64,000 bases of DNA, from the NCBI RefSeq assembly GCF_003668995.1, contig NZ_CP033068.1, positions 2,604,001-2,668,000 on the forward strand, written 5' to 3'. The stretch's first letter is position 1, and every line of letters starts with the position of its first letter. Below the pieces are notes generated by a model. It made no database searches and was not told where the DNA came from. It saw only the letters and a list, made by a program, of their open reading frames with translations. The position numbers and the translations under genes are program-made. The DNA is from Flavobacterium sp. 140616W15 (GTDB lineage: Bacteria; Bacteroidota; Bacteroidia; Flavobacteriales; Flavobacteriaceae). This document shows positions 1-64,000 of the stretch, piece after piece.

Positions 1-13
1 TAATTAGATAATT

Positions 14-64
14 GTGTTTCTGGTTCTACCTAAAAGATTTTTGAAGTAAGAAACACTTGACCTT
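14..64 (-). ncRNA. Y-RNA-like hairpin unit (cluster 1)
   Basis: On the minus strand the conserved motif GGTCAA...TTACTTC (64 to 43) is followed about 20 nt later by a strand that pairs with it. GTGTTTCT (56-49) and AGAAACAC (21-14) form 8 perfect base pairs. The same motif recurs at 119-140 and 244-264 and, in GTCGT...GTTACTTCG form, six times at 34.1-34.7 kb beside the Ro60 gene. I infer a small Ro60-binding Y-like RNA without a tRNA-like module. No transcript evidence is available. Confidence 0.45.
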
Positions 65-71
65 AATTTTG

Positions 72-189
72 TGGAGCAGGTGGGATTCGAACCCACGACC
101 TGGGCATTAAAAGTGCTAGAAGTAAGTTAAGATTGACCTTTAGTGATAATTTCAAAACTAACCTGCTCTAACCGCTGAGCTACTGCCCC
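72..189 (-). tRNA. Interrupted tRNA-Lys(UUU) with a 45-nt insert
   Basis: The 5' part (189-162) gives acceptor GGGGCAG, positions 8-9 TA, D arm GCTC/GAGC with GG in the loop, A26 and then GG. The 3' part (116-72) gives GCA, loop CTTTTAA (anticodon TTT), TGCCC, variable AGGTC, T arm GTGGG TTCGAAT CCCAC, acceptor CTGCTCC and discriminator A. Removing 161-117 restores anticodon stem GGGCA/TGCCC and a fully canonical tRNA-Lys; CCA is not encoded. The insert lies in the 5' strand of the anticodon stem and contains the Y-like motif (140-119). It is far too small for a group I or II intron. It may be a tRNA spliced by the kinase/ligase at 32-34 kb, or a tRNA mimic that is never aminoacylated. Confidence 0.6.
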
Positions 190-231
190 ATTATTTATAA
201 ATGTATTAATCGGTAATTGTCAAAGTATATC

Positions 232-264
232 TTAAAGGTTATTGAAGTAACTTTAACTTGACCT
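232..264 (-). ncRNA. Y-like motif hairpin, first unit of cluster 1
   Basis: The minus strand carries AGGTCAAG (264-257), then TTAAAG TTA CTTCAA TAA C CTTTAA (256-232), a hairpin of nine pairs with one bulged C. It is the first unit downstream of the operator/promoter at 314-350. It matches the other two motif copies of this cluster but has no T arm. It is probably processed from the same precursor as the interrupted tRNA-Lys. Confidence 0.4.
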
Positions 265-313
265 GATCAATTCATTTATTGTATTTAAAAGAACGTGTTT
301 TTAATTTCTTAAG

Positions 314-350
314 CAAATATTCAAATTAAAGTACGCAATTATTTTGCGTA
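314..350 (-). promoter_or_regulatory. RNA-repair regulon promoter/operator, site A
   Basis: The perfect inverted repeat TACGCAATTATTTTGCGTA (332-350) lies exactly 10 nt upstream, on the minus strand, of a -7-like AATATTTG (321-314). The same arrangement and spacing occur at 5741-5778, 34033-34070, 34739-34778 and 36356-36392. Transcription would run toward position 1 through the tRNA-Lys/Y-like cluster. No standard -33 TTTG sits at the usual distance, so an activator may be needed. Confidence 0.7.
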
Positions 351-457
351 GATTAAATTTATTTTCAATTAAGTAAAAAAAATCTTATATTGTGATTTAA
401 AAATTATAAACATGGATAAAAATACTTACAAATTAATAAATTATATCTTATCTTTTC

Positions 458-1840
458 TTGTTTTTTTTTATTTTTGTTTGCTCCTGTAGCACTGAAGAAA
501 CTACATCAAATCAAACCTTAGATGTTCAAACTTGGTTTGAAAAGTACGAAGCTGAAAGCCCAAATTTTGATTTATTTCAAGATTTAGAATACAATTGGAG
601 TCAAGCCAAAATAACAACCTCAGAAGATGGGACTGAAACCATTATTGTTCCTATCGTTGAACGCAAAAGAAATTCATCAGAAATTTGGAAACAAAATTTG
701 TATCTTTATAAGATAAGTGAAAATAATTATGAAGCAATAATCTTTGAGATATTTCCCGATAAAAAATCAAAAAAAAGTAGTCAATCAATAGATGATGGTG
801 ATTTTAATGGATACATTAGTTCTTGGGATTTGAAAAATGGTTTTATAAAAGCGGCTCAATTTGAGAACAATAAAGTTGTTCAAGAAGGGATAATAGCAAT
901 GTTATCATCTGCCAGTAACAATGAACAAAGCAAAATGGTAGCTGACCCTTGTTATTATTGTCCTGATGAAGAAGAACCAACTGGTGGTAGCGGTGGTTCT
1001 CCAATACCGCTTAGAGAGGTTATAATTACATCTCCATCAGCACCACCATCGTTCCCTCCTATGACTTTTATCCCGCGTGGCCTCTCATCTGGTGGTGTGG
1101 TTAATCCACCTGAATATACAAATCCTCCTCGAGGCGGTGGTGGTGGTGGTGGTTCAAGTTCTCCTTCAGTAGAACAAATAATAAATAACCTAACAGGCAA
1201 AGCAAAATGTTTGAACACTTTATTAGATGAAAGGGGAAGTTCTTTTGTAAAAAAACTACTAGCAAACTTCCAAGGACCAACATCTGAGTTTGATATTGAA
1301 ATCATTTCTAAAGACAAAGTAATTAATCCTGATAAGAATGGTATTCTTAGAGAAATAAATGGAAGAACAATCCATAGAGTGGGAAATAAGGTAATAACAA
1401 TTGAAATAAGTACATCAAAAACAAATGAAAATTCTTCTTTGGAAGCAGCAAGAACAATTTTACATGAATATATACATGCCGATCTTTTTAGAAAACTTAA
1501 TACAAAATCTGACGAAATTGGTGACTCAGGAGAAGATTTTAAAAAAACATATGATAAATATAAAAATGATCACGGGAACATTGCTACACTATATTTACAA
1601 AGTATGAAGACTGCATTAAAAGAATTTCATAAAGATGTCCTTACAAGTGATTATAATGGTTATAAAAAATATTTTGGAGAAGAACCAAGTGATTTATTTT
1701 ACGAAGCAATGGCATGGCACGGACTACAAGAAAGTGGTGTTGATGCATGGACATCTTTATCAGAAGAAAGAAAAAAGGAAATTGCTAATTTAGATAAAAG
1801 AAGTAACTTATTAACAAAAACAGTTACTTGCTCAAACTAA
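458..1840 (+). CDS. Surface lipoprotein with HExxH metallopeptidase-like domain
   Basis: Residues 1-11 end in a lipobox-like V-C-S-C, so the protein is probably an outer-membrane lipoprotein. A Pro/Gly-rich linker (about 170-235, with a run of seven Gly) separates an N-terminal region from a C-terminal domain holding HEYIH (336-340) and a later EAMAWHG that could give the third zinc ligand. The start used here is a TTG. An ATG at 412 with a better signal peptide is out of frame by one base across a run of nine T (461-469), so the true gene may begin at 412 with one T fewer. The linker-plus-catalytic-tail layout and the small secreted genes behind it suggest a polymorphic-toxin style locus; this is inference. 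Confidence 0.6.
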   Translation: MFFFIFVCSCSTEETTSNQTLDVQTWFEKYEAESPNFDLFQDLEYNWSQAKITTSEDGTETIIVPIVERKRNSSEIWKQNLYLYKISENNYEAIIFEIFPDKKSKKSSQSIDDGDFNGYISSWDLKNGFIKAAQFENNKVVQEGIIAMLSSASNNEQSKMVADPCYYCPDEEEPTGGSGGSPIPLREVIITSPSAPPSFPPMTFIPRGLSSGGVVNPPEYTNPPRGGGGGGGSSSPSVEQIINNLTGKAKCLNTLLDERGSSFVKKLLANFQGPTSEFDIEIISKDKVINPDKNGILREINGRTIHRVGNKVITIEISTSKTNENSSLEAARTILHEYIHADLFRKLNTKSDEIGDSGEDFKKTYDKYKNDHGNIATLYLQSMKTALKEFHKDVLTSDYNGYKKYFGEEPSDLFYEAMAWHGLQESGVDAWTSLSEERKKEIANLDKRSNLLTKTVTCSN

Positions 1841-1858
1841 CATTATAAAATTTTAATT

Positions 1859-2251
1859 ATGAAAACAACAATTATAATTACACTCTCAATATTTTGTTTT
1901 ATTTCTTCAAGAGCACAACAAATAAAAAAAGACTCTATTTTTTTCGAATATGACAGTAATTATATACGGAACTTTATTGAAGCACCTACGGATTACTATT
2001 TAAAAGATAGTAGCGGTGGCAGTAAAGGTGCTTTTTTCTTTAAAGAAGTAAACGTTACTAATGATTTTAAAAACAAAAATACATTATGTTTAAAAAAGTT
2101 TATTAGAGCATCTAACTTTTATGACAAAAAAGAAAAACTACAGGATTATAAACTTACAGGGTATTTTGATCAATACGTCATTTTTCTAGTACGCAAAAAA
2201 GGTAAAAACACAGAATATATTCAGGTTGAACCATTTTTTTCGATTGAATAA
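1859..2251 (+). CDS. Small secreted protein, possible immunity/partner
   Basis: 130 residues with a clear signal peptide (hydrophobic core at 4-18, ending near A19-Q20). No family recognised. It starts 18 bp after the metallopeptidase-like lipoprotein gene and is probably cotranscribed. A second small secreted protein follows the C-terminal remnant at 2345-2506, so each toxin-like tail is followed by a small exported protein. That is the usual order of toxin and immunity genes, but the assignment here is by position only. Confidence 0.55.
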   Translation: MKTTIIITLSIFCFISSRAQQIKKDSIFFEYDSNYIRNFIEAPTDYYLKDSSGGSKGAFFFKEVNVTNDFKNKNTLCLKKFIRASNFYDKKEKLQDYKLTGYFDQYVIFLVRKKGKNTEYIQVEPFFSIE

Positions 2252-2344
2252 TAAAGGAACAACATTTCACTTAGGATTGGTGTTTCCATATTGATAAAAA
2301 AAATTAAATAGATTCAGAAAAGATCATAAATCTTGATATTGTGA

Positions 2345-2506
2345 AAATTAAAAAAACGAGCGATTACATGGGTAGGCTTAGGAGTCTTAGATAAAGAAAG
2401 AGGACTTACTACAATAGCTTGGGATAATTTAACTCCTAGTCAAAAAATAGATATAAATATTTTAATTAGGAATAATTTTTATAATGGTCCTAAAAATTGT
2501 AATTAA
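2345..2506 (+). pseudogene. C-terminal remnant of a metallopeptidase-like paralogue
   Basis: An open stretch without a start codon encodes AITWVGLGVLDKE, a further 30 or so residues, then PKNCN and TAA directly before the ATG at 2507. The order W-x-GL, then a LT-PSQK segment, then a Cys-Asn end parallels the C-terminus of the lipoprotein at 458-1840 (AMAWHGLQES ... LSEERKKE ... TCSN). I read it as a displaced C-terminal tail left by duplication or tail exchange. Confidence 0.45.
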
Positions 2507-2977
2507 ATGAAAAAAAAAATTAGCATACTCATGATTTTAGTGTTTGGTATAATAACAGCACAAACAAATAAAACTTGTTTTGATAAGTTTTATAGTGGTG
2601 ATGAAAATTATAATAAACCAATTAAACATGTCTTTTTTGATGAGTCAAAGGGAGACAAAAAAATAAAAGATGGTACTAAAATATATTTTCACATGCAGGG
2701 AGAGTCTTTTATTTTTGATTCTAAAATAAATACTCTAAGTATTGAAAATTTCAAAAAATATCATTTAGAAGATCCTAAGAATCTAGTAGATAATGAATAT
2801 TTATATTTCAAAAAAAAAATAAGTGAGTTTCAAAAAGGAACAAAAACAAAGATTCCTTTATCTAATGCAATGCCAATATCAAGAAATCACAAATACTTTA
2901 AAGTATATGTAATAGAAAAAACGAAGGGAAATATTTTTCTTAAATATGAAGTAGATTGGATATATTCAACATTTTAA
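2507..2977 (+). CDS. Secreted protein of unknown function, possible immunity
   Basis: 156 residues with a signal peptide (MKKKISILMILVFGIITAQ). The ATG overlaps no coding sequence but directly follows the TAA of the C-terminal remnant at 2345-2506, so the two belong together as a former tail/partner pair. Lys/Asp-rich and likely periplasmic. No family recognised. No promoter of its own is evident; a strong hairpin terminator lies about 150 bp downstream. Confidence 0.5.
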   Translation: MKKKISILMILVFGIITAQTNKTCFDKFYSGDENYNKPIKHVFFDESKGDKKIKDGTKIYFHMQGESFIFDSKINTLSIENFKKYHLEDPKNLVDNEYLYFKKKISEFQKGTKTKIPLSNAMPISRNHKYFKVYVIEKTKGNIFLKYEVDWIYSTF

Positions 2978-3130
2978 TTTAAGTATAGTAAAAGACGATG
3001 AATCGCATTCAATAGTTATGCTTATAAGTGTTATATCAACCTATTACACAATTAGAAACATAAAACAATAAAATTATTTTTATATAAGTATGTCTATCAG
3101 TATAATTGCTTTTGTCTACTATTTTTTTGT

Positions 3131-3162
3131 AAAACCACGAATAGTAAATTCGTGGTTTTTCT
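3131..3162. terminator. Bidirectional hairpin terminator
   Basis: AACCACGAA and TTCGTGGTT form a strong stem around a 7-nt loop, flanked by A and T runs. It sits between the rightward locus at 0.4-3.0 kb and the leftward exonuclease gene and can end transcription from both sides. Confidence 0.75.
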
Positions 3163-3188
3163 TATTTAATGCATGACATAACATACTT

Positions 3189-3734
3189 TTAATTATGCAA
3201 AGACCAATGCAAAATTTTAGCGATATTCTTTGCATCATCAACACCTCGGTGATGTGTTCCTTCTAACGGAATATTTAATAAATGCAAAGCACCATTCATT
3301 CCCGTTGGCTTTTGTAAACCGAATTTCTCTGCAAAATGAACTTTCACATTAATGTGCTCCTCTCCCATTGGATATGGAACACCAAACAACCTACATTGTT
3401 TTTTAAGCATATTAAGGTCGTACTGACCGTAACTTGCCCAAGTATATAAATCGGGTTGATACTCATCTGTCAATTTTTCGATCGCTTCTTCCAAACTTAC
3501 TCCATTTTTATCCAGTAAATCCTGAGTAATGGTCGTTAATTCTGTACAAAACGGACTCACACTGGAGCGTTGTGGTTTTATTAAAATACCCTGATTTTTA
3601 GTAATGATTCCTGTTTGGGAGTCCAAGACGGCTAATCCAATTTCAATAATTTCATTTTGCTGCCCTTTCGGGACTTCACCTTGCCAACATGTGGCTTCTA
3701 AATCTATGATAATAATTTTATCTGTAGTTTTCAT
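3189..3734 (-). CDS. ERI-1/KapD-like DEDDh 3'-5' exonuclease
   Basis: 181 residues, single domain. Exo I motif DLEAT (11-15), the FCTELTTIT segment typical of ERI-1/KapD exoribonucleases, Exo II with YDLNML, and Exo III HHRGVDDAKN giving the DEDDh His and Asp. Such enzymes trim RNA 3' ends. It lies 49 bp downstream of the SPFH gene on the same strand and downstream of the tRNA-like cluster led by promoter site B. I infer it belongs to the RNA-repair regulon, perhaps trimming damaged ends. The family call is firm; the partnership is inference. Confidence 0.75.
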   Translation of the reverse strand: MKTTDKIIIIDLEATCWQGEVPKGQQNEIIEIGLAVLDSQTGIITKNQGILIKPQRSSVSPFCTELTTITQDLLDKNGVSLEEAIEKLTDEYQPDLYTWASYGQYDLNMLKKQCRLFGVPYPMGEEHINVKVHFAEKFGLQKPTGMNGALHLLNIPLEGTHHRGVDDAKNIAKILHWSLHN

Positions 3735-3783
3735 TTTTTCTTTTTTTTAATATTTTAAATTTCTCTTTCATTTAAAAGAGCCT

Positions 3784-4881
3784 TTATTTAACGAAAATTT
3801 CCTTCAATTGACCAATGACGTTTCCACCACCTGAAATTGTAATCTCACCGATCTTATCTGCGATTTTTTCTACATATTCCATTTCTTTCAACTTCCACAA
3901 CATTTCGTTTTCTTCCATCAACTTTGCTGTGTTTAACAAACTTCTTGTTGAAGCAGTTTCCTCTCTTCGCATAATGCTATTGGCTTGTGCTTTTTTCTCA
4001 GCAACCAAAACCTGATTCATGATTTCTTTCATATCACCTGGCAAGATTACATCTCGAATACCTGCATCAGAAATTACCAATCCTAACTCATTTATTTTAG
4101 TTGTTACTTCATCTAAAATGTTTTCTGCAATCGTATCTTTTTTAGCTAACAATTCATCCAAAGTTAAACCTCCTACGAATGCCCTCAAAGCTAATTGCAT
4201 GGCAACATACAATTGTTTTTCAAAATCTTTATTATCAACCAAAGCTTTCATGACATCCACCACTTGGTATCGCACAAAGAAATTAATTCTCAATCCTGCT
4301 TTATCTTTAGTCAATAACTCCTGACCAGAAATCTCAACATGCTGCTGTCTGGCATCAACTGTTTTTACTTCGATTGTAATCGCATTATTCCAAAAATAAT
4401 GAGTTCCAGCTCTTAATTCGGTTGTAAAGGCTCCGTTAACAAATAACAATGCTTTATCATTACTGGCAACAATGAATTTTCTTATGTACAACCTCAATTT
4501 TGCATTCTCCAATAAATTCATTGGAATATTTTCGGTGATATAAATTTTAGATAAATCTATTTTAGTAAATTCATTTTTCACGATTCCTTTCCAGAAAGCA
4601 TATCTACCTGCGGTTAAAACTTCTTTAAAGTTACCATTTACAAATTGCATTACAATTTCGTTATCGGCTACCTCAACTATTTCAAGCATAGAAGCCAATA
4701 CGTCATTTTGTAATATTATATTCAATTCATATGGAGCCTGAAATGGCAATCCCATATCATAAATCATAACATTTTTGTTTCCAAAAACCCAGTGCAAACC
4801 TTCTTCTAATACTCTAACCAATTTTCTGTTCTCGAATACCAACCCTACTTGATATGCATTAATTTTAATTCTATTTATCAT
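3784..4881 (-). CDS. SPFH/band 7 (slipin-type) protein
   Basis: About 365 residues from ATG at 4881 (MINRIKINAYQVGLVFENRK); an upstream in-frame ATG at 4920 is possible but weaker. A band 7 fold runs over most of the protein, with AGTHYFW and the LTKDKAGLRINFFVRYQV segment followed by the helical, Ala/Glu-rich tail (VAEKKAQANSIMRREET) of stomatin-like proteins. It lacks an obvious N-terminal membrane hairpin. A -7-like AAAATCTTTG (4930-4921) precedes it. It is probably cotranscribed with the exonuclease. Band 7 proteins sit beside RNA-repair genes in some bacteria, which fits the context; its biochemical role is unknown. Confidence 0.75.
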   Translation of the reverse strand: MINRIKINAYQVGLVFENRKLVRVLEEGLHWVFGNKNVMIYDMGLPFQAPYELNIILQNDVLASMLEIVEVADNEIVMQFVNGNFKEVLTAGRYAFWKGIVKNEFTKIDLSKIYITENIPMNLLENAKLRLYIRKFIVASNDKALLFVNGAFTTELRAGTHYFWNNAITIEVKTVDARQQHVEISGQELLTKDKAGLRINFFVRYQVVDVMKALVDNKDFEKQLYVAMQLALRAFVGGLTLDELLAKKDTIAENILDEVTTKINELGLVISDAGIRDVILPGDMKEIMNQVLVAEKKAQANSIMRREETASTRSLLNTAKLMEENEMLWKLKEMEYVEKIADKIGEITISGGGNVIGQLKEIFVK

Positions 4882-5034
4882 CACTATTTTTGTTTTTAGT
4901 TTTCTTTGTTTCAAGTTCAAACAAAGATTTTCTATTTTATTTACTATTTATTTCAAAAGCCAAATGCTTGACTTCAATTTTTTAACGGTTTGTTTTGCCA
5001 CAGATTTCAAGGATTAAAATGATTTTCTCTAATC

Positions 5035-5105
5035 TCTATAAATCGTCTTTCTTCTATACTCTATTCTCTTTCCTCTATTCTCTATCCTCTATTCTCTATC
5101 CTAAT
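5035..5105. repeat. Pyrimidine-rich CTCTATTCTCT tract
   Basis: Short repeats of the type CTCTATTCTCTATC on this strand. The same kind of tract (or its complement) recurs at 41332-41588, 42783-42830 and 43288-43320, flanking the S23-like gene. It looks like a dispersed flavobacterial intergenic element. Confidence 0.5.
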
Positions 5106-5409
5106 CTTTAAATAAAAAAACTTCATTGCCTCTCTCCTCAGAGAAAAACGGACCAATAGTTTGTTATTTGTTTACTCCAATTGTTTTGCGATTCTATTTT
5201 GTAAAAGCGATTCTAAATTCTAAAAAAATCACTCGAACAATCAAATCGAAAAGAAAACGAGTTTTTCAAAATACATTGCTATTCGCACTGGTTTTATCAT
5301 GAGTGTGAAATTTTGAACTTTACAATCCTAGTTCCACAGACAAAGACAAATCAGTTTTCTTTGGTTATGCATCTTTTTAAGAGTGATGCGCTCTAAACAC
5401 AGATAAAAG

Positions 5410-5472
5410 TCTGTTGACATACCAATCGTCCAACCGAATCTGACTCCGGCGCAGGATTCGAACCTGCTACTT
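5410..5472 (-). ncRNA. Partial permuted tRNA-like module
   Basis: Directly after the module at 5473-5538 the minus strand gives a second T arm, GCAGG TTCGAAT CCTGC, then GCCGGA, a 6-nt loop and TTCGGT as a closed acceptor stem. TG and a short D arm GAC GATTGGTAT GTC follow. The anticodon-stem ends do not pair clearly, so this copy is less certain. A stem ACAGA/TCTGT follows downstream. Confidence 0.35.
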
Positions 5473-5538
5473 TCTATTGTTCTACCTGACTGAACTATCA
5501 CATTGCTGTGAGTGGGAGTCGAACCCACGACCGATAGA
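5473..5538 (-). ncRNA. Circularly permuted tRNA-like (Y RNA-type) module
   Basis: Read on the minus strand from 5538: TCTAT, variable CGGTC, T arm GTGGG TTCGACT CCCAC, then TCACA GCAA TGTGA (a 5-bp acceptor stem closed by a GNRA tetraloop), TA, D arm GTTC AGTCAGGTA GAAC, A, and ATAGA. The outer TCTAT and ATAGA pair perfectly as an anticodon stem. Every tRNA tertiary signature is present (T8, A14, GG in the D loop, C48, TTCGA) but the order is 3' half then 5' half, so it cannot be charged. This is the layout of bacterial Y RNA tRNA mimics. It lies downstream of promoter site B and upstream of slipin. Confidence 0.6.
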
Positions 5539-5740
5539 GGAGATCGTTTTTTGGAAAACAATCAAAACCTCCAAATCAAGTTGCATAGAAAAACATAATA
5601 CGCTTTCGCGAAAAGTTCCCTACAATGGTGCTATACAGAAACACGCAACAGGACTTGTTTGATATTTTTAAAACCATAGACCATCTTGTCTACAATTTCT
5701 TTATTTACTTTATTTAAAAGAACGTATTTTATTTCTTGAG

Positions 5741-5778
5741 CAAATATTCAAATCATACTGCGCAACTATTCTGCGTAG
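5741..5778 (-). promoter_or_regulatory. RNA-repair regulon promoter/operator, site B
   Basis: Inverted repeat CTGCGCA / TGCGTAG (5758-5778, one mismatch) lies 10 nt upstream, on the minus strand, of AATATTTG (5748-5741), as at the four other sites. The flanks (ATTTGAATATTTGCT and AAGAAAT) also match site A. It would drive the tRNA-like cluster at 5.3-5.7 kb and perhaps slipin and the exonuclease. Confidence 0.7.
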
Positions 5779-6055
5779 ACAATTAGAAACTAGAAAACTT
5801 TTTTATTTAGCATCTAAAAAGAGACTTTTAAGCTCTTGAAAAAATGTCAACCAAAGTACAAAACCACTTCGTTTCACTTTGCGTATCTGCGACTTAGCGA
5901 GAGATTGATAAAATATAATGCGTAAAATTATTTTCTCACAAAGACGCCAAGGGGCTAAGTTTTAAAATCTTTATTCCGACAGCTATCGGAACTCTGTACC
6001 TCTGTACCTCTGCACCTTTGAACCTTTCCTCCTCTATGCCTTCAAAAAAAATTAG

Positions 6056-6128
6056 CGGCTCATACGGGAATCGAACCCGTTTCTCCCGAGAGACAGTCGG
6101 GAAGGTTAGCCAGTAACCCCAATGAGCC
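6056..6128 (-). tRNA. Divergent tRNA-Asp-like gene (anticodon GUC)
   Basis: Linear order: acceptor GGCTCAT/ATGAGCC (7 bp), D arm GGTT/AACC with a short loop containing GG, anticodon stem CCCGA/TCGGG with loop CTGTCTC (GTC), and T arm ACGGG TTCGATT CCCGT. The discriminator is G and CCA is not encoded. Extra bases beside the D stem and A rather than C at the end of the variable loop make it unlike a normal tRNA-Asp. Its position next to another odd tRNA suggests a tRNA mimic or a diverged duplicate. Confidence 0.5.
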
Positions 6129-6149
6129 AGTTCCTTCTAGAGAACAATG

Positions 6150-6220
6150 TAATTCCGGAAGGACTCGAACCTCCATTCAGGGTTAATTAACCTCCCTTCT
6201 ACCAATTGAAATACAGAATT
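6150..6220 (-). ncRNA. tRNA-like RNA with collapsed anticodon arm
   Basis: Acceptor AATTCTG/CGGAATT, TA, D arm TTTC AATTGGTA GAAG and T arm GGAGG TTCGAGT CCTTC fold as a linear tRNA. The anticodon region is two bases short and prefers GGTT AATT AACC, leaving no 7-nt anticodon loop. It lies 21 bp upstream of the tRNA-Asp-like gene on the same strand, immediately after a hairpin terminator. Probably a decoy or degenerate tRNA. Confidence 0.45.
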
Positions 6221-6236
6221 ATTTATTTTCGAGCAT

Positions 6237-6262
6237 AAAAAAAGCACCCGATTAAAGGTGCT
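6237..6262 (-). terminator. Hairpin terminator (minus strand)
   Basis: On the minus strand AGCACC and GGTGCT pair around a 7-nt loop and are followed by seven T. It ends whatever is transcribed from 6.3-6.6 kb. That stretch shows no convincing gene but has one isolated T-arm-like hairpin (6328-6344). Confidence 0.6.
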
Positions 6263-6765
6263 TCGTGAGATTTGATAAGATATACGTATCTTATTGCCAG
6301 TATCTATGCACCTGTATTGTAATAAATCCAAGATCGAAACTCGGGTTTAATAGTTGTTTTTTATATGTGTTATGAGTGAAATTCATTTTGTGTATTTTAT
6401 TATATATTGAAATCATTGTCATTATTAGAAATTCGTTTTCCAAATTTTCTTCGGCAAAGATAAAGTCTAAAAAATCAATTATCCAAATCATTTTTAAATT
6501 TATTTTACTGGTAATCAATTGATTAACTCCTATTTAAAATCATAGAAATCCCTGTCCGCTTACATAAGCAGATCCTTAATTGTATCAAATGACTGTCTCT
6601 CATCAGATTACTTCTCAAGATTATATTTCGCTATTAGGTTTAATCATTAAACATTTTATCCTTTATTTTTTCAATTATTTTTATTTAAAAGTTATTTCCA
6701 GTCCAATTAGCATCATGTTGAACTGCATTATGATCACATTAAGCGAAGCCAAAATGTATCAAAAA

Positions 6766-6798
6766 CAAAAAAAGCGTCCCGATATCAGGACGCTTTTA
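6766..6798. terminator. Bidirectional hairpin terminator
   Basis: AGCGTCC and GGACGCT pair around an 8-nt loop with A and T runs on both sides. It lies just downstream of the small leftward open frame at 6821-6946 and would end its transcript. Between 6263 and 6765 I see no supported gene. Confidence 0.65.
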
Positions 6799-6820
6799 TA
6801 TTTTTATGTTGAATTTGAAA

Positions 6821-6946
6821 CTACAATCTACTCTTCAATTCTATAAAATACATATCACATCCATAACCATCAGCAGGGAAACTCCCTACCAAACGATCGC
6901 TATATTGTTTTACTAACAGGTTCATATGTATATTCTTTATTTTCAT
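6821..6946 (-). CDS. Hypothetical 41-residue protein
   Basis: Starts MKIKNIHMNLLVKQ and includes the segment SFPADGYGCDMYF; it ends in LKSRL. The call rests on context: a consensus -7 TACATTTG (6962-6955) lies 8 bp before the ATG and a hairpin terminator lies just after the stop, so there is a complete small transcription unit. The amino-acid composition looks protein-like. No family recognised. Confidence 0.35.
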   Translation of the reverse strand: MKIKNIHMNLLVKQYSDRLVGSFPADGYGCDMYFIELKSRL

Positions 6947-7136
6947 TTCGAGGGCAAATGTAGGTCTTTTATTAATATAATTAAATAATCCTATGTAATT
7001 AATCCTGAAACATTTATCATTCTATCAAAAATAGCGACCAATAATCCCACATGTTTTTTTGGTTTACGTCAGAATAATTCCATATTTTTAAATATCTAAT
7101 TATAAGATTCTATATCAATTCAGTCCCTATAATAGC

Positions 7137-10100
7137 ATGAAAAAACACCTAAAATACATAGATGGGAATTCCGATAAATTTTGGCAAATTGAAGTTACAG
7201 GATTAGAATACACTGTTACTTATGGAAAAAATGGAACCAGTGGTACATCCCAAACAAAAAAATTTGCAACAGCTGATGAATGTTTAAAAACCGCCGAAAA
7301 ATTAGTAGCCGAAAAAGAAAAAAAAGGATACTCAGAAACTGGTGATGTCACAATAGCTTCAAAACCAAAAACAGCCAAAAGCGCAAATGCTGATCTAATT
7401 TTACAAGAATACGATGCCATTATAAAATCTAAAAACATTGATTTAATATTGCCTTTCCTGCAAGAGAAATCAAAAGGAAATATTGAAGCCTTAAAAAAGC
7501 ACATCAAGAAAAACAAACGCTATTGGATGACGTACACTGAGTTGTCTAAAGATCCAGATTACGTAAAAAAAGGCAAACATGATTACGGATGGGGAACTCG
7601 TGGAGATAAAATACAAAGTGATATCATTACATTAAGTGCTATTGCATTATTTGATAAAACTGACATTAATTCCTGGGATGAAACTCTAAATTTATTAAAC
7701 GAAATAGACGAAAAAAAGCAAGTCCTGGATATTTTATTATGGGCAAAACCCAACTGGATAGGAACTTTTATACTAGACAAGATAAAAAAACAAGATTGGG
7801 TTGGCTTTAATTATCATATTCTACGAAAACTAGAAGATCAGGATTTATTACAATTTAATCCAGAATTATATGCTTTAACTTTAGCGGCAACTAATGAATG
7901 GCGAGCCAAGATGAAAACTCGAAAGTTCATTACTAATTCATTAAATGACAAGCTAACGTACCAAAGAGATATTCCGGAATTGTTTAATTATGAAACGATT
8001 CTTCATAACAGTTTCTTTAGAGATAATGATTCTCAAGCACATGATGAATTTCAAACTTGGGCAGTACTTTATAAATCGTTATTAGACGATAATAAAATGG
8101 AACGTACTTTCTTTATCGAAAATGCCATCCTGATTCAAACCAAAGAATGGAACAATAACCTGAAATCTTTTTTCAGAAAAAGAATCGAAGAGTTTAATGT
8201 AACAGCAGAAGAACTTATTATCCATCAGGAAAATATTTTCTCTTATTTACATAATCCGTATCCGCCAATAACAAGTTACGGAATCGAGCTTGTTAAAAAA
8301 ATGTACGAGCATCCTAAATTCAAAACCAAATCATTTTTTGAATGGCTAGAACCTTTAATGATGCGTAGTGATTGCAAAGCTGCGATTAAAAGTGTACTGC
8401 CTGTTTTAGAAAAAATTGGTAAATCGAATCCTAAATTAAACAAAACGATTGCATCAATTATAGCTGACGTTTTTGTAATTTCAGATTTAGCATTACAAGA
8501 ACGAGCGAGTAAGATAATTGTAAAAATTGCAACCGAAAAAGACGCTGTACTTAAAGAGAAACTATCTTCTTATGTTACTTTGATGCAAGGAAATATTAAA
8601 TCGGGATTAAGCAATTTTATTGATAATGAAGCTTTAGCGGTTGACGATTCTAATCTCGAAGAATATATATTTGCTCCTAAAAAAGAAGTCTTACTTATCG
8701 AAGAAGTACAGCTTCCTACTGATTGGAATGACGTTGTATTTCAGTTCGGAAACTTTATCGGTTCAGAAGAAGTACTGGATACTGAAATTCTATTGAACGT
8801 ATATATCATGCAAAGGGATTTGTTCCCTTCTGATTATTCAGCACAATTACAACCTTATTTAAAACAACTGCAAAAGAGCTATTTTGAAAGTGTAAATAAA
8901 GATTATGTGAAAACCTTTTTGATGGATAAAATTATAAACATCGAAAATAAATTCAATAGCAAGCATAAACACTATTCTAAAATCAATACGCTGCTGTTAG
9001 CACAACCATTATTGGAGAAAGTACAGCAAAAAATAAATGAAAATTCGGTTTTACCTCTACTCTCTTTCCCTAGCCATAAACCGTATTGGGTTGCTCCTAA
9101 GGTTTTATTAGAAAGGGTTATTGCCTATCAAAATACAAACGAAGAAATTGATTTTCTAGATTTAAGCATTGCTATTTCGCGAATGCCAAGGGAAAATACC
9201 AAAGAAGCTATGCCGCTATTGGATAAAATAGAAGGAGAACTGAAACAGTTATTATCCTTTTGTTTGGGAGTAGATCAAAAATTAAATTTAGGTTCCGAAT
9301 CTCTATTTTCGAAACTATTGGCAACAATGGGAAAAACAACCAAAGAAACTGGAATATTATCTCTTTGGGCTGTAGCAGCAAGAACATTTTATCCAAATGA
9401 TACTTTCACCGAATTTGAAAATACATATTTAAAAGAGGTTCCTTTTGTAGTTTCTTCATTTGTACCTCAGGTTAAATTTAAAGAAAAATGGAATGAATGG
9501 ACCAACTATCAAACCAAACAAAAAGAGAGAACTCCATCTTGGTATGAACTCCGATTTGACTTGCCTAATTACTCAAAAATTCCAAATTATTTATTGTACA
9601 GCCTGGATATCTATCAGCGCCCTAATAGTTGGGATTATTTACTTAATTCAGCAGGAAATACCAATTACTGGCACAGTCTAACGCCACAAAATGATGATGC
9701 ACTTGCTATAACGCTATTGCAAAATTGTGGTACTGGCGATGGATCAAAACCTGATTTAAAAGGTTTTCTGGATATTATAAATCGTCCTGAGTTTACATTT
9801 TCAGACACTTCTTTGCTTTTATATGCTTGTAGTTTCTTTCAGGAAAAGAAAGACATCCGATTAATGGCTTCTGAGGTTTTGATTAATTTGATCGAAAAAC
9901 AAGCGATTGATATGGATGTTTTTGCTCAGAAACTGGCTTTCTTAGCAACTGGAAAATATGGCGTATTCTTACGAATGGTTGATGGATTAATTGCTATAAA
10001 AGATGTTTCGCCATTGCATAACGATGCTTTACTGAAGTTGTTCAATTCCTTTTTTGAAAATCTTGATCTAAAAGACAAGTTACCAACGAGCTTCAAAAAA

Positions 10101-10229
10101 ATCGTCGAAAACTATCTAGATGTTTTAACCAAAACAAATCAAAAACCATCGCCTAAAGCAACTGTTTTCTTTGAGCAATGGAAAGATAATGCTTCGCTTA
10201 AATCATTGATTAAGCAAATTTTAAAATAA
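7137..10229 (+). CDS. WGR-domain protein, large helical C-terminal region
   Basis: 1030 residues. The N-terminal 70 form a WGR domain (FWQIEV, YTVTYGKNGTSGTSQTKKF). The remainder is Leu/Lys/Glu-rich and looks like helical repeats, similar in layout to the large partners of SWIM/MoxR/vWA gene clusters and to MolR-like proteins. No catalytic motif was recognised. Six bases separate it from the SWIM-finger gene, so the two form an operon. WGR domains occur in nucleic-acid-linked proteins such as PARPs; a role in nucleic-acid stress is possible but unproven. Confidence 0.7.
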   Translation: MKKHLKYIDGNSDKFWQIEVTGLEYTVTYGKNGTSGTSQTKKFATADECLKTAEKLVAEKEKKGYSETGDVTIASKPKTAKSANADLILQEYDAIIKSKNIDLILPFLQEKSKGNIEALKKHIKKNKRYWMTYTELSKDPDYVKKGKHDYGWGTRGDKIQSDIITLSAIALFDKTDINSWDETLNLLNEIDEKKQVLDILLWAKPNWIGTFILDKIKKQDWVGFNYHILRKLEDQDLLQFNPELYALTLAATNEWRAKMKTRKFITNSLNDKLTYQRDIPELFNYETILHNSFFRDNDSQAHDEFQTWAVLYKSLLDDNKMERTFFIENAILIQTKEWNNNLKSFFRKRIEEFNVTAEELIIHQENIFSYLHNPYPPITSYGIELVKKMYEHPKFKTKSFFEWLEPLMMRSDCKAAIKSVLPVLEKIGKSNPKLNKTIASIIADVFVISDLALQERASKIIVKIATEKDAVLKEKLSSYVTLMQGNIKSGLSNFIDNEALAVDDSNLEEYIFAPKKEVLLIEEVQLPTDWNDVVFQFGNFIGSEEVLDTEILLNVYIMQRDLFPSDYSAQLQPYLKQLQKSYFESVNKDYVKTFLMDKIINIENKFNSKHKHYSKINTLLLAQPLLEKVQQKINENSVLPLLSFPSHKPYWVAPKVLLERVIAYQNTNEEIDFLDLSIAISRMPRENTKEAMPLLDKIEGELKQLLSFCLGVDQKLNLGSESLFSKLLATMGKTTKETGILSLWAVAARTFYPNDTFTEFENTYLKEVPFVVSSFVPQVKFKEKWNEWTNYQTKQKERTPSWYELRFDLPNYSKIPNYLLYSLDIYQRPNSWDYLLNSAGNTNYWHSLTPQNDDALAITLLQNCGTGDGSKPDLKGFLDIINRPEFTFSDTSLLLYACSFFQEKKDIRLMASEVLINLIEKQAIDMDVFAQKLAFLATGKYGVFLRMVDGLIAIKDVSPLHNDALLKLFNSFFENLDLKDKLPTSFKKIVENYLDVLTKTNQKPSPKATVFFEQWKDNASLKSLIKQILK

Positions 10230-10235
10230 AGAAAA

Positions 10236-11564
10236 ATGACTGATTTAGAATATAATTATAAAGGAATCTCTACATATAGCAAATCCAAAGGAATTAATAA
10301 TTTGGTTTTGGCACATCAAACCGAAATAGAAGAAGTTAATAATATCCCTTGCTTTTTCTGGGGAAGTTTAACCGATCCTTATGTTACTGCAAAATGTTGG
10401 AGTACAATTGCCAAAGTGGTTCGTTCTAGTTTTGGCCCTGTTCCTCCAAGTCTTCGTGATCCGATTGTATCGGCAGGAGCTGAACGATTGCGTTTTGAAG
10501 GATTTTCGTCCTGCAATGGTGTTTATGTAAGATTAGACATGAAACCCGAAGCTATTGATGGCGAATTTATTGCCAACGGAACAACCAATGTCGATTTTAA
10601 TGACCCAATGCTAAATGCACTGAATGCCATTCAAAAAAACGAAAAAGTAACCCTTGCCGTTGGTCAGCAAGAAGTACAGGTCATTACAACCAAAGCTAAA
10701 GTGACCGAAAAGAAAGTGACTTTACCCATGCGATGGATTAAAGGTTTAACGAGTGTGCAGCTTTATCTTGCCGACATGGATGTTAAATATGAATTGAATA
10801 AAATTCAGACCATTCAGTTATTTCAAAGTTTGCCAAAGGGAAGCGTAAAAGGAGATTTTTTTATCACCAAAAGAGCGGGGAAATTCATGTTCTCGACTTT
10901 GGCTACAAACGATAGCGTACGAATTGGCGGTGTACAGCGTTTGCGATTGTTAGAAGGAATTCTGGCAATTGTAGATAAAATTTACATCTACGAATCTTCA
11001 GATAAACAAACTTGTGCGATAGTTTCTGAATTTGGGAAAATGCAATTGTTAATGGCTTTTTCTCCCGATTCGTACCGTGGATTTTCGGGCGAAGGAAATG
11101 TTCTTGAAACCATGACCGAAAACTTACCAATAGAATGGGTTTACGGATTGAACAGTTTATTAAAATCGAATGAAACTTTTGATCCTACGATGCTTTCTAT
11201 CGAAAACGATATTGATTTTGGTACAATGGATAATCTAACTTCTAATTTATCCTCAATGGGATTATTAGGCTATGATTTAAGCGAAAAAGCACATTTTTAT
11301 AGACGTCTTCCTTTTAAAACCGAACGTATTTTGTCTTTAAATCCAAGACTCAAAAATGCCAAAAAATTAATCGATAATGAAGACATTGAAATCGTAGAAC
11401 GCAGAGCCGATTATATTGAAGCCAAAGTAAAAGGTTCAGGCGTAATACACAAAGTGATTATCGAAGGATTAAACCAAAGATGTACTTGTGATTGGTTTAC
11501 TGCCTATCAAGGCAAAAGAGGAATCTGCAAACATATTTTGGGAGTTAAAATGACAATTTCTTAA
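10236..11564 (+). CDS. SWIM zinc-finger protein
   Basis: 442 residues. The C-terminus has the SWIM pattern C-x-C-xn-C-x-H (CTCDW ... GICKHIL) in the last 30 residues; the rest is a conserved region without recognised catalytic motif. SWIM fingers bind nucleic acid or protein. Large SWIM proteins of this type are usually encoded with WGR/helical proteins and often with MoxR ATPase and vWA genes; only the WGR partner is present here. The gene starts 6 bp after its partner and ends before a long palindromic element. Confidence 0.75.
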   Translation: MTDLEYNYKGISTYSKSKGINNLVLAHQTEIEEVNNIPCFFWGSLTDPYVTAKCWSTIAKVVRSSFGPVPPSLRDPIVSAGAERLRFEGFSSCNGVYVRLDMKPEAIDGEFIANGTTNVDFNDPMLNALNAIQKNEKVTLAVGQQEVQVITTKAKVTEKKVTLPMRWIKGLTSVQLYLADMDVKYELNKIQTIQLFQSLPKGSVKGDFFITKRAGKFMFSTLATNDSVRIGGVQRLRLLEGILAIVDKIYIYESSDKQTCAIVSEFGKMQLLMAFSPDSYRGFSGEGNVLETMTENLPIEWVYGLNSLLKSNETFDPTMLSIENDIDFGTMDNLTSNLSSMGLLGYDLSEKAHFYRRLPFKTERILSLNPRLKNAKKLIDNEDIEIVERRADYIEAKVKGSGVIHKVIIEGLNQRCTCDWFTAYQGKRGICKHILGVKMTIS

Positions 11565-11584
11565 AGAATTAGATTTTACTCCTA

Positions 11585-11787
11585 TAAAAAATCGCCCTGA
11601 TAAAACTACCGTTTGGACACAAATATTAGTAATCAATTTTGAACACGAATTTCACGAATTTGCACAAATCTTAATAGATTGATTTAGTTTGTGAAATTAA
11701 TTTCACAAACTAATTAGTGTTAATTAGTGAAATTCGTGTTTGTTTTGTACTTGTGTCCATACGATAGCTGATTCGGGCGATTTTTTA
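11585..11787. repeat. Nested ~200-bp imperfect palindrome (MITE-like)
   Basis: The ends are inverted copies: AAAAAATCGCCC with CCGTTTGGACACAA on the left, TTGTGTCC and GGGCGATTTTTT on the right. Inside, AACACGAATTTCAC is inverted against GTGAAATTCGTGTT. At the centre 11684-11713 is a perfect 30-bp palindrome. It separates the convergent SWIM and tyrosinase genes and could act as a double terminator. A related ACGAATTTCACGAATT block occurs at 60620-60712. Confidence 0.6.
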
Positions 11788-11803
11788 CTTTTTAGTTTCT
11801 GTG

Positions 11804-13267
11804 TTAGTTTGCTTTTACTACACTAATTTTTTCTAGTGTTACTTTAGCATCTCCACCCCCGCTCTTTTTTATAATTACTTCAAAATCTTTATCAGTATCT
11901 AATAAATTATCCGAAATATAATAGGCAAAATTAAGTTTTACTCCACTTTCTGATTTTGAATGTACCTCATCCATTCCGTGATCATGGGCAATCCCAAAGA
12001 AAGTCATTGTCCCAACATATTGATCCGCCTTTCCTGGATAACGAAGATAAACCGTATAATAATCTTTAGGCTCTTTGTAAACTACTACATCTAGATTTAG
12101 TAGCATTTTAGAATTAGCACTTTTAAAAGCTTTATTAGTTCTTTTTGCTAATGTACTGCTTACTTTCTGAGTAAAACCAGTTGGCTCAAGTACCTTACCT
12201 ACTTTCTGTTCCCAAATAACTTCTTCTTTAGCATCTTGAAATGAAATTTTATTTTTTCCTGTCTCATTTACCGCTACAACCGGAGTTTTAGATCCATAAA
12301 GCAACGTATCATATTGATAATCTAGGTTAAAAACGATATCGTAAACTTCCTTCATCGTGTAGGTAATGTGGTCTCCATTGGGAGCTATAAATTCATAAGA
12401 CCAAGGGTTAGCTTCTAACTCTGCTAATGTAGGACGCTGGCCATATTCTGACACATCCCAAGATTCCCAAATACGATCAATCATACTATGATGTAACCAA
12501 AAAACAGGGTCAAATCCTGCTGATTCAACATTTGCCATTAAACCCGAAGTATTTGTTTGGAATATTTCATTATAATAGGTTTCGCTTGGTATTGCATATC
12601 CTCCACCTATAAGATTGTGCATATATCCATGAGGCGCACCTTCTAGGCTTCTAGTAAATCCACCCTTTCCGCCAAAAGAAGGATTTTTTTGCAATTCTGA
12701 AAGTGCCGATTGAATCTCACTTACCTGATTAGGAAGTATTGGTTTACCATCGTTAAGAATACTATATCTCGCTGCAGTATATAAAGAGCCCGATTTATTT
12801 CTTATGGGTGCCGCCATAATGTTATCTACCTTTTCCCTACTTCCGTAATTCCAATATGGGAGAGCAAAATCTTCTTTCCCAGATAATTCACGAACAATTT
12901 TCTCTAAATACCAAATGTACATTCTATGCCATAAAAGAAAATTTAAAGCAGCTCTATCAGATCCATTGTGTGTACAATCTGCCCATGCCCATAATTTATC
13001 TTTAATGTTTTTATACTCTGGGCAAAGTTTATTATCCCCATTAATTGTTTTCGGAACACTATGTATTGCCCCTTGATAATACCAAGAAATGCCGTTTTCA
13101 CAACCTAATGCACGCATTTTTTCAAAGGCGATATTCATTGCTTCTAGATTAGCCCTTCCTTCGAACGTATTAACATTCCAACGCGTATATTTTGCATTGG
13201 CTTTACTCTGACCATAGGATAAACCTGTAATCAGGATAATTAAAAATAAGTTAGTAATTTTTTTCAT
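11804..13267 (-). CDS. Secreted tyrosinase-family copper oxidase
   Basis: About 487 residues from ATG at 13267, chosen because it gives a signal peptide (MKKITNLFLIILITGLSYGQ); an in-frame ATG at 13327 overlaps the preceding gene. The CuA region includes FLLWHRMYIWYLEKI. CuB has PHGYMHNLIGGG and the hallmark DPVFWLHHSMIDRIW. These dinuclear copper enzymes oxidise phenols to quinones. A C-terminal beta domain of about 150 residues follows, as in plant and bacterial polyphenol oxidases. It is last of three genes with two exported partners. Confidence 0.85.
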   Translation of the reverse strand: MKKITNLFLIILITGLSYGQSKANAKYTRWNVNTFEGRANLEAMNIAFEKMRALGCENGISWYYQGAIHSVPKTINGDNKLCPEYKNIKDKLWAWADCTHNGSDRAALNFLLWHRMYIWYLEKIVRELSGKEDFALPYWNYGSREKVDNIMAAPIRNKSGSLYTAARYSILNDGKPILPNQVSEIQSALSELQKNPSFGGKGGFTRSLEGAPHGYMHNLIGGGYAIPSETYYNEIFQTNTSGLMANVESAGFDPVFWLHHSMIDRIWESWDVSEYGQRPTLAELEANPWSYEFIAPNGDHITYTMKEVYDIVFNLDYQYDTLLYGSKTPVVAVNETGKNKISFQDAKEEVIWEQKVGKVLEPTGFTQKVSSTLAKRTNKAFKSANSKMLLNLDVVVYKEPKDYYTVYLRYPGKADQYVGTMTFFGIAHDHGMDEVHSKSESGVKLNFAYYISDNLLDTDKDFEVIIKKSGGGDAKVTLEKISVVKAN

Positions 13268-13307
13268 TTGATTAGATTTAGGGTGAATATTAAATTGTCT
13301 ATTTATA

Positions 13308-13733
13308 TTAAAGTACTTCGACTTCAAAAGTTAAAATCTTAGAATAAGCAGGGTTTGCTTTGTCATAAATTTTAAATTTCACGGTTCCATTACCTATTTT
13401 GTTTACAGGAATTACATGAATAGCAATAAATCCTTGCTGATCTGGATTTAACTTACTAAAAGCTGATCCTTTTGGTATTCCTATCTGGCAAGCTCCATGC
13501 TGACACATCGAACAATCCCATTCTTTAGGAAATGTATTCGAGACTGTTTCCCAAACAAGGTATATGGGTTTGTTAGAAATATTTTCGACTTTAATTTTCG
13601 AAACATCTAATCGTTTATTCTTTAACAAACTTTCCTTATTTATTGCATTACCAACCACAGAAAAAGTAGGCTTGCTTTGTGCAAACGTGATGGAAAAAGA
13701 TAAAAGAATAAAATAGCAGTATATTTTTTTCAT
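13308..13733 (-). CDS. Exported Cys-rich-loop protein, tyrosinase partner
   Basis: 141 residues with signal peptide MKKIYCYFILLSFSITFAQ. The rest looks like a single beta-sandwich domain with a CSMCQHGAC cluster near the middle, a plausible copper site. It stops 40 bp before the tyrosinase start and sits between tyrosinase and a cupredoxin-like gene, so delivery of copper or assembly of tyrosinase is a reasonable guess. No named family was recognised. Confidence 0.6.
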   Translation of the reverse strand: MKKIYCYFILLSFSITFAQSKPTFSVVGNAINKESLLKNKRLDVSKIKVENISNKPIYLVWETVSNTFPKEWDCSMCQHGACQIGIPKGSAFSKLNPDQQGFIAIHVIPVNKIGNGTVKFKIYDKANPAYSKILTFEVEVL

Positions 13734-13750
13734 AATTGGCTTTTTAAATT

Positions 13751-14692
13751 TTAATAGAAAACTGGAATACTAGCCTTGTAATACTCCTTTTTTGAAATCG
13801 GATCTATAAAATGATACATAATAGATTCCTTCTCTCCTACGTTTTCCAAAGAACTGAGTAATTCAATACATTCACTTGGTTGAAGCTGTACTTTATATCC
13901 ATCAGACAATTTCATTATATTAGTCTCGTTTCCAGAGATTAACTGAAGTTTTGTATTAGATGGAAACACTATTTCATGAAGGTATAATCCAGCATTTACC
14001 AAACGAAGCAATACTGGTTCTTTTTTATGTGTTACCGATTGTAAACCTTTATTTTTAAGAACCGTTTCACCATTAATAAAAAAGTAATTAGGCTTATAAA
14101 CTGGAAGAATTATTGGCTTATTTGTATAATCATATTCTGTACCCATAATGGCATCTGTATGCCATTTAGTATCTATTTCGTAACTACACCAGAGCACTTC
14201 GCTCAAGGGTTCAACTGTTGTAGCATGATTCTCTTTTGGACGTATAACTATCACTCCAAACATACCTGCCTGAAGATTAAAAGGATAATTTTCTGGACTA
14301 TAATAAAGATAGGTTCCTGCTTTTTTAGCCTGAAAAGAATAAAAACCATGCTCCATATGATGAACTGGTTCTTTTATCTTCATTAGTTCCTTTTCCTTAT
14401 TCAGTTGTAAGAATTCAATTTCCTTACAATACAAAGAGACAGGATTACCTTGAGAAATATTCCAAAAATCGATATTTACACTATCTCCAACCCTCACATC
14501 AATATAAGATCCTGGCAGAGTAACTTGTCCCGAAAGCGTGTTAGCAAAGCCAAAGGTTCTTATTTTTAAATTGCTACTAATAGCTAATTGCCCTGTTGTT
14601 CTGCCAATAATTAATCTTTCATTTTGAGCAACCAAAAATGTACTAACGAATAAAAAAGAAAATACTACTATAATTTTATTTCGTTTTTTCAT
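13751..14692 (-). CDS. Exported cupredoxin / multicopper-oxidase-like protein
   Basis: 313 residues with signal peptide (VVFSFLFVSTFLVAQ). Residues about 60-150 resemble a multicopper oxidase N-terminal cupredoxin domain (VGDSVNIDFWN, GTYLYYSPENYPFNLQAGMFGVIVI). The His-x-His copper ligands expected in that segment are absent, so it is probably not an oxidase itself. First gene of the tyrosinase operon, 17 bp upstream of the next gene. A -7 TAAATTTG (14755-14748) gives it a likely promoter. Confidence 0.65.
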   Translation of the reverse strand: MKKRNKIIVVFSFLFVSTFLVAQNERLIIGRTTGQLAISSNLKIRTFGFANTLSGQVTLPGSYIDVRVGDSVNIDFWNISQGNPVSLYCKEIEFLQLNKEKELMKIKEPVHHMEHGFYSFQAKKAGTYLYYSPENYPFNLQAGMFGVIVIRPKENHATTVEPLSEVLWCSYEIDTKWHTDAIMGTEYDYTNKPIILPVYKPNYFFINGETVLKNKGLQSVTHKKEPVLLRLVNAGLYLHEIVFPSNTKLQLISGNETNIMKLSDGYKVQLQPSECIELLSSLENVGEKESIMYHFIDPISKKEYYKASIPVFY

Positions 14693-14747
14693 TTATAAAC
14701 TCAAATTAATAAATTAATATCCAACCAAGTTATTCGATATTACAATT

Positions 14748-14755
14748 CAAATTTA
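14748..14755 (-). promoter_or_regulatory. -7 element for the tyrosinase operon
   Basis: TAAATTTG on the minus strand matches the Bacteroidetes TAnnTTTG consensus and lies about 55 bp upstream of the cupredoxin-like start. The 14693-15003 gap holds only this and the rightward XRE promoter. Confidence 0.45.
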
Positions 14756-14990
14756 GAGCTATTTAAAAGCTAAAAACAGCGTATAAATACCTGATTTACA
14801 ACAACAAAAATAATAAATTTAATTAAATTTATGAAACATAATTATCTCCCAAGCTTTCCATAAACAAAAAATACTTTTAAAATTAAAGTAAGAAAAAGCA
14901 TATATTTACATTCTGCAAAAAACAACTCGAATACTATTTTATAGATTAATTGTGTTTTTTACGAATCTCTATTTTTTTAAAAAATTTTAA

Positions 14991-14998
14991 TACCTTTG
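14991..14998 (+). promoter_or_regulatory. -7 element for the XRE regulator; leaderless start
   Basis: TACCTTTG fits TAnnTTTG exactly. Only five bases separate it from the ATG at 15004, so the transcript should begin at or very near the start codon. Confidence 0.55.
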
Positions 14999-15003
14999 AA
15001 TTT

Positions 15004-15408
15004 ATGAGCACAGCAACTAAACCCAAACACATTGGCAGAAATATTAGCCGAATTAGAGAACTTCGTGGTATGAAACAAGAAGCGCTTGCACAAGCCATTG
15101 GTTCAAACCAACAAGCTATTTCCGGAATTGAAGGTAGCGAAGAAGTGGATGCTAAAAAACTGGTTGAAATTGCAAAAGCACTTGGCGTTACAGTAGAAGC
15201 TATCGAAAACTTTTCGGAAGAATCTGTTTTTAATTTCTTTAATAACTTTTACGATAATAGTGCTAATAATGGTCAGGGAAATGGAAACACTAATCATAAT
15301 GCTTGTACTTTCAATCCTCTTGATAAGGTTGTGGAACTTTACGAACGTTTGGTTCAGGCTGAAAAAGAAAAAGTTGAATTTTTAGAAAATTTCATGAAAG
15401 GGAAATAA
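15004..15408 (+). CDS. XRE-family HTH regulator
   Basis: 134 residues from ATG at 15004; an upstream ATG lies before the promoter element and is rejected. An XRE helix-turn-helix spans about 10-65 (RNISRIRELRGMKQEALAQA, QAISGIEG). A short Asn/Gly linker leads to a C-terminal coiled-coil segment (VVELYERLVQAEKEKVEF). C-terminal copies of this gene recur at 18515-18692 and 21773-21950, marking the edges of a tandem duplication. It may regulate the toxin locus; that is unproven. Confidence 0.8.
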   Translation: MSTATKPKHIGRNISRIRELRGMKQEALAQAIGSNQQAISGIEGSEEVDAKKLVEIAKALGVTVEAIENFSEESVFNFFNNFYDNSANNGQGNGNTNHNACTFNPLDKVVELYERLVQAEKEKVEFLENFMKGK

Positions 15409-15431
15409 TATTCTTTTTCTTTATATAATAG

Positions 15432-15465
15432 AAAAGCGCAAATCTTTGAGGTTTGCGCTTTTTTT
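15432..15465 (+). terminator. Hairpin terminator, copy 1 of 3
   Basis: AAAAGCGCAAA pairs with TTTGCGCTTTT, followed by T. Near-identical copies follow the two HTH remnants at 18715 and 21975. Their spacings (about 3.28 and 3.26 kb) measure the tandem duplication. Confidence 0.75.
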
Positions 15466-15469
15466 GTTT

Positions 15470-15689
15470 TAAATTGTTGCTACGAAAGTTAAGAGTTTTC
15501 GCTGGGCGGGGGCAATCCAGCATAACGTTCCCTTACTGCAAGTTGTTTGGGATTAAATTAAGTCTTATTTTCGGATTTTGCCGAAATATCCCAGATACAA
15601 AACCAACTTTCCATTAAGCCAAATGCCCAAATCCGTTGTACTAGCTATTACAAGAAGCCTTACTTTTTTTAGTGGTGTATTTATAACTA
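15470..15689. repeat. Cassette-flanking direct repeat, copy 1
   Basis: About 210 bp repeated with few changes at 18755-18972. It contains GCTGGGCGGGGGCAATCCAGC-type dyad symmetry, CATAACGTT, and further blocks ending just before the immunity-lipoprotein stop codon. It carries no open frame. It may be a recombination site for toxin/immunity cassettes, or simply part of the duplicated unit. Confidence 0.5.
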
Positions 15690-16388
15690 CTACTCCACAT
15701 TAAACTCCCCAGTAACTCTAAAATAAGTTAGACCATAACTGTCTTTAAATTTTTCAGTTTTTAAATTTGGTTGATAAACTTCTTTAAAATCAAATTTCTT
15801 TTTTACGGCGTACCACTTTTTTTCAAATTTATATTCTTTTCCAATATATCCTTCAGTAAAATAAATAACATCATTTTTTATACTCCCATTTACATGATCA
15901 TACCATTCTTTAAATGGAGTTTTGTTTCTTTTACTTGTTTTTATGAAATCATTTGTAATTTCGAAACCTCCAAAATCTTCAACGCTCACAGGTTTTATTA
16001 ATTTAATAATTCCATTTTCAGGAGGACTAAAAAACGTACTACTCAAATCAAATGTACTCAAACAAAAACGACCCTCGTCAGAATAAATAACAAATGTTAC
16101 AGATTGTTTGCCTTCATCGATAAATGTGCCAAACGTTTGTGTTTCGGTTTGACTGTAATAAATATAAACTTGGTTTACTTTTAGAAATGGACTTTTGATT
16201 ACGTTTTGTTTTTTAATAGAATCTTTATAGGTTAAAAAGTCTTTAAAATGTTGAAAAGATCTTTTAACACTTGGGTCAAGTCCTTTAGCAATCTGATAAC
16301 TACGATATTCATCATTAATATCTATTTTTTTACTACTACAATTAATAAAAAGTAACAGTAATAAAAATACAATTATTTTATTTATCAT
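15690..16388 (-). CDS. Immunity-type lipoprotein, copy 1
   Basis: 232 residues with a lipobox (LLLFINC at about 12-18). Paralogue of 18973-19665; the C-terminal half (KPVSVEDFGGFEITNDFIKT, GLTYFRVTGEFNVE) is nearly the same. Its start overlaps the stop of the toxin-like gene by 4 bp (ATGA), so the two are translationally coupled. A lipoprotein directly behind a polymorphic toxin is typically its immunity protein; here this is inferred from order and co-duplication. Confidence 0.65.
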   Translation of the reverse strand: MINKIIVFLLLLLFINCSSKKIDINDEYRSYQIAKGLDPSVKRSFQHFKDFLTYKDSIKKQNVIKSPFLKVNQVYIYYSQTETQTFGTFIDEGKQSVTFVIYSDEGRFCLSTFDLSSTFFSPPENGIIKLIKPVSVEDFGGFEITNDFIKTSKRNKTPFKEWYDHVNGSIKNDVIYFTEGYIGKEYKFEKKWYAVKKKFDFKEVYQPNLKTEKFKDSYGLTYFRVTGEFNVE

Positions 16389-18312
16389 CTATTATTTTTG
16401 TTTTCTTCCTCTAATTTATAAAATTCTTGCAATAATTTTGCTTTTGTTGGGATTTCTGCATCCAAATAAGTTTTTAGCCTTTCTAAATCGGGCTTTTTTG
16501 AATCTTCTTTGTACACCACAAATAAATGATGAAAAGTTGGGCTAGACTTTAAACTCATACTTATTTCATAGTTTTGTTTGTCTTTTTTATACTTTATTAA
16601 ATCATTTTCATACTTAATTTTGTCTTCATTATATTTTTTATTTAGCTTCTCATTTGAGTTGTCTAAAGGTTCTTTTGGCATTTTCGGTTCTTTTGGCACA
16701 GAAGGAAAAGCAATTGTATCGTGCATTTTGTTAGATGACCAAAATGTTCCATAACCAAACTTGGTTGATGTGTTCAAATTACCATCGGCATCAGTGAAAG
16801 AAAATGTTTCTTGCCCACGATTTAGCAAAACATCAAATAATTTTTGATGGTCATAGTTGTGACCGTCAATATTTTTATCAAGATTGTAAGGGTTATTATT
16901 ATTTGATTTTCCGTAGTACAAATCAAATGCATAAGCCATACTTATTTTGTCTGTTAATTTGGCTTGCATATTTACACCTGCCGACCAGTATTGGTCGGAA
17001 TCCATGCCAAGAAATAGTGGGGGTTTATAAATGTCATTGTAAGACGAAATCATAAAATTGCCTAACTTGATAGATGCACCACCCACAATTTGATTTCTGT
17101 TTGGGTTGTCTTGGGAATTGTACGGGTCTTTTATTCTATTTCCAGCTTTATCATAATTATTAGTACCTTTTCCTGAACTTAATACTCCTGTTGAACCCAC
17201 AGTAAAAGCATATTCATAGGGATTGTTTATCCCCGAACCAGTAAAGTTTGTAAACAAATTCATATTGAGAGAGTTTCCTGTTTTAACTCCCAATGTTACG
17301 GCAGGGGTGAGTGTAGCATTAAATAAATTACGGCTTAATGATGAAGTACCAGGGGCACCGTAACCATAATAAGCTAAAGCAGCATTTAAACTTGGCATTA
17401 AATGCATATCGCCTGCTCTTGCCACTTCTTTTGAAATTCCTGCATACAAACTTGCTGAAAAACCACCATTAAGACTAAAACTAAATTTCAATCCCATATT
17501 TAAAGGTGGGTCACTAGGACCAAGACTAGCACTTGAATCTTCATAGTCATCAAAATCTACTGGATTTGGACCCCCTCGTGTATTTCTATTTTGTCTATAA
17601 TGATTTGTTTGCGGTTTTATGGTTTCTTCTTTAGGGAAACTAATTTCTAAATTTCCGTTATAGTTTGGCGATTCCAATTTTGCAATAATTACTATGGTAT
17701 TACCCAAAGCGTCAAACTTGAAAAGGTCGTAGTCATATATTTCTAAATTATCTTTGGGGCTTAAATCGTCTTTTAGAAGTGTATCGATATATTTCCCATA
17801 AGATGTTGTGAGTCCTGAAGCTAATTTTATTTTTTTGTCATTGTCTTTCTCTATATTTTTTAAATCATGTTCCCAAACTACAATTTTTTCATTTTGTACA
17901 TCATAAAAAGCAATATCACTTGAATGTGGATTTTAGAAACTATAATTGATGGATTAACAACTTTTCCATCTGCAATTTTTTTGTACAATTTGTAAACAAT
18001 ACCTGTATTGTCTTCAGTAAATTTTGTAACCATTTCAGAAGCTACACTTTTAATGTGATCGTGAATATAAGTACTTTCTAGCTTAAACTCACTTTCTTTA
18101 ATTTCATTTTTTGGTATTTCAAAATTTGGTTCACCAAATACAACACCATCTTTTCCTTTGACTATAATTTTTTTATTTGAGATTAACTTTAAGTCATCCT
18201 TTGTTGCTACTATTGATATTTTTTCAGCGATTTCGATTATTTCTCCTGCAATAACTGTATGTGTACCTTTTACATTGATATACATATTCTTGGCTTTTTT
18301 GCATATTCCCAT
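16385..18312 (-). pseudogene. Polymorphic toxin (type 23-like), copy 1, frameshifted
   Basis: From ATG at 18312 (MGICKKAKNMYINVKGTHTV) the frame is lost at a run of four T (17931-17934) that is five T in copy 2, then reopens and runs to 16385. Repaired, it would be about 642 residues: an N-terminal beta domain of the kind that leads Bacteroidetes secreted toxins, a Pro-rich linker, and a Gly-rich beta region (LNGGFSASLYAGISKE ... GMDSDQYWSAGVNMQ) that recalls polymorphic toxin type 23. The variable C-terminus is Lys/Glu-rich. Secretion system unknown (no other T6SS gene here). True mutation or homopolymer sequencing error. Confidence 0.6.
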
Positions 18313-18514
18313 AATTCTATAATTTTTCGATGTTTTTTGTGTTATGTGTAGCTCAAAAAGTTTCTTGTAATGTTCTTCTGTTGTTTGGCGAGGTTGAAGG
18401 ATAAAAATACAAGATTTTTCAGACAAAAACAAATTTTTAAAATATAAAACCATCTTTTAAATATAGCCTAAAACCCAAATCTTGCAAAGCATGTGTTACT
18501 GGAGGCTTGTTTTG

Positions 18515-18692
18515 TCGAATTTACAGACGAATCTGTTTTTAATACCTTTATTTTAATAATGGTCAGGTAAATAACACTAATAATCATTGTACTTTCAATG
18601 CTCTTGATAAAGTTGTGGAACTTTACGAACGTTTGGTTCAGGCTGAAAAAGACAAAGTTGAATTTTTAGAAAAATTGATGAAAGGGAAATAA
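18515..18692 (+). pseudogene. HTH regulator C-terminal remnant, copy 2
   Basis: Encodes only the tail of the XRE protein (ALDKVVELYERLVQAEKDKV ... KLMKGK), with an ESVFN-like piece before a broken linker. The DNA-binding half is missing. It is followed by the same terminator and 210-bp repeat as the intact gene and marks a duplication boundary. Confidence 0.7.
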
Positions 18693-18714
18693 TATTCTTT
18701 TTCTTTATATAATA

Positions 18715-18749
18715 GAAAAGCGCAAATCTTTGAGGTTTGCGCTTTTTTT
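18715..18749 (+). terminator. Hairpin terminator, copy 2 of 3
   Basis: GCGCAAA / TTTGCGC stem followed by a T run, identical to the terminator after the intact XRE gene and carried along in the duplication. Confidence 0.7.
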
Positions 18750-18754
18750 GTTTT

Positions 18755-18972
18755 AAATTGTTGCTACGAAAGTTGAGAGTTTTCGCTGGGCGAGGGCAAT
18801 CCAGCATAACGTTCCCTTACTACAAGTGGTTTGGAATTAAATTAAGTCTTATTTTCGGATTTGCCGAAATATCCCAGATACAAAACCAACTTTCCATTAA
18901 GCCAAATGCCCAAATCCGTTGTAGTAGCTATTACAAGAAGCCTTACTTTTTTAGTGGTGTATTATATAACTA
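18755..18972. repeat. Cassette-flanking direct repeat, copy 2
   Basis: Near-identical to 15470-15689 (a few substitutions and one-base gaps). It ends just before the stop codon of the second immunity lipoprotein. Nothing else is seen in it. Confidence 0.5.
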
Positions 18973-19665
18973 CTACTCCACATTAAACTCTCCAGTAACT
19001 ATAAAATATACCAAACCATATTTGTCTTTATATTTTGTGGCTTTTAAATTGGGCTGATATATTTCTTTTAGATCTGTTTTACGAGTTTTTACAAGCCATT
19101 TTTTTTTTAACTTATAACGGTTTGTTCCAATATATTTTTCTGTAAAATGAATGGTATTATTTTTTATAGTACCATTAACATAATCATACCATTCTCTAAA
19201 CGGTGTTCTACTTCTTTTTCTAGTTTTAATAAAATCGTTTGTGATTTCAAAATCTCCAAAGTCTTCAACTCGAATTGGCTTTATTACTTTGACTATCCCG
19301 TTTTCAGGAAGACTCAAAATTTCCCCATTCATATCTAAATCAAAAGTATTTATACAGAAAGTACCCTCGTCAGAATAGACAGAGAATTCTACAGAATTGT
19401 TTGTTCTATAATGAACATAAACTTGATTTACTTTTAGATAAGGGTTACTCGTTATTTGTTGTTTCTTCTCATATCTCATGTATTCTAAATAATACTTATC
19501 ATAGTAGCTATCATTAATAGCTGCATCTTTATCCATTTTCTTAGTATCTATTAAATATTGTTTAAAAGCTGTATCTGTATATCCAAATGATTTTGATGCC
19601 GTACAACTATTAAAAAGTATAAGGACTAATAGATTTAAAATTATTTTATTTATTTTGATCTTCAT
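18973..19665 (-). CDS. Immunity-type lipoprotein, copy 2
   Basis: 230 residues, lipobox ILFNSC near residue 20. Paralogue of 15690-16388 with a diverged N-terminal half and a well conserved C-terminal half (VEDFGDFEITNDFIKTRKRS, VTGEFNVE). It overlaps the toxin-like gene by 20 bp. Divergence between the two copies is concentrated here and in the toxin C-terminus, as expected for a toxin/immunity pair changing specificity together. Confidence 0.65.
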   Translation of the reverse strand: MKIKINKIILNLLVLILFNSCTASKSFGYTDTAFKQYLIDTKKMDKDAAINDSYYDKYYLEYMRYEKKQQITSNPYLKVNQVYVHYRTNNSVEFSVYSDEGTFCINTFDLDMNGEILSLPENGIVKVIKPIRVEDFGDFEITNDFIKTRKRSRTPFREWYDYVNGTIKNNTIHFTEKYIGTNRYKLKKKWLVKTRKTDLKEIYQPNLKATKYKDKYGLVYFIVTGEFNVE

Positions 19666-21567
19666 TATTATTATCTTCTATTTTATAAAATTCTTGTAAT
19701 AATTTTGTTTTTTCGGGTATACCTGCATCCAAATATGTTCTTACTCGTTCTAAATCGGATTCTTTCGAATTTTCCTTGTACACAACAAAAAGATGATGAA
19801 AAGTTGGATTTCGTTTTAAATCTTTACTTTGATTATAGTTTTCTAAATCTCTTTCATATTGAATTCTATCTTTTTCATATTGAACATTATCTTCATAATA
19901 TGTTTCATCATTTTTATAATCTCGTCTAATTGGCATTTTTGGTTCTTTTGGTATCGTTGGAAACTTAATCGTATCATGCATTTTATTCGATGGCCAAAAT
20001 GTTCCATAACCAAACTTAGTTGATGTGTTTAAAATCCCATCGGCATCTGTGAAAGAAAATGTTTCTTGTCCACGATTTAACAAAACATCAAACAATTGTT
20101 GATGGTCATAGTTTTGACCGTTAATCATTTTATCAAGATTGTAAGGGTTTTTATTATTTGATTTTCCGTAATATAAATCGAAAGCGTAAGCCATACTTAT
20201 TTTACCAGTTAATTTGGCTTGCATATTTACACCTGCTGACCAGTATTGGTCGGAATCCATGCCAAGAAATAGTGGGGTTTATAAATGTCATTGTAAGACG
20301 AAATCATAAAATTGCCTAACTTGATAGATGCACCACCCACAATTTGATTTCTGTTTGGGTTGTCTTGGGAATTGTACGGGTCTTTTATTCTATTTCCAGC
20401 TTTATCATAATTATTAGTACCTTTTCCTGAACTTAATACTCCTGTTGAACCCACAGTGAAAGCATATTCATAGGGATTGTTTATCCCCGAACCAGTAAAG
20501 TTTGTAAACAAATTCATATTGAGAGAGTTTCCGGTTGTAACTCCCAATGTTACAGCAGGCGTGAGTGTGGCATTAAATAAATTACGGCTTAATGATGAAG
20601 TACCAGGGGCACCGTAACCATAATAAGTTAAAGCAGCATTTAAACTTGGCATTAAATGCATATCGCCTGCTCTTGCCACTTCTTTTGAAATTCCTGCATA
20701 CAAACTTGCTGAAAAACCACCATTAAGACTAAAACTAAATTTCAATCCCATATTTAAAGGTGGGTCACTAGGACCAAGACTAGCACTTGAATCTTCATAG
20801 TCATCAAAATCTACTGGATTTGGACCCCCTCGTGTATTTCTATTTTGTCTATAATGATTTGTTTGCGGTTTTATGGTTTCTTCTTTAGGGAAACTAATTT
20901 CTAAATTTCCGTTATAGTTTGGCGATTCCAATTTTGCAATAATTACTATGGTATTACCCAAAGCGTCAAACTTGAAAAGGTCGTAGTCATATATTTCTAA
21001 ATTATCTTTGGGGCTTAAATCGTCTTTTAGAAGTGTATCGATATATTTCCCATAAGATGTTGTGAGTCCTGAAGCTAATTTTATTTTTTTGTCATTGTCT
21101 TTCTCTATATTTTTTAAATCATGTTCCCAAACTACAATTTTTTCATTTTGTACATCATAAAAAGCAATATCACTTGAATGTGGATTTTTAGAAACTATAA
21201 TTGATGGATTAACAACTTTTCCATCTGCAATTTTTTTGTACAATTTGTAAACAATACCTGTATTGTCTTCAGTAAATTTTGTAACCATTTCAGAAGCTAC
21301 ACTTTTAATGTGATCGTGAATATAAGTACTTTCTAGCTTAAACTCACTTTCTTTAATTTCATTTTTTGGTATTTCAAAATTTGGTTCACCAAATACAACA
21401 CCATCTTTTCCTTTGACTATATTTTTTTTATTTGAGATTAACTTTAAGTCATCCTTTGTTGCTACTATTGATATTTTTTCAGCGATTTCGAATATTTCTC
21501 CTGCAATAACTGTATGTGTACCTTTTACATTGATATACATATTCTTGGCTTTTTTGCATATTCCCAT
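19646..21567 (-). pseudogene. Polymorphic toxin (type 23-like), copy 2, frameshifted
   Basis: Starts at ATG 21567 and reads intact through the site where copy 1 is broken, but loses frame at four G (20274-20277) where copy 1 has five (17019-17023). The C-terminal part reopens from about 20260 to 19646. Repaired length is about 640 residues. The first 440 residues are almost identical to copy 1; the last 120, including the Lys/Glu-rich linker and FHHLFVVYKENS, differ more. Each copy therefore holds the intact version of the other's defect. Confidence 0.6.
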
Positions 21568-21772
21568 AATTCTATAATTTTTCGATGTTTTTTGTGTTAT
21601 GTGTAGCTCAAAAAGTTTCTTGTAATGTTCTTCTGTTGTTTGGTGAGGTTGAGGAATAAAAATAAAAGATTTTTCAGACAAACACAAATTTTTAAAATAT
21701 AAAACCATCTTTTAAATATAGCCTAAAACCCAAATCTTGCAAAGCATGTGTCACTGGAGGCTTGTTTTGTCG

Positions 21773-21950
21773 AATTTACAGACGAATCTGTTTTTAATAC
21801 CTTTATTTTAATAATGGTCAGGTAAATGGTCCTAATAATAATAATTGCACTTTCAATCCTCTTGATAAAGTTATAGAACTTTACGAACGTTTGGTTCAGG
21901 CTGAAAAAGACAAAGTTGAATTTTTAGAAAAATTGATGAAAGGGAAATAA
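21773..21950 (+). pseudogene. HTH regulator C-terminal remnant, copy 3
   Basis: Third copy of the XRE tail (NPLDKVIELYERLVQAEKDK ... MKGK) preceded by the same 100-bp segment that lies upstream of remnant 2. It closes the tandem array; no third toxin pair follows on this side. Confidence 0.7.
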
Positions 21951-21974
21951 TATTCTTTTTCTTTTATATAATTG

Positions 21975-22009
21975 AAAAAGCGCAAATCTTTGAGGTTTGC
22001 GCTTTTTTT
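21975..22009 (+). terminator. Hairpin terminator, copy 3 of 3
   Basis: AAAAAGCGCAAA / TTTGCGCTTTTTTT. It also faces the convergent end of the RlaP-like gene, whose stop codon is a few bases away. Confidence 0.7.
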
Positions 22010-22012
22010 GTT

Positions 22013-23070
22013 TTATTTATACAGTTCTTCTCGAATCTCAATTAGTGTTTGAATGACTTTATCCTCATCTGGTTTTTCAGGTAAAGTAGATGTTTGATAA
22101 TGATTTTCGATAGAAACAATTAAGTTATCAGCCATTTCTAGTAAAGCATCATAATCTTTATTCCCTGCTTTTATATCGAGTAATTCTTCCCGATTGGGAA
22201 CTCTAATATTTAATTTTCCTGTTGCCAGAATTTGTTCGGCAGTTTGCAAAAGACGAATCGTGTGCATCATGTTTTTGCTGTCGTAATTTTTCCCGTGTTG
22301 TTGGTTTGTATTGTAACGCTCTTCGTTTCGTTTATCAATCCAACTCCAATATTCGGTGTATTCTTTACAATATTTAGAATAACCATCCTGATTGCAAGAT
22401 AAATAACCAATTAGCTTTTCGTTTTTAGGAACTGACGAAAGCGAAACTTCATTAGAATTTTCTTTCTGAATTATTCCTTTATAGCCTAACGTTTTATTTT
22501 CGTCATAAAACATCGCAAACATTCCTTTTGAATTCGGCAAATTAACTAAACCTATTTGCTCCTGATTCCAATTATTTTCTATCAAAAACTATTTAATGAA
22601 ATCGTTTCATAACCTTTTAAGACATAACAAAAATCCAAAAGACTTTTCTTTTCCTTTGGCATTGGGTTTACAATTTTCTTGTTTAAACCTCTCGCCTTTT
22701 TGATTTGTGTAACCGCATAACCAGCAAAAGAATCTTTACATAATTTAGACAGAAAATCTTCTAGCTTCAAATTATCCATCAACGGATGTTTGTACAATAT
22801 ACAATCCTCTGGTGAAGCCAAAATCTCTAATATATTTGGATTGTTCTTTAGTAACAATTCTACAAAACGACCAATTTCATAATAGACCTCATCATTGGTT
22901 TCATTTGCAATCTGCGGAATATAATTGAGTCCAAAGAACTTTTCTTTCGGCAGATAATAAACGCCTTTTATATCCGTATCTGATGTTGGTGTATTTAACC
23001 CAAAAGATTTACTTCCCGAAATTACTTCGAATAAGATTAGGTTTTGGGATTTTAGGGTTTGGATGGTCAT
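22013..23070 (-). pseudogene. RlaP/YcgL-type nucleotidyltransferase, frameshifted
   Basis: The N-terminal part from ATG 23070 has the pol-beta nucleotidyltransferase signature (SGSKSFGLNTPTSDTDIKGV: GS then D-x-D). It stops at about 22582, where the C-terminal part continues in another frame. One extra A/T in the run 22584-22588 would restore a 352-residue protein of normal family length. RlaP (COG3541-like) enzymes are known from comparative genomics as partners of RNA ligases. Last gene of a four-gene operon, 5 bp after the nuclease gene. Possible sequencing error. Confidence 0.65.
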
Positions 23071-23075
23071 TTTAA

Positions 23076-24797
23076 TTAATTTATATGATTGCGCCAATAA
23101 TCAGGAAAATATGGTGTTTTATAGTAATAGTGAGCAATCGTTCTTAGTGAAGAAAATCCACATTTATCAGTTTTATATTCATATTGAAATTCATCTTTTC
23201 TTTTTAAAAGCTTCTTCTTGAAATCTTCATAGGATAATTCTTTATTGAAATCAGAGAACATATTGGTTTCAATTTGATATCCATCAAATACAGATTTAGA
23301 AAATAATTGTTCTTCTAAGTCATTTTCGCAATCTTCAATGAGATGCTTTGAATTAGAATTAATACCTTGATGTGGAACAAATAAACCTAAAGTAATATCA
23401 TTTTCAATTACAAATTTTCTTGTATCATAATATGTTTGTTCTAAATCTAAAATTACAATATATTCCATCAATACAGCTAACAATGGAGAAATTGAATCTA
23501 TATAATACACTGGTTTTACACTTGTAACAGTATATTTAATAACACTTTTAATGTTATTAGCAGCATCAGGAAACTTATTGTAATTCTTTTTTAGAAACTT
23601 TAAATATCCTAAAACATTCATTAAATATTGTTTTGCAAATTCTTTATCTCCGAAATAAATTAGCAAGTTTAGTGAATCAATTATTGGAATAGAATGTATG
23701 TCAAGCAATGGTCTTGATAATACATTGTTATTTTGTAAAGTATTGTTTATTCTATCAATGTACCCTTTAAATTCTTCTTTTTGAATTTTGTCTTTAATAG
23801 AAAATATAAAAGAATTTAAAACAACAATGAAATCAAAACTTCTGGTTGTATAGCCTATTTGTTCATATCTACCACTATCCTCATAATACAAACCATCTTT
23901 TAACTCTAAAAGTCTTAAATTTCTTTCTAGATATTCTTCAATAACTGTGTTGTAAAACTTATAAAATTGATTGAATAAACCTATTATTTCCTTACTGGTA
24001 TCTAATTTGTTTTTTAAAATCCAAAACCAATATTTTAATATTAAATGTGTTAGGTATTTTTTAGCAATTGATAAGTTATTGTAGTTTTTTGATTCTGTAT
24101 AAATTATATAAGCTATTAAATTAATAGATTGAAATATGAGCTTTTGTTTACGGTTAAGGTTGCCTTTCTTTTTAGAAAATGAATTTTTAAACAACAAATT
24201 ATCTATTAATACATCAAAATCATTTGATACATTCTCAACAACATTTAGATTCACTAAAACTCTATTAAAAAGCCTTATATTCTCATCATTAATCAAAAGA
24301 TATTTGTTAAATATTTCATTTGATAATAATTCTGATATTTTAAAAATATTCCATTCTTCAAATTCAAAGCCTTTATCTATAAATTCTTTTTGTGAAAATC
24401 CATTAAGAGTTGTTCGAATTTTTTCACTAACCATGCCGTTAAAAACTAAAATAACTTTAATAGGTAATTTATCAAAATCCTTATAGGTAGTTTTGAAATC
24501 AGCATCAACAGTCATTGTAAGAGTATCTCGTACACCGTTACCAGGCATATTCCATTTTTGGCTATCAATATCGCCTGCTTTTAATTCAAAATAGAAACGT
24601 TTTTTAACACCATCCGTTGGGTCTATTCTTACTGTTACTATATCTTTGCCATATTGAGAAAAACCTTTATACTCTTTAGGAGTTGAAAGTATTTCATATT
24701 CAAGCGTTTGAAGTAGAATTGTAAAAATTACATCTAATTCATTATCTTCCTTTAAAGATTGTAAATATTCCTTTATTATTGTTGGTTTGATGTTCAT
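23076..24797 (-). CDS. PD-(D/E)xK nuclease-like protein, helical C-terminus
   Basis: 573 residues. The first 90 have the spacing of a restriction-endonuclease-like fold: Glu33, Asp52 (QYGKDIV), then Glu71-Leu-Lys73 (FYFELKAGD). The remaining 480 residues are helical, rich in Leu/Ile/Tyr/Asn, without recognised motif. The start codon overlaps the stop of the preceding gene by one base, so the two are coupled. The pair lies between two RlaP-type nucleotidyltransferases. A nuclease that creates ends in this operon would fit, but defence or repair roles are both open. Confidence 0.6.
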   Translation of the reverse strand: MNIKPTIIKEYLQSLKEDNELDVIFTILLQTLEYEILSTPKEYKGFSQYGKDIVTVRIDPTDGVKKRFYFELKAGDIDSQKWNMPGNGVRDTLTMTVDADFKTTYKDFDKLPIKVILVFNGMVSEKIRTTLNGFSQKEFIDKGFEFEEWNIFKISELLSNEIFNKYLLINDENIRLFNRVLVNLNVVENVSNDFDVLIDNLLFKNSFSKKKGNLNRKQKLIFQSINLIAYIIYTESKNYNNLSIAKKYLTHLILKYWFWILKNKLDTSKEIIGLFNQFYKFYNTVIEEYLERNLRLLELKDGLYYEDSGRYEQIGYTTRSFDFIVVLNSFIFSIKDKIQKEEFKGYIDRINNTLQNNNVLSRPLLDIHSIPIIDSLNLLIYFGDKEFAKQYLMNVLGYLKFLKKNYNKFPDAANNIKSVIKYTVTSVKPVYYIDSISPLLAVLMEYIVILDLEQTYYDTRKFVIENDITLGLFVPHQGINSNSKHLIEDCENDLEEQLFSKSVFDGYQIETNMFSDFNKELSYEDFKKKLLKRKDEFQYEYKTDKCGFSSLRTIAHYYYKTPYFPDYWRNHIN

Positions 24798-26668
24798 TAT
24801 TTATTGAATCTTTCAAGTTGGTATTCAAATAATTCAGGGTTTTTATAAGCTCTTGTATCTATATACATTTGAGTTTCAACTTTACCTAAAGGCATAACAT
24901 TTTCTTCATGTTCAAAACGCCAACTATTTCCTCTAATAATTGATGTGTTTTTAAAAAAACTAGAAAGACCAGAAGGATTATTCCTAATACTTTCCATCAT
25001 TTTAGCTCTATTTTCGTTTTCTAAACTATAATATAGATCCATAAATGATTTTTCGTTATAATATGGGTTCAAGTCGTTATTCTTATATTTTAATTTTTTA
25101 TTTTCTCTATATAAATCAAGAGTTTTTTTTATTGGTTTTAGAAAAGTTGCTTTATTTCTTGATTTAGGGATTAAATTTTCTAACCATTCTATTAGGTTTT
25201 CGTGATAACATTCATAAACAAGAGTACCTAATTCTCTTTGAAGGCTCTCAACTACTTTTGAAAATTTAGAATCTTTTAATCTTAGTAGTACGGGTAAGAG
25301 TTTATCAAACGAATGAGGGTAACTGCAAATCATTAGTATTGCTAATATTTGGTCTTCTTCTGTCTGTATTTTTAACAAATCAATTTGCATTGAATTTTCT
25401 CTCCCTGCCACTATTATTTCAATTGGTAGTAATCCATTTTTTAGTTTTATCGATATTAGTGATAAAATGAATTCTTCCATTTTTTCTCTTGAATTTGACC
25501 AAAAATGTGATAATGGTTCTTCAAAAATATTAATTGATTTTCTATGTCCACCATTATTATAAATAACACTTATTAAATGAAATAGATATTTTGGTTCTTT
25601 AAAATTATTAAAGTAAGTACTTACCACTTTAATATTTTTTGTCCGACTCAAGTAGGCAAGTAAAAGTTCGTATTTTAATTCTTCCATATTTTCAAAACTA
25701 TATGAAAGTATATCAAAATAACTATTTACCTCATTATCATCTGGGTTATTAAAATATTCAAATAATTTGTTTGGTATCGTTTCAGAATCTTTAGAAGAAA
25801 AAAACTGAGAATTCATCAAACTTTCAATAATTTTAGTTTTATGGGATAAGTATTCAGTACTATTATCTTTTTGAATGATTTTTAATAGTTCATCATAAAC
25901 TAAGTGAGAGTTTAAATTTAATAATGAATAAGCCCATAGTATTTCCTTTGTATTATTTATTAACCTTTCTCTTAGTTTTTCTAAATATTCTATTTTACCT
26001 TTATTGATTATTGAAATAATTAGAATTACTAAATAGTGAGGCGTTTCTTCTTGGTGTTTGCCTATAAGATTTTGAATCAAACTTATTGAAAAATTTTCTT
26101 TTTTTTCAACAATTGAATGGAGATAATTGTTTAAATGGTATCTGCTATTTTCATCATTATTTACTTCTAAAAATTCAATAATTTGATCTATCTCTATATC
26201 TTTGAATGCAAGAAAATTATAAAATAAGCTATCAAAATTTTTTAATTCATAAATAACATTTATTTGTTTTTTCAGTTCATTGTAATATGAAAAAATATTT
26301 ATTCCTTTACTATCTAACTCTACTAAATAACTAACTTTAAATGCATTAAATATTTCAGAGTAAGCATTTATTATATTTTCATATTCATTCTCTACTTTTA
26401 TTAATTCTTCAAGCGTATAAATAGTCTTAAAAGATTCACTAATATCTTCAGATAAGCTACTATTTAGTTTTGTTGAAACTAACTTTTTCAAATAGTTATA
26501 TACTTCAATGGAATATAAATCGACTTCATATTTACCCTGAGTATTTGCTTTAATTACACTTTTTTTTTCTAATTCAGAATATTTTTTTATTTCTTGAGAA
26601 TCAATTGAAGTTTCTCTCCTTTTAAAAATATGTGTGAATAAATTTTCTATCTGTTTTAGTTCTTTCAT
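24797..26668 (-). CDS. Large helical protein, partner of the nuclease-like gene
   Basis: 623 residues, AT-rich codons, Leu/Asn/Lys/Glu-rich and almost wholly helical by composition. Stretches such as YHLNNYLHSIVEKKENFS and HLISVIYNNGGHRKSINIFE suggest HEAT/TPR-like repeats. A conserved-looking C-terminal segment (GNSWRFEHEENVMPLGKVET) ends the protein. No enzymatic motif. It starts 5 bp after the intact RlaP gene and overlaps the nuclease gene by one base. Unknown family; likely a scaffold or sensor for the nuclease. Confidence 0.55.
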   Translation of the reverse strand: MKELKQIENLFTHIFKRRETSIDSQEIKKYSELEKKSVIKANTQGKYEVDLYSIEVYNYLKKLVSTKLNSSLSEDISESFKTIYTLEELIKVENEYENIINAYSEIFNAFKVSYLVELDSKGINIFSYYNELKKQINVIYELKNFDSLFYNFLAFKDIEIDQIIEFLEVNNDENSRYHLNNYLHSIVEKKENFSISLIQNLIGKHQEETPHYLVILIISIINKGKIEYLEKLRERLINNTKEILWAYSLLNLNSHLVYDELLKIIQKDNSTEYLSHKTKIIESLMNSQFFSSKDSETIPNKLFEYFNNPDDNEVNSYFDILSYSFENMEELKYELLLAYLSRTKNIKVVSTYFNNFKEPKYLFHLISVIYNNGGHRKSINIFEEPLSHFWSNSREKMEEFILSLISIKLKNGLLPIEIIVAGRENSMQIDLLKIQTEEDQILAILMICSYPHSFDKLLPVLLRLKDSKFSKVVESLQRELGTLVYECYHENLIEWLENLIPKSRNKATFLKPIKKTLDLYRENKKLKYKNNDLNPYYNEKSFMDLYYSLENENRAKMMESIRNNPSGLSSFFKNTSIIRGNSWRFEHEENVMPLGKVETQMYIDTRAYKNPELFEYQLERFNK

Positions 26669-26673
26669 AAATG

Positions 26674-27420
26674 TTATTCTATCATCTTTCTAAAAAACAA
26701 ATCCAACTCCTCATTCATCTTCTTCCCGCTTCCTAAGGTACTTGTATTTTCTTGATTAAACTTCACAGTTCCCAATAAAAAATCAGTTATTAAAATTTCT
26801 TTTGGGTGCAAATACTTTTCGTCTTGATTGGCTTTTATATTTTGTAATTCTATTATTTTATCTTGTATGTTTTGTGGTGCTATTGGTAATAAATCAGCAA
26901 AAGCAACAGGCGGAAAAGTATTGTTTTCTATAATCCATTTCCCTGCTAAAGCAGTTCGTAAAGCATAGAAATAACTTTTTAGTTTTACTTCTTCCATTTC
27001 GCAAACATCCATAAAGTTTTTAGTCGTTCCTAAATAATGATGTAAAGTCGCTATTGGCGAAAAACATTCTCTGGCTAACTCTTGCATTTCTTGCAAAAAT
27101 GCATCGTTTTTATAATACACCACAGGCGAAAACAACCACTCAATCAAAGGTGCGTTAGATTTTGATAATAACTTTATGGCTTTCCGCAAATCCCAACCTG
27201 AACCATCCAAATCATCTTCGGTCATAAAATCGATAACATCTGGTTTTTCCCAAAGCGATAAATAATATTCTGGTTTGTGTTTGTATATAAAACGGATATC
27301 ATAGTCACTATCAGGAGACGCAAATCCCCAAGCACGACTACCCGATTCGCAAGCAAAAAGTATTTCGACTTGCTTGTCGTTTTCTATTTCTTTTAATTTT
27401 TCTAGTATTTTTTCTTTCAT
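26674..27420 (-). CDS. RlaP/YcgL-type nucleotidyltransferase
   Basis: 248 residues. Nucleotidyltransferase core ESGSRAWGFASPDSDYDIRF gives GS and the D-x-D metal site; the helical C-terminal part (YFYALRTALAGKWIIENN) is typical of the COG3541/RlaP family. RlaP proteins are predicted to add or transfer nucleotides at RNA ends during repair. First gene of an operon with the helical protein, the nuclease-like protein and a second, frameshifted RlaP. A TACATTTG -7 element lies 10 bp upstream of its ATG; the RNA-repair operator palindrome is absent. Confidence 0.75.
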   Translation of the reverse strand: MKEKILEKLKEIENDKQVEILFACESGSRAWGFASPDSDYDIRFIYKHKPEYYLSLWEKPDVIDFMTEDDLDGSGWDLRKAIKLLSKSNAPLIEWLFSPVVYYKNDAFLQEMQELARECFSPIATLHHYLGTTKNFMDVCEMEEVKLKSYFYALRTALAGKWIIENNTFPPVAFADLLPIAPQNIQDKIIELQNIKANQDEKYLHPKEILITDFLLGTVKFNQENTSTLGSGKKMNEELDLFFRKMIE

Positions 27421-27430
27421 GGTTGGTTTT

Positions 27431-27438
27431 CAAATGTA
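27431..27438 (-). promoter_or_regulatory. -7 element of the RlaP operon
   Basis: TACATTTG on the minus strand is an exact TAnnTTTG match 10 bp before the ATG at 27420, giving a very short leader. Confidence 0.45.
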
Positions 27439-27600
27439 ATTAAAACAAATAGCCTTTAAACCCAGTACAAACACCTGATTTTTCATGGCATTAAGACGCT
27501 AAGTTTTTTGCTTTTTGGTTCGTTTGTAATCTCGCAAAGACGCTAAGTCGCAAAGTTTTATTCTTAAATTGTCGAGCTACTCGTGGAGATTTACTACATC

Positions 27601-27639
27601 TGTTCGCTATCGCTCGGGTCTCCTTACGTCGAAATGACA
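27601..27639. repeat. Interspersed GGTCTCCTTACGTCGAAATG repeat
   Basis: The block from TGTTCGCTATCGCTCGG to CGAAATGACA recurs at 31874-31911. It is a common flavobacterial intergenic repeat. The rest of 27439-27759 holds only 'reset' type repeats (CGCAAAGACGCTAAG) and no supported gene. Confidence 0.6.
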
Positions 27640-27759
27640 AGTTTGGGATTATTTTGTGTAAAACTAAAGTTCCTTATACTCTTGGTTTTATTTTATACTA
27701 CTTGCTTTAAGTTTTATGCTTTGTCTCTCTGTGCCTTTGTCTCTTTGCCCCTAAATAGG

Positions 27760-27823
27760 AATCTGCAACTATAATTCCTTAAACTCCCTTAAATTGCACA
27801 ACTGTTGTAGCAAAAAAAGCAGG
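27760..27823 (-). pseudogene. Fragment of tatD 3' end
   Basis: The minus strand encodes PAFFATTVVQFKGV, a stop, then GIIVAD. It matches the tatD gene at 30852-31652 (AFLPFVATTVAQFKGISGII) with small deletions. It abuts the stop codon of the lipoprotein at 27826 and suggests that the two lipoprotein genes arrived by a duplication or insertion beside tatD. Confidence 0.55.
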
Positions 27824-27825
27824 TT

Positions 27826-29478
27826 TTAATTGTTCTGTTCTTTTACCATTTTGAGGTTGAATGGGACAGATATATTTGCTACACTTTTTCTGTGTCGTAT
27901 AATTATATGTGAGGGTGAGTTTTTAAACTTACACTGAATTTGATCACCCTTTATTATATCTATAATATTAGGTATTGCTTTCTTAGAATTTAAATTTGCA
28001 ACTCCATATATAGTGTAATCATTATAATAACCATCTTCAAATTTAATTTTCAACGATTTATTTTTAGTGTCGTAGCTATATCCTTTAGGCAAATTATTAA
28101 TCTTATATATTTTTTCTTCATATACAGGTTTTTCTATATTAATTTCCCCTACAACATTGTCATAAGCATTGTTTCTATTCTCTATTTCAATTGCGGTAAT
28201 ATTAGAAGGAGAATATTGTCCAAATATATCTATTCTAGACATCGCGCTTTCATAATTAAATATCCTTAGCGAGTCTTTTTCACTTATTTTTAAATACATA
28301 TCAGAAAATGAAAAATCTAAATTTCCGGAGTATTTTGGTGGCAATGAAGCATAAATCATATATGAATTCTCTTTTTTTAAAGTTGAAATACCTATTTTTA
28401 AATCATTTCTTACAATAGAATCATTTAAATTCGCAAAACTTCTATATTTGGAATAATATGCATATTCTTTATCTTCTTCTTTATCTTCTTCTTTCTTTTC
28501 CAGAACTGGTATTGCTCCCAAGTCAATTGTCTTAACTTGTCCTTTATTAGATCGTAAAAAGAAATTGAGCTTCTTAATTTTTCCTAAACCTCGTATAGTG
28601 ACTATATCAATCCCATTATACAAATGATTAGGGTTTTTATCTTCTTCTTTATATCTGTTTTTTAGATCAAAATACGAACTCCTCATATCTGGATAAGGCA
28701 TATCATGATTTCGATACCATAAATAATGTCTAAAATCTGTAATTCGTCCTTCGCTTTCAATAGTTTTACCATCATCATCTACTAAACTCATATTTAATCT
28801 GTCAAAATCAAATTGCATCTCTGTATTTTGGCCATTTGTGCTTTCTTTACTATATCTATAATTTGGAATTTCGAGCCTTTCGTTTCTAAACAAATAATCA
28901 TTATAACCCACGGCTATTTTATTCAAAGAATCCTTTTCCTTTTTTTCATTTCTTTTCCCATATGTATATGAATAATCACTTTTTTTAGACGTATTTTCAA
29001 TCGCTAGTGTTGTTGCATCATTTCTAAAATCTAATACGGTTATATTCACTCCATCTTTAGAAATTTTTTCGCCTATATTAGATTCATCAATAGAAAACCG
29101 TTCATATCCATCTGGTATAAAAATTAACACTTTTACATTATAAGAATTAGATTGTTCTTTGGTTAATACAAGTTTAAATGGATATTGTATGCTACTTACT
29201 TCTGAATGATCTATTGTAATATTTCCATTATCATTTTTAAAAATCTTTGTAGAACCTTGTAATTCTGCTTTTAATTTTTCGAAATTAAAAATACTATCAT
29301 TATAAACAGGTTCGTCAGCATAACTACTATATAAATCTAAATTATAAAAACCCCCTCCTCCTGAATAGGAATCTTCTAATTTTGCAAAATCTAAAAATAC
29401 TTTCTGCTGTGCGGTCAATTCTTTATTACAAGAAAACAAAGTAAAAACTAAAACAAAACCACAAATTACCTTTCTCAT
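27826..29478 (-). CDS. Large lipoprotein of unknown function
   Basis: 550 residues with lipobox (LVFTLFSCNKE), so anchored in the envelope. Predicted beta-rich with two similar halves, each with FDF/FKLV-type strands and a repeated 'SLRIFNY'/'IFNFEKL' style. A Lys/Glu/Asp-rich stretch (EKKEEDKEEDKE) separates them. No catalytic motif or family recognised. Possibly cotranscribed with the lipoprotein gene 68 bp upstream. Confidence 0.6.
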   Translation of the reverse strand: MRKVICGFVLVFTLFSCNKELTAQQKVFLDFAKLEDSYSGGGGFYNLDLYSSYADEPVYNDSIFNFEKLKAELQGSTKIFKNDNGNITIDHSEVSSIQYPFKLVLTKEQSNSYNVKVLIFIPDGYERFSIDESNIGEKISKDGVNITVLDFRNDATTLAIENTSKKSDYSYTYGKRNEKKEKDSLNKIAVGYNDYLFRNERLEIPNYRYSKESTNGQNTEMQFDFDRLNMSLVDDDGKTIESEGRITDFRHYLWYRNHDMPYPDMRSSYFDLKNRYKEEDKNPNHLYNGIDIVTIRGLGKIKKLNFFLRSNKGQVKTIDLGAIPVLEKKEEDKEEDKEYAYYSKYRSFANLNDSIVRNDLKIGISTLKKENSYMIYASLPPKYSGNLDFSFSDMYLKISEKDSLRIFNYESAMSRIDIFGQYSPSNITAIEIENRNNAYDNVVGEINIEKPVYEEKIYKINNLPKGYSYDTKNKSLKIKFEDGYYNDYTIYGVANLNSKKAIPNIIDIIKGDQIQCKFKNSPSHIIIRHRKSVANISVPFNLKMVKEQNN

Positions 29479-29546
29479 CTATATGCTATTTTAAACAATC
29501 CTTATTACTATTTTATTATACTTCTAAAAAACGAACCTCATCAAGA

Positions 29547-30701
29547 CTAATATTCATCATCAACTTTTGTTGGTTTTTTATTGCGTGTTGTAATTTCCCA
29601 ATTCTCTTTTTGATATGGATTATCTAATTTATCAATTTGAACTGAAATATCTAATTCCTCTTTGTCTTCACGATTTGTTCGAATAAAAATCCTAAAACCA
29701 TATCCTTTTATTTTTTCGATGTATTTATCGGTTATGTCATTGTTTTCATAATAGTTTATCGCAACATTAATTTCTTTTGAAAACTGCGTATTCTTAGCTA
29801 AGAATTCTAAAAATTGCATGGCAGTTTCTTCTCTAAATTCAGTATCGTTTATTTTATCCGGATCTACTTTATAAAACGCATTAAACTCTAACATTAAATT
29901 ATCGCATCCTCCTACACTTGCATTAATTATGGTATCATTCTTTTTGTATATTTCTAAGATAGTTTCGGTATAATTATGTATTTCGATACTTCTGGTACGC
30001 GTTTCTACTCCAGGAATATCATTAAAAATGGTTTTTGATTTTAATTTTGCAACTTTGCAACTCGTCAAATACGATTCTTCATATAGATTACCATTCTTGT
30101 ATATAAATGATAATGAAGCCGATTTTAAATTTCCTACAGAATTAGAATATGTTCTGAAATTTTGTGAAACCTTAATTTTAAATTTATTATCAATAAAATT
30201 TGCTTCATCAATTATATTATAAGAAAAAGGAGCATATCCAAGAATACTATGCGATTCTTTCTCCTTAATTTCATCTTTCATAATATAAAAAATAAAATCT
30301 TGATTTGTGTTTGCATTTCCTCCCAACATTCCTTCAGATGATCTGTTAATTACATAATCAATGATTCCATCATTATTAAAATCTCCTTTTTCAAAAATTG
30401 AAAATGAAACTGTATAAGGATCGCCATCATTTGCAAATGAAACATAATAAGGCGATTCGGATATTTGCATTTCCTCATATTTCTGGGTGCCAATCTCTTC
30501 CTTAATAAGTCTTTTTAAAAGGTTACTTTCTATTTCGGTCGGAATTACTTTTTCCTCTTCTGGTTCTACAGCCGAAATGGTGTCTTTAATACTCTTTTTA
30601 TGTACTGCTTTTACTTCTTTTTTACATGAAAATGCTAAGACAATAAATGCAAGCAACATTATTTTATTACTTTGAAAGTACACTGATTTCCAATTCATCA
30701 A
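29547..30701 (-). CDS. Lipoprotein with Ca-binding-like VCBS motif
   Basis: 384 residues; a hydrophobic segment and lipobox (IVLAFSCKKE) at about 17-26. DFNNDGIIDYVINR at about 108 is a FG-GAP/EF-hand-like calcium loop as found in VCBS-type surface proteins. The rest is unassigned. It is followed by the 550-residue lipoprotein on the same strand. Function unknown. Confidence 0.6.
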   Translation of the reverse strand: MMNWKSVYFQSNKIMLLAFIVLAFSCKKEVKAVHKKSIKDTISAVEPEEEKVIPTEIESNLLKRLIKEEIGTQKYEEMQISESPYYVSFANDGDPYTVSFSIFEKGDFNNDGIIDYVINRSSEGMLGGNANTNQDFIFYIMKDEIKEKESHSILGYAPFSYNIIDEANFIDNKFKIKVSQNFRTYSNSVGNLKSASLSFIYKNGNLYEESYLTSCKVAKLKSKTIFNDIPGVETRTRSIEIHNYTETILEIYKKNDTIINASVGGCDNLMLEFNAFYKVDPDKINDTEFREETAMQFLEFLAKNTQFSKEINVAINYYENNDITDKYIEKIKGYGFRIFIRTNREDKEELDISVQIDKLDNPYQKENWEITTRNKKPTKVDDEY

Positions 30702-30851
30702 TCGATTTGTTTTATCTGTTAAAGTATTTAAGTTTAATTATTTTTTTAGCATTTATAATTTGTAATACAGTTTCAAATTAACAAATAAAAAACCACAAAC
30801 TCACAAGATAAATTTGCAAATTTGCGGTTAAGACAAATTAAATTTTTAATT

Positions 30852-31652
30852 CTAAATCCCAAAAAACTCTTTAGCATTCCTCGTAGTTTCCTCTGCAACT
30901 ATAATTCCCGAGATTCCTTTAAACTGCGCTACTGTTGTTGCTACAAAAGGCAGAAAAGCTGGTTCGCAACGGCGTTCGTGGTATTTCTTCAAGAGATTGT
31001 TAGGAACGTTTTTGGGAAGCATAAATGGCGCATCGGTTTCAATCATCATTCTGTCAAGCGGTACGTACTGAATCACTTCTTTTAAATGGTCAAAACGTTT
31101 GCTGTCGGATATTGCTCCTGTAAAACCAAGATAGAATCCGTTATCGAGATAAGTTTTGGCTTCTTGCAAGCTTCCTGTAAAACAATGCACCACCGCTTTT
31201 GGCAATTGTGGCAAATAGTCTTTTGTAATACTCATAAATCGTGTAAAAGCAGCTCTCTCGTGCAGGAACAATGGCTTCTGTACTTCGATTGCTAATTCTA
31301 ATTGGGCTTTGTAACAGGTTTCTTGTACGTTTCTTGGCGAAAAGTCACGATCAAAATCGAGTCCGCACTCGCCTACCGAAACTACCTGTTTCTGCTTTAA
31401 TAAGTTTCGTAGTTTTGAAATACTTTGCGCATCAAAACTCTTCGCATCATGCGGATGAATTCCAGCTGTTGCGTATAATATTCCTGGATATTCTTTTGCT
31501 AGTTCAGCCGAAGCTTCACTATTCTTTACGCTTGTTCCTGTTAGTATCATTTGCGATACATCGGCATCTAATGCATTTTGTATGACATCGTCTATGTCAT
31601 TGTGGAATTGTTTATTGGTTAAATTAATTCCGATATCTATATATGTTTTCAT
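30852..31652 (-). CDS. tatD: TatD-family metal-dependent hydrolase
   Basis: 266 residues, full family length. Amidohydrolase-fold metal ligands are visible: DIGINL at the start, GIHPHDA, GECGLDFDR, HER, VHCFTGS and ETDAPF. TatD proteins are 3'-5' exonucleases/AP endonucleases acting on DNA and possibly RNA. No operon partner; it lies between the lipoproteins and the RNA-repair locus, with a repeat-rich gap on its upstream side. Confidence 0.9.
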   Translation of the reverse strand: MKTYIDIGINLTNKQFHNDIDDVIQNALDADVSQMILTGTSVKNSEASAELAKEYPGILYATAGIHPHDAKSFDAQSISKLRNLLKQKQVVSVGECGLDFDRDFSPRNVQETCYKAQLELAIEVQKPLFLHERAAFTRFMSITKDYLPQLPKAVVHCFTGSLQEAKTYLDNGFYLGFTGAISDSKRFDHLKEVIQYVPLDRMMIETDAPFMLPKNVPNNLLKKYHERRCEPAFLPFVATTVAQFKGISGIIVAEETTRNAKEFFGI

Positions 31653-31783
31653 GTTTTTTTTTAGGTTCTAAGATTCTGAGAGGCTAAGATGCTGAGTTTT
31701 TTTTCCTCTCTGTTACCTTAAATTTATTTTTTATTATTTTTTGTTTTTTGCCACGTAGGCGTAAAATTTTTTAAGCGTAAAAT

Positions 31784-31913
31784 TGTCATTTCGACGTAAG
31801 GAGAAATCTTCGCGAGAAACTCGACCAAGATTAGACTTTCGTTACGGAGTCACTTGTGGAGATTTGCTTCGCCTGTTCGCTATCGCTCGGGTCTCCTTAC
31901 GTCGAAATGACAT
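31784..31913. repeat. Inverted GTCATTTCGACG repeat element
   Basis: TTGTCATTTCGACGTAAGGA (31784 onward) is inverted as TCCTTACGTCGAAATGACA (about 31893-31911), enclosing 85 bp. The right arm equals the repeat at 27601-27639. This dispersed hairpin is typical of flavobacterial intergenic space. The remainder of 31653-31990 holds no gene. Confidence 0.6.
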
Positions 31914-31994
31914 AAAATGAGAATAATTCTTTGCGCACTTCGCGTAATCAGGACTGCGAACTTTGCGGTTAAAAACCTTTGAACCTTTAAATAA

Positions 31995-32067
31995 CCAACT
32001 ATTTTCCCATACTAAACTACCGCGACTTATTAGCTGCGCAGGAAGGATTTGAACCTCCGTCTGTTGG
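31995..32067 (-). ncRNA. Circularly permuted tRNA-like RNA downstream of Pnkp
   Basis: From 32067 on the minus strand: CCAAC, AGAC, T arm GGAGG TTCAAAT CCTTC, closed acceptor stem CTGCG/CGCGG with a 12-nt loop, TA, D arm GTTT AGTATGGGA AAAT, A, GTTGG. The terminal CCAAC and GTTGG pair perfectly. AAATAA/TTATTT extends the helix past a bulged T. Order and closed acceptor match the modules at 5473-5538 and 34474-34536. An extra D-arm-like half (32085-32116, GGCTCAATGGTT) lies upstream, so software may wrongly call one linear tRNA here. It follows the kinase gene and is probably cotranscribed with it. Confidence 0.55.
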
Positions 32068-32124
32068 ATTATTTTTATTTCCCTCAGTGTCTACTCTACA
32101 TAACCATTGAGCCTTAAAAAGAAT

Positions 32125-32997
32125 CTAAAAATCCCCATAATACACTTGGAAGCACGGTAATTTCAGATCTTTTCGCCATGTATCTACTACTTGGTTTCTA
32201 TCATCGAGAACAAACTCTACAAAGTATTTATCTTTTATAGATTCGTTATAGATTTCGGTTTTGATGATCGAATCTTTTCGGTTATCCTGACTTTTTCGCA
32301 TGATTAGGTCATCGAATTCTATTGTATGTTTTTCAAGAAACCTCAACGTTGGTTCTTTGTATCTATTTTCTCTACCTGAAACCAACAATATTTCATATCC
32401 TAATTTCTTGTAGTTTCTCAACACATTAGCTACTGGTTCATTTAATTCATCCTGATCGCATTTACTTGCATCAAAAGGATTTCTCCCATTCATTAATGCC
32501 AAAGTTCCATCTAGATCGCAGATAATTGCTTTTGGCAATTCTGGATTTTGGATTGCGTATTCTGGTGAATCTTTAAAAAATTGTTCATGCATTTTTCGAA
32601 TCACTTTTTCTCCAACTGGTTTTTCTCTTAATGCATCTCGCTCAATACAAACTGCAACATCTGTATTTACTTCGATAACCTCAACAATAACCTTTTCGTT
32701 GTATTTTGTGTTGTATTCCTGAACCAATTGTGTAACTCGTCTCATATTCGTTTCGGATAAATTAGTATCATCTACCACGATACTTTTTCCTTCTTCCAGA
32801 CATTTTACGATTAAAATATCACGTACTTTTTTTACAAACTTTTCATTGCTTTGGCTTGTTGTTCCGTTATCGAACATTGCTCGTAAATCGTCTCTATTGA
32901 TTCTTTTATATGATTCTGGATTCTCTGAGATTATCTTTTTCGCCAAAGTCGATTTTCCACTTCCAGGCAATCCTTTCATTAAAATTACTTTTCTCAT
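32125..32997 (-). CDS. pnkp: T4-type polynucleotide kinase-phosphatase
   Basis: 290 residues, the length and order of T4 Pnkp. N-terminal kinase with P-loop GLPGSGKS (9-16) and INRDDLR; C-terminal HAD phosphatase with ICDLDGTLALMNGRNPFD, close to T4 Pnkp's DVDGTL motif. It heals RNA ends by making 5'-phosphate and removing 3'-phosphate or 2',3'-cyclic phosphate. The ATG begins one base after the RNA ligase stop, so heal and seal are one operon under promoter site C. tRNA is the classical substrate of the T4 pair; here the interrupted and permuted tRNAs are attractive candidates. Confidence 0.9.
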   Translation of the reverse strand: MRKVILMKGLPGSGKSTLAKKIISENPESYKRINRDDLRAMFDNGTTSQSNEKFVKKVRDILIVKCLEEGKSIVVDDTNLSETNMRRVTQLVQEYNTKYNEKVIVEVIEVNTDVAVCIERDALREKPVGEKVIRKMHEQFFKDSPEYAIQNPELPKAIICDLDGTLALMNGRNPFDASKCDQDELNEPVANVLRNYKKLGYEILLVSGRENRYKEPTLRFLEKHTIEFDDLIMRKSQDNRKDSIIKTEIYNESIKDKYFVEFVLDDRNQVVDTWRKDLKLPCFQVYYGDF

Positions 32998-32998
32998 T

Positions 32999-34015
32999 TT
33001 AGTTTTCTTCTCTATTAAATGGTTTTTCGAATGTTGGTCGAATCATTCTCCAAATTATTTCTGAATAATCTCTGTTTTTAAGCATTGCAAATAATACTCC
33101 CTGATGTTTACATGTTTGAAAATACAAGGCTGTTTCTTTGACAGTTTCGAATACCTTATAATCTGCTTTACATTGATTTTCGATTACCGCATATTGATTT
33201 TCTAAATCTCTTTTTGTTTCTTTCACCCAATTGAAAAATTCATCAGGAACACGTTCCAAAACTTCTTGTATTGGTTGGTTGGTTTTCAAATATTCCCAAA
33301 TGTTCAAATTAGAAACCTGAGTGATGATTCGGTGCAAACGAAGATATTCTTCAAATTTGATTTTGACTCTAAAATTATTCGAATATTTAATAACAAACCC
33401 TTCTTTATTGTCTTTATTCATTGCTGCTAATGAACCAATATCGTTAATTCCGTCGTATTTTTCTACAATAGGAAAACCAATATCTTCCAGCGCAAACTCT
33501 TCTCCCGATTGGATATCGATAATTGCCAGTAAAACCAATTCTTCTGCAGCTCCATAATCTAAAACAATTCGATTTTGAGGATATATAATCTCAAATAAAT
33601 AAGTTTTATTTTTATCCAAATGCGACCATGATTTTTTGTATTTCCCATGTAACATTTTGTTTGCTTTATCTGACTGATCACTTGAAAACGAACCTCTACT
33701 GGCTATAAATGGTATTTCATCTATCCAATACAAAATCCCCATTGAACCATCGGCTTTATCATACACTTCAAAAGTTGTATTAGGAATTGTTTGGTTTTCC
33801 ATTTCTCCTAAATTAAAGAACTTAGGAAATGGTCTTGCAATCACATTAAAATTTTCATCAAGAATTAATCCTCTACAGTTTAATGTAACCTCATTCCATA
33901 TTCTTTCGAATTGGGCACTTTGGGTATAATTATAAATGTATAAATCATAATTAGGGTGTTTGTTTACTCTAATATAATTTTTGGAAATCATCTCTTTTAA
34001 TAATACTGTATTCAT
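32999..34015 (-). CDS. T4 Rnl1-type RNA ligase
   Basis: 338 residues. Nucleotidyltransferase motif I KADGS (Lys87 the predicted AMP-accepting lysine), upstream CRGLILD and ARPFPKFFN as in T4 Rnl1, motif III LFEIIYPQNRIVLDYG, motif IV EGFVIKY and motif V RVKIKF. It joins 3'-OH to 5'-phosphate RNA ends, the reaction T4 Rnl1 uses to reseal tRNAs cut in the anticodon loop. It is first in the operon with pnkp and starts 18 bp downstream of the -7 box of site C, so the leader is short. Confidence 0.9.
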   Translation of the reverse strand: MNTVLLKEMISKNYIRVNKHPNYDLYIYNYTQSAQFERIWNEVTLNCRGLILDENFNVIARPFPKFFNLGEMENQTIPNTTFEVYDKADGSMGILYWIDEIPFIASRGSFSSDQSDKANKMLHGKYKKSWSHLDKNKTYLFEIIYPQNRIVLDYGAAEELVLLAIIDIQSGEEFALEDIGFPIVEKYDGINDIGSLAAMNKDNKEGFVIKYSNNFRVKIKFEEYLRLHRIITQVSNLNIWEYLKTNQPIQEVLERVPDEFFNWVKETKRDLENQYAVIENQCKADYKVFETVKETALYFQTCKHQGVLFAMLKNRDYSEIIWRMIRPTFEKPFNREEN

Positions 34016-34032
34016 TTCTTCTTTTTGTTAAA

Positions 34033-34070
34033 CAAAGATTCAAAAACTACTACGCATTTATTTTGCGCAG
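34033..34070 (-). promoter_or_regulatory. RNA-repair regulon promoter/operator, site C
   Basis: CTACGCA / TGCGCAG inverted repeat (34050-34070) 10 nt upstream of AATCTTTG (34040-34033) on the minus strand, directly before the RNA ligase start at 34015. Confidence 0.75.
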
Positions 34071-34097
34071 TTTTTAATTTTAAAAGAGGTAATGTTT

Positions 34098-34147
34098 AGG
34101 AATGGTTTAATTTTCTTTGGAACGAAGTAACCATTTCCTGACGACAC
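34098..34147 (-). ncRNA. Y-RNA-like unit 6 (short hairpin)
   Basis: Motif GTCGT...GTTACTTCG on the minus strand; AGGAAATGG (34139-34131) pairs with CCATTCCT (34105-34098) with one bulged A. The loop is about 25 nt and holds no tRNA-like module. Last unit of the array, just before promoter site C. Confidence 0.5.
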
Positions 34148-34168
34148 TCTTTTTTTAAGAGCAATATT

Positions 34169-34218
34169 GTATAAGTGATGATTTTCATTAAGAGACGAAG
34201 TAACACTTTATACACGGC
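34169..34218 (-). ncRNA. Y-RNA-like unit 5 (short hairpin)
   Basis: GCCGT then GTATAAAGTG (34213-34204), which pairs with CACTTATAC (34177-34169): nine pairs with one bulged A. GTTACTTCG follows the 5' strand. The repeat period to its neighbours is 71 nt on both sides. Confidence 0.5.
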
Positions 34219-34249
34219 ATCTACTAAAATTTGAAAAAGTAACAATTGA

Positions 34250-34288
34250 TGAAAGTCTTTTTGGAACGAAGTATCTCTCACACACGAC
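34250..34288 (-). ncRNA. Y-RNA-like unit 4 (short hairpin)
   Basis: GTCGT motif, stem TGAGAG (34280-34275) with CTTTCA (34255-34250), six pairs including one G-U. The 5' strand is followed by ATACTTCG, a one-base variant of the conserved GTTACTTCG. No tRNA-like module. Confidence 0.45.
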
Positions 34289-34317
34289 ATTTTTCGGTAA
34301 AAAAAGAAGTAAAAAGC

Positions 34318-34426
34318 AATAAGAGAAACGGGGCATGTCTAGCCAGAGTCGAACTGGATAACCTTGCTGATTCTACAACTTCGTTATTCCTCCCCTTAAT
34401 GGGACGAAGTAACTCTTATTTACGAC
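34318..34426 (-). ncRNA. Y-RNA-like unit 3 with divergent tRNA-like insert
   Basis: Stem AATAAGAG (34420-34413) with CTCTTATT (34325-34318), eight perfect pairs, flanked by GTCGT on the 5' side and GTTACTTCG. The insert has a T-arm-like CCAG TTCGACT CTGG and a GGGG/CCCC pairing in linear order, so it differs from units 1 and 2. A CTTCGT/ACGAAG hairpin may compete. Confidence 0.5.
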
Positions 34427-34458
34427 ATTCTTTTATTTTATAATATTGGATAATAATC

Positions 34459-34565
34459 AATAAGAGACTATATAATTGTGTGTTACCATTTCACTATCAG
34501 TCTAAACAGAACAGGATTCGAACCTGTACTACAATTCCCCAGAAGTAACTCTTATTTACGAAACC
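34459..34565 (-). ncRNA. Y-RNA-like unit 2 with permuted tRNA module
   Basis: Outer stem AATAAGAG (34556-34549) / CTCTTATT (34466-34459), eight perfect pairs. Inside, 34536-34474 folds as AATTG, TAGT, T arm ACAGG TTCGAAT CCTGT, acceptor TCTGT TTAG ACTGA, TA, D arm GTG AAATGGTAA CAC, A, CAATT. AATTG/CAATT closes the anticodon stem. This is the clearest Y-RNA architecture in the window: a conserved terminal stem for Ro60 plus a tRNA mimic. Confidence 0.6.
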
Positions 34566-34594
34566 AATACTTTTTTTTTAAAACAAGGCAACTA

Positions 34595-34715
34595 GTAATA
34601 GGTGACATGTCCTGCTCTAACCACTGAGCTACATTCCTGTAATTAAACAGAATTGGTGGGGTTCGAATCCACGTCCTGGGCGTTATCAATGCGAAGTAAC
34701 ACTTATCTACGACAC
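34595..34715 (-). ncRNA. Y-RNA-like unit 1 with permuted tRNA module
   Basis: GTGTCGTAGATAAGTG (34715-34700) pairs through GATAAGTG with CACCTATT, ending near 34595 (seven of eight). The T half (34692-34656) is close in sequence to the 3' part of the interrupted tRNA-Lys, with an Ile-like loop TTGATAA. The acceptor CAATTCTG/CAGGAATG is closed by TTTAATTA and followed by D arm GCTC/GAGC. First unit after promoter site D. The 5' strand resembles the Ro-binding strand of animal Y RNAs by eye. Confidence 0.55.
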
Positions 34716-34738
34716 TTGTTTTTATTTTTTTTCTGTTG

Positions 34739-34778
34739 CAAAGATTCAAATACTACTGCGCAATTATTTCGCGCAGTA
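34739..34778 (-). promoter_or_regulatory. RNA-repair regulon promoter/operator, site D
   Basis: TACTGCGC / GCGCAGTA perfect 8-bp arms with a 9-bp spacer (34754-34778), 10 nt upstream of AATCTTTG (34746-34739) on the minus strand. It drives the six-unit Y-like array; it also sits just after the Ro60 stop codon. Confidence 0.75.
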
Positions 34779-34789
34779 GATTTTTATTT

Positions 34790-36307
34790 TTACAATTCTA
34801 TTCGGTTAATGTAATTTAATGCACTTCCTTTATCTTCTAAAGCATGCAATACATCAAACACTTTGTCTGACCAACCAGCTATTAAATAAACATCGTTTTT
34901 TTCTATATTTATTGGTACCTGACCGTAACCAGCCAAATCAAACAAATACAATTTCGCATTTGGTGCAATACTTTTGTATCGATTCCATGATTTTGCAAAT
35001 GAATCATTTGTCATATTACTATTCCACATTTGAACATCTGTAAACAACATCACTTTATCTACTATTTCATTTCGGTAGATTAAATCTTCCAAGACCAAAT
35101 GACCGTTTGTAGAATAACCTACTTCACCTTCACGTTTGTAATATTCATTAACATTAGACAATACGCTTCGTTTTGGCATATTGATTATTTTCCATCGGTC
35201 ACCAAACATACCGCTCACCACATTTTTGCAACGACTTTGCATCAACATACCTAACATTAAACCTATATCATACAACATTACTTTACTTTTCGGTGATATG
35301 TTTTGTTGCATAGAACCCGAAACATCGCAAGCGATCACAACAGCTGTATTGGTGGCAAAACCTTTTATGTTTTGAGCACTGACCATTACAGCACTTTCTA
35401 AAGCATCCAAAACTATTGAAGTGTATTTTGATGGCAAGTCTTTTAACTCACGATATGCAGCCAAGAATCGGAATGGTAACTGTTTCGAGTTCAAAACGGC
35501 TTTTTCATTAGCAAGGTAATCACATACTTTTTCGATATGAAAACCAGACACATTTGCCTCCATGATGTTTCGCAAATTACGCATCAAAGCCATATAACCT
35601 ATTTTGTTGCTATCGATCAATTCTTCCCATTTTTGAGTGAATGCTTTTTGTTTTTCAGCATCATTTTTATAGTTAGACTGACCTAATTTTGACAATTCGG
35701 TTTCCCAAGTGTAAGGTGTTTCTAAAGTATCGTTCACTATTTTATTGAACAACGCTTGTTGTGCTTCATCTTTCGCTTTTGGATGAACCAAAAACAAAGC
35801 GTCTTTTAATTTCACCACACCATCTCGGTTGTATTTTGCAAATTGGTACTCATCAAATTTATTGAATGAATACGCCAAACCTTTTTGTATTTGTTTAGAC
35901 AAACGGTTTAATTTTTTAACACCATTTCGGTCGTTTGCCATTTGATAATACGCTAATAATTCGGTTATCTCATCTGCACGTTGGATTACATGTGTGATCA
36001 TTTTACTGATTAAAGCATCTCCTGAATATATTTTAGCCAACTCGACTATCAAAACTAATGGTACTGAACGCATATGCATTTCATTACGGGCATAAACCGC
36101 TAACTTGGCTACGAATACTGGGTTGCTTTTTTGAATTAAATCTTTTATTCGATCCAAACGTGTTGTATCTTTCTCATAAAACGATGCATTCAAACTTGTT
36201 GTCACAACTGCTCCGTACAATTCGTATTCTGGTGTTAACGGAAAAGCAACAGCATTTTCGTAATTAACTATATTTTTTTTCTCTTTATTTAAAAAATTGA
36301 ATTTCAT
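34790..36307 (-). CDS. rsr: Ro60/Rsr-type TROVE-vWA RNA-binding protein
   Basis: 505 residues, normal for bacterial Ro60. The N-terminal TROVE region is a helical ring (TPEYELYGAVVTTSLNASFY, ARNEMHMRSVPLVLIVELA). The C-terminal von Willebrand A domain carries a complete MIDAS, DVSGSMQQN near residue 330, with later T and D residues (FTDVQMW). Ro60 rings bind misfolded RNA ends in the central hole and Y RNAs on the outer rim. The Y-like array lies immediately downstream on the same strand and site E upstream, so protein and RNAs are coregulated. Confidence 0.9.
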   Translation of the reverse strand: MKFNFLNKEKKNIVNYENAVAFPLTPEYELYGAVVTTSLNASFYEKDTTRLDRIKDLIQKSNPVFVAKLAVYARNEMHMRSVPLVLIVELAKIYSGDALISKMITHVIQRADEITELLAYYQMANDRNGVKKLNRLSKQIQKGLAYSFNKFDEYQFAKYNRDGVVKLKDALFLVHPKAKDEAQQALFNKIVNDTLETPYTWETELSKLGQSNYKNDAEKQKAFTQKWEELIDSNKIGYMALMRNLRNIMEANVSGFHIEKVCDYLANEKAVLNSKQLPFRFLAAYRELKDLPSKYTSIVLDALESAVMVSAQNIKGFATNTAVVIACDVSGSMQQNISPKSKVMLYDIGLMLGMLMQSRCKNVVSGMFGDRWKIINMPKRSVLSNVNEYYKREGEVGYSTNGHLVLEDLIYRNEIVDKVMLFTDVQMWNSNMTNDSFAKSWNRYKSIAPNAKLYLFDLAGYGQVPINIEKNDVYLIAGWSDKVFDVLHALEDKGSALNYINRIEL

Positions 36308-36355
36308 AATTTCTGGTTTTAAAATTAGACAATCAGTATCGTTTTATTTCTTGAG

Positions 36356-36415
36356 CAAAGATTTCTGAAGTAGTGCGCAGTTATTTTGCGTAGCAAAAAA
36401 AGAATTTTATATTTG
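36356..36415. promoter_or_regulatory. Bidirectional regulon operator, site E
   Basis: TGCGCA / TGCGTA inverted repeat (36374-36392). Leftward it is 10 nt from AATCTTTG (36363-36356), serving the Ro60 gene. Rightward, TTTG (36385-36388, inside the repeat) is exactly 19 bp from a perfect -7 TATATTTG (36408-36415), serving the HD and WYL genes. A regulator bound here would control both directions, including the putative regulator's own gene. Confidence 0.7.
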
Positions 36416-36429
36416 AGTAAAAAAACAAC

Positions 36430-37044
36430 ATGAATCTAAAAGAAAAATATACTGAACTGCTTATACATATTGGTTTTTCAACAAATGAGATTCAGAAAAA
36501 TTGGTTCGATCTTGAAAAGGCATATTCTAATAAATCAAGACATTACCACAATTTGACTCATATAAAGGATATGATTTTTAGTTTTGAAACGTATCTTGAT
36601 AAACTTCAAAAACCAAACGAAATTTTATTTTCTATTTTTTATCATGACTACATATACAATAGCCGTAAAAAAGATAATGAACTCAAAAGTGCCCAATATG
36701 CGTTATCCGTTTTACCCGAGAATATTTCATTTGATAGACAATTGGTTTTTGATACTATTTGTGCAACACAGCAACATCAACACAATGCAATTGAAGATAT
36801 TAATTGGCTAATCGATTTTGATTTAAAAATTCTTGCCCGAGATTGGGAAGATTATCAAGTTTACTTTGAACAAATAAGAAAAGAATACCGCATTTATCCT
36901 GATTTATTATACAAACCCGGACGCGCAAAAGCTTTAAAACATTTTCTGGAAAATGAATCTATTTTTCAAACAGACGAATTCAGGAATTTATATGAGGAGA
37001 AAGCAAGAATGAATATTCAAAAAGAAATAAAGTTATTAAGCTAA
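36430..37044 (+). CDS. HD-superfamily metal-dependent phosphohydrolase
   Basis: 204 residues of the COG4339-like family. RHYHNLTHI gives the first His, FYHDYIYN the HD pair, and a later WLIDFDLKIL the distal Asp. These are small stand-alone HD phosphohydrolases of unknown natural substrate. It is divergent from Ro60 across the shared operator and upstream of the WYL gene by 89 bp. HD domains fused to kinases act as RNA 3'-end phosphatases in other repair systems, so removal of a 2',3'-cyclic phosphate is a testable guess. Confidence 0.8.
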   Translation: MNLKEKYTELLIHIGFSTNEIQKNWFDLEKAYSNKSRHYHNLTHIKDMIFSFETYLDKLQKPNEILFSIFYHDYIYNSRKKDNELKSAQYALSVLPENISFDRQLVFDTICATQQHQHNAIEDINWLIDFDLKILARDWEDYQVYFEQIRKEYRIYPDLLYKPGRAKALKHFLENESIFQTDEFRNLYEEKARMNIQKEIKLLS

Positions 37045-37083
37045 AATTGAATCTCGTAAAGTCGCAGAGTTTTATTTTTTAAG

Positions 37084-37108
37084 CCACTCCCGATAGCTAT
37101 TGGGAGTG
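37084..37108. other. Intergenic hairpin between HD and WYL genes
   Basis: CACTCCC and GGGAGTG pair around GATAGCTATT. No T run follows, so it may be an attenuator or mRNA stabiliser. A similar TTCCGACAGCTATCGGAA dyad occurs near 5975. Confidence 0.35.
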
Positions 37109-37133
37109 TAACTTTTCAACAAAAAAAGATAGT

Positions 37134-38147
37134 ATGTCACAAAATAAAAATGCCTTAATACGCTACAAAACAATCGATAAATGCCTGCAGAACCAATACA
37201 GGACCTGGACTCTCGACGATTTAATCGAAGCCTGTTCAGATGCATTATTTGAATATGAAGGTCGTGAGAACCGAATAAGCAAACGTACCATACAAATGGA
37301 TATTCAACTTATGCGTAGCGAAAAACTCGGATACAATGCTCCTATCGTAGTTTATGATAAAAAGTTTTACAAGTACGATGAAGAGGATTTCTCAATTACT
37401 GATATTCCACTTACAGAAACTGATATGAATGTTCTAACAGAAACAGTTTCTATGCTAAAACAGTTTAAGGATTTCTCCTTATTTAGTGATGTTTCGGATA
37501 TTTTACAGCGTTTGGAAGATAAAATCTATTCGGAGAAATCGCATACTAATTCGGTAATTTATCTTGATAAAAATGAAAACTTAAAAGGATTACATTATCT
37601 AGATGAAATTTATCAAGCCATCATCAAAAAAATTGTTCTTGTTATCACCTATAAATCTTTTAAATCCAGAGAAGAACAAAAATTTAATTTTCATCCTTTT
37701 ATTTTAAAGGAGTTTAACAATCGTTGGTTTTTGGTAGGAAAGAAAAAAGGGGGGCAGCCGATAACCAATTTAGCTCTTGACCGAATTACCAGTATCGATT
37801 TTGATTTTAACCTCCCTTATATAGAAGAAGTATTTGATGCCGAGGATTTTTATAAGGATGTGGTTGGGGTAACTGTGAACCAAGGAATGAACGCTAGAAA
37901 AATTGAACTTTGGATTGATAAAGAAAATGCTCCTTATGTTTTAACAAAGCCTTTTCATGCTTCGCAAAAGCTAGAAAAAGAAAATGAGGACGGAAGCATC
38001 ATTATTACACTAAAACTCAAGACTAATTATGAAATAGAACGCTTGCTTTTGGGTTTTGGTGATGGATTAGAAGTTATTAGTCCCAATGGATTGCGATTGC
38101 GGATAAAAGATAAACTAAAGAAAGCTTTACTTAAATATGGAGAATAA
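37134..38147 (+). CDS. WYL-domain transcriptional regulator
   Basis: 337 residues. N-terminal helix-turn-helix (about 15-65, WTLDDLIEACSDALFEYEGR ... SKRTIQMDI), a middle linker, and a WYL domain around 165-230 (IVLVITYKSF, FHPFILKEFNNRWFLVGKKK, LALDRITSID), then the WCX-type C-terminal extension. WYL proteins sense nucleic-acid-derived ligands in several stress and defence systems. It is the only regulator in the RNA-repair locus and shares the site E promoter, so it is the best candidate to bind the five palindromes, possibly in response to RNA ends. Confidence 0.8.
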   Translation: MSQNKNALIRYKTIDKCLQNQYRTWTLDDLIEACSDALFEYEGRENRISKRTIQMDIQLMRSEKLGYNAPIVVYDKKFYKYDEEDFSITDIPLTETDMNVLTETVSMLKQFKDFSLFSDVSDILQRLEDKIYSEKSHTNSVIYLDKNENLKGLHYLDEIYQAIIKKIVLVITYKSFKSREEQKFNFHPFILKEFNNRWFLVGKKKGGQPITNLALDRITSIDFDFNLPYIEEVFDAEDFYKDVVGVTVNQGMNARKIELWIDKENAPYVLTKPFHASQKLEKENEDGSIIITLKLKTNYEIERLLLGFGDGLEVISPNGLRLRIKDKLKKALLKYGE

Positions 38148-38351
38148 TTTTTTCTGTTTTTTAAATTAAAGAAATATCTTTCAAGACATATCAATCCGAG
38201 ATCCTAATTTACTGAGCTGATGTAACTTTTCAGATAATCGAACATCTAAAATTTCAAAAAAAATATTATATTTCATTCGATAAATAGAAAACTTAACCAA
38301 CTCTATTTCAGAGCTAACATTTAACAAACTAAAAAATATTTTTTGAAATAC

Positions 38352-38383
38352 TATGCATGCATAATATTTTTTTATTATATTTG
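38352..38383 (+). promoter_or_regulatory. MarR operon promoter with palindromic operator
   Basis: TATATTTG (38376-38383) is a consensus -7 box. The 12-bp perfect palindrome TATGCATGCATA (38352-38363) overlaps its -33 position and is a candidate operator for the MarR protein. Otherwise the 38148-38488 gap shows nothing. Confidence 0.5.
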
Positions 38384-38488
38384 AAATCGATATAGTTGCC
38401 AATAAACGAATTCGATTTAAATTAATGCAAAAGATACTATCGTAATGTATTTCACATTAAAATTAAATAATCAAATACAATCTACCAA

Positions 38489-38956
38489 ATGAAAGAAAAG
38501 ACTATAGATTATATTTTACGCGCAACCTGGCAAGCTGTATCAAGAATGTACAATGAAGAGGCTGCAAAATATGATGGGACAATGGCTACTGGTTTTGCGC
38601 TATTAAGCATCGATAAAGAGGAAGGCACTCCATCGACAGCATTAGGTCCTAGAATGGGAATGGAAGCTACCAGCTTAACCAGAACGCTCAAATCTATGGA
38701 AGACAAAGGCTTGATTGTTCGAAAGAAAAATCCAACCGATGGCCGAGGGGTTTTAATTTATCTAACTGAATTTGGAAAAGAAAAAAGAGAGTTATCTAAA
38801 AATACAGTCTTGAAATTTAATGAAACAGTTAGAAACCACATTTCTGAAGAAAAATTAAAACATTTTATTGAGGTTTCAGAAATAATAAATGAATTAATAC
38901 AAGATAAAAATATATTTAATCAAACAGAAAAAACAGAAAATGAAACGCACAATTAA
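38489..38956 (+). CDS. MarR-family regulator of the beta-oxidation operon
   Basis: 155 residues with winged-helix features: LGPRMGMEATSLTRTLKSME recognition region and the wing DKGLIVRKKNPTDGRGVLIY. The C-terminus overlaps the 3-hydroxyacyl-CoA dehydrogenase start by 17 bp, so it leads the operon. By analogy with other flavobacterial fatty-acid operons it is expected to repress it and to respond to acyl-CoA. Confidence 0.85.
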   Translation: MKEKTIDYILRATWQAVSRMYNEEAAKYDGTMATGFALLSIDKEEGTPSTALGPRMGMEATSLTRTLKSMEDKGLIVRKKNPTDGRGVLIYLTEFGKEKRELSKNTVLKFNETVRNHISEEKLKHFIEVSEIINELIQDKNIFNQTEKTENETHN

Positions 38957-41330
38957 AAAAGTTGCCGTAATTGGATCTGGAATTATGGGTTCAGGAATAG
39001 CTTGTCATTTTGCTAACATTGGTGTTGAAGTTTTACTCCTTGACATCATTCCACGTGAGTTAACCGAGGCCGAAACTAAAAAAGGCTTAACTCTAGAAAG
39101 CAAAGCCGTAAGAAACAGAATTGTAAATGAACATCTTGCTAACTCATTAAAATCTAAACCATCACCTATTTACAGTCAGAAATTCGCAAACAGAATCACG
39201 ACTGGAAATACAACTGATGATATGGCAAAAATTGCCAATGTTGATTGGATTATTGAAGTTGTTGTAGAACGTCTGGATATTAAAAAATTAGTTTTTGAAC
39301 AAATCGAGAAATTCCGTAAACCAGGAACTTTAGTAACATCAAACACTTCTGGTATTCCGATTCATTTTATGAGCGAAGGAAGAAGCGAAGATTTTCAACA
39401 ACATTTCTGCGGAACACACTTTTTTAACCCTGCGCGTTACTTAAAATTGTTTGAAATTATTCCTGGTCCAAAAACTTCAACTGAAGTATTGGATTTCTTA
39501 AATGAATATGGATCTAAATTTTTAGGAAAAACTTCGGTTGTTGCTAAAGATACTCCAGCATTTATTGGAAACAGAATTGGTATTTATGGTATCCAGAGTT
39601 TATTCCACTTAGTTAAAGAAATGGGATTAACTATCGAAGAAGTTGATAAATTGACTGGTCCAGTTATTGGCCGTCCAAAATCGGCTACTTTCCGTACGGT
39701 TGACGTTGTTGGTTTAGATACATTAGTACACGTTGCTAATGGTATTTATGAAAACTGCCCAACTGATGAGCAACACGAATTATTTAAACTTCCTGATTTC
39801 ATCACAAAAATGATGGAGAATAATTGGTTAGGAAGCAAAACAGGACAAGGTTTCTACAAAAAAGTAGATAGAGACATCCTTACACTTGACTTAGACACTT
39901 TAGAATATCGTGCTGCTAAAAAAGCAAATTTTGCTACGCTTGAATTAACTAAAACAATTGATAAACCTATCAATCGTTTTAAAGTTTTGGTGAAAGGAAA
40001 AGATAAAGCAGGAGAATTTTACCGTAAGAGTTTCGCTGGAATGTTTGCTTATGTGTCAAACAGAATTCCTGAAATATCAGACGAATTATATAAAATTGAC
40101 GATGCCATGAAAGCTGGTTTCGGATGGGAAAATGGTCCTTTCGAAATTTGGGATGCTATTGGTGTCGAAAACGGAATCGAAATCATGAAAGCTGAAGGTT
40201 TAGCTCCAGCTGCATGGGTAAACGATATGATAGCTTCTGGAAGCAAAAGCTTCTACTCTGTAAAAGAAGGCGCTACTTATTTTTACAACATTCCAACAAA
40301 ATCACAAACTAAAGTTCCAGGACAAGATGCATTCATTATCCTAAACAACATTCGCGAAAGCAAAAAAGTTTGGAGCAATAGTGGTGCAATTATCCAAGAT
40401 CTAGGAGACGGAATCCTAAACTTAGAATTCCAATCAAAAATGAATACTATTGGTGGCGATGTATTACAGGCTATCAATAAAGCAATTGACTTATCTGAAA
40501 AAGAATACCAAGGTTTAGTTATTGGTAACCAAGCAGCAAATTTTTCTGTAGGTGCTAATATCGGAATGATTTTTATGATGGCTGTTGAGCAAGAATATGA
40601 TGAGTTAAATATGGCTATCAAAATGTTCCAGGACACTATGATGCGCGTACGTTACTCAGGAATTCCTGTTGTTGTAGCACCTCACGGAATGACTTTTGGC
40701 GGTGGATGCGAAATGAGCTTACATGCTGATAAAGTGGTTGCTGCTGCTGAAACGTATATGGGATTAGTTGAATTTGGTGTTGGTGTACTTCCTGGTGGTG
40801 GTGGATCAAAAGAAATGGCTTTAAGAGCATCTGACCTTTTCCGTAAAAACGATGTGGAATTAAACGTTCTTCAAGAATATTTCTTGACTATTGCTATGGC
40901 AAAAGTATCAACTTCTGGTTATGAAGCTTTTGACACTGGACTTTTACAACATGGTAAAGATATTATTGTAGTAAACAAAGATCGTCAGATCGCTGAAGCT
41001 AAAAAGCATGCATTGTTAATGGCTGAAGCTGGTTATACTCAACCAATAAGAAGAACGGATGTAAAAGTATTAGGAAAACAAGCTCTTGGAATGTTCTTAG
41101 TTGGAACAGATCAAATGGAAGCTGGAAAATACATTTCTGAGCACGACAAGAAAATCGCTAACAAACTGGCATACGTAATGGCTGGTGGTGATTTATCTGA
41201 AGCGACTTTAGTATCTGAGCAATATTTATTAGATATCGAACGTGAAGCTTTCTTATCCCTTTGTACTGAAAGAAAAACATTGGAAAGAATTCAATATATG
41301 TTAACTAAAGGAAAACCACTTAGAAATTAG
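38940..41330 (+). CDS. fadB: 3-hydroxyacyl-CoA dehydrogenase/enoyl-CoA hydratase
   Basis: 796 residues in the order dehydrogenase then crotonase, opposite to E. coli FadB but usual in Bacteroidetes. The Rossmann motif VIGSGIMGSGIA starts at residue 10; HFFNPARYLKLFEIIPG follows. The crotonase part has FSVGANIG and FGGGCEMSLHAD oxyanion-hole segments. It catalyses hydration and oxidation of trans-2-enoyl-CoA. Cotranscribed with MarR, thiolase and acyl-CoA dehydrogenase. Confidence 0.9.
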   Translation: MKRTIKKVAVIGSGIMGSGIACHFANIGVEVLLLDIIPRELTEAETKKGLTLESKAVRNRIVNEHLANSLKSKPSPIYSQKFANRITTGNTTDDMAKIANVDWIIEVVVERLDIKKLVFEQIEKFRKPGTLVTSNTSGIPIHFMSEGRSEDFQQHFCGTHFFNPARYLKLFEIIPGPKTSTEVLDFLNEYGSKFLGKTSVVAKDTPAFIGNRIGIYGIQSLFHLVKEMGLTIEEVDKLTGPVIGRPKSATFRTVDVVGLDTLVHVANGIYENCPTDEQHELFKLPDFITKMMENNWLGSKTGQGFYKKVDRDILTLDLDTLEYRAAKKANFATLELTKTIDKPINRFKVLVKGKDKAGEFYRKSFAGMFAYVSNRIPEISDELYKIDDAMKAGFGWENGPFEIWDAIGVENGIEIMKAEGLAPAAWVNDMIASGSKSFYSVKEGATYFYNIPTKSQTKVPGQDAFIILNNIRESKKVWSNSGAIIQDLGDGILNLEFQSKMNTIGGDVLQAINKAIDLSEKEYQGLVIGNQAANFSVGANIGMIFMMAVEQEYDELNMAIKMFQDTMMRVRYSGIPVVVAPHGMTFGGGCEMSLHADKVVAAAETYMGLVEFGVGVLPGGGGSKEMALRASDLFRKNDVELNVLQEYFLTIAMAKVSTSGYEAFDTGLLQHGKDIIVVNKDRQIAEAKKHALLMAEAGYTQPIRRTDVKVLGKQALGMFLVGTDQMEAGKYISEHDKKIANKLAYVMAGGDLSEATLVSEQYLLDIEREAFLSLCTERKTLERIQYMLTKGKPLRN

Positions 41331-41331
41331 A

Positions 41332-41588
41332 AAATAGAACAAAGAAAAAAGAATATAGAAAAAAGAATATAGATTTTGAGACAAAGTAACAGTCTATTTT
41401 CTATGATCTATCTTCTAAACTCTTAAAAATAGAACAAAAAGAATAGAATATAGATTTTGAGACAAAATAACAGTCTATTTTCTATACTCTATCTTCTAAA
41501 CTCTTAAAAATAGAACAAAGAGAAAAGAATATAGATTTTGAGACAAAGTAACAGTCTATTTTCTATGATCTATTTTCTATGATCTTAA
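41332..41588. repeat. Three tandem ~80-bp repeats
   Basis: Three copies (about 41332, 41426 and 41507) of a block running from AAAATAGAACAAA through ATTTTGAGACAAAGTAACAG to TCTATTTTCTATGATCTA. Each half-block is purine-rich then pyrimidine-rich and can form a hairpin (ATAGA/TCTAT). It fills the gap between the first two beta-oxidation genes. Confidence 0.7.
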
Positions 41589-41600
41589 AAAACAAAACAA

Positions 41601-42782
41601 ATGAAAACAGCATATATAGTAAAAGCATACCGTACTGCGGTAGGAAAAGCACCAAAAGGAGTTTTTAGATTTAAAAGACCTGATGAATTAGCAGCAGAAA
41701 CCATTCAGTATATGATGGCTGAACTGCCTGATTTTGACAAAAAACGTATTGATGATGTTATGGTAGGGAATGCCATGCCAGAAGCTGAACAAGGACTTAA
41801 CGTTGGTCGTTTAATCTCTCTTATGGGATTAAAAGTAGAAGATGTTCCTGGTGTAACCGTAAACCGTTACTGTGCATCTGGATTAGAAACTATCGGAATG
41901 GCAACTGCAAAAATCCAATCAGGAATGGCAGATTGTATCATCGCTGGTGGTGCCGAAAGTATGAGTTTTATTCCGATGGGAGGTTACAAACCAACTCCAG
42001 ATTATAAACTTGCTGCCGAAGGTCACGAAGATTATTACTGGGGAATGGGATTAACTGCTGAAGCGGTTGCTAACCAATATAAAATTTCCAGAGAAGATCA
42101 AGATGAGTTTGCTTACAACTCTCATATCAAAGCATTAAAAGCGCAAGCTGAAGGTAAATTCGACAAACAAATCGTTCCGATTACAGTTGAGCAAACTTTC
42201 ATTAATGAAAATGGTAAAAAAGAAACAAAATCATATGTTGTAAACAAAGACGAAGGGCCACGTGCTGGAACTTCTAAAGAAGCTTTGGCTGGTTTAAGAC
42301 CTGTTTTTGCTGCTGACGGAAGTGTAACTGCTGGTAACTCTTCTCAAATGAGTGATGGTGCAGCTTTTGTTTTAATCATGAGCGAGGATATGGTAAAAGA
42401 ATTAAACCTTGAGCCTATCGCTAGATTAGTAAACTTTGCTTCATCAGGTGTTGAACCAAGAATCATGGGAATCGGACCAGTAAAAGCTATCCCGAAAGCC
42501 TTAAAACAAGCAGGATTACAATTAAAAGATATTGATTTAGTGGAGTTAAACGAGGCTTTTGCTTCTCAATCATTAGCTGTTGTTCGTGAGTTAGGATTAA
42601 ACCCTGATATCGTAAACGTAAATGGTGGAGCAATCGCATTAGGTCACCCTCTAGGTTGTACTGGTGCTAAACTTTCTGTTCAATTATTCGACGAAATGAA
42701 ACGCAGAGGCAGCAAATACGGAATCGTTTCTATGTGCGTAGGAACAGGACAAGGTTCTGCTGGGATTTACGAGGTTCTTTAA
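41601..42782 (+). CDS. fadA: Acetyl-CoA C-acyltransferase (thiolase)
   Basis: 393 residues, standard thiolase length. Active-site Cys in NRYCASGLETIG (about residue 92), NEAFASQ, GGAIALGHPLGCTG His loop and the second Cys in SMCVGTGQGSAGIYE. It cleaves 3-ketoacyl-CoA to acetyl-CoA and shortened acyl-CoA. Third gene of the operon after a repeat-filled spacer. Confidence 0.92.
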   Translation: MKTAYIVKAYRTAVGKAPKGVFRFKRPDELAAETIQYMMAELPDFDKKRIDDVMVGNAMPEAEQGLNVGRLISLMGLKVEDVPGVTVNRYCASGLETIGMATAKIQSGMADCIIAGGAESMSFIPMGGYKPTPDYKLAAEGHEDYYWGMGLTAEAVANQYKISREDQDEFAYNSHIKALKAQAEGKFDKQIVPITVEQTFINENGKKETKSYVVNKDEGPRAGTSKEALAGLRPVFAADGSVTAGNSSQMSDGAAFVLIMSEDMVKELNLEPIARLVNFASSGVEPRIMGIGPVKAIPKALKQAGLQLKDIDLVELNEAFASQSLAVVRELGLNPDIVNVNGGAIALGHPLGCTGAKLSVQLFDEMKRRGSKYGIVSMCVGTGQGSAGIYEVL

Positions 42783-42935
42783 TAAAGAGAATAGAATAAA
42801 GAGAACAGAATAAAGAAGATAGATGTTTTTTGAGAATAAAGAAATCTCTTTTTGGAATGACAAAATGTTTTAAATCAAATAAAATAGTACTAATCTTACT
42901 TTTTTATTTTAATTTCTTAACTTGACTCAAAAAAC

Positions 42936-43286
42936 ATGAGACATAATTATAAGAACTTAAAGATTTGGAAGATTGGAATTGCAATTGCTAATGAAATTTC
43001 AGATGTATTAATAGAATTTCCAAAACACGAACGATATGACTTGAGTTCTCAAATAAGCAGATGTTCTGTTTCGATGCCTAGTAATATTGCCGAAGGATCT
43101 TCAAGAACAGATAAGTCTTTCAGTCATTTTTTAAACATTTCTCTTGGTTCTTCATTTGAACTAATCACACAATTATTGATTGCGAAACATAGAAAATATA
43201 TAAACGAGATACAATTTAACCAATTAGAAATTAAAATAGAAGAATTCCAAAGGATGACAATGGGTTTTCAAAACGGACTAAAGTAA
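42936..43286 (+). CDS. S23-type four-helix-bundle protein
   Basis: 116 residues of the 23S-rRNA-intervening-sequence (S23) family: NLKIWKIGIAIANEISDVLI, then SQISRCSVSMPSNIAEGSSR and the C-terminal helices. Function unknown; relatives include the accessory protein of diversity-generating retroelements. It sits inside a beta-oxidation operon, flanked on both sides by AATAGAATAAAGAGA-type inverted tracts, as if it had inserted there. Confidence 0.75.
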   Translation: MRHNYKNLKIWKIGIAIANEISDVLIEFPKHERYDLSSQISRCSVSMPSNIAEGSSRTDKSFSHFLNISLGSSFELITQLLIAKHRKYINEIQFNQLEIKIEEFQRMTMGFQNGLK

Positions 43287-43341
43287 AAGTCTATTTTCTA
43301 TACTCTTTATTCTATTTTCTTTCATAAAAAACAAAAACAAA

Positions 43342-45147
43342 ATGGCAGATACAATCGAAAAAAACGTAACCCGTGGAGGTCAATTCCTAGTAAAAGAAAC
43401 AAAGTGCGAAGACATCTTTACACCAGAAGATTTTTCGGAAGAGCAATTAATGATGCGTGACTCTGTAAAAGAGTTTGTAGACAAAGAAATTTGGCCTAAC
43501 AAAAATCGCTTCGAGAAAAAAGATTACGCTTTTACAGAAGAAAGCATGCGTAAAGCAGGTGAACTAGGACTTCTTGGAGTTGCAGTTCCAGAAGAGTATG
43601 GCGGATTAGGAATGGGATTCGTATCAACAATGTTGGTATGTGATTATATCTCAGGTGCTACAGGTTCGTTCTCTACTGCTTTTGGTGCTCATACAGGTAT
43701 CGGAACTATGCCAATTACTTTATATGGTACAGAAGAGCAAAAGAAAAAATACGTTCCTAAATTAGCATCGGGTGAATGGTTTGGAGCTTATTGCTTAACA
43801 GAACCAGGAGCTGGATCTGATGCAAACTCAGGAAAAACTAAAGCAGTTTTATCTGAAGATGGAAAATACTACTCTATTACAGGACAAAAAATGTGGATTT
43901 CGAATGCAGGATTCTGTAGCGTATTTATCGTTTTTGCTCGTATTGGTGATGATAAAAATATTACAGGTTTTATCGTAGAAAATGATCCATCTAATGGAAT
44001 TTCTATGAATGAAGAAGAACATAAATTAGGAATCCGTGCTTCATCTACTCGTCAGGTTTTCTTTAATGATACCAAAGTTCCTGTAGAAAATATGCTTTCT
44101 GAAAGAGGAAACGGTTTCAAGATTGCAATGAATGCATTAAATGTTGGACGTATTAAACTAGCAGCTGCTTGTCTTGATGCACAAAGAAGAGTTACTTCTG
44201 GAGCTGTAAAATATGCTAACGAAAGAATCCAATTTAATACTGCAATTTCTCAATTTGGAGCAATTCGTTCTAAATTAGCAGAAATGGCAACAAATTGCTA
44301 CGCAGGAGAAAGTGCTTCTTACCGTGCAGCAAAAGATATTGAAGACAGAATTATCGCTCGTGAAGCTGAAGGTTCTTCTCATCAAGAAGCAGAATTAAAA
44401 GGTGTTGAAGAGTACGCAATTGAGTGTTCTATCCTTAAAGTTGCTGTTTCTGAAGATGTTCAGAATTGTGCTGACGAAGGAATTCAAATTTTTGGTGGAA
44501 TGGGATTCTCTGAAGATACTCCAATGGAAAGTGCTTGGAGAGATGCTAGAATTGCTCGTATTTACGAAGGTACAAACGAAATTAACAGAATGCTTTCTGT
44601 AGGTATGTTAATCAAGAAAGCCATGAAAGGCCATGTTGATTTATTAGGTCCTGCTATGAAAGTATCTGAAGAATTAATGGGTATTCCTTCTTTTGACACT
44701 CCTGATTTCTCTGAATTATTTGCTGAAGAAAAAGGAATCGTTGCAAACCTTAAAAAAGTTTTCTTAATGGTTGCTGGAAGTGCTGTACAAAAATATGGTC
44801 CAGACTTAGATGCTCACCAACAATTATTAATGGCTGCATCTGATATTTTAATCGAAATCTATATGGCAGAAAGTACTATTCTTAGAACTGAAAAATTAGC
44901 CAAAAAAGAAGGAGAAGCAAAAGTACAAGAGCAAATTGCAATGGCAAAATTATACTTGTATAAAGCTGTTGATATCGTAAACCTAAGAGGTAAAGAAGGT
45001 ATTGCTTCTTTTGCTGAAGGTGACGAACAACGTATGATGTTAATGGGATTACGCCGTTTTACAAAATACACTAATATGCCAAATGTAGTAGCGCTTAGAG
45101 AAACGATTACTTCAAAATTAGTTGCAGAAAACGAATACTGCTTCTAA
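43342..45147 (+). CDS. fadE: Acyl-CoA dehydrogenase
   Basis: 601 residues, longer than the 380-residue standard because of a C-terminal extension, as in VLCAD-like enzymes. FAD-binding YCLTEPGAGSDAN and MWISNAGFCSVFIVFARIG, catalytic-base region RIYEGTNEINRML. First oxidative step of beta-oxidation. Last gene of the operon; a strong terminator follows. Confidence 0.9.
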   Translation: MADTIEKNVTRGGQFLVKETKCEDIFTPEDFSEEQLMMRDSVKEFVDKEIWPNKNRFEKKDYAFTEESMRKAGELGLLGVAVPEEYGGLGMGFVSTMLVCDYISGATGSFSTAFGAHTGIGTMPITLYGTEEQKKKYVPKLASGEWFGAYCLTEPGAGSDANSGKTKAVLSEDGKYYSITGQKMWISNAGFCSVFIVFARIGDDKNITGFIVENDPSNGISMNEEEHKLGIRASSTRQVFFNDTKVPVENMLSERGNGFKIAMNALNVGRIKLAAACLDAQRRVTSGAVKYANERIQFNTAISQFGAIRSKLAEMATNCYAGESASYRAAKDIEDRIIAREAEGSSHQEAELKGVEEYAIECSILKVAVSEDVQNCADEGIQIFGGMGFSEDTPMESAWRDARIARIYEGTNEINRMLSVGMLIKKAMKGHVDLLGPAMKVSEELMGIPSFDTPDFSELFAEEKGIVANLKKVFLMVAGSAVQKYGPDLDAHQQLLMAASDILIEIYMAESTILRTEKLAKKEGEAKVQEQIAMAKLYLYKAVDIVNLRGKEGIASFAEGDEQRMMLMGLRRFTKYTNMPNVVALRETITSKLVAENEYCF

Positions 45148-45181
45148 AATAAAAATAGTTTTTAGTCAATTTAATTTGTTC

Positions 45182-45219
45182 AAAACCGCAGCTGTCCCGA
45201 AAACACTGCGGTTTTTTTT
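45182..45219 (+). terminator. Terminator of the beta-oxidation operon
   Basis: AAAACCGCAG and CTGCGGTTTT stem with a 14-nt loop and a run of T. The following 45220-45382 has no supported gene. Confidence 0.8.
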
Positions 45220-45382
45220 ATAATGCTATTACAGATTTAAAAAAGTAAAGCCACGGATTAAAAACTAATTTAAAAATAATCAAAGATAAAATCCGTTTCA
45301 TCAGTGTTTTCACTTTAGCGAATCCGTTTCATCTGCGTTCCTTTCACAAAGAGTTAGATAGAATTTAATCTTGAGTTATTAA

Positions 45383-47412
45383 TTAACTATTTGGCTTCAT
45401 AATCAAATCATGATCTCCTTCTGAACTTAGATTTAAAAAGCGTTCATATTCTCTCAAAACATCTGAGATGATTCCATCTTTAGTCAAATATTGGATATCG
45501 TATCCTTTACGATGATCTCCGAAATAAGTAATTGGTTGAAAAATGATTTCCAAATCCATATCTGGAGTATTTTTTTCCTTTAGCAATGTTTCTGAAACTG
45601 CTTGCCCCTGAGCCATTACGCCATATTTAAAGTTTCGCAACTCATCATATTCTATTTCTAACTCGATAGCCTGTTGGGGTGAAGAAAAAGAATTTATACG
45701 CGCCTCAATATTATTATTAGCCAATTCAACTACTAGTTCTTCAAAAGCTTTTTTCACTGTTTTATTCAAAAATTCATGAATATCTTTCTTTTTAGAGACT
45801 GTCACAATCTTTTCTAAATGTTCCTTCCAGTTGGTATTATTCCAGTTTAAACTTCCATGCGAATATTTTTTAGCACCGTATTCACTATCCACAACCAATG
45901 CTTTCCATAAATTATAACATAACAGTAACATAATTATTCCGAAGGGTAAAGCGGTAATTAATGTCATTGTCTGTAGAGAAGCTAAACCACCAGAATGTAA
46001 TAAACTCAAGGACAAAAGCGATAATAAAACTCCCCAAAAAATACTTTGCCATTTTGGTGAGCTTGTAGCTCCTTTTGATGCTATACCATTCATTATAAAA
46101 ATTCCTGAATCTGCCGACGTGATAAAAAATACGCAAATAATTAGAATCGATAAAATATTCAAAAAGGTAGTAAATGGAAAATAGGTAAAGAAATCAAATA
46201 AAAGTGTATCTGGATTTTTAGCAAATTCACTTAAAGCGCCATGTGCTATGTGTTCATCAATCCATACAGCACTGCTTCCAAAAACAGTCATCCATAAAAA
46301 ATTAAAAAAGGCAGGAATAAATAATACAGCTAAAATAAATTCTCGTATAGTTCTTCCTTTAGAGATTTTAGCAATAAATAACCCTACATAAGGTGCCCAG
46401 GAAATCCACCATGCCCAATACAAAATAGTCCACTTTGAAAACCATTCCTGGCTTCCTTTTTCGTAAGCATACGTATTAAATGTCAACGAAATAAAATGAC
46501 TTATATAGTGGCCTAAGCCTTCAGTAAATGTGCTTAGAATATAAATAGTTGGCCCGAAAACAAGTATAAACAACATTAATAAAACGGCCATAATAATATT
46601 TAGCTCGCTTAGTTTTTTAACCCCTTTTCCTAAACCTGAAATAGCCGAAGAAACAGCAATTATCATTACTACCAAAACAATAATAATTTGATAATTAAAA
46701 CTAGATTCTGGAATTACATTAAGACTTACTAATCCGGCACTTAACTGCACAACACCGAAACCAAGAGTTGTTGCAATTCCAAAAAAAGTACTGCACAAAC
46801 CAAAAACATCTACAATATTTCCAAACTTTCCGTGAATTCTATTTTTTAAAATCGGATAAAACCCACTTCGGATTGCAAGAGGCAAATTATGCCTGTAAGT
46901 AAAATACGCTAATGAAAGTCCAACAACACCGTATATAGACCAGGCATGAAAGCCCCAATGGAAAAAAGTATATAATTGTGCTTCTTTTGCTCGTAAATTA
47001 TCCGCCAAATTAGCATTAGCTGGCGTTGCATAATGCGCCATAGTTTCTCCTACCCCAAAATACATCAACCCTATTCCCATTCCTGCGGCAAAAAGCATTG
47101 CTATCCATGAAAAAATGAATATTCTGGTTCAGAGTCATCCGCTCCTAATTTGATTTTACCAAATTTGCTAATTGCTAATGTGACTAAAAACAAAACAAAG
47201 ACAGTTACCAATAATACATAAAGCCAACTTAAGTTTTTAAATATTATGTCTTTTACAAAATTAAGTGCCTGCTCTGCATCCTTTGAAAAAAATACACAAA
47301 ACAATGAGATTGCAATAATTATAGTTAAACTGGGTAATGCAACTGATTTTGTAAAATTGGTTTTAAAGACACTTGAGCTTTTAGATTTATTCATGATAAA
47401 ATGGTTTTTCAC
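45383..47412 (-). pseudogene. BCCT-family transporter, frameshifted near N-terminus
   Basis: The N-terminal part (from 47412 or ATG 47394) has two membrane segments and reads to ...EPEYSFF, then leaves frame at six A/T (47110-47115). One more base would give SFFSWIAMLFAAGMGIGLMY, the canonical BCCT helix, and a full protein of about 676 residues. The downstream part has the BCCT WAWWISWAPYVGLFIAKISK signature and a long cytoplasmic C-terminus. Substrate is probably betaine, choline or carnitine. A homopolymer sequencing error is as likely as a real mutation. Confidence 0.7.
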
Positions 47413-47676
47413 TGTTATTATCTAAAGTAAATCCAAATTTTAAATTCAGATTGAGGAAGTTTTTATAAATATAACTTTGATAATTTCATACAGAAGAATT
47501 GTAAATCTAATGAAAAAGAAATAATTCCCCCCCTAAAACACCGTAAAAATTGTTTCTCAAAACAAAAACTATAACAAATAAGCTCAATACTGTGTATCTA
47601 TTTAATTACTATTTCGATTGAAATGTTTTATATTTAGCATTCAAAAAAACCTATTAAAAACTAAAAAATGTTAAAC

Positions 47677-48771
47677 ATGAAAAGATTAAAACCCATTATT
47701 TTCTTTCTCCTATGCTGCTTTACCACAAACACATTTGCACAATCAGCAAAAAAAATTGACGTTATTGCTTACTATACTGGTGATGATAAACTTATTAACG
47801 AGTATGATGTAAGCAAACTTACGCACATTATTTTTAGCTTCTGTCATTTAAAAGATGGTAAATTAAGTGTAGATACTCCTAAAGATTCTATCGCAATCAA
47901 ACATTTGGTTGGATTAAAAAAAACATATCCAAAGCTTAAAATTATGCTTTCTCTTGGCGGATGGGGCGGATGTGAACCATGTTCTGAAGTTTTCTCTACT
48001 GCACAAGGAAGAAATGTTTTTGCAAAATCAGTTAAAGAAATTAATGATTATTTTAAAACAGACGGTTTAGACTTAGATTGGGAATACCCAGCTATCGAAG
48101 GTCTTCCGGGGCATTTATATCAAGCTGCAGATAAACCAAACTTTACTGAACTTGTAAAAGCACTACGTACAGCTTTAGGAAAAAAACATGAACTTAGTTT
48201 TGCTGCTGGAGGTTTCCAAAAATTTCTAGATGAATCTATAGAATGGAAAATTGTAATGCCATTAGTAGACCGTGTAAATATAATGAGCTATGATTTAGTA
48301 AATGGATACTCTACTGTAACAGGTCATCATGCTCCTTTATATGGTGGAACGCCAGATGCTCAATCTACTGACAGAGCAGTAGAATATTTATTAAAAATAG
48401 GAATACCAGCTAGTAAATTAGTAATTGGTGGAGCATTTTACACTCGTATATGGAAAGATGTTGCAAATGTAAATAATGGTTTATATCAACCGGGAGTCCA
48501 TATTGAAGGTGTTGCATTCAAAAATTACGCAACTACTTTTACTGAGGCTAATGGATGGAAATATTTTTGGGACAATACAGCAAAAGCAGGATATTGGTAT
48601 AATGAAAAAGAACAAAAATTTGCTACAGGAGATGATCTCCCTTCAATAAAAGAGAAAACCAAATATGCTATAGCTAAAAAATTAGGAGGTATCATGTTCT
48701 GGGAATTACCTTTAGACACTTTCAAAAACGGAATGGTTGATGCTATTTATGAAGTGAAAACAAAAAAATAA
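47677..48771 (+). CDS. Secreted GH18 glycoside hydrolase (chitinase-like)
   Basis: About 364 residues from ATG 47677 with signal peptide (MKRLKPIIFFLLCCFTTNTF); an ATG three codons upstream is equally in frame. GH18 barrel motifs: LSLGGWGG and the catalytic DGLDLDWEYP with Glu as acid, later VNIMSYDLVNGY and GIMFWELPLD. Acts on beta-1,4-GlcNAc polymers such as chitin. Exported; no C-terminal T9SS domain, so periplasmic or loosely secreted. Single gene with its own terminator. Confidence 0.88.
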   Translation: MKRLKPIIFFLLCCFTTNTFAQSAKKIDVIAYYTGDDKLINEYDVSKLTHIIFSFCHLKDGKLSVDTPKDSIAIKHLVGLKKTYPKLKIMLSLGGWGGCEPCSEVFSTAQGRNVFAKSVKEINDYFKTDGLDLDWEYPAIEGLPGHLYQAADKPNFTELVKALRTALGKKHELSFAAGGFQKFLDESIEWKIVMPLVDRVNIMSYDLVNGYSTVTGHHAPLYGGTPDAQSTDRAVEYLLKIGIPASKLVIGGAFYTRIWKDVANVNNGLYQPGVHIEGVAFKNYATTFTEANGWKYFWDNTAKAGYWYNEKEQKFATGDDLPSIKEKTKYAIAKKLGGIMFWELPLDTFKNGMVDAIYEVKTKK

Positions 48772-48787
48772 AAACATTATAAAAATA

Positions 48788-48826
48788 AAAATGCGTTAAC
48801 ACTTTCTTGAATTGTTAACGCATTTT
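48788..48826. terminator. Bidirectional terminator after GH18 gene
   Basis: AAAATGCGTTAACA pairs with TGTTAACGCATTTT around an 11-nt loop. It lies between convergent genes and can serve both. Confidence 0.8.
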
Positions 48827-48848
48827 CTTTAAACTAAAATTACCCTTT

Positions 48849-49331
48849 TTAGTTCACTTTAGATCTTTCAATTTCACCTATAAAAGGAATAGAATCTTGT
48901 ATTTCACTGCTAATTGCCGTTTGTAAATAAAACTCTAACTGTACAAATTTGGCAGCATTAATAGCACCTATCGCCTTTTTAGCTTTGTTATACGTTTTGC
49001 TATATAATTTCTCATAGCTAAGATTATTTTTCAATAGCCCTTTTGCCAATTCATCGGCTTTAGCATCTGTAAGAGTAGCATAATTAACCGCATAATCATC
49101 TACTAATCTTAATTTTGTTATTCCTAATGATTTACGCTCAGCCTCATAATTATCATATACTTTCTTAAAAGCTGTAGTTTGCTCATCCGACAAATTCATA
49201 TACTGCTTTACAAGTTCTGCTTTTGATCTTCCATATATACTTTGAATAACATCTAAATCTTCTTTCTCTAAAGATTGAGCAAAAGAATTTGCAGAAACCA
49301 CTAACAATAATACGATAAGGACCTTTTTCAT
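48849..49331 (-). CDS. Exported helical protein of unknown function
   Basis: 160 residues with signal peptide MKKVLIVLLLVVSANSFAQ. The mature part is helical (DLDVIQSIYGRSKAELVKQY ... TTAFKKVYDNYEAERKS), reminiscent of Spy/CpxP-like or DUF4168-like periplasmic proteins. No definite family. Separate from the DUF4251 gene by 70 bp on the same strand. Confidence 0.6.
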   Translation of the reverse strand: MKKVLIVLLLVVSANSFAQSLEKEDLDVIQSIYGRSKAELVKQYMNLSDEQTTAFKKVYDNYEAERKSLGITKLRLVDDYAVNYATLTDAKADELAKGLLKNNLSYEKLYSKTYNKAKKAIGAINAAKFVQLEFYLQTAISSEIQDSIPFIGEIERSKVN

Positions 49332-49401
49332 AATTTTAGTTTTTAATTTTATAGTAATAATTTTATTCTATTAGTATTAATTGAGCCTTAGCTAGAAGCT
49401 T

Positions 49402-49923
49402 TTATTTTTTATCAGCATCTACTTTCGGCGCGCTTATTTCACCATAATATGTAATTGATGATAAATTATTACTATTTATTGAAAGTGTCGTACTTCCATT
49501 AAAAAAAATAGAGAATATCAAGTTATAAACATCTTTTTTCCCTTTAACAATAGCTTTAAGATTATAGCTCTTTTTCTTTTTTTCAACTATTATATTTTCG
49601 GGTGCACCTTCAAATTTCATACCTCCCTCTCCTCCATAAGCAATATTATAACCACGCCCAAAAAACGGCAAGTCACAAGTTACTTTTTCTTGAGTAAAAT
49701 CTAAAAAATAAGTATTATAATCTAATATGATGATCCTTCCTCCACGCGGAGAAAGTTTCTGAGCTTCGAACACAAAGTTCTTCGAATCAATTAGAGTTTC
49801 AATTTGTTTTTGCTGCTGTATTTCTTTTTCAGCTTTAAGCTCTTTAGAAGATTTTTTTTGTGCAAAAACAGAGAAACTGAAAAAGAATGACAGCACTAAT
49901 AAAATGGATAATTTAGTTTTCAT
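49402..49923 (-). CDS. DUF4251 exported protein
   Basis: About 173 residues from ATG 49923, chosen because it gives the signal peptide MKTKLSILLVLSFFFSFSVF. IETLIDSKNFVFEAQKLSPR, YFLDFTQEKVTCDLPFFGRG and the GGEGGMKFEG segment are typical of DUF4251, a Bacteroidetes beta-sheet family of unknown role. It lies 36 bp downstream of the META-domain gene and may be cotranscribed. Confidence 0.75.
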   Translation of the reverse strand: MKTKLSILLVLSFFFSFSVFAQKKSSKELKAEKEIQQQKQIETLIDSKNFVFEAQKLSPRGGRIIILDYNTYFLDFTQEKVTCDLPFFGRGYNIAYGGEGGMKFEGAPENIIVEKKKKSYNLKAIVKGKKDVYNLIFSIFFNGSTTLSINSNNLSSITYYGEISAPKVDADKK

Positions 49924-49959
49924 AAAATAAGTATTAGTTGCATTAAATTCAAACAAACT

Positions 49960-50400
49960 TTATTTTTTTGTAAATCGCATCATAGCGATATCACCAGAAA
50001 TAAAGTTCAATGTTTTTCCGTTATCTGTAATATCATAAGAAGTTATCTTTAACATGGTGTCCATAAAAACCTGTTCTCCTTGATTATCTATACACATCAT
50101 TTTAGTGGTTGCTAATCCGTCTCTAAAATTAATTTTATGACCATCAACATTTAGTTTTCCAGTAAAAGAGTTACAACTATTGTTTCCAGAAACTCTATTC
50201 TCTTTAGTATCAAAAGTTATCGTTGGTTTTTTATTTGGGTACAAACCGTCAAAAGCGATTCTGGGTCCTGTAATATAATTTAACTCCCAAGTTCCATTAA
50301 GTTCTGTTGCTGCATTTGTAACTGTAGCTTTATTTTTTGTAGCGTCACATGAAAATAAAACAATTCCTAATATAGCGAAGATTGCCATTTTTTTTATCAT
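49960..50400 (-). CDS. META/HslJ-domain lipoprotein
   Basis: 146 residues with lipobox GIVLFSCD. META domain features: LNGTWELNYITG, GNNSCNSFTGKLNVDG and TKMMC, the set seen in HslJ-like proteins. Envelope stress-related family of unclear function. Upstream of the DUF4251 gene and divergent from SodC; the 50401-50591 gap holds promoters only by assumption, none is clear. Confidence 0.8.
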   Translation of the reverse strand: MIKKMAIFAILGIVLFSCDATKNKATVTNAATELNGTWELNYITGPRIAFDGLYPNKKPTITFDTKENRVSGNNSCNSFTGKLNVDGHKINFRDGLATTKMMCIDNQGEQVFMDTMLKITSYDITDNGKTLNFISGDIAMMRFTKK

Positions 50401-50615
50401 AATTTAAAGTTTTAAATTTCACAAAGAACTATTAAAAGACTGTTTTTAGCATTATTGCAATTAAATTCACATACGAATTTAAGCAATATTTCATCGACAC
50501 TTATGATTTTACACTTATTTTTTAACTTGAGCTGTAACGTTTTTTACCATTCTATTTATTTTAATTTAATAATTTTAAGCTAACTTTACTTTTGATTAAA
50601 AAAAACACATACATT

Positions 50616-51143
50616 ATGAAAAAAATAATTCTATCTCTTGTAGTAATTGCTACGGTTATTACTGGATGTAAAACTAAAAATAACTCAGAAGATTCTAAAA
50701 AATTAACCATCGCACTTGAGCCTAAAAGCAATAGTTCAGTATCTGGTACTGCAACTTTTGTAGAGAAAAAAGGTGAAGTAACATTTGTTGCAAAAATTAG
50801 TGGTTTACAACCCGGAGTTCATGCAATACACATTCATGAAAAATCAGATTGTACTGCCGCTGATGGAAGTTCTGCTGGAGGACATTGGAATCCAACATTT
50901 AAAAAACATGGGAAATGGGGTGTTGGCGAATATCATAAAGGTGATATCGGAAACTTTACTGCAGATGAAAAAGGAAACGGAACTATTACATTAAAAACAG
51001 ACGAATGGTGTATCGGTTGTGGTGATCCTGCAAAAGATATTTTAGGAAAAGGATTAATCGTACATCAAGATCCAGATGATTTTACCTCGCAACCAGCGGG
51101 AAATGCAGGAGCAAGAGTTGCTTGTTCGGCAATCATCAAATAA
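50616..51143 (+). CDS. sodC: Cu/Zn superoxide dismutase lipoprotein
   Basis: About 175 residues from ATG 50616, which gives a signal peptide and lipobox (VIATVITGC). Metal ligands in HAIHIHEKSDC, SAGGHWNP, YHKGDIGNF and IVHQDPDDF; the Cys pair for the intrasubunit disulfide is present. Converts superoxide to peroxide in the periplasm. Single-gene unit ended by a hairpin. Confidence 0.9.
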   Translation: MKKIILSLVVIATVITGCKTKNNSEDSKKLTIALEPKSNSSVSGTATFVEKKGEVTFVAKISGLQPGVHAIHIHEKSDCTAADGSSAGGHWNPTFKKHGKWGVGEYHKGDIGNFTADEKGNGTITLKTDEWCIGCGDPAKDILGKGLIVHQDPDDFTSQPAGNAGARVACSAIIK

Positions 51144-51150
51144 ACTTATC

Positions 51151-51189
51151 AAAAAAACCATTTTATTAACAAAGTAAGGTGGTTTTTTT
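51151..51189 (+). terminator. Terminator after sodC
   Basis: AAAACCA and TGGTTTT with a long 19-nt loop followed by T. Moderate stem. Confidence 0.55.
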
Positions 51190-51249
51190 ATTTTTAATCA
51201 ATCCTCAAATCACAAAAAAAAGATAGCTTTGTAGCTTCAAATTAAAGCA

Positions 51250-52455
51250 ATGATTAACCCTTCAGCAACTGGTTGGATAGATAAATTTTTTAGTAAACAA
51301 AAGTTCGCAGAACATATAGTTACTGAAACTAATAATTCATTTTATCAAAAAGTTAGAGCAACAGGTTTCATTTATGGTCATATAATTACAATTGAAACCC
51401 CTGTACCAATTAAGACAAAAGGTTGGTTTAAAACTGAAATTTCAAAAGTAGCTTTATTAAATACTTTATTCGGTATTTACTCTTTAACTAAAAGCGATAC
51501 TAATTCAGAACGTTTTATTACTGAAGCATTGACTTTTTATAATCAAATGAATCCCGAAGGTTTTAATCCCTTCAAAATACTACTCCCAAAAAGTAGTGAT
51601 TCATTGACTTTAGAAAATATTATCAATGAACGCGTTCAGACGAATGATAGTATCATTAGCAAGAACTTTTCTCATTTAGTGACAAATGCATTACTTTTTA
51701 TAGATGTTTTGGCTTTTCGTCAATATTTAATTCATGGGGCAATTCCTGAGAAATACCTTAAGAAAATTGAAGAAACCGTTATGAGTATTGTAGCATTGGC
51801 TTTAAAAACCAAAACAAATAAATCACAGTACGATGATTTATTGATTAAACTTTTTGAGGCTTCAATACGGTATAGCAAATTTTCTAAAGTTACTGTTGAA
51901 ACCTTAGAGACATTACAATTACATCATTTTACAAATGAACTAGAGAAATATTATCTAATTGATATGGCCGGAATGGCTTTATGGAGTGATGGCGTTATAG
52001 AGAATGAAGAAGCTTATTTTTTACATACCCTATCAAGTATATTAGAGGTATCTGATGATTTTGTAACAGAAAGCATTAAAAGTACTAATGCATTTATTAC
52101 TGAGCACAAAAAAGAGATTCCGTATTTTAATTACTCCAATCCGGTAAAGCATTTTTATGACCAAATGACAATGGGAGTTATTACGCTTATAAAACGCAAT
52201 AAAAACCGACTCATTAAGGAAATCATCCAAAGTAAAGAATTAATGATTCTCCTTGCCAATTCGACGCTTAGAGATCTAGATGCAAGCGAAAAGAAGAAAG
52301 TAAAAAAACAATTATTAGATATTTGTAAAACGATTCCATCACTAACAATATTTTTACTTCCAGGTGGAAGTTTGTTATTACCTATATTAATCAAGTTCAT
52401 CCCCACCTTATTGCCATCGGCATTTAATGAGAACTTAAATGATGAAAACGAATAA
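51250..52455 (+). CDS. LETM1-related / TerB-like protein
   Basis: 401 residues, helical. A TerB-like acidic segment (AGMALWSDGVIENEEAYFLH) lies in the middle; the C-terminal IFLLPGGSLLLPILIKFIP is the LETM1-like hydrophobic segment. This matches what is annotated in flavobacteria as a LETM1-related biofilm-associated protein. The mechanism is unknown. Single gene with a palindromic terminator shared with the convergent carbonic anhydrase. Confidence 0.65.
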   Translation: MINPSATGWIDKFFSKQKFAEHIVTETNNSFYQKVRATGFIYGHIITIETPVPIKTKGWFKTEISKVALLNTLFGIYSLTKSDTNSERFITEALTFYNQMNPEGFNPFKILLPKSSDSLTLENIINERVQTNDSIISKNFSHLVTNALLFIDVLAFRQYLIHGAIPEKYLKKIEETVMSIVALALKTKTNKSQYDDLLIKLFEASIRYSKFSKVTVETLETLQLHHFTNELEKYYLIDMAGMALWSDGVIENEEAYFLHTLSSILEVSDDFVTESIKSTNAFITEHKKEIPYFNYSNPVKHFYDQMTMGVITLIKRNKNRLIKEIIQSKELMILLANSTLRDLDASEKKKVKKQLLDICKTIPSLTIFLLPGGSLLLPILIKFIPTLLPSAFNENLNDENE

Positions 52456-52486
52456 AAAAAAATCGCCTTTAAAGGCGATTTTTTTA
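52454..52486. terminator. Bidirectional terminator
   Basis: Perfect palindrome AATCGCCTTTAAAGGCGATT (52461-52480) flanked by A and T runs, between convergent genes. Confidence 0.8.
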
Positions 52487-52495
52487 TTTACATAT

Positions 52496-53131
52496 TTACA
52501 ATTTCAATTGATAAACTTCATCAAGCTCATCATTCGAACTAATATTTACATTTAGATCAGTTACAAATCCTGAATTTAAACCATAAACCCAACCGTGCAA
52601 CATTAAATCTTGACCGTTTTTCCATGCACCTTGTACAATAGAAGTTTTTGCTAAGTTGTAAACTTGTTCTTTAGCATTTACTTCTACAAAAGCATTGAAA
52701 CGTTCTGTTTCATCTTCAATGGAATTTAAATACTTATCGTGTAAGCGGTATTCATCTTTAATGTGACGGATCCAGTTATCAATAATTCCTACTGATTGAT
52801 TACCCATAGCAGTTTTTACACCACCACAACCATAATGCCCACAAACTATAACGTGTTTAACTTTTAAAACATTAACTGCATAATCTAAAACACTTAACAT
52901 GTTCATATCAGAATGAACAACCATATTGGCAATATTTCTATGTACAAAAACTTCACCTGGTTTTGCTCCAATAATTTCGTTTGCAGGAACACGACTATCT
53001 GAACAACCTATCCATAATAAAGGTGGTGTTTGTCCTTTTGCTAAATCTGCAAAATAATTAGGATCGCTAGCTAATGATTTTTCAACCCACTTTTTATTAT
53101 TGTCTAATATTTGTTTATAAAACTCTTTCAT
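52496..53131 (-). CDS. Beta-class carbonic anhydrase
   Basis: 211 residues from ATG 53131 (MKEFYKQILDNNKKWVEKSL), the usual start of the family; the longer in-frame ATG at 53188 is rejected. Zinc ligands in CSDSRVPAN (Cys, Asp) and CGHYGCGG (His, Cys). Interconverts CO2 and bicarbonate. It is encoded downstream of a SulP transporter, consistent with bicarbonate uptake. Confidence 0.92.
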   Translation of the reverse strand: MKEFYKQILDNNKKWVEKSLASDPNYFADLAKGQTPPLLWIGCSDSRVPANEIIGAKPGEVFVHRNIANMVVHSDMNMLSVLDYAVNVLKVKHVIVCGHYGCGGVKTAMGNQSVGIIDNWIRHIKDEYRLHDKYLNSIEDETERFNAFVEVNAKEQVYNLAKTSIVQGAWKNGQDLMLHGWVYGLNSGFVTDLNVNISSNDELDEVYQLKL

Positions 53132-53252
53132 TTTGTTTATTTTTATAACTATCAATTTCTTGTGTTTAGAGGATTCTAAAAAAGTCATATGTAAAGTTAC
53201 TTATTTTTAATCCTCCATAAACACAACACTACAGCTTATTTAATTATTATTT

Positions 53253-54899
53253 TTAAAATTTTTCTTTTTCTGTTTTTTTAACCATTGCTCTTTTTGCAAC
53301 ATCATAATAATGTTCTATAGATACATGATTTTGTAAATCGGGAGTGTTTTCTAACTCGTAAGCTTTTTTAAATCCTTTAAGCTTCACTTTAATATTCTGA
53401 TCAACAGCTCTTGTTTCTTTAAACTCTTTTATTAAATCTAGAATATCATGAGCAATGTACACGGTATCCTGTGCGTTGATAATTACTTTAGAATTTTCTG
53501 GAATCGAATTTAATGTAAGTTTTATAGCAGCTTTATTCAAGAAAGAAACTTCTTGAGCAAGATCGATATGAATTACGTCTCCATCAGCATATTCTTCCTT
53601 TTTGAAGCTATATGCTCTTTTTAAATTACCTCTCAAGACGAAAATAACGCTAATTACAATCCCTAAAGCAACTCCTTTAAGCAAATCTGTTGCTACAACA
53701 AATACTAAGGTTGCTACGAATGGGATGAATTGGTACTTTCCTTTTTCCCAAAAATGAATAAAAGTTGCTGGTTTAGCCAATTTATAACCTACTAATATTA
53801 ATATAGTAGCCAAAGTAGCTAATGGAATTTTATTTAAAATAACTGGAATAGCCAATACACTTATCAATAATAAAACACCATGGATAATTGCAGACATTTT
53901 TGATTTTGCTCCAGCATTATTATTTGCTGAAGATCTAACAACAACTGATGTCATTGGCAAACCTCCTAAAAGAGCACTTACCATGTTTCCGATACCTTGT
54001 GCTTTAAGCTCAACATTCGTATTTGTGTATCTCTTTTGTGCATCCATTCTATCTGATGCTTCGATACATAGTAACGTCTCGATAGAAGCTACAATCGCAA
54101 TTGTTATACCTACAACCCAAACTTGAGGATTCGTTACTCCAGCAAAATTAGGCGTTACAATAATTGCTTTAAATTCTTCAAATGAAGTAGGAATTGGTAG
54201 CGATACCAAATGCTCTTTACCAATAGCTAAAGCACTTCCTGAAGAAATAAAAATTTCATTTAAGATTATCCCTGCAATTACAGCTACAAGAGCACCAGGA
54301 ATTAATTTAAGCTTTTTCAAAAAAGAAACTTTATCCCATGCAATTAATATAACAAAAGAGACAAGGGTAATGATAACTGCCCCCATATGAATATGGTTGA
54401 AGATTTCAAACAAAGATGAAATTGTGTTACTTCCATCAGCTTGAACAAACGCCTGATCTCCTTCAAAATCAGCATCATAACCAAACGCATGTGGCAATTG
54501 TTTCAGAATTATAATAACTCCGATACCTGCTAACATCCCTTCGATTACATTGGTTGGAAAATAATTAGATATACTCCCCGCTTTCAAGAAACCTAATCCT
54601 AACTGGATTAATCCTGCAATAAAAACGGCAGTTAAAAACACATCAAAGGCTCCTAAGTCAGTAATTGCTGTTAGGATGATTGCTGTTAAACCAGCTGCAG
54701 GACCTGATACACTAATATGTGATTGACTTAAATAACCTACAACTATACCTCCAATAATTCCAGAAATAATTCCAGAAAACAGAGGAGCTCCAGAAGCCAT
54801 TGCAATACCTAAACACAATGGGAGAGCCACTAAAAAAACTACTAAACCTGACGCAAAATCAGATTTAAGATTGGCAAAAAGATTTACTTTTCTTTTCAT
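53253..54899 (-). CDS. SulP-family anion (bicarbonate) transporter
   Basis: 548 residues: about 11-14 membrane helices beginning DFASGLVVFLVALPLCLGIA, the SVSGPAAGL signature, and a C-terminal STAS domain (VIHIDLAQEVSFLNKAAIKL). Coupled in one transcription direction with carbonic anhydrase, so bicarbonate is the likely substrate, although sulfate cannot be excluded from sequence alone. Confidence 0.88.
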   Translation of the reverse strand: MKRKVNLFANLKSDFASGLVVFLVALPLCLGIAMASGAPLFSGIISGIIGGIVVGYLSQSHISVSGPAAGLTAIILTAITDLGAFDVFLTAVFIAGLIQLGLGFLKAGSISNYFPTNVIEGMLAGIGVIIILKQLPHAFGYDADFEGDQAFVQADGSNTISSLFEIFNHIHMGAVIITLVSFVILIAWDKVSFLKKLKLIPGALVAVIAGIILNEIFISSGSALAIGKEHLVSLPIPTSFEEFKAIIVTPNFAGVTNPQVWVVGITIAIVASIETLLCIEASDRMDAQKRYTNTNVELKAQGIGNMVSALLGGLPMTSVVVRSSANNNAGAKSKMSAIIHGVLLLISVLAIPVILNKIPLATLATILILVGYKLAKPATFIHFWEKGKYQFIPFVATLVFVVATDLLKGVALGIVISVIFVLRGNLKRAYSFKKEEYADGDVIHIDLAQEVSFLNKAAIKLTLNSIPENSKVIINAQDTVYIAHDILDLIKEFKETRAVDQNIKVKLKGFKKAYELENTPDLQNHVSIEHYYDVAKRAMVKKTEKEKF

Positions 54900-54981
54900 A
54901 ATACAATAGTAAAAATGTTCATAAAATACCTACTGTATTACTTAAAATACAGTAAATGTTTAAAAAATATAACCAGATGTA

Positions 54982-55266
54982 CTATGCCAAATTAGGTGGA
55001 GGCGCAAAAATGCTTGCAGAAATTTTATCGTGCTTAGATAATTTTTCTGACAATATAAGATTTGATTTGTCAAACATAGGTAAATTGAACTCACCATAAA
55101 ATGATGGATGATACACATAAACTTTGACTTCTTTATGTGAATGTTCTTCTTCTGAAAAACTATAAAACGCAGACACATCACATGTTTTCTCAATCATCGT
55201 CACAATCGGTGGCGTCGATAAGAAAGCAATAAAAATGATTAATAATGTGTAAGCGAGTTTTTTCAT
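54982..55266 (-). CDS. Small membrane-anchored or exported protein
   Basis: 94 residues with an N-terminal hydrophobic segment (YTLLIIFIAFLSTPPIVTMI) and a soluble tail ending APPPNLA. Similar short proteins occur near transport genes in flavobacteria. No family recognised. Upstream of SulP on the same strand; 82 bp separate them. Confidence 0.5.
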   Translation of the reverse strand: MKKLAYTLLIIFIAFLSTPPIVTMIEKTCDVSAFYSFSEEEHSHKEVKVYVYHPSFYGEFNLPMFDKSNLILSEKLSKHDKISASIFAPPPNLA

Positions 55267-55340
55267 TAGTGCAAAAGTAGAGCTAAACTGATAAAATCAA
55301 AACACTAAGCTGAAAATTTTAAACAAATTTAACATTAACA

Positions 55341-55380
55341 AAAAAACCAGAACTGCTAAGTAATGCTGTTCTGGTTTTTT
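55341..55380 (-). terminator. Hairpin terminator near dps
   Basis: AACCAGAAC and GTTCTGGTT with a 14-nt loop and T/A runs on both sides. It can end the dps transcript, which runs leftward into it. Confidence 0.75.
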
Positions 55381-55401
55381 AATTTATTCTATTTCATGAT
55401 T

Positions 55402-55881
55402 TTACAAATCCTCTTCTAACCATGCTTTCATCATCCAAATTGTTTTCTCTTGCTCAGAGATAAAATCACTCATCATCGAATTTGTACCTTCATCATTTAT
55501 TTCATCTGATTTCACCAAAATATCTCTTTCAATCTTCAGCAAATCTGTTAATGAGTCCACAATTAAATGAATTGCTTTTTCATCATTCGAGATATTTTTT
55601 CCAACTACAATTTTATTATTTTTAATATAATCCTCAAAAGTATGTAATGGTGTTCCTCCTAATGTAAGAACTCTCTCAGCAATTAAATCAATCTTTAATT
55701 GAGCATCTGTATATAATTCTTCAAACTTTACATGTAAATCAAAAAAACGTTTTCCGCGAATATTCCAGTGAATTCCTCGCAAGTTCTGATAATAAACTTG
55801 AAAATTTGATAGTAAGACATTTAATTCTTCAACAATTAATTCTGACTCTTTTACTGGTAATCCTAAAATATTAGTTTTCAT
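55402..55881 (-). CDS. dps: Dps-type DNA-protecting ferritin-like protein
   Basis: 159 residues. Ferroxidase-site segments NLRGIHWNIRGKRFFDLHVK and FEELYTDAQLKIDLIAERVL are the Dps signatures; a C-terminal helix with EEDL ends it. It stores iron and detoxifies peroxide. Divergent from the OxyR gene, which probably activates it from the 55882-55990 intergenic region. Confidence 0.9.
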   Translation of the reverse strand: MKTNILGLPVKESELIVEELNVLLSNFQVYYQNLRGIHWNIRGKRFFDLHVKFEELYTDAQLKIDLIAERVLTLGGTPLHTFEDYIKNNKIVVGKNISNDEKAIHLIVDSLTDLLKIERDILVKSDEINDEGTNSMMSDFISEQEKTIWMMKAWLEEDL

Positions 55882-55990
55882 AGTGTAATAATTTTATATT
55901 TCTATTAATTGTAAATTTAAAATAACTTTTTCTAAAATGCCATAAAAAAAATTATATTTTCTTATTTTTGCATCAGAAAATACTATTAAA

Positions 55991-56932
55991 ATGACCATAA
56001 CTCAACTACAGTACGTTTTAGCCGTTGCTGAATACAAGAACTTTACTCTCGCTGCCGAAAAATGCTTCGTTACTCAACCTACGCTTAGTATGCAAATACA
56101 AAAAATAGAAGAAGAACTTAGCATCTTAATATTTGACAGAAGCAAAAAACCAATTCAACTTACTGAAATTGGCCAAAAGATCGTAAATCAAGCCAAAAAC
56201 ATTGTTAATGAAGCCGATAGAATAAAAGATATAGTCGAACAACAAAAAGGTTTTATTGGTGGCGAATTCAAATTAGGAATTATTCCAACAGTTATGCCTA
56301 CGCTTTTACCAATGTTCTTGAATAATTTTATCAAGAAATATCCAAAAGTTAAGCTATTAATAGAAGAGCTTAATACAGACGAAATTATAACCAAATTAAA
56401 AAATGGACATCTTGATGCTGCAATTGCAGTAACGCCATTAGAAGATGAAAAAATAAAAGAGATCGTTCTTTATTTTGAACCTTTTGTTGCTTATATCCCA
56501 GAGCAACATTCTATTTTTCAAAAAGAAGAAATCGAAGTATCTGATTTAAATATCAACGAGATATTACTTCTACAAGATGGACATTGTTTTAGAGATGGTA
56601 TTTTAAATCTTTGCAAAAACGGTACAGATGTTGAGCACAATGCTTTCCAGATACAAAGCGGTAGTTTTGAAACTCTTATAAAATTGGCAGACGAGGGTTT
56701 AGGCACAACTTTGTTGCCTTATTTACATACAATAGATTTAAAAGAAACAGACAAATTAAAGCTACGTCACTTTAAGGAACCTAAACCTGCCAGAGAAGTA
56801 AGTTTAATCTATCCAAAAAGTGAATTAAAAATTCAAATCATTGATGCCTTACGAAACACGATTGCTGGTGTTGTAAAAGGAGCTATTGTTTTTCAAAATG
56901 TTCAGATAATAAGTCCAATACAGAAGAAATAA
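55991..56932 (+). CDS. oxyR: OxyR, LysR-type peroxide sensor
   Basis: 313 residues. N-terminal LysR helix-turn-helix (TLAAEKCFVTQPTLSMQIQK). The sensor domain has GHCFRDGILNLC, the two cysteines of OxyR at the right spacing for the peroxide-induced disulfide. Divergent from dps. Ends in a strong terminator. Confidence 0.9.
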   Translation: MTITQLQYVLAVAEYKNFTLAAEKCFVTQPTLSMQIQKIEEELSILIFDRSKKPIQLTEIGQKIVNQAKNIVNEADRIKDIVEQQKGFIGGEFKLGIIPTVMPTLLPMFLNNFIKKYPKVKLLIEELNTDEIITKLKNGHLDAAIAVTPLEDEKIKEIVLYFEPFVAYIPEQHSIFQKEEIEVSDLNINEILLLQDGHCFRDGILNLCKNGTDVEHNAFQIQSGSFETLIKLADEGLGTTLLPYLHTIDLKETDKLKLRHFKEPKPAREVSLIYPKSELKIQIIDALRNTIAGVVKGAIVFQNVQIISPIQKK

Positions 56933-56933
56933 A

Positions 56934-56963
56934 AAAAGGAACCTAATTAGGTTCCTTTTTTTG
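56934..56963. terminator. Bidirectional terminator after oxyR
   Basis: AAGGAACCTAATTAGGTTCC is a perfect palindrome followed by a T run, between oxyR and the convergent small gene. Confidence 0.85.
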
Positions 56964-56968
56964 TTTAT

Positions 56969-57166
56969 CTATACTTTAACGATCAGTAAACATTCTTTTA
57001 ATTCGGGCTTTCCGATTGTAAACTTTAATAACCACTCTTCCAATTGTTCCATTTCGTATGGTAATAGTGTTTTGATAGCTTTCTCTAATTCTTTTAAGAA
57101 AAGTACCGGGTTGAAACTTACTCTTTCGAGTATTGATTTCGTGTAATCGAACATTATTTTAGACAT
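56969..57166 (-). CDS. Conserved small flavobacterial protein
   Basis: 65 residues (MSKIMFDYTKSILERVSFNP ... LPYEMEQLEEWLLKFTIGKP). Acidic-amphipathic helices; I recognise the pattern as a widespread short protein of Flavobacteriia of unknown function. It has its own unit between the oxyR terminator and the AT-rich gap before mnmD. Confidence 0.7.
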   Translation of the reverse strand: MSKIMFDYTKSILERVSFNPVLFLKELEKAIKTLLPYEMEQLEEWLLKFTIGKPELKECLLIVKV

Positions 57167-57333
57167 AATAAATTAAGATTATGGGGTTATCTCTTTATTT
57201 TATAACTCGAAGTAAAAATAAGCAATTTCTAATCAAGTACTCCTGTTTTAACTTATTTTTTTGTTTTATTATTTGCGAATACGTTTGCAAAAATACGAAT
57301 ACATCAATTTAAAACGAGTCTAAATAGTTTGAT

Positions 57334-57999
57334 TTACATCACTTTACGAGCCCTAAACATCTCTCTTTTTCCTGGAGGCCCAGCTAATTTTTCAACAGTA
57401 AATCCTACCTCAATCATACTTCTTTTAACAACGCCTCGAGCGGCATAAGTTACAAGAACACCATTTGGCTTTAAAGCAGCATACATTCTTCTAAATATTT
57501 CAGTACTCCAAAGTTCTGGTTGTACTGGATAGCCAAAAGCATCAAAATAAATTAAATCAAAAACGGCAACATCATCGATTTCCTGAAAAAACTGTTTTCT
57601 TTTAGTTAATGCAAATAAATCAGTAAGCGCAATTGTTTCGTCCCAACTCATTTCATGCATGTTTTTAAACACACCATTATATTCGTCAGCTCCTAATTCG
57701 GTTACATAATTCATCATAAGCACTTCATTAGCTGCAACTGGATATGCTTCTACTCCAACATAATTAATACTTTGTCCTTTTTTGTTTGCTTCTAAAAAAG
57801 TAATAAAGGCATTCAATCCAGTTCCAAAACCAATTTCTAATATTGAGATAGGCTTATCATCGAATAACGAAAACCCATTTTGTATAAAGACATGCTTTGC
57901 TTCTTGAATTGCTCCATGTTTAGAATGATAACATTCGCCCCACTCTTCCAAATGAATTGTCGTTGAGCCATCTAGAGTTTGAATTATTTCTCTTTTCAC
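57334..57999 (-). CDS. mnmD: tRNA mnm5s2U34 methyltransferase MnmD
   Basis: 221 residues, methyltransferase-only version of MnmC. SAM motif ILEIGFGTGLNAFI (about 48-61), VGVEAYP, and the VFDLIYFDAFGYPVQPELWS motif typical of MnmC N-domains, with GPPGKREMFRA at the end. It completes the wobble-uridine modification in tRNA-Lys, -Glu and -Gln. Single gene. Confidence 0.88.
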   Translation of the reverse strand: MKREIIQTLDGSTTIHLEEWGECYHSKHGAIQEAKHVFIQNGFSLFDDKPISILEIGFGTGLNAFITFLEANKKGQSINYVGVEAYPVAANEVLMMNYVTELGADEYNGVFKNMHEMSWDETIALTDLFALTKRKQFFQEIDDVAVFDLIYFDAFGYPVQPELWSTEIFRRMYAALKPNGVLVTYAARGVVKRSMIEVGFTVEKLAGPPGKREMFRARKVM

Positions 58000-58208
58000 T
58001 ATTTATAAATCAGTTTATTGCTGTTTTTGTATTATTTAGAAGTCAAATTTAATCAAAACAAATGCGTAAAGCCTTAAAAAACTGTTGTTTTTTTCAAAAA
58101 TTTCATATAAAATCTATTGTTTTTTTTAACTTTTTTAGAAAATAAATAAATCACAATCAAATGCCATAATTAATAGTATTTTAGCAGTCAAATTATATAT
58201 ATATTACT

Positions 58209-58216
58209 TAATTTTG
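58209..58216 (+). promoter_or_regulatory. -7 element upstream of ilvE
   Basis: TAATTTTG matches TAnnTTTG and would give a leader of about 80 nt. The 58000-58304 gap holds nothing else I can identify; no attenuator peptide was found. Confidence 0.4.
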
Positions 58217-58304
58217 CAATTAATAAAATTTATTTCACATCTTTTCAATGTTTTAGATTACAATCTTAAGCAATGATTAAAGTTCATAAAAACCACACTT
58301 TATC

Positions 58305-59375
58305 ATGAGTACAACTCAAACAAACAAAATTGAAATAGTTAAAGCAACTTCATCTAAAATAAATGATGTAGACTTTGAAAACTTAAGCTTTGGTGCTGTA
58401 TTTACAGACCATTTATTTGAATGTGATTTTAAAAATGGAGAATGGCAAACACCAGTCATTAAGCCTTATGCTCCAATTTTAATGGATCCTTCTTCAAAAG
58501 TCTTCCATTATGGTCAAGCAATTTTTGAAGGAATGAAAGCTTATAAAGATGATAAAGATGCTATTTGGCTTTTTAGACCTGAGGAAAACCACAAGCGTTT
58601 TAATGCTTCTGCAGTTAGAATGGCAATGCCGGAAATTCCTGAGTCTATTTTCTTAGATGGATTAAATGAGTTATTAAAATTAGACGCTGAATGGGTTAAA
58701 AGAGGAAACGGAAGTAGTATGTATATCCGTCCGTTTATGATTGCAACTGGCGCTGGAGTTGTTGCAAACCCATCTGATGAATATAAATTTATGATTTTGC
58801 TTTCACCTGCAAAATCATACTACGCTGGAGAAGTAAAAGTTATTATTGCTGAGCATTACAGTAGAGCCGCAAATGGTGGTATCGGAGCTGCAAAAGCTGC
58901 TGGTAACTATGGTGCACAGTTCTACCCAACAAATTTAGCCAACAAAGACGGATTCCAACAAGTAATCTGGACTGATGATGCTACTCACACTAAACTTGAA
59001 GAAGCAGGTACAATGAATGTATTCTTCAGAATCAATGATACTTTATTAACTGCTCCAACAAGCGAAAGAATTCTAGACGGAATTACTCGTAAAAGTTTAC
59101 TTGCAATTGCAGAAAAAGAAGGATTAAAAACAGAAGTTCGTTCTGTATTAGCCTCTGAATTAGTTGAAGCTGCAAAAGATGGATCATTAAAAGAAATTTT
59201 TGGTGCAGGTACTGCTGCTGTAGTAAGTGTCATTAAAGGATTCTCATACAAAGATGAATATCATGAATTACCTAAAGTAGCTGATTCTTACGCTTCTCTT
59301 CTAAAAGAAAAACTAACAGGAATACAAAACAAACTAGCTGAAGATACTTTTAACTGGACTGTTCAAGTAAAATAA
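58305..59375 (+). CDS. ilvE: Branched-chain amino acid aminotransferase
   Basis: 356 residues, fold-type IV PLP enzyme. The PLP lysine lies in GIGAAKAAGNYG; FHYGQAIFEGMKAYK, MYIRPFMIATGAGV and EIFGAGTAAVVSVI are family signatures. Last step of Leu/Ile/Val synthesis or first of their breakdown. Single gene followed by a strong terminator. Confidence 0.93.
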   Translation: MSTTQTNKIEIVKATSSKINDVDFENLSFGAVFTDHLFECDFKNGEWQTPVIKPYAPILMDPSSKVFHYGQAIFEGMKAYKDDKDAIWLFRPEENHKRFNASAVRMAMPEIPESIFLDGLNELLKLDAEWVKRGNGSSMYIRPFMIATGAGVVANPSDEYKFMILLSPAKSYYAGEVKVIIAEHYSRAANGGIGAAKAAGNYGAQFYPTNLANKDGFQQVIWTDDATHTKLEEAGTMNVFFRINDTLLTAPTSERILDGITRKSLLAIAEKEGLKTEVRSVLASELVEAAKDGSLKEIFGAGTAAVVSVIKGFSYKDEYHELPKVADSYASLLKEKLTGIQNKLAEDTFNWTVQVK

Positions 59376-59395
59376 TTCATTACATTATATAACTA

Positions 59396-59430
59396 AAGGC
59401 GATTTTCTTAATGAAAATCGCCTTTTTTTG
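59396..59430 (+). terminator. Terminator after ilvE
   Basis: AAAGGCGATTTTC pairs with GAAAATCGCCTTT, followed by T. Confidence 0.85.
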
Positions 59431-59454
59431 TTAAACCTAACTCACAAAAAACCA

Positions 59455-60594
59455 ATGATAACCAATAAATTTAAAAAGAAAACAACCTTTCTTTTAATTA
59501 CTATTCTCACGTGTATCAATCTTTATTCACAGGATAATTATGTTTTTTTTGGTTCGTATAATTGGGATAAAACTACCAACGGAATTTATGTATACCAACT
59601 AGACACTATAAACGGAAGGCTAAAAAAAATCACTACAGTAAGAAATATTGCCAATCCTTCTTTTCTAACCTTATCACCTAACGGAAAATATCTATATGCA
59701 TGTACCGAAAGTAAAACTCCAGATGCTGGAAGCGTAAGTAGTTTTGAGTTCAATCCTGAAAAGAAAACACTTAATTTTATGAATAGCCAGAAAAGTGGAG
59801 GTGAAAATCCAGTTTATGTAACAGTTCATAAAAACGGAAGATGGCTTATTAATGGCAATTATACCGAAGGAAGTGTTTCGGTTTTCCCAATTGCTGAAGA
59901 TGGAAAAATAGAACCAATTGCTCAAAACTTTCAATATACAGAAGGAAGTGTAAATCCAAAAAGACAAGACCGATCTCATATACACTCTACAATATTCTCT
60001 CCTAATTATGATTATATCTTTTTTCCAGATTTAGGCGCAGATAAAATAAGATGTTACCAATTTGATTCTAATCAAAGTCAACCTTTACAAACTACCGAAA
60101 ACCCTTTTGAGAAGGCTCCTCTTGGAAGCGGTCCAAGACATTTTACTTTTCATCCTAACGGAAAATTTGGATATTGTATAGAAGAACTTTCAGGAACTAT
60201 TAGCGCGTACAAATATATAAACGGAAAACTAGATGCCTTCCAGAGGATAAATACACATCCTGAAACATTAAAAAATAATTTTGAAAGCTCAGACATTCAC
60301 ATTTCGCCAGACGGAAAGTTCTTGTATGCATCTAATAGAGGACTAGAAAACAATATTGCTATTTTTTCTATTACCGAAGATGGCATATTAAAAAACATTG
60401 GTTATCAATCGACTCTAGGAGAACACCCAAGAGTGTTTGCATTAAATCCATCTGGAAGTTTTTTAATTGCAACCAATACTGGTAACGGGAATGTTATTGT
60501 ATTTAAAAGAGATAAAGAAACTGGATTATTGAAAAAAGTAGGCAAAAAAATTACAATCAGAAATGTTTCCTGCGTCCAAATCAAACAATATTAA
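59455..60594 (+). CDS. Exported lactonase-family beta-propeller
   Basis: About 379 residues from ATG 59455, which gives the signal peptide (KKKTTFLLITILTCINLYSQ). Repeated blade segments (LSPNGKYLYACTES, FHPNGKFGYCIEEL, ISPDGKFLYASNRG, LNPSGSFLIATNTG) define the 6-phosphogluconolactonase-like propeller (YbhE type). Export suggests a sugar lactone or similar outside the cytoplasm as substrate. Only 25 bp follow the ilvE terminator. Confidence 0.82.
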   Translation: MITNKFKKKTTFLLITILTCINLYSQDNYVFFGSYNWDKTTNGIYVYQLDTINGRLKKITTVRNIANPSFLTLSPNGKYLYACTESKTPDAGSVSSFEFNPEKKTLNFMNSQKSGGENPVYVTVHKNGRWLINGNYTEGSVSVFPIAEDGKIEPIAQNFQYTEGSVNPKRQDRSHIHSTIFSPNYDYIFFPDLGADKIRCYQFDSNQSQPLQTTENPFEKAPLGSGPRHFTFHPNGKFGYCIEELSGTISAYKYINGKLDAFQRINTHPETLKNNFESSDIHISPDGKFLYASNRGLENNIAIFSITEDGILKNIGYQSTLGEHPRVFALNPSGSFLIATNTGNGNVIVFKRDKETGLLKKVGKKITIRNVSCVQIKQY

Positions 60595-60619
60595 AAGGAT
60601 AATAGTTTTAAAAGCTAAA

Positions 60620-60712
60620 ATACAAAACACAAATTTCACTAATTAGCACTAATTTGAGCTTTTAAAATAAGGCTCATTTAATTGGTGTAAATTCGTGAAA
60701 TTCGTGTTATCC
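60620..60712. repeat. AAATTCGTGAAATTCGTGTT intergenic repeat
   Basis: ACACAAATTTCACTAATTAG on the left and AATTCGTGAAATTCGTGTTA on the right form an imperfect inverted repeat related to the inner part of 11585-11787. It lies between convergent genes. Confidence 0.5.
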
Positions 60713-60736
60713 TTCTTTATAACTAAATAGTAGTTA

Positions 60737-61120
60737 TTATTTTAAAATCTTAGAAAAATCAGGTTTAAAATAATTTGGCCCCTTCATTACTTTTCCATCT
60801 TCACGATATATAGGCTGTCCATCCTCTCCTAGCTTACTCATATTGCTTTGTTGAATTTCATCAAAAACAGCTTCAATTTTTCCTTGTAAACCATGTTCAA
60901 TAATTGTTCCACACAGAATATACATCATATCTCCTAAAGCATCGGCAATCTCTACTAAATCATTATTTTTAACTGCCTCAAGATATTCTTCATTTTCTTC
61001 TTTCATCAAATTGTAACGAAGTATATTTTTTGTCTCTCCCAAATCTGCAATTGGTGATTCGCTATGTCCAATTTTAAAAGCAGTATGAAATTCCTTCACT
61101 GCATCAATTTGTTTTTGCAT
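60737..61120 (-). CDS. MazG-like NTP pyrophosphohydrolase
   Basis: 127 residues. The all-alpha NTP-PPase motif ExxE...ExxD is visible as EENEEYLEAV and EIADALGDMMYILCGTIIEH. Members hydrolyse (d)NTPs to monophosphates for pool cleaning. The C-terminus GPNYFKPDFSKIL is typical of the flavobacterial group. Single gene. Confidence 0.82.
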   Translation of the reverse strand: MQKQIDAVKEFHTAFKIGHSESPIADLGETKNILRYNLMKEENEEYLEAVKNNDLVEIADALGDMMYILCGTIIEHGLQGKIEAVFDEIQQSNMSKLGEDGQPIYREDGKVMKGPNYFKPDFSKILK

Positions 61121-61202
61121 AATTATATTTAATTAAATGATAAACTAAATTAACAACTATTCTTAAACTATTGCCTAAATTTGCCACAAAAAATTTAAAC
61201 TT

Positions 61203-61454
61203 ATGTTTAGTCAGGGACAATTAATATTTGCATTGTGTTTTTTTATCGCTTTTGTTATCGCAATGATATTTGCTTACAGAAAAGATGTAGGCCTTCACAA
61301 AATATTCTATAAAGGAAACTATAAAGTTTTGTTAGTTTTCATAGCATTTATCATTATTCTATTTTTGATAAAATATTCTTCAAACGATAATATATTTCAT
61401 AAAAAATGCCCGCTAAATAAGCGGGCATTTTTATTATTTAGATATACTTATTAG
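61203..61454 (+). CDS. Small inner-membrane protein
   Basis: 83 residues with two membrane helices (LIFALCFFIAFVIAMIFAY and VLLVFIAFIIILFLI) joined by a basic loop. The frame runs through a strong terminator hairpin at 61401-61432. The last 17 residues are therefore suspicious and the natural stop may be earlier if one base is misread. Function unknown. Confidence 0.55.
   Translation: MFSQGQLIFALCFFIAFVIAMIFAYRKDVGLHKIFYKGNYKVLLVFIAFIIILFLIKYSSNDNIFHKKCPLNKRAFLLFRYTY
61401..61432. terminator. Bidirectional terminator
   Basis: AAATGCCCGCT and AGCGGGCATTT stem around a short loop with A and T runs. It overlaps the 3' end of the small membrane-protein frame and also serves the leftward M49 peptidase gene. 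Confidence 0.8.
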
Positions 61455-63487
61455 TTTTCTAAAGGCAAGAAACCAAAGTTTTTAGAGTAATTCAACATTT
61501 GCTCAGCAAAAGTTTTAGGTTGTTTTACTTCTATAGAAATAATCTTTCCTTTTGCATCTAACTTAGGCTCCAAAACAGGATTAACAAATCCGCTGTATGG
61601 CGCTGATGGAAATTGCTTATTACGTTCTAAAACCTCAGCATGTATTTTTTGATCTACTTTTACACCATAATTTTCTACCAAAGCTTTTCCTGCATTATAA
61701 TCTCCTTCAGATTTTATACGCTGTACTTCACGCAATAACTGTCCGAATAAATCATGTAATTTATCGTAATCAGTAATATTAAAATACGTTTTACCGTTAC
61801 GAGTAATTTTTTCGATTACATTGTCTTTCTTTCCTTTTTCAAAAACCCAAGCACTTACCCATTGACGGTTTCTCATGTGAGCTTCTTCGATGTTTGCTCC
61901 TAGGTCCAAACGAACCAATTGAGTCATTAATCCGTTACGGATATAACTATCATACGATTCCATTCCAACTTTTTTCCAATCATCAACTAATCCTATTTCT
62001 TGTAATTTTGGATTGTATAAGTAGTACAAACCAACTAAATCAGCTCTACCTTCTTCAAGAGTCGAAGCATAACTTTTCAAGGTTTCTTTTGGTGTTCCAA
62101 CACCTTCATTTATTTGCCCAGAAGCATGACCTACAACTTCATGCAAAGCAGTATGTAATTTATCCCCTAGTTCTCCGTATTTTTTCGCCAATGCAATTTC
62201 TTCTTCATCATTAGCAAATTCTTGTAATTTACCGCTACCGCCTGATTGAGAATAAGCATCGATAATATTTCCTAATGAAACTGATTTTGAGCCATGTTCT
62301 GCACGAATCCAATCCGCATTAGGAAGATTTACACCAATTGGCGTACTTGGAGAAGCATCACCTGACTCTCCTGCAACGATAACCGTTTTATATGAAACCC
62401 CAACAACATTTTTCTTTTTATGAGCATCCATTAATGGAGAATTATCTTCAAACCACTGTGCATTTTTTGATATTACTTGCATTTTAGCCGACATATCAAA
62501 ATCTTTAATCTGCACAACTCCTTCATAAGAACCTCTATATCCTAATGGATCATTATACACTTCAATAAAACCACTTATATAATCAATATTTCCTTCTGTA
62601 GCGTGCAACCAAGCAATATTATAATCATCCCAAGTTTTTAAACTTCCAGTTCTATAATATTCGATTAACAATCCAATTGCATCTCCTTGTTTTTTATTTT
62701 CGGCTACCGTTTTAGCTTTTTCTAACCAAAAGATAATTTTGTCAATTGCTGCTCCATACATTCCACCGCTTTTCCAAACTTTTTCTTCTAATTGTCCTTT
62801 TGAGTTTTTAACCAATTTAGAATTCAATCCATAAGAAATAGGTTTCTTTGGATCTGGACTTGTTTGTTTTTTATAAAAATCTTCCGCTTCTTCTATTGTT
62901 ATTCCTTTTTCATAAAAATTAATTGCAGAACCAGCTAACAAACCTTTAGACTCATCAAGATTTACTTTTTTACTATCTACATCATCAAACAAAATAGCCG
63001 TAACGTCTGCTGCCAATTTAGTTTTTGTAGCTTTTAACAGACCTTCAAAATATTCTTTTGAGAAATCAGGCTTAATCTTCTCATTAGAGTAATGATGGTG
63101 GATACCGTTAGAAAACCATACTCGCTTAAGATAAATTTCAAAATTTTTCCAGTCAGAACTTTTTTTATCCCCTTTATAACTTACATAAACTTGCTCAAGT
63201 GCTTTTCTGATTTTTAGATTATTCTTATAGTTCTGATCCCACATTATGTCACGTCCAGCAGTTCCTGCTTGCGTAAGATAATATACTAATTCTTGTTCTT
63301 TGAGCGTTAAATTCTCCCAACCTGGTATTTGATAACGTAGTACTTTAATGTCGGCAAATTGCTCTACTGTAAAATCAAAAGGCTTATCATTGTTTGTTTT
63401 CAGCTTAGATGTATTAGCAACCTGTGCGTTACAAATAACCGAAACACCAGCAATCATAAAAATTCCTGCAGCTTTAAGTAATTTCAT
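61451..63487 (-). CDS. Dipeptidyl-peptidase III family (M49) peptidase
   Basis: 678 residues with signal peptide (AAGIFMIAGVSVICNAQ). Zinc site HEVVGHASG (the M49 HExxxH hexapeptide) and EEGRADLVGLYYL supplying the third ligand. Cleaves dipeptides from peptide N-termini. Exported or lipid-free periplasmic version common in Bacteroidetes. Single gene. Confidence 0.87.
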   Translation of the reverse strand: MKLLKAAGIFMIAGVSVICNAQVANTSKLKTNNDKPFDFTVEQFADIKVLRYQIPGWENLTLKEQELVYYLTQAGTAGRDIMWDQNYKNNLKIRKALEQVYVSYKGDKKSSDWKNFEIYLKRVWFSNGIHHHYSNEKIKPDFSKEYFEGLLKATKTKLAADVTAILFDDVDSKKVNLDESKGLLAGSAINFYEKGITIEEAEDFYKKQTSPDPKKPISYGLNSKLVKNSKGQLEEKVWKSGGMYGAAIDKIIFWLEKAKTVAENKKQGDAIGLLIEYYRTGSLKTWDDYNIAWLHATEGNIDYISGFIEVYNDPLGYRGSYEGVVQIKDFDMSAKMQVISKNAQWFEDNSPLMDAHKKKNVVGVSYKTVIVAGESGDASPSTPIGVNLPNADWIRAEHGSKSVSLGNIIDAYSQSGGSGKLQEFANDEEEIALAKKYGELGDKLHTALHEVVGHASGQINEGVGTPKETLKSYASTLEEGRADLVGLYYLYNPKLQEIGLVDDWKKVGMESYDSYIRNGLMTQLVRLDLGANIEEAHMRNRQWVSAWVFEKGKKDNVIEKITRNGKTYFNITDYDKLHDLFGQLLREVQRIKSEGDYNAGKALVENYGVKVDQKIHAEVLERNKQFPSAPYSGFVNPVLEPKLDAKGKIISIEVKQPKTFAEQMLNYSKNFGFLPLEN

Positions 63488-63761
63488 TATTAATGATATT
63501 TAGTTTATAAAATTGTTATTATCCATCAAAGATACATTTTCTTTAAAAAAAATATAAAAAACAACGTTAATATTACTTTTGAGTACTTTTTAAAAGCCAA
63601 TTTTATTTATATTGCTTAATCATTTTTCCTTCAAATATTTTTTATAAAACTATTCGGAAAGTGAAAAAACTAACAAAAAAGACCTAGTTTTGGCCTTTTA
63701 ATATTCTCTATCGAATATTAATAAAATTTATAACTTTACACCTGTAAACAACCAAGATACT

Positions 63762-64000
63762 ATGAGAATTTTAAAATATATATTCCTACTATTACTATTA
63801 AGTTTAGTCTCATTAACCGTATTTGTAGCTACTCAAAAAGGTGATTTCACAGTTGAGAGAAGTAAAGTTATAAAGATACAACGTGCTCCTTTATTTAATT
63901 TCGTAAATGACTACAGAAACTGGGCTGATTTTAGCTCTTGGATTGTTGAAGATCCTACAACCCAATTTGTATATCCTCAAAACACCTCTGGATTAAACGC
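63762..64000 (+). CDS. SRPBCC-family protein, N-terminal part
   Basis: 79 codons are visible before the window ends. A membrane helix (YIFLLLLLSLVSLTVFVAT) is followed by GDFTVERSKVIKIQRAPLFN and a YRNWADFSSW segment, the start of a START/polyketide-cyclase-like (SRPBCC) domain. The stop codon is outside the window. Confidence 0.65.
   Translation, partial: MRILKYIFLLLLLSLVSLTVFVATQKGDFTVERSKVIKIQRAPLFNFVNDYRNWADFSSWIVEDPTTQFVYPQNTSGLN

What the first reader, a model, noticed from the sequence alone, without database searches (positions are those of the whole stretch)
34098..34715. Six-unit Y-RNA-like array between RNA ligase and Ro60 genes
The minus strand repeats GTCGT-stem-GTTACTTCG six times with periods of about 150, 137, 138, 71 and 71 nt. 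In each unit the 5' stem strand pairs with a later strand (AATAAGAG/CTCTTATT perfect in units 2 and 3) while stem sequences differ, i.e. compensatory change. Units 1 and 2 contain permuted tRNA modules, 4-6 are short hairpins. Known Y RNAs come singly or in small numbers; a tandem array of mixed types next to Ro60 appears new.
Basis: partly seen in the sequence, partly recalled or inferred. Interest (0 to 1): 0.9.

Follow-up and report, generated by a model that had tools for sequence, protein, structure and literature searches.

The report
Tandem Y-RNA array beside Ro60
Next to the gene for the ring-shaped RNA-quality-control protein Ro60, this Flavobacterium-type genome carries six small RNA genes in a row that share one docking handle but end in different imitations of tRNA or plain hairpins, and relatives carry up to eleven, some imitating a piece of the ribosome.

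Summary
A profile trained only on other genomes finds exactly these six units (minus strand, periods 151/136/138/70/73). Downstream of Ro60, 79 of 80 sampled relatives have 3-11 units. Two stems and a diagnostic U-A/C-G pair covary strongly in 241 distinct units, with no broken pair at that position. The common handle is: basal stem, bulged U, G-Y/R-C, internal loop, 8-bp stem, UUACUUCG. The heads vary: permuted tRNAs (T-arm before D-arm, as in Rfam YrlA), T-arm-only hairpins, another T-loop RNA, short hairpins and, in 15 of 80 loci, a 23S rRNA-like segment. One palindromic operator precedes Ro60, the array, the RNA ligase and a second array; it occurs only these four times in the 4.9-Mb genome. 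Best reading: co-induced Y RNAs that bind Ro60 and present different RNA mimics during RNA repair. Transcription, Ro60 binding and mechanism are inferred. Bacterial Y RNAs near Ro60, several per species, were reported before (recalled; paper not held), so I call it a new variant. The mixed tandem array, the rRNA-like head and the inverse tRNA-Y chimera are the surprising parts.

The parts
34580..34722 (-). Unit 1: Y handle (S1 ACAAG/CTTGT; box TGTCGT/TTGCC; S2 GATAAGTG/CACCTATT) with a permuted tRNA head (anticodon-like loop TTGATAA, T-arm, acceptor hairpin, D-arm)
   Evidence: head class 0 (100 units in 66 loci)
34442..34571 (-). Unit 2: Y handle (S1 ATTGG/CCAAT; S2 AATAAGAG/CTCTTATT; box departs: TTTCGT/TTATC) with a permuted tRNA head, YrlA type
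   Evidence: Rfam YrlA full length 23.1 bits; class 2 (38 units in 35 loci)
34301..34435 (-). Unit 3: Y handle (S1 AAAGAA/TTCTTT; S2 AATAAGAG/CTCTTATT) with a T-loop RNA closed by GGGG/CCCC
   Evidence: class 1 (55 units in 55 loci)
34231..34297 (-). Unit 4: short Y hairpin (S1 GAAAAA/TTTTTC; S2 TGAGAG/CTTTCA)
34153..34227 (-). Unit 5: short Y hairpin (S1 short, AGA/TCT; box TGCCGT/TTGC; S2 GTATAAAGTG/CACTTATAC)
34081..34154 (-). Unit 6: short Y hairpin (S1 AAAAGAG/CTCTTTT; S2 AGGAAATGG/CCATTCCT)
   Evidence: RNAfold z -3.41
34757..34774 (-). Operator palindrome GCGCGAAATAATTGCGCA before the array
36374..36391 (-). Operator before Ro60
   Evidence: a looser form before Ro60 in 70 of 80 loci
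34051..34068 (-). Operator between the array and the RNA ligase gene
34790..36307 (-). Ro60/Rsr-type protein, TROVE + vWA, 505 aa
   Evidence: Pfam PF05731 E 9.8e-29; related solved structures 9l5y, 9kop
32999..34015 (-). T4 Rnl1-type RNA ligase, 338 aa
   Evidence: PF09511 E 1.1e-17
32125..32997 (-). Polynucleotide kinase-phosphatase (AAA_33 + HAD_PNKP), 290 aa
   Evidence: PF25109 E 9.7e-51
26674..27420 (-). RlaP, RNA repair nucleotidyltransferase
   Evidence: PF10127 E 4.2e-76
37134..38147 (+). WYL/WCX transcription factor, candidate reader of the operator (assignment inferred)
   Evidence: PF13280, PF25583; a WYL homologue in 41 of 80 loci
332..349 (-). Operator before a second Y-like array
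1..264 (-). Second Y-like array (AGGTCAA...TTACTTC): two hairpins around a tRNA in normal order (72-189) whose anticodon arm carries a permuted Y helix; leads into a 746-aa ORF outside the window
   Evidence: two to four exact copies of the motif before all 21 homologous ORFs found

Best explanation
A tandem array of Ro60-binding Y RNAs made from one operator-controlled promoter. Each unit has the same handle: a basal stem with a bulged U and a G-C/Y-R step, an internal loop, an 8-bp stem, then UUACUUCG. On the handle sits an interchangeable head that imitates a structured RNA: tRNA opened at the anticodon or D-loop, a bare T-arm, another T-loop RNA, in some relatives 23S rRNA helices 69-71, or a plain hairpin. 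Array, Ro60 and the RNA ligase/kinase genes share an operator, so they should be induced together by RNA damage or a related signal. The transcript is probably cut into single Y RNAs that bind Ro60. Each head then brings Ro60 to a different partner that recognises the imitated RNA (PNPase, ligases, processing or modifying enzymes) and gates the ring, so one Ro60 yields a set of RNA-repair or RNA-decay particles. Shown: array, handle covariation, mimicry, context, operator. Inferred: transcription, processing, Ro60 binding, partners, inducer.
For: Profile hits are strand-specific and local: 500 forward, 488 of them in the 5 kb after position 9400 (Ro60 ends near 9515), against 3 reverse and 0 in random copies of 20 loci. 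79 of 80 loci have 3-11 units. Handle: Y-R pair TA 114, CG 105, TG 22 and no other of 241 distinct units; six S1 pairs 88-98% Watson-Crick against 40-67% expected. It holds in 46 units under 70% alike, and both pair forms occur in 46 of 78 loci, the window counted as one. S2 scores of 16 or more in 64% of 502 units against 11% with other units' stems. Mimicry: YrlA model hits; T-arm before an AGCTCA D-arm in 125 units, the reverse order in 1 (set of 570 units); 33/33 nt of 23S rRNA, 23S-like segment in 15 of 80 loci. Context: Rnl1, PNKP, RlaP here, RtcB in 31 of 80 loci, in 30 of them after Ro60. Operator four times in the genome, all at this regulon, a looser form before Ro60 in 70 of 80 loci.
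Against: No transcript or binding data. YrlA matches are all below Rfam's gathering score of 69 bits, and nothing in the array reaches a gathering threshold. Single window units do not fold better than shuffles except unit 6. With another way of choosing the 3' ends, 6 of 307 units break the Y-R pair. 147 of 397 units failed the S2-only choice and were left out, window unit 2 among them, and units with a 9-nt gap (109, plus window units 5 and 6) were not tested there. Half of the window's units are plain hairpins with no evident mimic. The 23S-like head is not in this genome; in a sample of the order its pattern is in 4 of 395 genomes, all one genus.
Confidence: 0.68

Rival explanations
1. Decoy array: the heads are sacrificial targets or competitive inhibitors for RNases that attack tRNA anticodons and 23S rRNA (anticodon nucleases, ribotoxins), with Ro60 only stabilising them.
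For: At least 25 units place the loop CTCATCA or CTCATTA directly after UUACUUCG, and a few others place TTGATAA, TTGTTAA or CTTTTAA there (window unit 1 has TTGATAA). The window pairs Rnl1 with PNKP, as in T4, where they mend cut anticodons (general knowledge), near an Olokun-type defence pair. Hughes et al. raise YrlA as a competitive inhibitor of an anticodon nuclease (PMC7790460, passages read).
Against: The conserved, covarying Ro60-type handle and the T-arm-only and short-hairpin units are not needed for a decoy. The same passage says that the YrlA domain is not a substrate of that nuclease.
Confidence: 0.2
2. Cis-acting leader: the structures regulate the following RNA ligase (or RtcB) gene, like a set of riboswitches or T-boxes, and are not independent RNAs.
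For: The array lies directly before the ligase gene here, and RtcB lies after Ro60 in 30 of 80 relatives. The second array is a leader of the 746-aa ORF.
Against: The ligase has its own copy of the operator after the array (34051-34068). In the Chryseobacterium loci looked at closely (L059, L070) other genes lie beside the units and no ligase was found with the queries used. Units stay with Ro60, not with one downstream gene.
Confidence: 0.07
3. Debris: decayed tRNA and repeat copies without present function.
For: Individual units are A+T-rich and fold weakly. Unit number and type differ between close relatives.
Against: Covariation with no violation at the Y-R pair in 241 units (6 of 307 with the other choice), strand and position specificity, units in 79 of 80 loci, shared operator.
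Confidence: 0.03

Closest known systems
YrlA (Rfam RF02553), bacterial Y RNA of Salmonella and others
   Same: Near Ro60 and RNA-repair genes; basal stem from the two ends; tRNA-like domain with T-arm before D-arm; full-length sub-threshold model matches
   Different: 3-11 units in a row with different heads, incl. T-arm-only, GGGG/CCCC T-loop RNA, 23S-like and plain hairpins; scores below Rfam's cut-off; palindromic operator, whereas the Salmonella operon is under RtcR
Salmonella rsr-yrlBA-rtcBA RNA-repair operon (PMC7790460, passages read)
   Same: Ro60 + Y RNAs + RNA ligase; RtcB also lies after Ro60 in 30 of 80 relatives
   Different: Two Y RNAs there (yrlB, yrlA); here Rnl1 + PNKP + RlaP in the window, a WYL-family regulator nearby, one operator shared by separate promoters
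Metazoan Y RNAs (recalled, no call)
   Same: Basal stem with a bulge, conserved boxes and a second stem; bound by Ro60
   Different: Single genes, no tRNA or rRNA mimicry; homology of the handle not tested
Deinococcus radiodurans Rsr-Y RNA-PNPase particle, RYPER (described in PMC8394870, passages read)
   Same: Model for a Y-RNA head that recruits a nuclease to Ro60
   Different: Partners of the heads here unknown
CRISPR array
   Same: Short conserved stretches alternating with variable ones; the nearby WYL protein matches CRISPR-associated WYL models
   Different: Repeats are imperfect and base-paired with covarying partners, variable parts resemble tRNA/rRNA; no Cas nuclease or adaptation protein among the ten proteins scanned, only WYL models and a weak Cas3c match to the WYL protein

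Membership tests
Bacterial Y RNA (YrlA-type) | Encoded near a Ro60/TROVE gene | tested here: met
   34081-34722 lies directly 3' of Ro60 34790-36307; 79 of 80 sampled loci have units after Ro60
Bacterial Y RNA (YrlA-type) | Stem formed by the two ends of the RNA | tested here: met
   S1, box and S2 covariation
Bacterial Y RNA (YrlA-type) | tRNA-like domain with T-arm before D-arm in at least one Y RNA of the species | tested here: met
   Units 1 and 2; not in units 3-6
Bacterial Y RNA (YrlA-type) | Reaches the gathering score of Rfam RF02553 (69 bits) | tested here: not met
   23.1 bits for unit 2; best in the four relatives' loci scanned 45.8. Not filed as an Rfam YrlA member
Bacterial Y RNA (YrlA-type) | Expressed and bound by Ro60 | not testable with these tools
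   no expression or binding data
Ro60/Rsr protein | TROVE ring domain plus vWA domain with DxSxS motif | tested here: met
   PF05731 E 9.8e-29; PF25045 E 5.1e-05, 23.7 bits, below its 27.7 cut-off; DVSGS in the sequence; 9l5y matched over residues 15-492
Rsr equivalog NF041674 | Reaches NCBI cut-off of 900 bits | tested here: not met
   26.2 bits
T4-type RNA repair (Pnkp + Rnl1) | Adjacent kinase-phosphatase and Rnl1 ligase | tested here: met
   32125-34015; Rnl1 below the NCBI equivalog cut-off, 65.2 of 242.25 bits

The most novel reading that the evidence does not exclude
A modular RNA display system: one docking handle for Ro60, repeated in tandem and loaded with a changing set of imitations of the cell's essential RNAs (tRNAs cut open at different points, tRNA arms, 23S rRNA helices 69-71), plus a parallel array with a different handle (AGGTCAA, no bulged U) and an inverse chimera (a tRNA in normal order carrying the Y helix as its anticodon arm) placed before a second conserved protein. 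All are switched on by one operator with the RNA-repair enzymes, so cells and phages would keep a stock of decoys or adaptors for the RNAs that ribotoxins attack.
Probability: 0.35. Interest if true: 0.92.

Novelty: new variant of a known kind. Interest (0 to 1): 0.8.

Why it matters
What bacterial Y RNAs do beyond recruiting PNPase in Deinococcus is open. Arrays that keep the Ro60 handle fixed and vary the head are a natural experiment: the heads name the RNAs or RNA-binding partners involved, and the fixed handle defines the Ro60 recognition code. An rRNA-imitating Y RNA would extend tRNA mimicry to the ribosome and would link Ro60 directly to repair or decay of the RNAs cut by toxins. The system occurs in many named Flavobacterium and Chryseobacterium strains, so it can be tested.

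Tried and rejected
Single-unit thermodynamic folding did not support structure except for unit 6; covariation was used instead. A structure model of the 746-aa protein behind the second array was unusable (mean pLDDT 47) and profile comparison with Ro60 gave no homology (probability 6.7), so the idea that it is a second Ro60-like ring is unproved; no fold search was run on that model. A call of anticodon loops by pattern was swamped by T-loops; only loops directly after UUACUUCG are used. The 18-20-nt rRNA matches of other units are not counted. In one search the list for the strand that carries the 16S gene was complete and had no match inside 16S; the list for the other strand was cut short, so the 23S-like segment was recounted by pattern. 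Rfam on four loci listed no rRNA family. The 23S-like pattern was absent from viral contigs. CRISPR array, T-box/riboswitch leader and tRNA debris were considered and ranked low. Literature: nine of ten searches used; none of the listed papers was, by title and abstract start, about Y-RNA arrays in Bacteroidota or rRNA-like Y RNAs, but only the listed top results were seen and the core papers on bacterial Y RNAs are not held, so absence from print is not established.

Full report
WHAT IS THERE. The window's minus strand holds, between a Ro60 gene (34790-36307) and an Rnl1-type RNA ligase gene (32999-34015), six copies of a two-block motif, TGYCGT-8/9 nt-NTTACTTCG. The profile used to score it was trained only on other genomes (220 instances). 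It gives 17-34 bits to the six units, no other minus-strand hit of 6 bits or more in 64 kb, at most 8.1 on the plus strand, and no hit of 16 or more in 20 first-order random copies. In the whole 4.9-Mb genome a stricter form of the motif has six matches, four of them in this array, with two for the reversed pattern.

RELATIVES. A scan of one genome per species with a 15-protein Ro60 alignment (A1) found 357 relatives, of which the best 80 were kept (L011-L090): by record title Flavobacterium, Chryseobacterium, Epilithonimonas, Pedobacter, Chitinophagales, unclassified Bacteroidota, and one MAG labelled Limnohabitans. They are the nearest relatives, not a random sample. At 12 bits these 80 loci hold 500 hits on the Ro60 strand, 488 of them between 9.4 and 14.5 kb (Ro60 ends near 9.5 kb), against 3 on the other strand and none in random copies of 20 loci. 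At 11 bits 79 of 80 loci have 3 to 11 units after Ro60 (L054 and L059 have 11); the exception, L065, ends about 200 bases after Ro60. The Ro60 protein itself is patchy: in an even sample of the family a match in 2 of 299 genomes, one of them the window's own. In viral contigs 26 of 56 Ro60 loci have at least one hit of 13 bits, up to nine in L098 on both sides of Ro60; five of the 26 are near-copies of others and several are single weak hits.

THE HANDLE. I chose the 3' end of each unit by the inner stem alone plus TTRC and then counted the other positions. Of 397 units with an 8-nt gap 250 passed (241 distinct); 147 were dropped, among them window unit 2, whose box reads TTATC. Units with a 9-nt gap (109, plus window units 5 and 6) were not tested this way. 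The Y of TGYCGT and the R of TTRC form T-A 114, C-G 105, T-G 22 and nothing else; 50% Watson-Crick would be expected from the column make-up. R was limited to A or G by the search, but C-A was free to occur and did not. With a different choice of ends that also used the basal stem and allowed T at R, 6 of 307 units break this pair. The six basal-stem pairs next to the box are 88-98% Watson-Crick against 40-67% expected, and sliding the partner by 1-2 columns drops them to 71% or less. Thinning to 46 sequences less than 70% alike leaves the result unchanged (C-G 23, T-A 19, T-G 4), and 46 of 78 loci (window counted as one) contain both T-A and C-G forms. The inner stem, used for the choice, was tested separately: own stems score 16 or more in 64% of 502 units, stems borrowed from other units in 11%. 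In the window the basal stems are ACAAG/CTTGT, ATTGG/CCAAT, AAAGAA/TTCTTT, GAAAAA/TTTTTC, AGA/TCT (short) and AAAAGAG/CTCTTTT. Energy folding of single window units is unremarkable except for unit 6.

THE HEADS. Of 501 units with a proposed 3' end, 426 passed the score used for clustering (75 dropped); 139 have heads under 45 nt, the rest fall into recurrent classes: permuted tRNA opened at the anticodon (100 units in 66 loci; window unit 1), a T-loop RNA closed by GGGG/CCCC (55 in 55; window unit 3), a second permuted-tRNA class (38 in 35; window unit 2), T-arm-only hairpins (18), a 166-173-nt head resembling 23S rRNA (14 in 14), an unexplained hairpin with loop GAATAACAGTA (13), and rarer ones, including tRNAs opened at the D-loop (L040, L079, L086; read by eye). 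A simple pattern finds T-arm before an AGCTCA D-arm in 125 units and the opposite order in one (the set is the 570 units, viral loci included). It misses the window's own units because of sequence changes, so it is a lower bound. Several heads begin with a plausible anticodon loop, for example CTCATCA/CTCATTA (25 units), TTGATAA in the window's unit 1, CTTTTAA and TTGTTAA. The isoacceptor names these suggest (Met, Ile, Lys, Asn) are my reading.

THE 23S-LIKE HEAD. In Chryseobacterium arachidis (L070) the head at 11610 begins with 33 bases identical to 23S rRNA of the window's genome and to one other place in its own genome, which is its own 23S gene. That place and a copy of the operator were the only other matches of the 2.4-kb array at E 0.001 or better (40 of 121 first candidates were scored). 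Fourteen clustered heads align over this segment (13 Chryseobacterium and L036), then continue with about 130 conserved bases that did not align to the 23S stretch tried. By a pattern the segment is present in 15 of 80 loci, the fifteenth being L077. The segment is helix 69-71 by E. coli naming, which I recall. A longer pattern was found in 4 of 395 genomes of the order, all one genus, and in no viral contig. L036 is filed as a Limnohabitans MAG but carries a Flavobacterium-like locus, probably a binning error.

KNOWN FAMILY. Rfam finds nothing in the array at its cut-off. With permissive settings YrlA aligns over its full length to unit 2 (23.1 bits, E 0.023 in 801 nt) and to units of L079, L070 and L055 (45.8, 42.2, 40.2 bits; E 5.5e-7 to 2.3e-5), all under the 69-bit cut-off. 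The YrlA model itself has the T-arm first (alignment), so permuted tRNA is a known Y-RNA trait, not a new one.

REGULON. A palindrome RCGCRAAATAAHTGCGYA occurs four times in the genome and never in reversed form: before Ro60, before the array, before the RNA ligase, and at 332-349. A looser form lies 40-250 nt before Ro60 in 70 of 80 loci and 20-130 nt before an array unit in 48 of 79; hits number 180 forward and 86 reverse against 3 for the reversed pattern on both strands of 1.37 Mb. A WYL gene lies one ORF away from Ro60, divergently, and a homologue is present in 41 of 80 loci; that it reads the palindrome is inference. Downstream enzymes differ: Rnl1 + PNKP + two RlaP here, RtcB in 31 of 80 loci, in 30 of them after Ro60, PNKP in 8 and Rnl1 in 5 of 80 when sought with the window's proteins, which may miss distant ones.

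SECOND ARRAY. The operator at 332-349 leads into three motif copies of another type, AGGTCAA-stem-TTACTTC, and then, just outside the window, a 746-aa ORF. Of 150 genomes of the genus, 21 have the ORF (the window's own included), and all 21 have two to four exact copies of the motif in the 420 bases before it. Whether the operator also precedes it in the other 20 was not tested, since the stretch compared was too short. The middle copy sits inside a tRNA in normal order (72-189, Rfam tRNA 48.7 bits; not called by ARAGORN): the anticodon arm is replaced by the Y helix, circularly permuted (AGTTTTGA ... GGTCAA-TCAAAACT-TACTTC in many relatives; with two mismatches in the window). This is the inverse of YrlA, where the tRNA is permuted within the Y frame. 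By eye it is kept in 20 of the 21 (not in L179). What the 746-aa protein is remains open.

HOW IT MOST LIKELY WORKS. Shown: handle, heads, context, operator. Inferred from the Deinococcus and Salmonella work (PMC8394870, passages; PMC7790460, passages): Ro60 binds the handle, the head recruits a partner. Different heads on one handle are best explained as a set of adaptors, or, second, decoys. [quoted passage not shown]

NOVELTY. From memory, Chen et al. 2014 described Y RNAs near Ro60 in over 250 bacteria and phages, at least one per species with a tRNA-like domain; I could not read it. I therefore rate the array as a new variant of a known kind. The mixed heads, the 23S-like head, the inverse tRNA-Y chimera and the shared operator are what I would expect a specialist not to know.

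Noticed in passing
window 5452-5670 (minus), operator-like site 5759-5776: A third non-coding RNA with T-arm/D-arm pieces of permuted tRNA behind a weaker copy of the operator (3 mismatches), before an SPFH/slipin gene (3784-4920) and an RNase_T exonuclease gene (3189-3734); 68-77% alike over 124-233 nt to stretches in 14 of 80 loci, all 14 with a slipin homologue.
   Followed up: partly
L070 4550-4960: Operator followed by tRNA halves strung together in permuted order, between exonuclease and slipin genes.
   Followed up: partly
window 23076-26668: Two genes matching the PADLOC models OloA and OloB (Olokun anti-phage system; E 7.1e-55 and 9.8e-137) lying between the two RlaP genes.
   Followed up: no
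G000:C1 2601745-2603985 (minus, just left of the window): 746-aa protein, in some records named prokaryotic RING finger family 4, with thousands of relatives; behind the second Y-like array in 21 of 21 genomes looked at; fold not resolved.
   Followed up: partly
window 7137-11564: WGR/DUF6493 protein and its neighbour (442 aa, no Pfam family), found together in 13 of 80 Ro60 loci.
   Followed up: no
L098 7580-10530: A viral contig with Ro60 and nine Y-type units on both sides of it, at least two with clear anticodon arms.
   Followed up: partly
window 15690-18453 and 18973-21708: Two neighbouring near-copies of one gene set (440/191-aa and 493/204-aa ORFs share long stretches), apparently a duplication with different breaks.
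   Followed up: no
L036: Contig filed as a Limnohabitans MAG carries a Flavobacterium-like Ro60 locus with nine units, including the only 23S-like head outside records named Chryseobacterium among the 80 loci.
   Followed up: no
class 5 heads, e.g. L070 11197: Conserved hairpin with loop GAATAACAGTA in 13 units; what it imitates is unknown.
   Followed up: no
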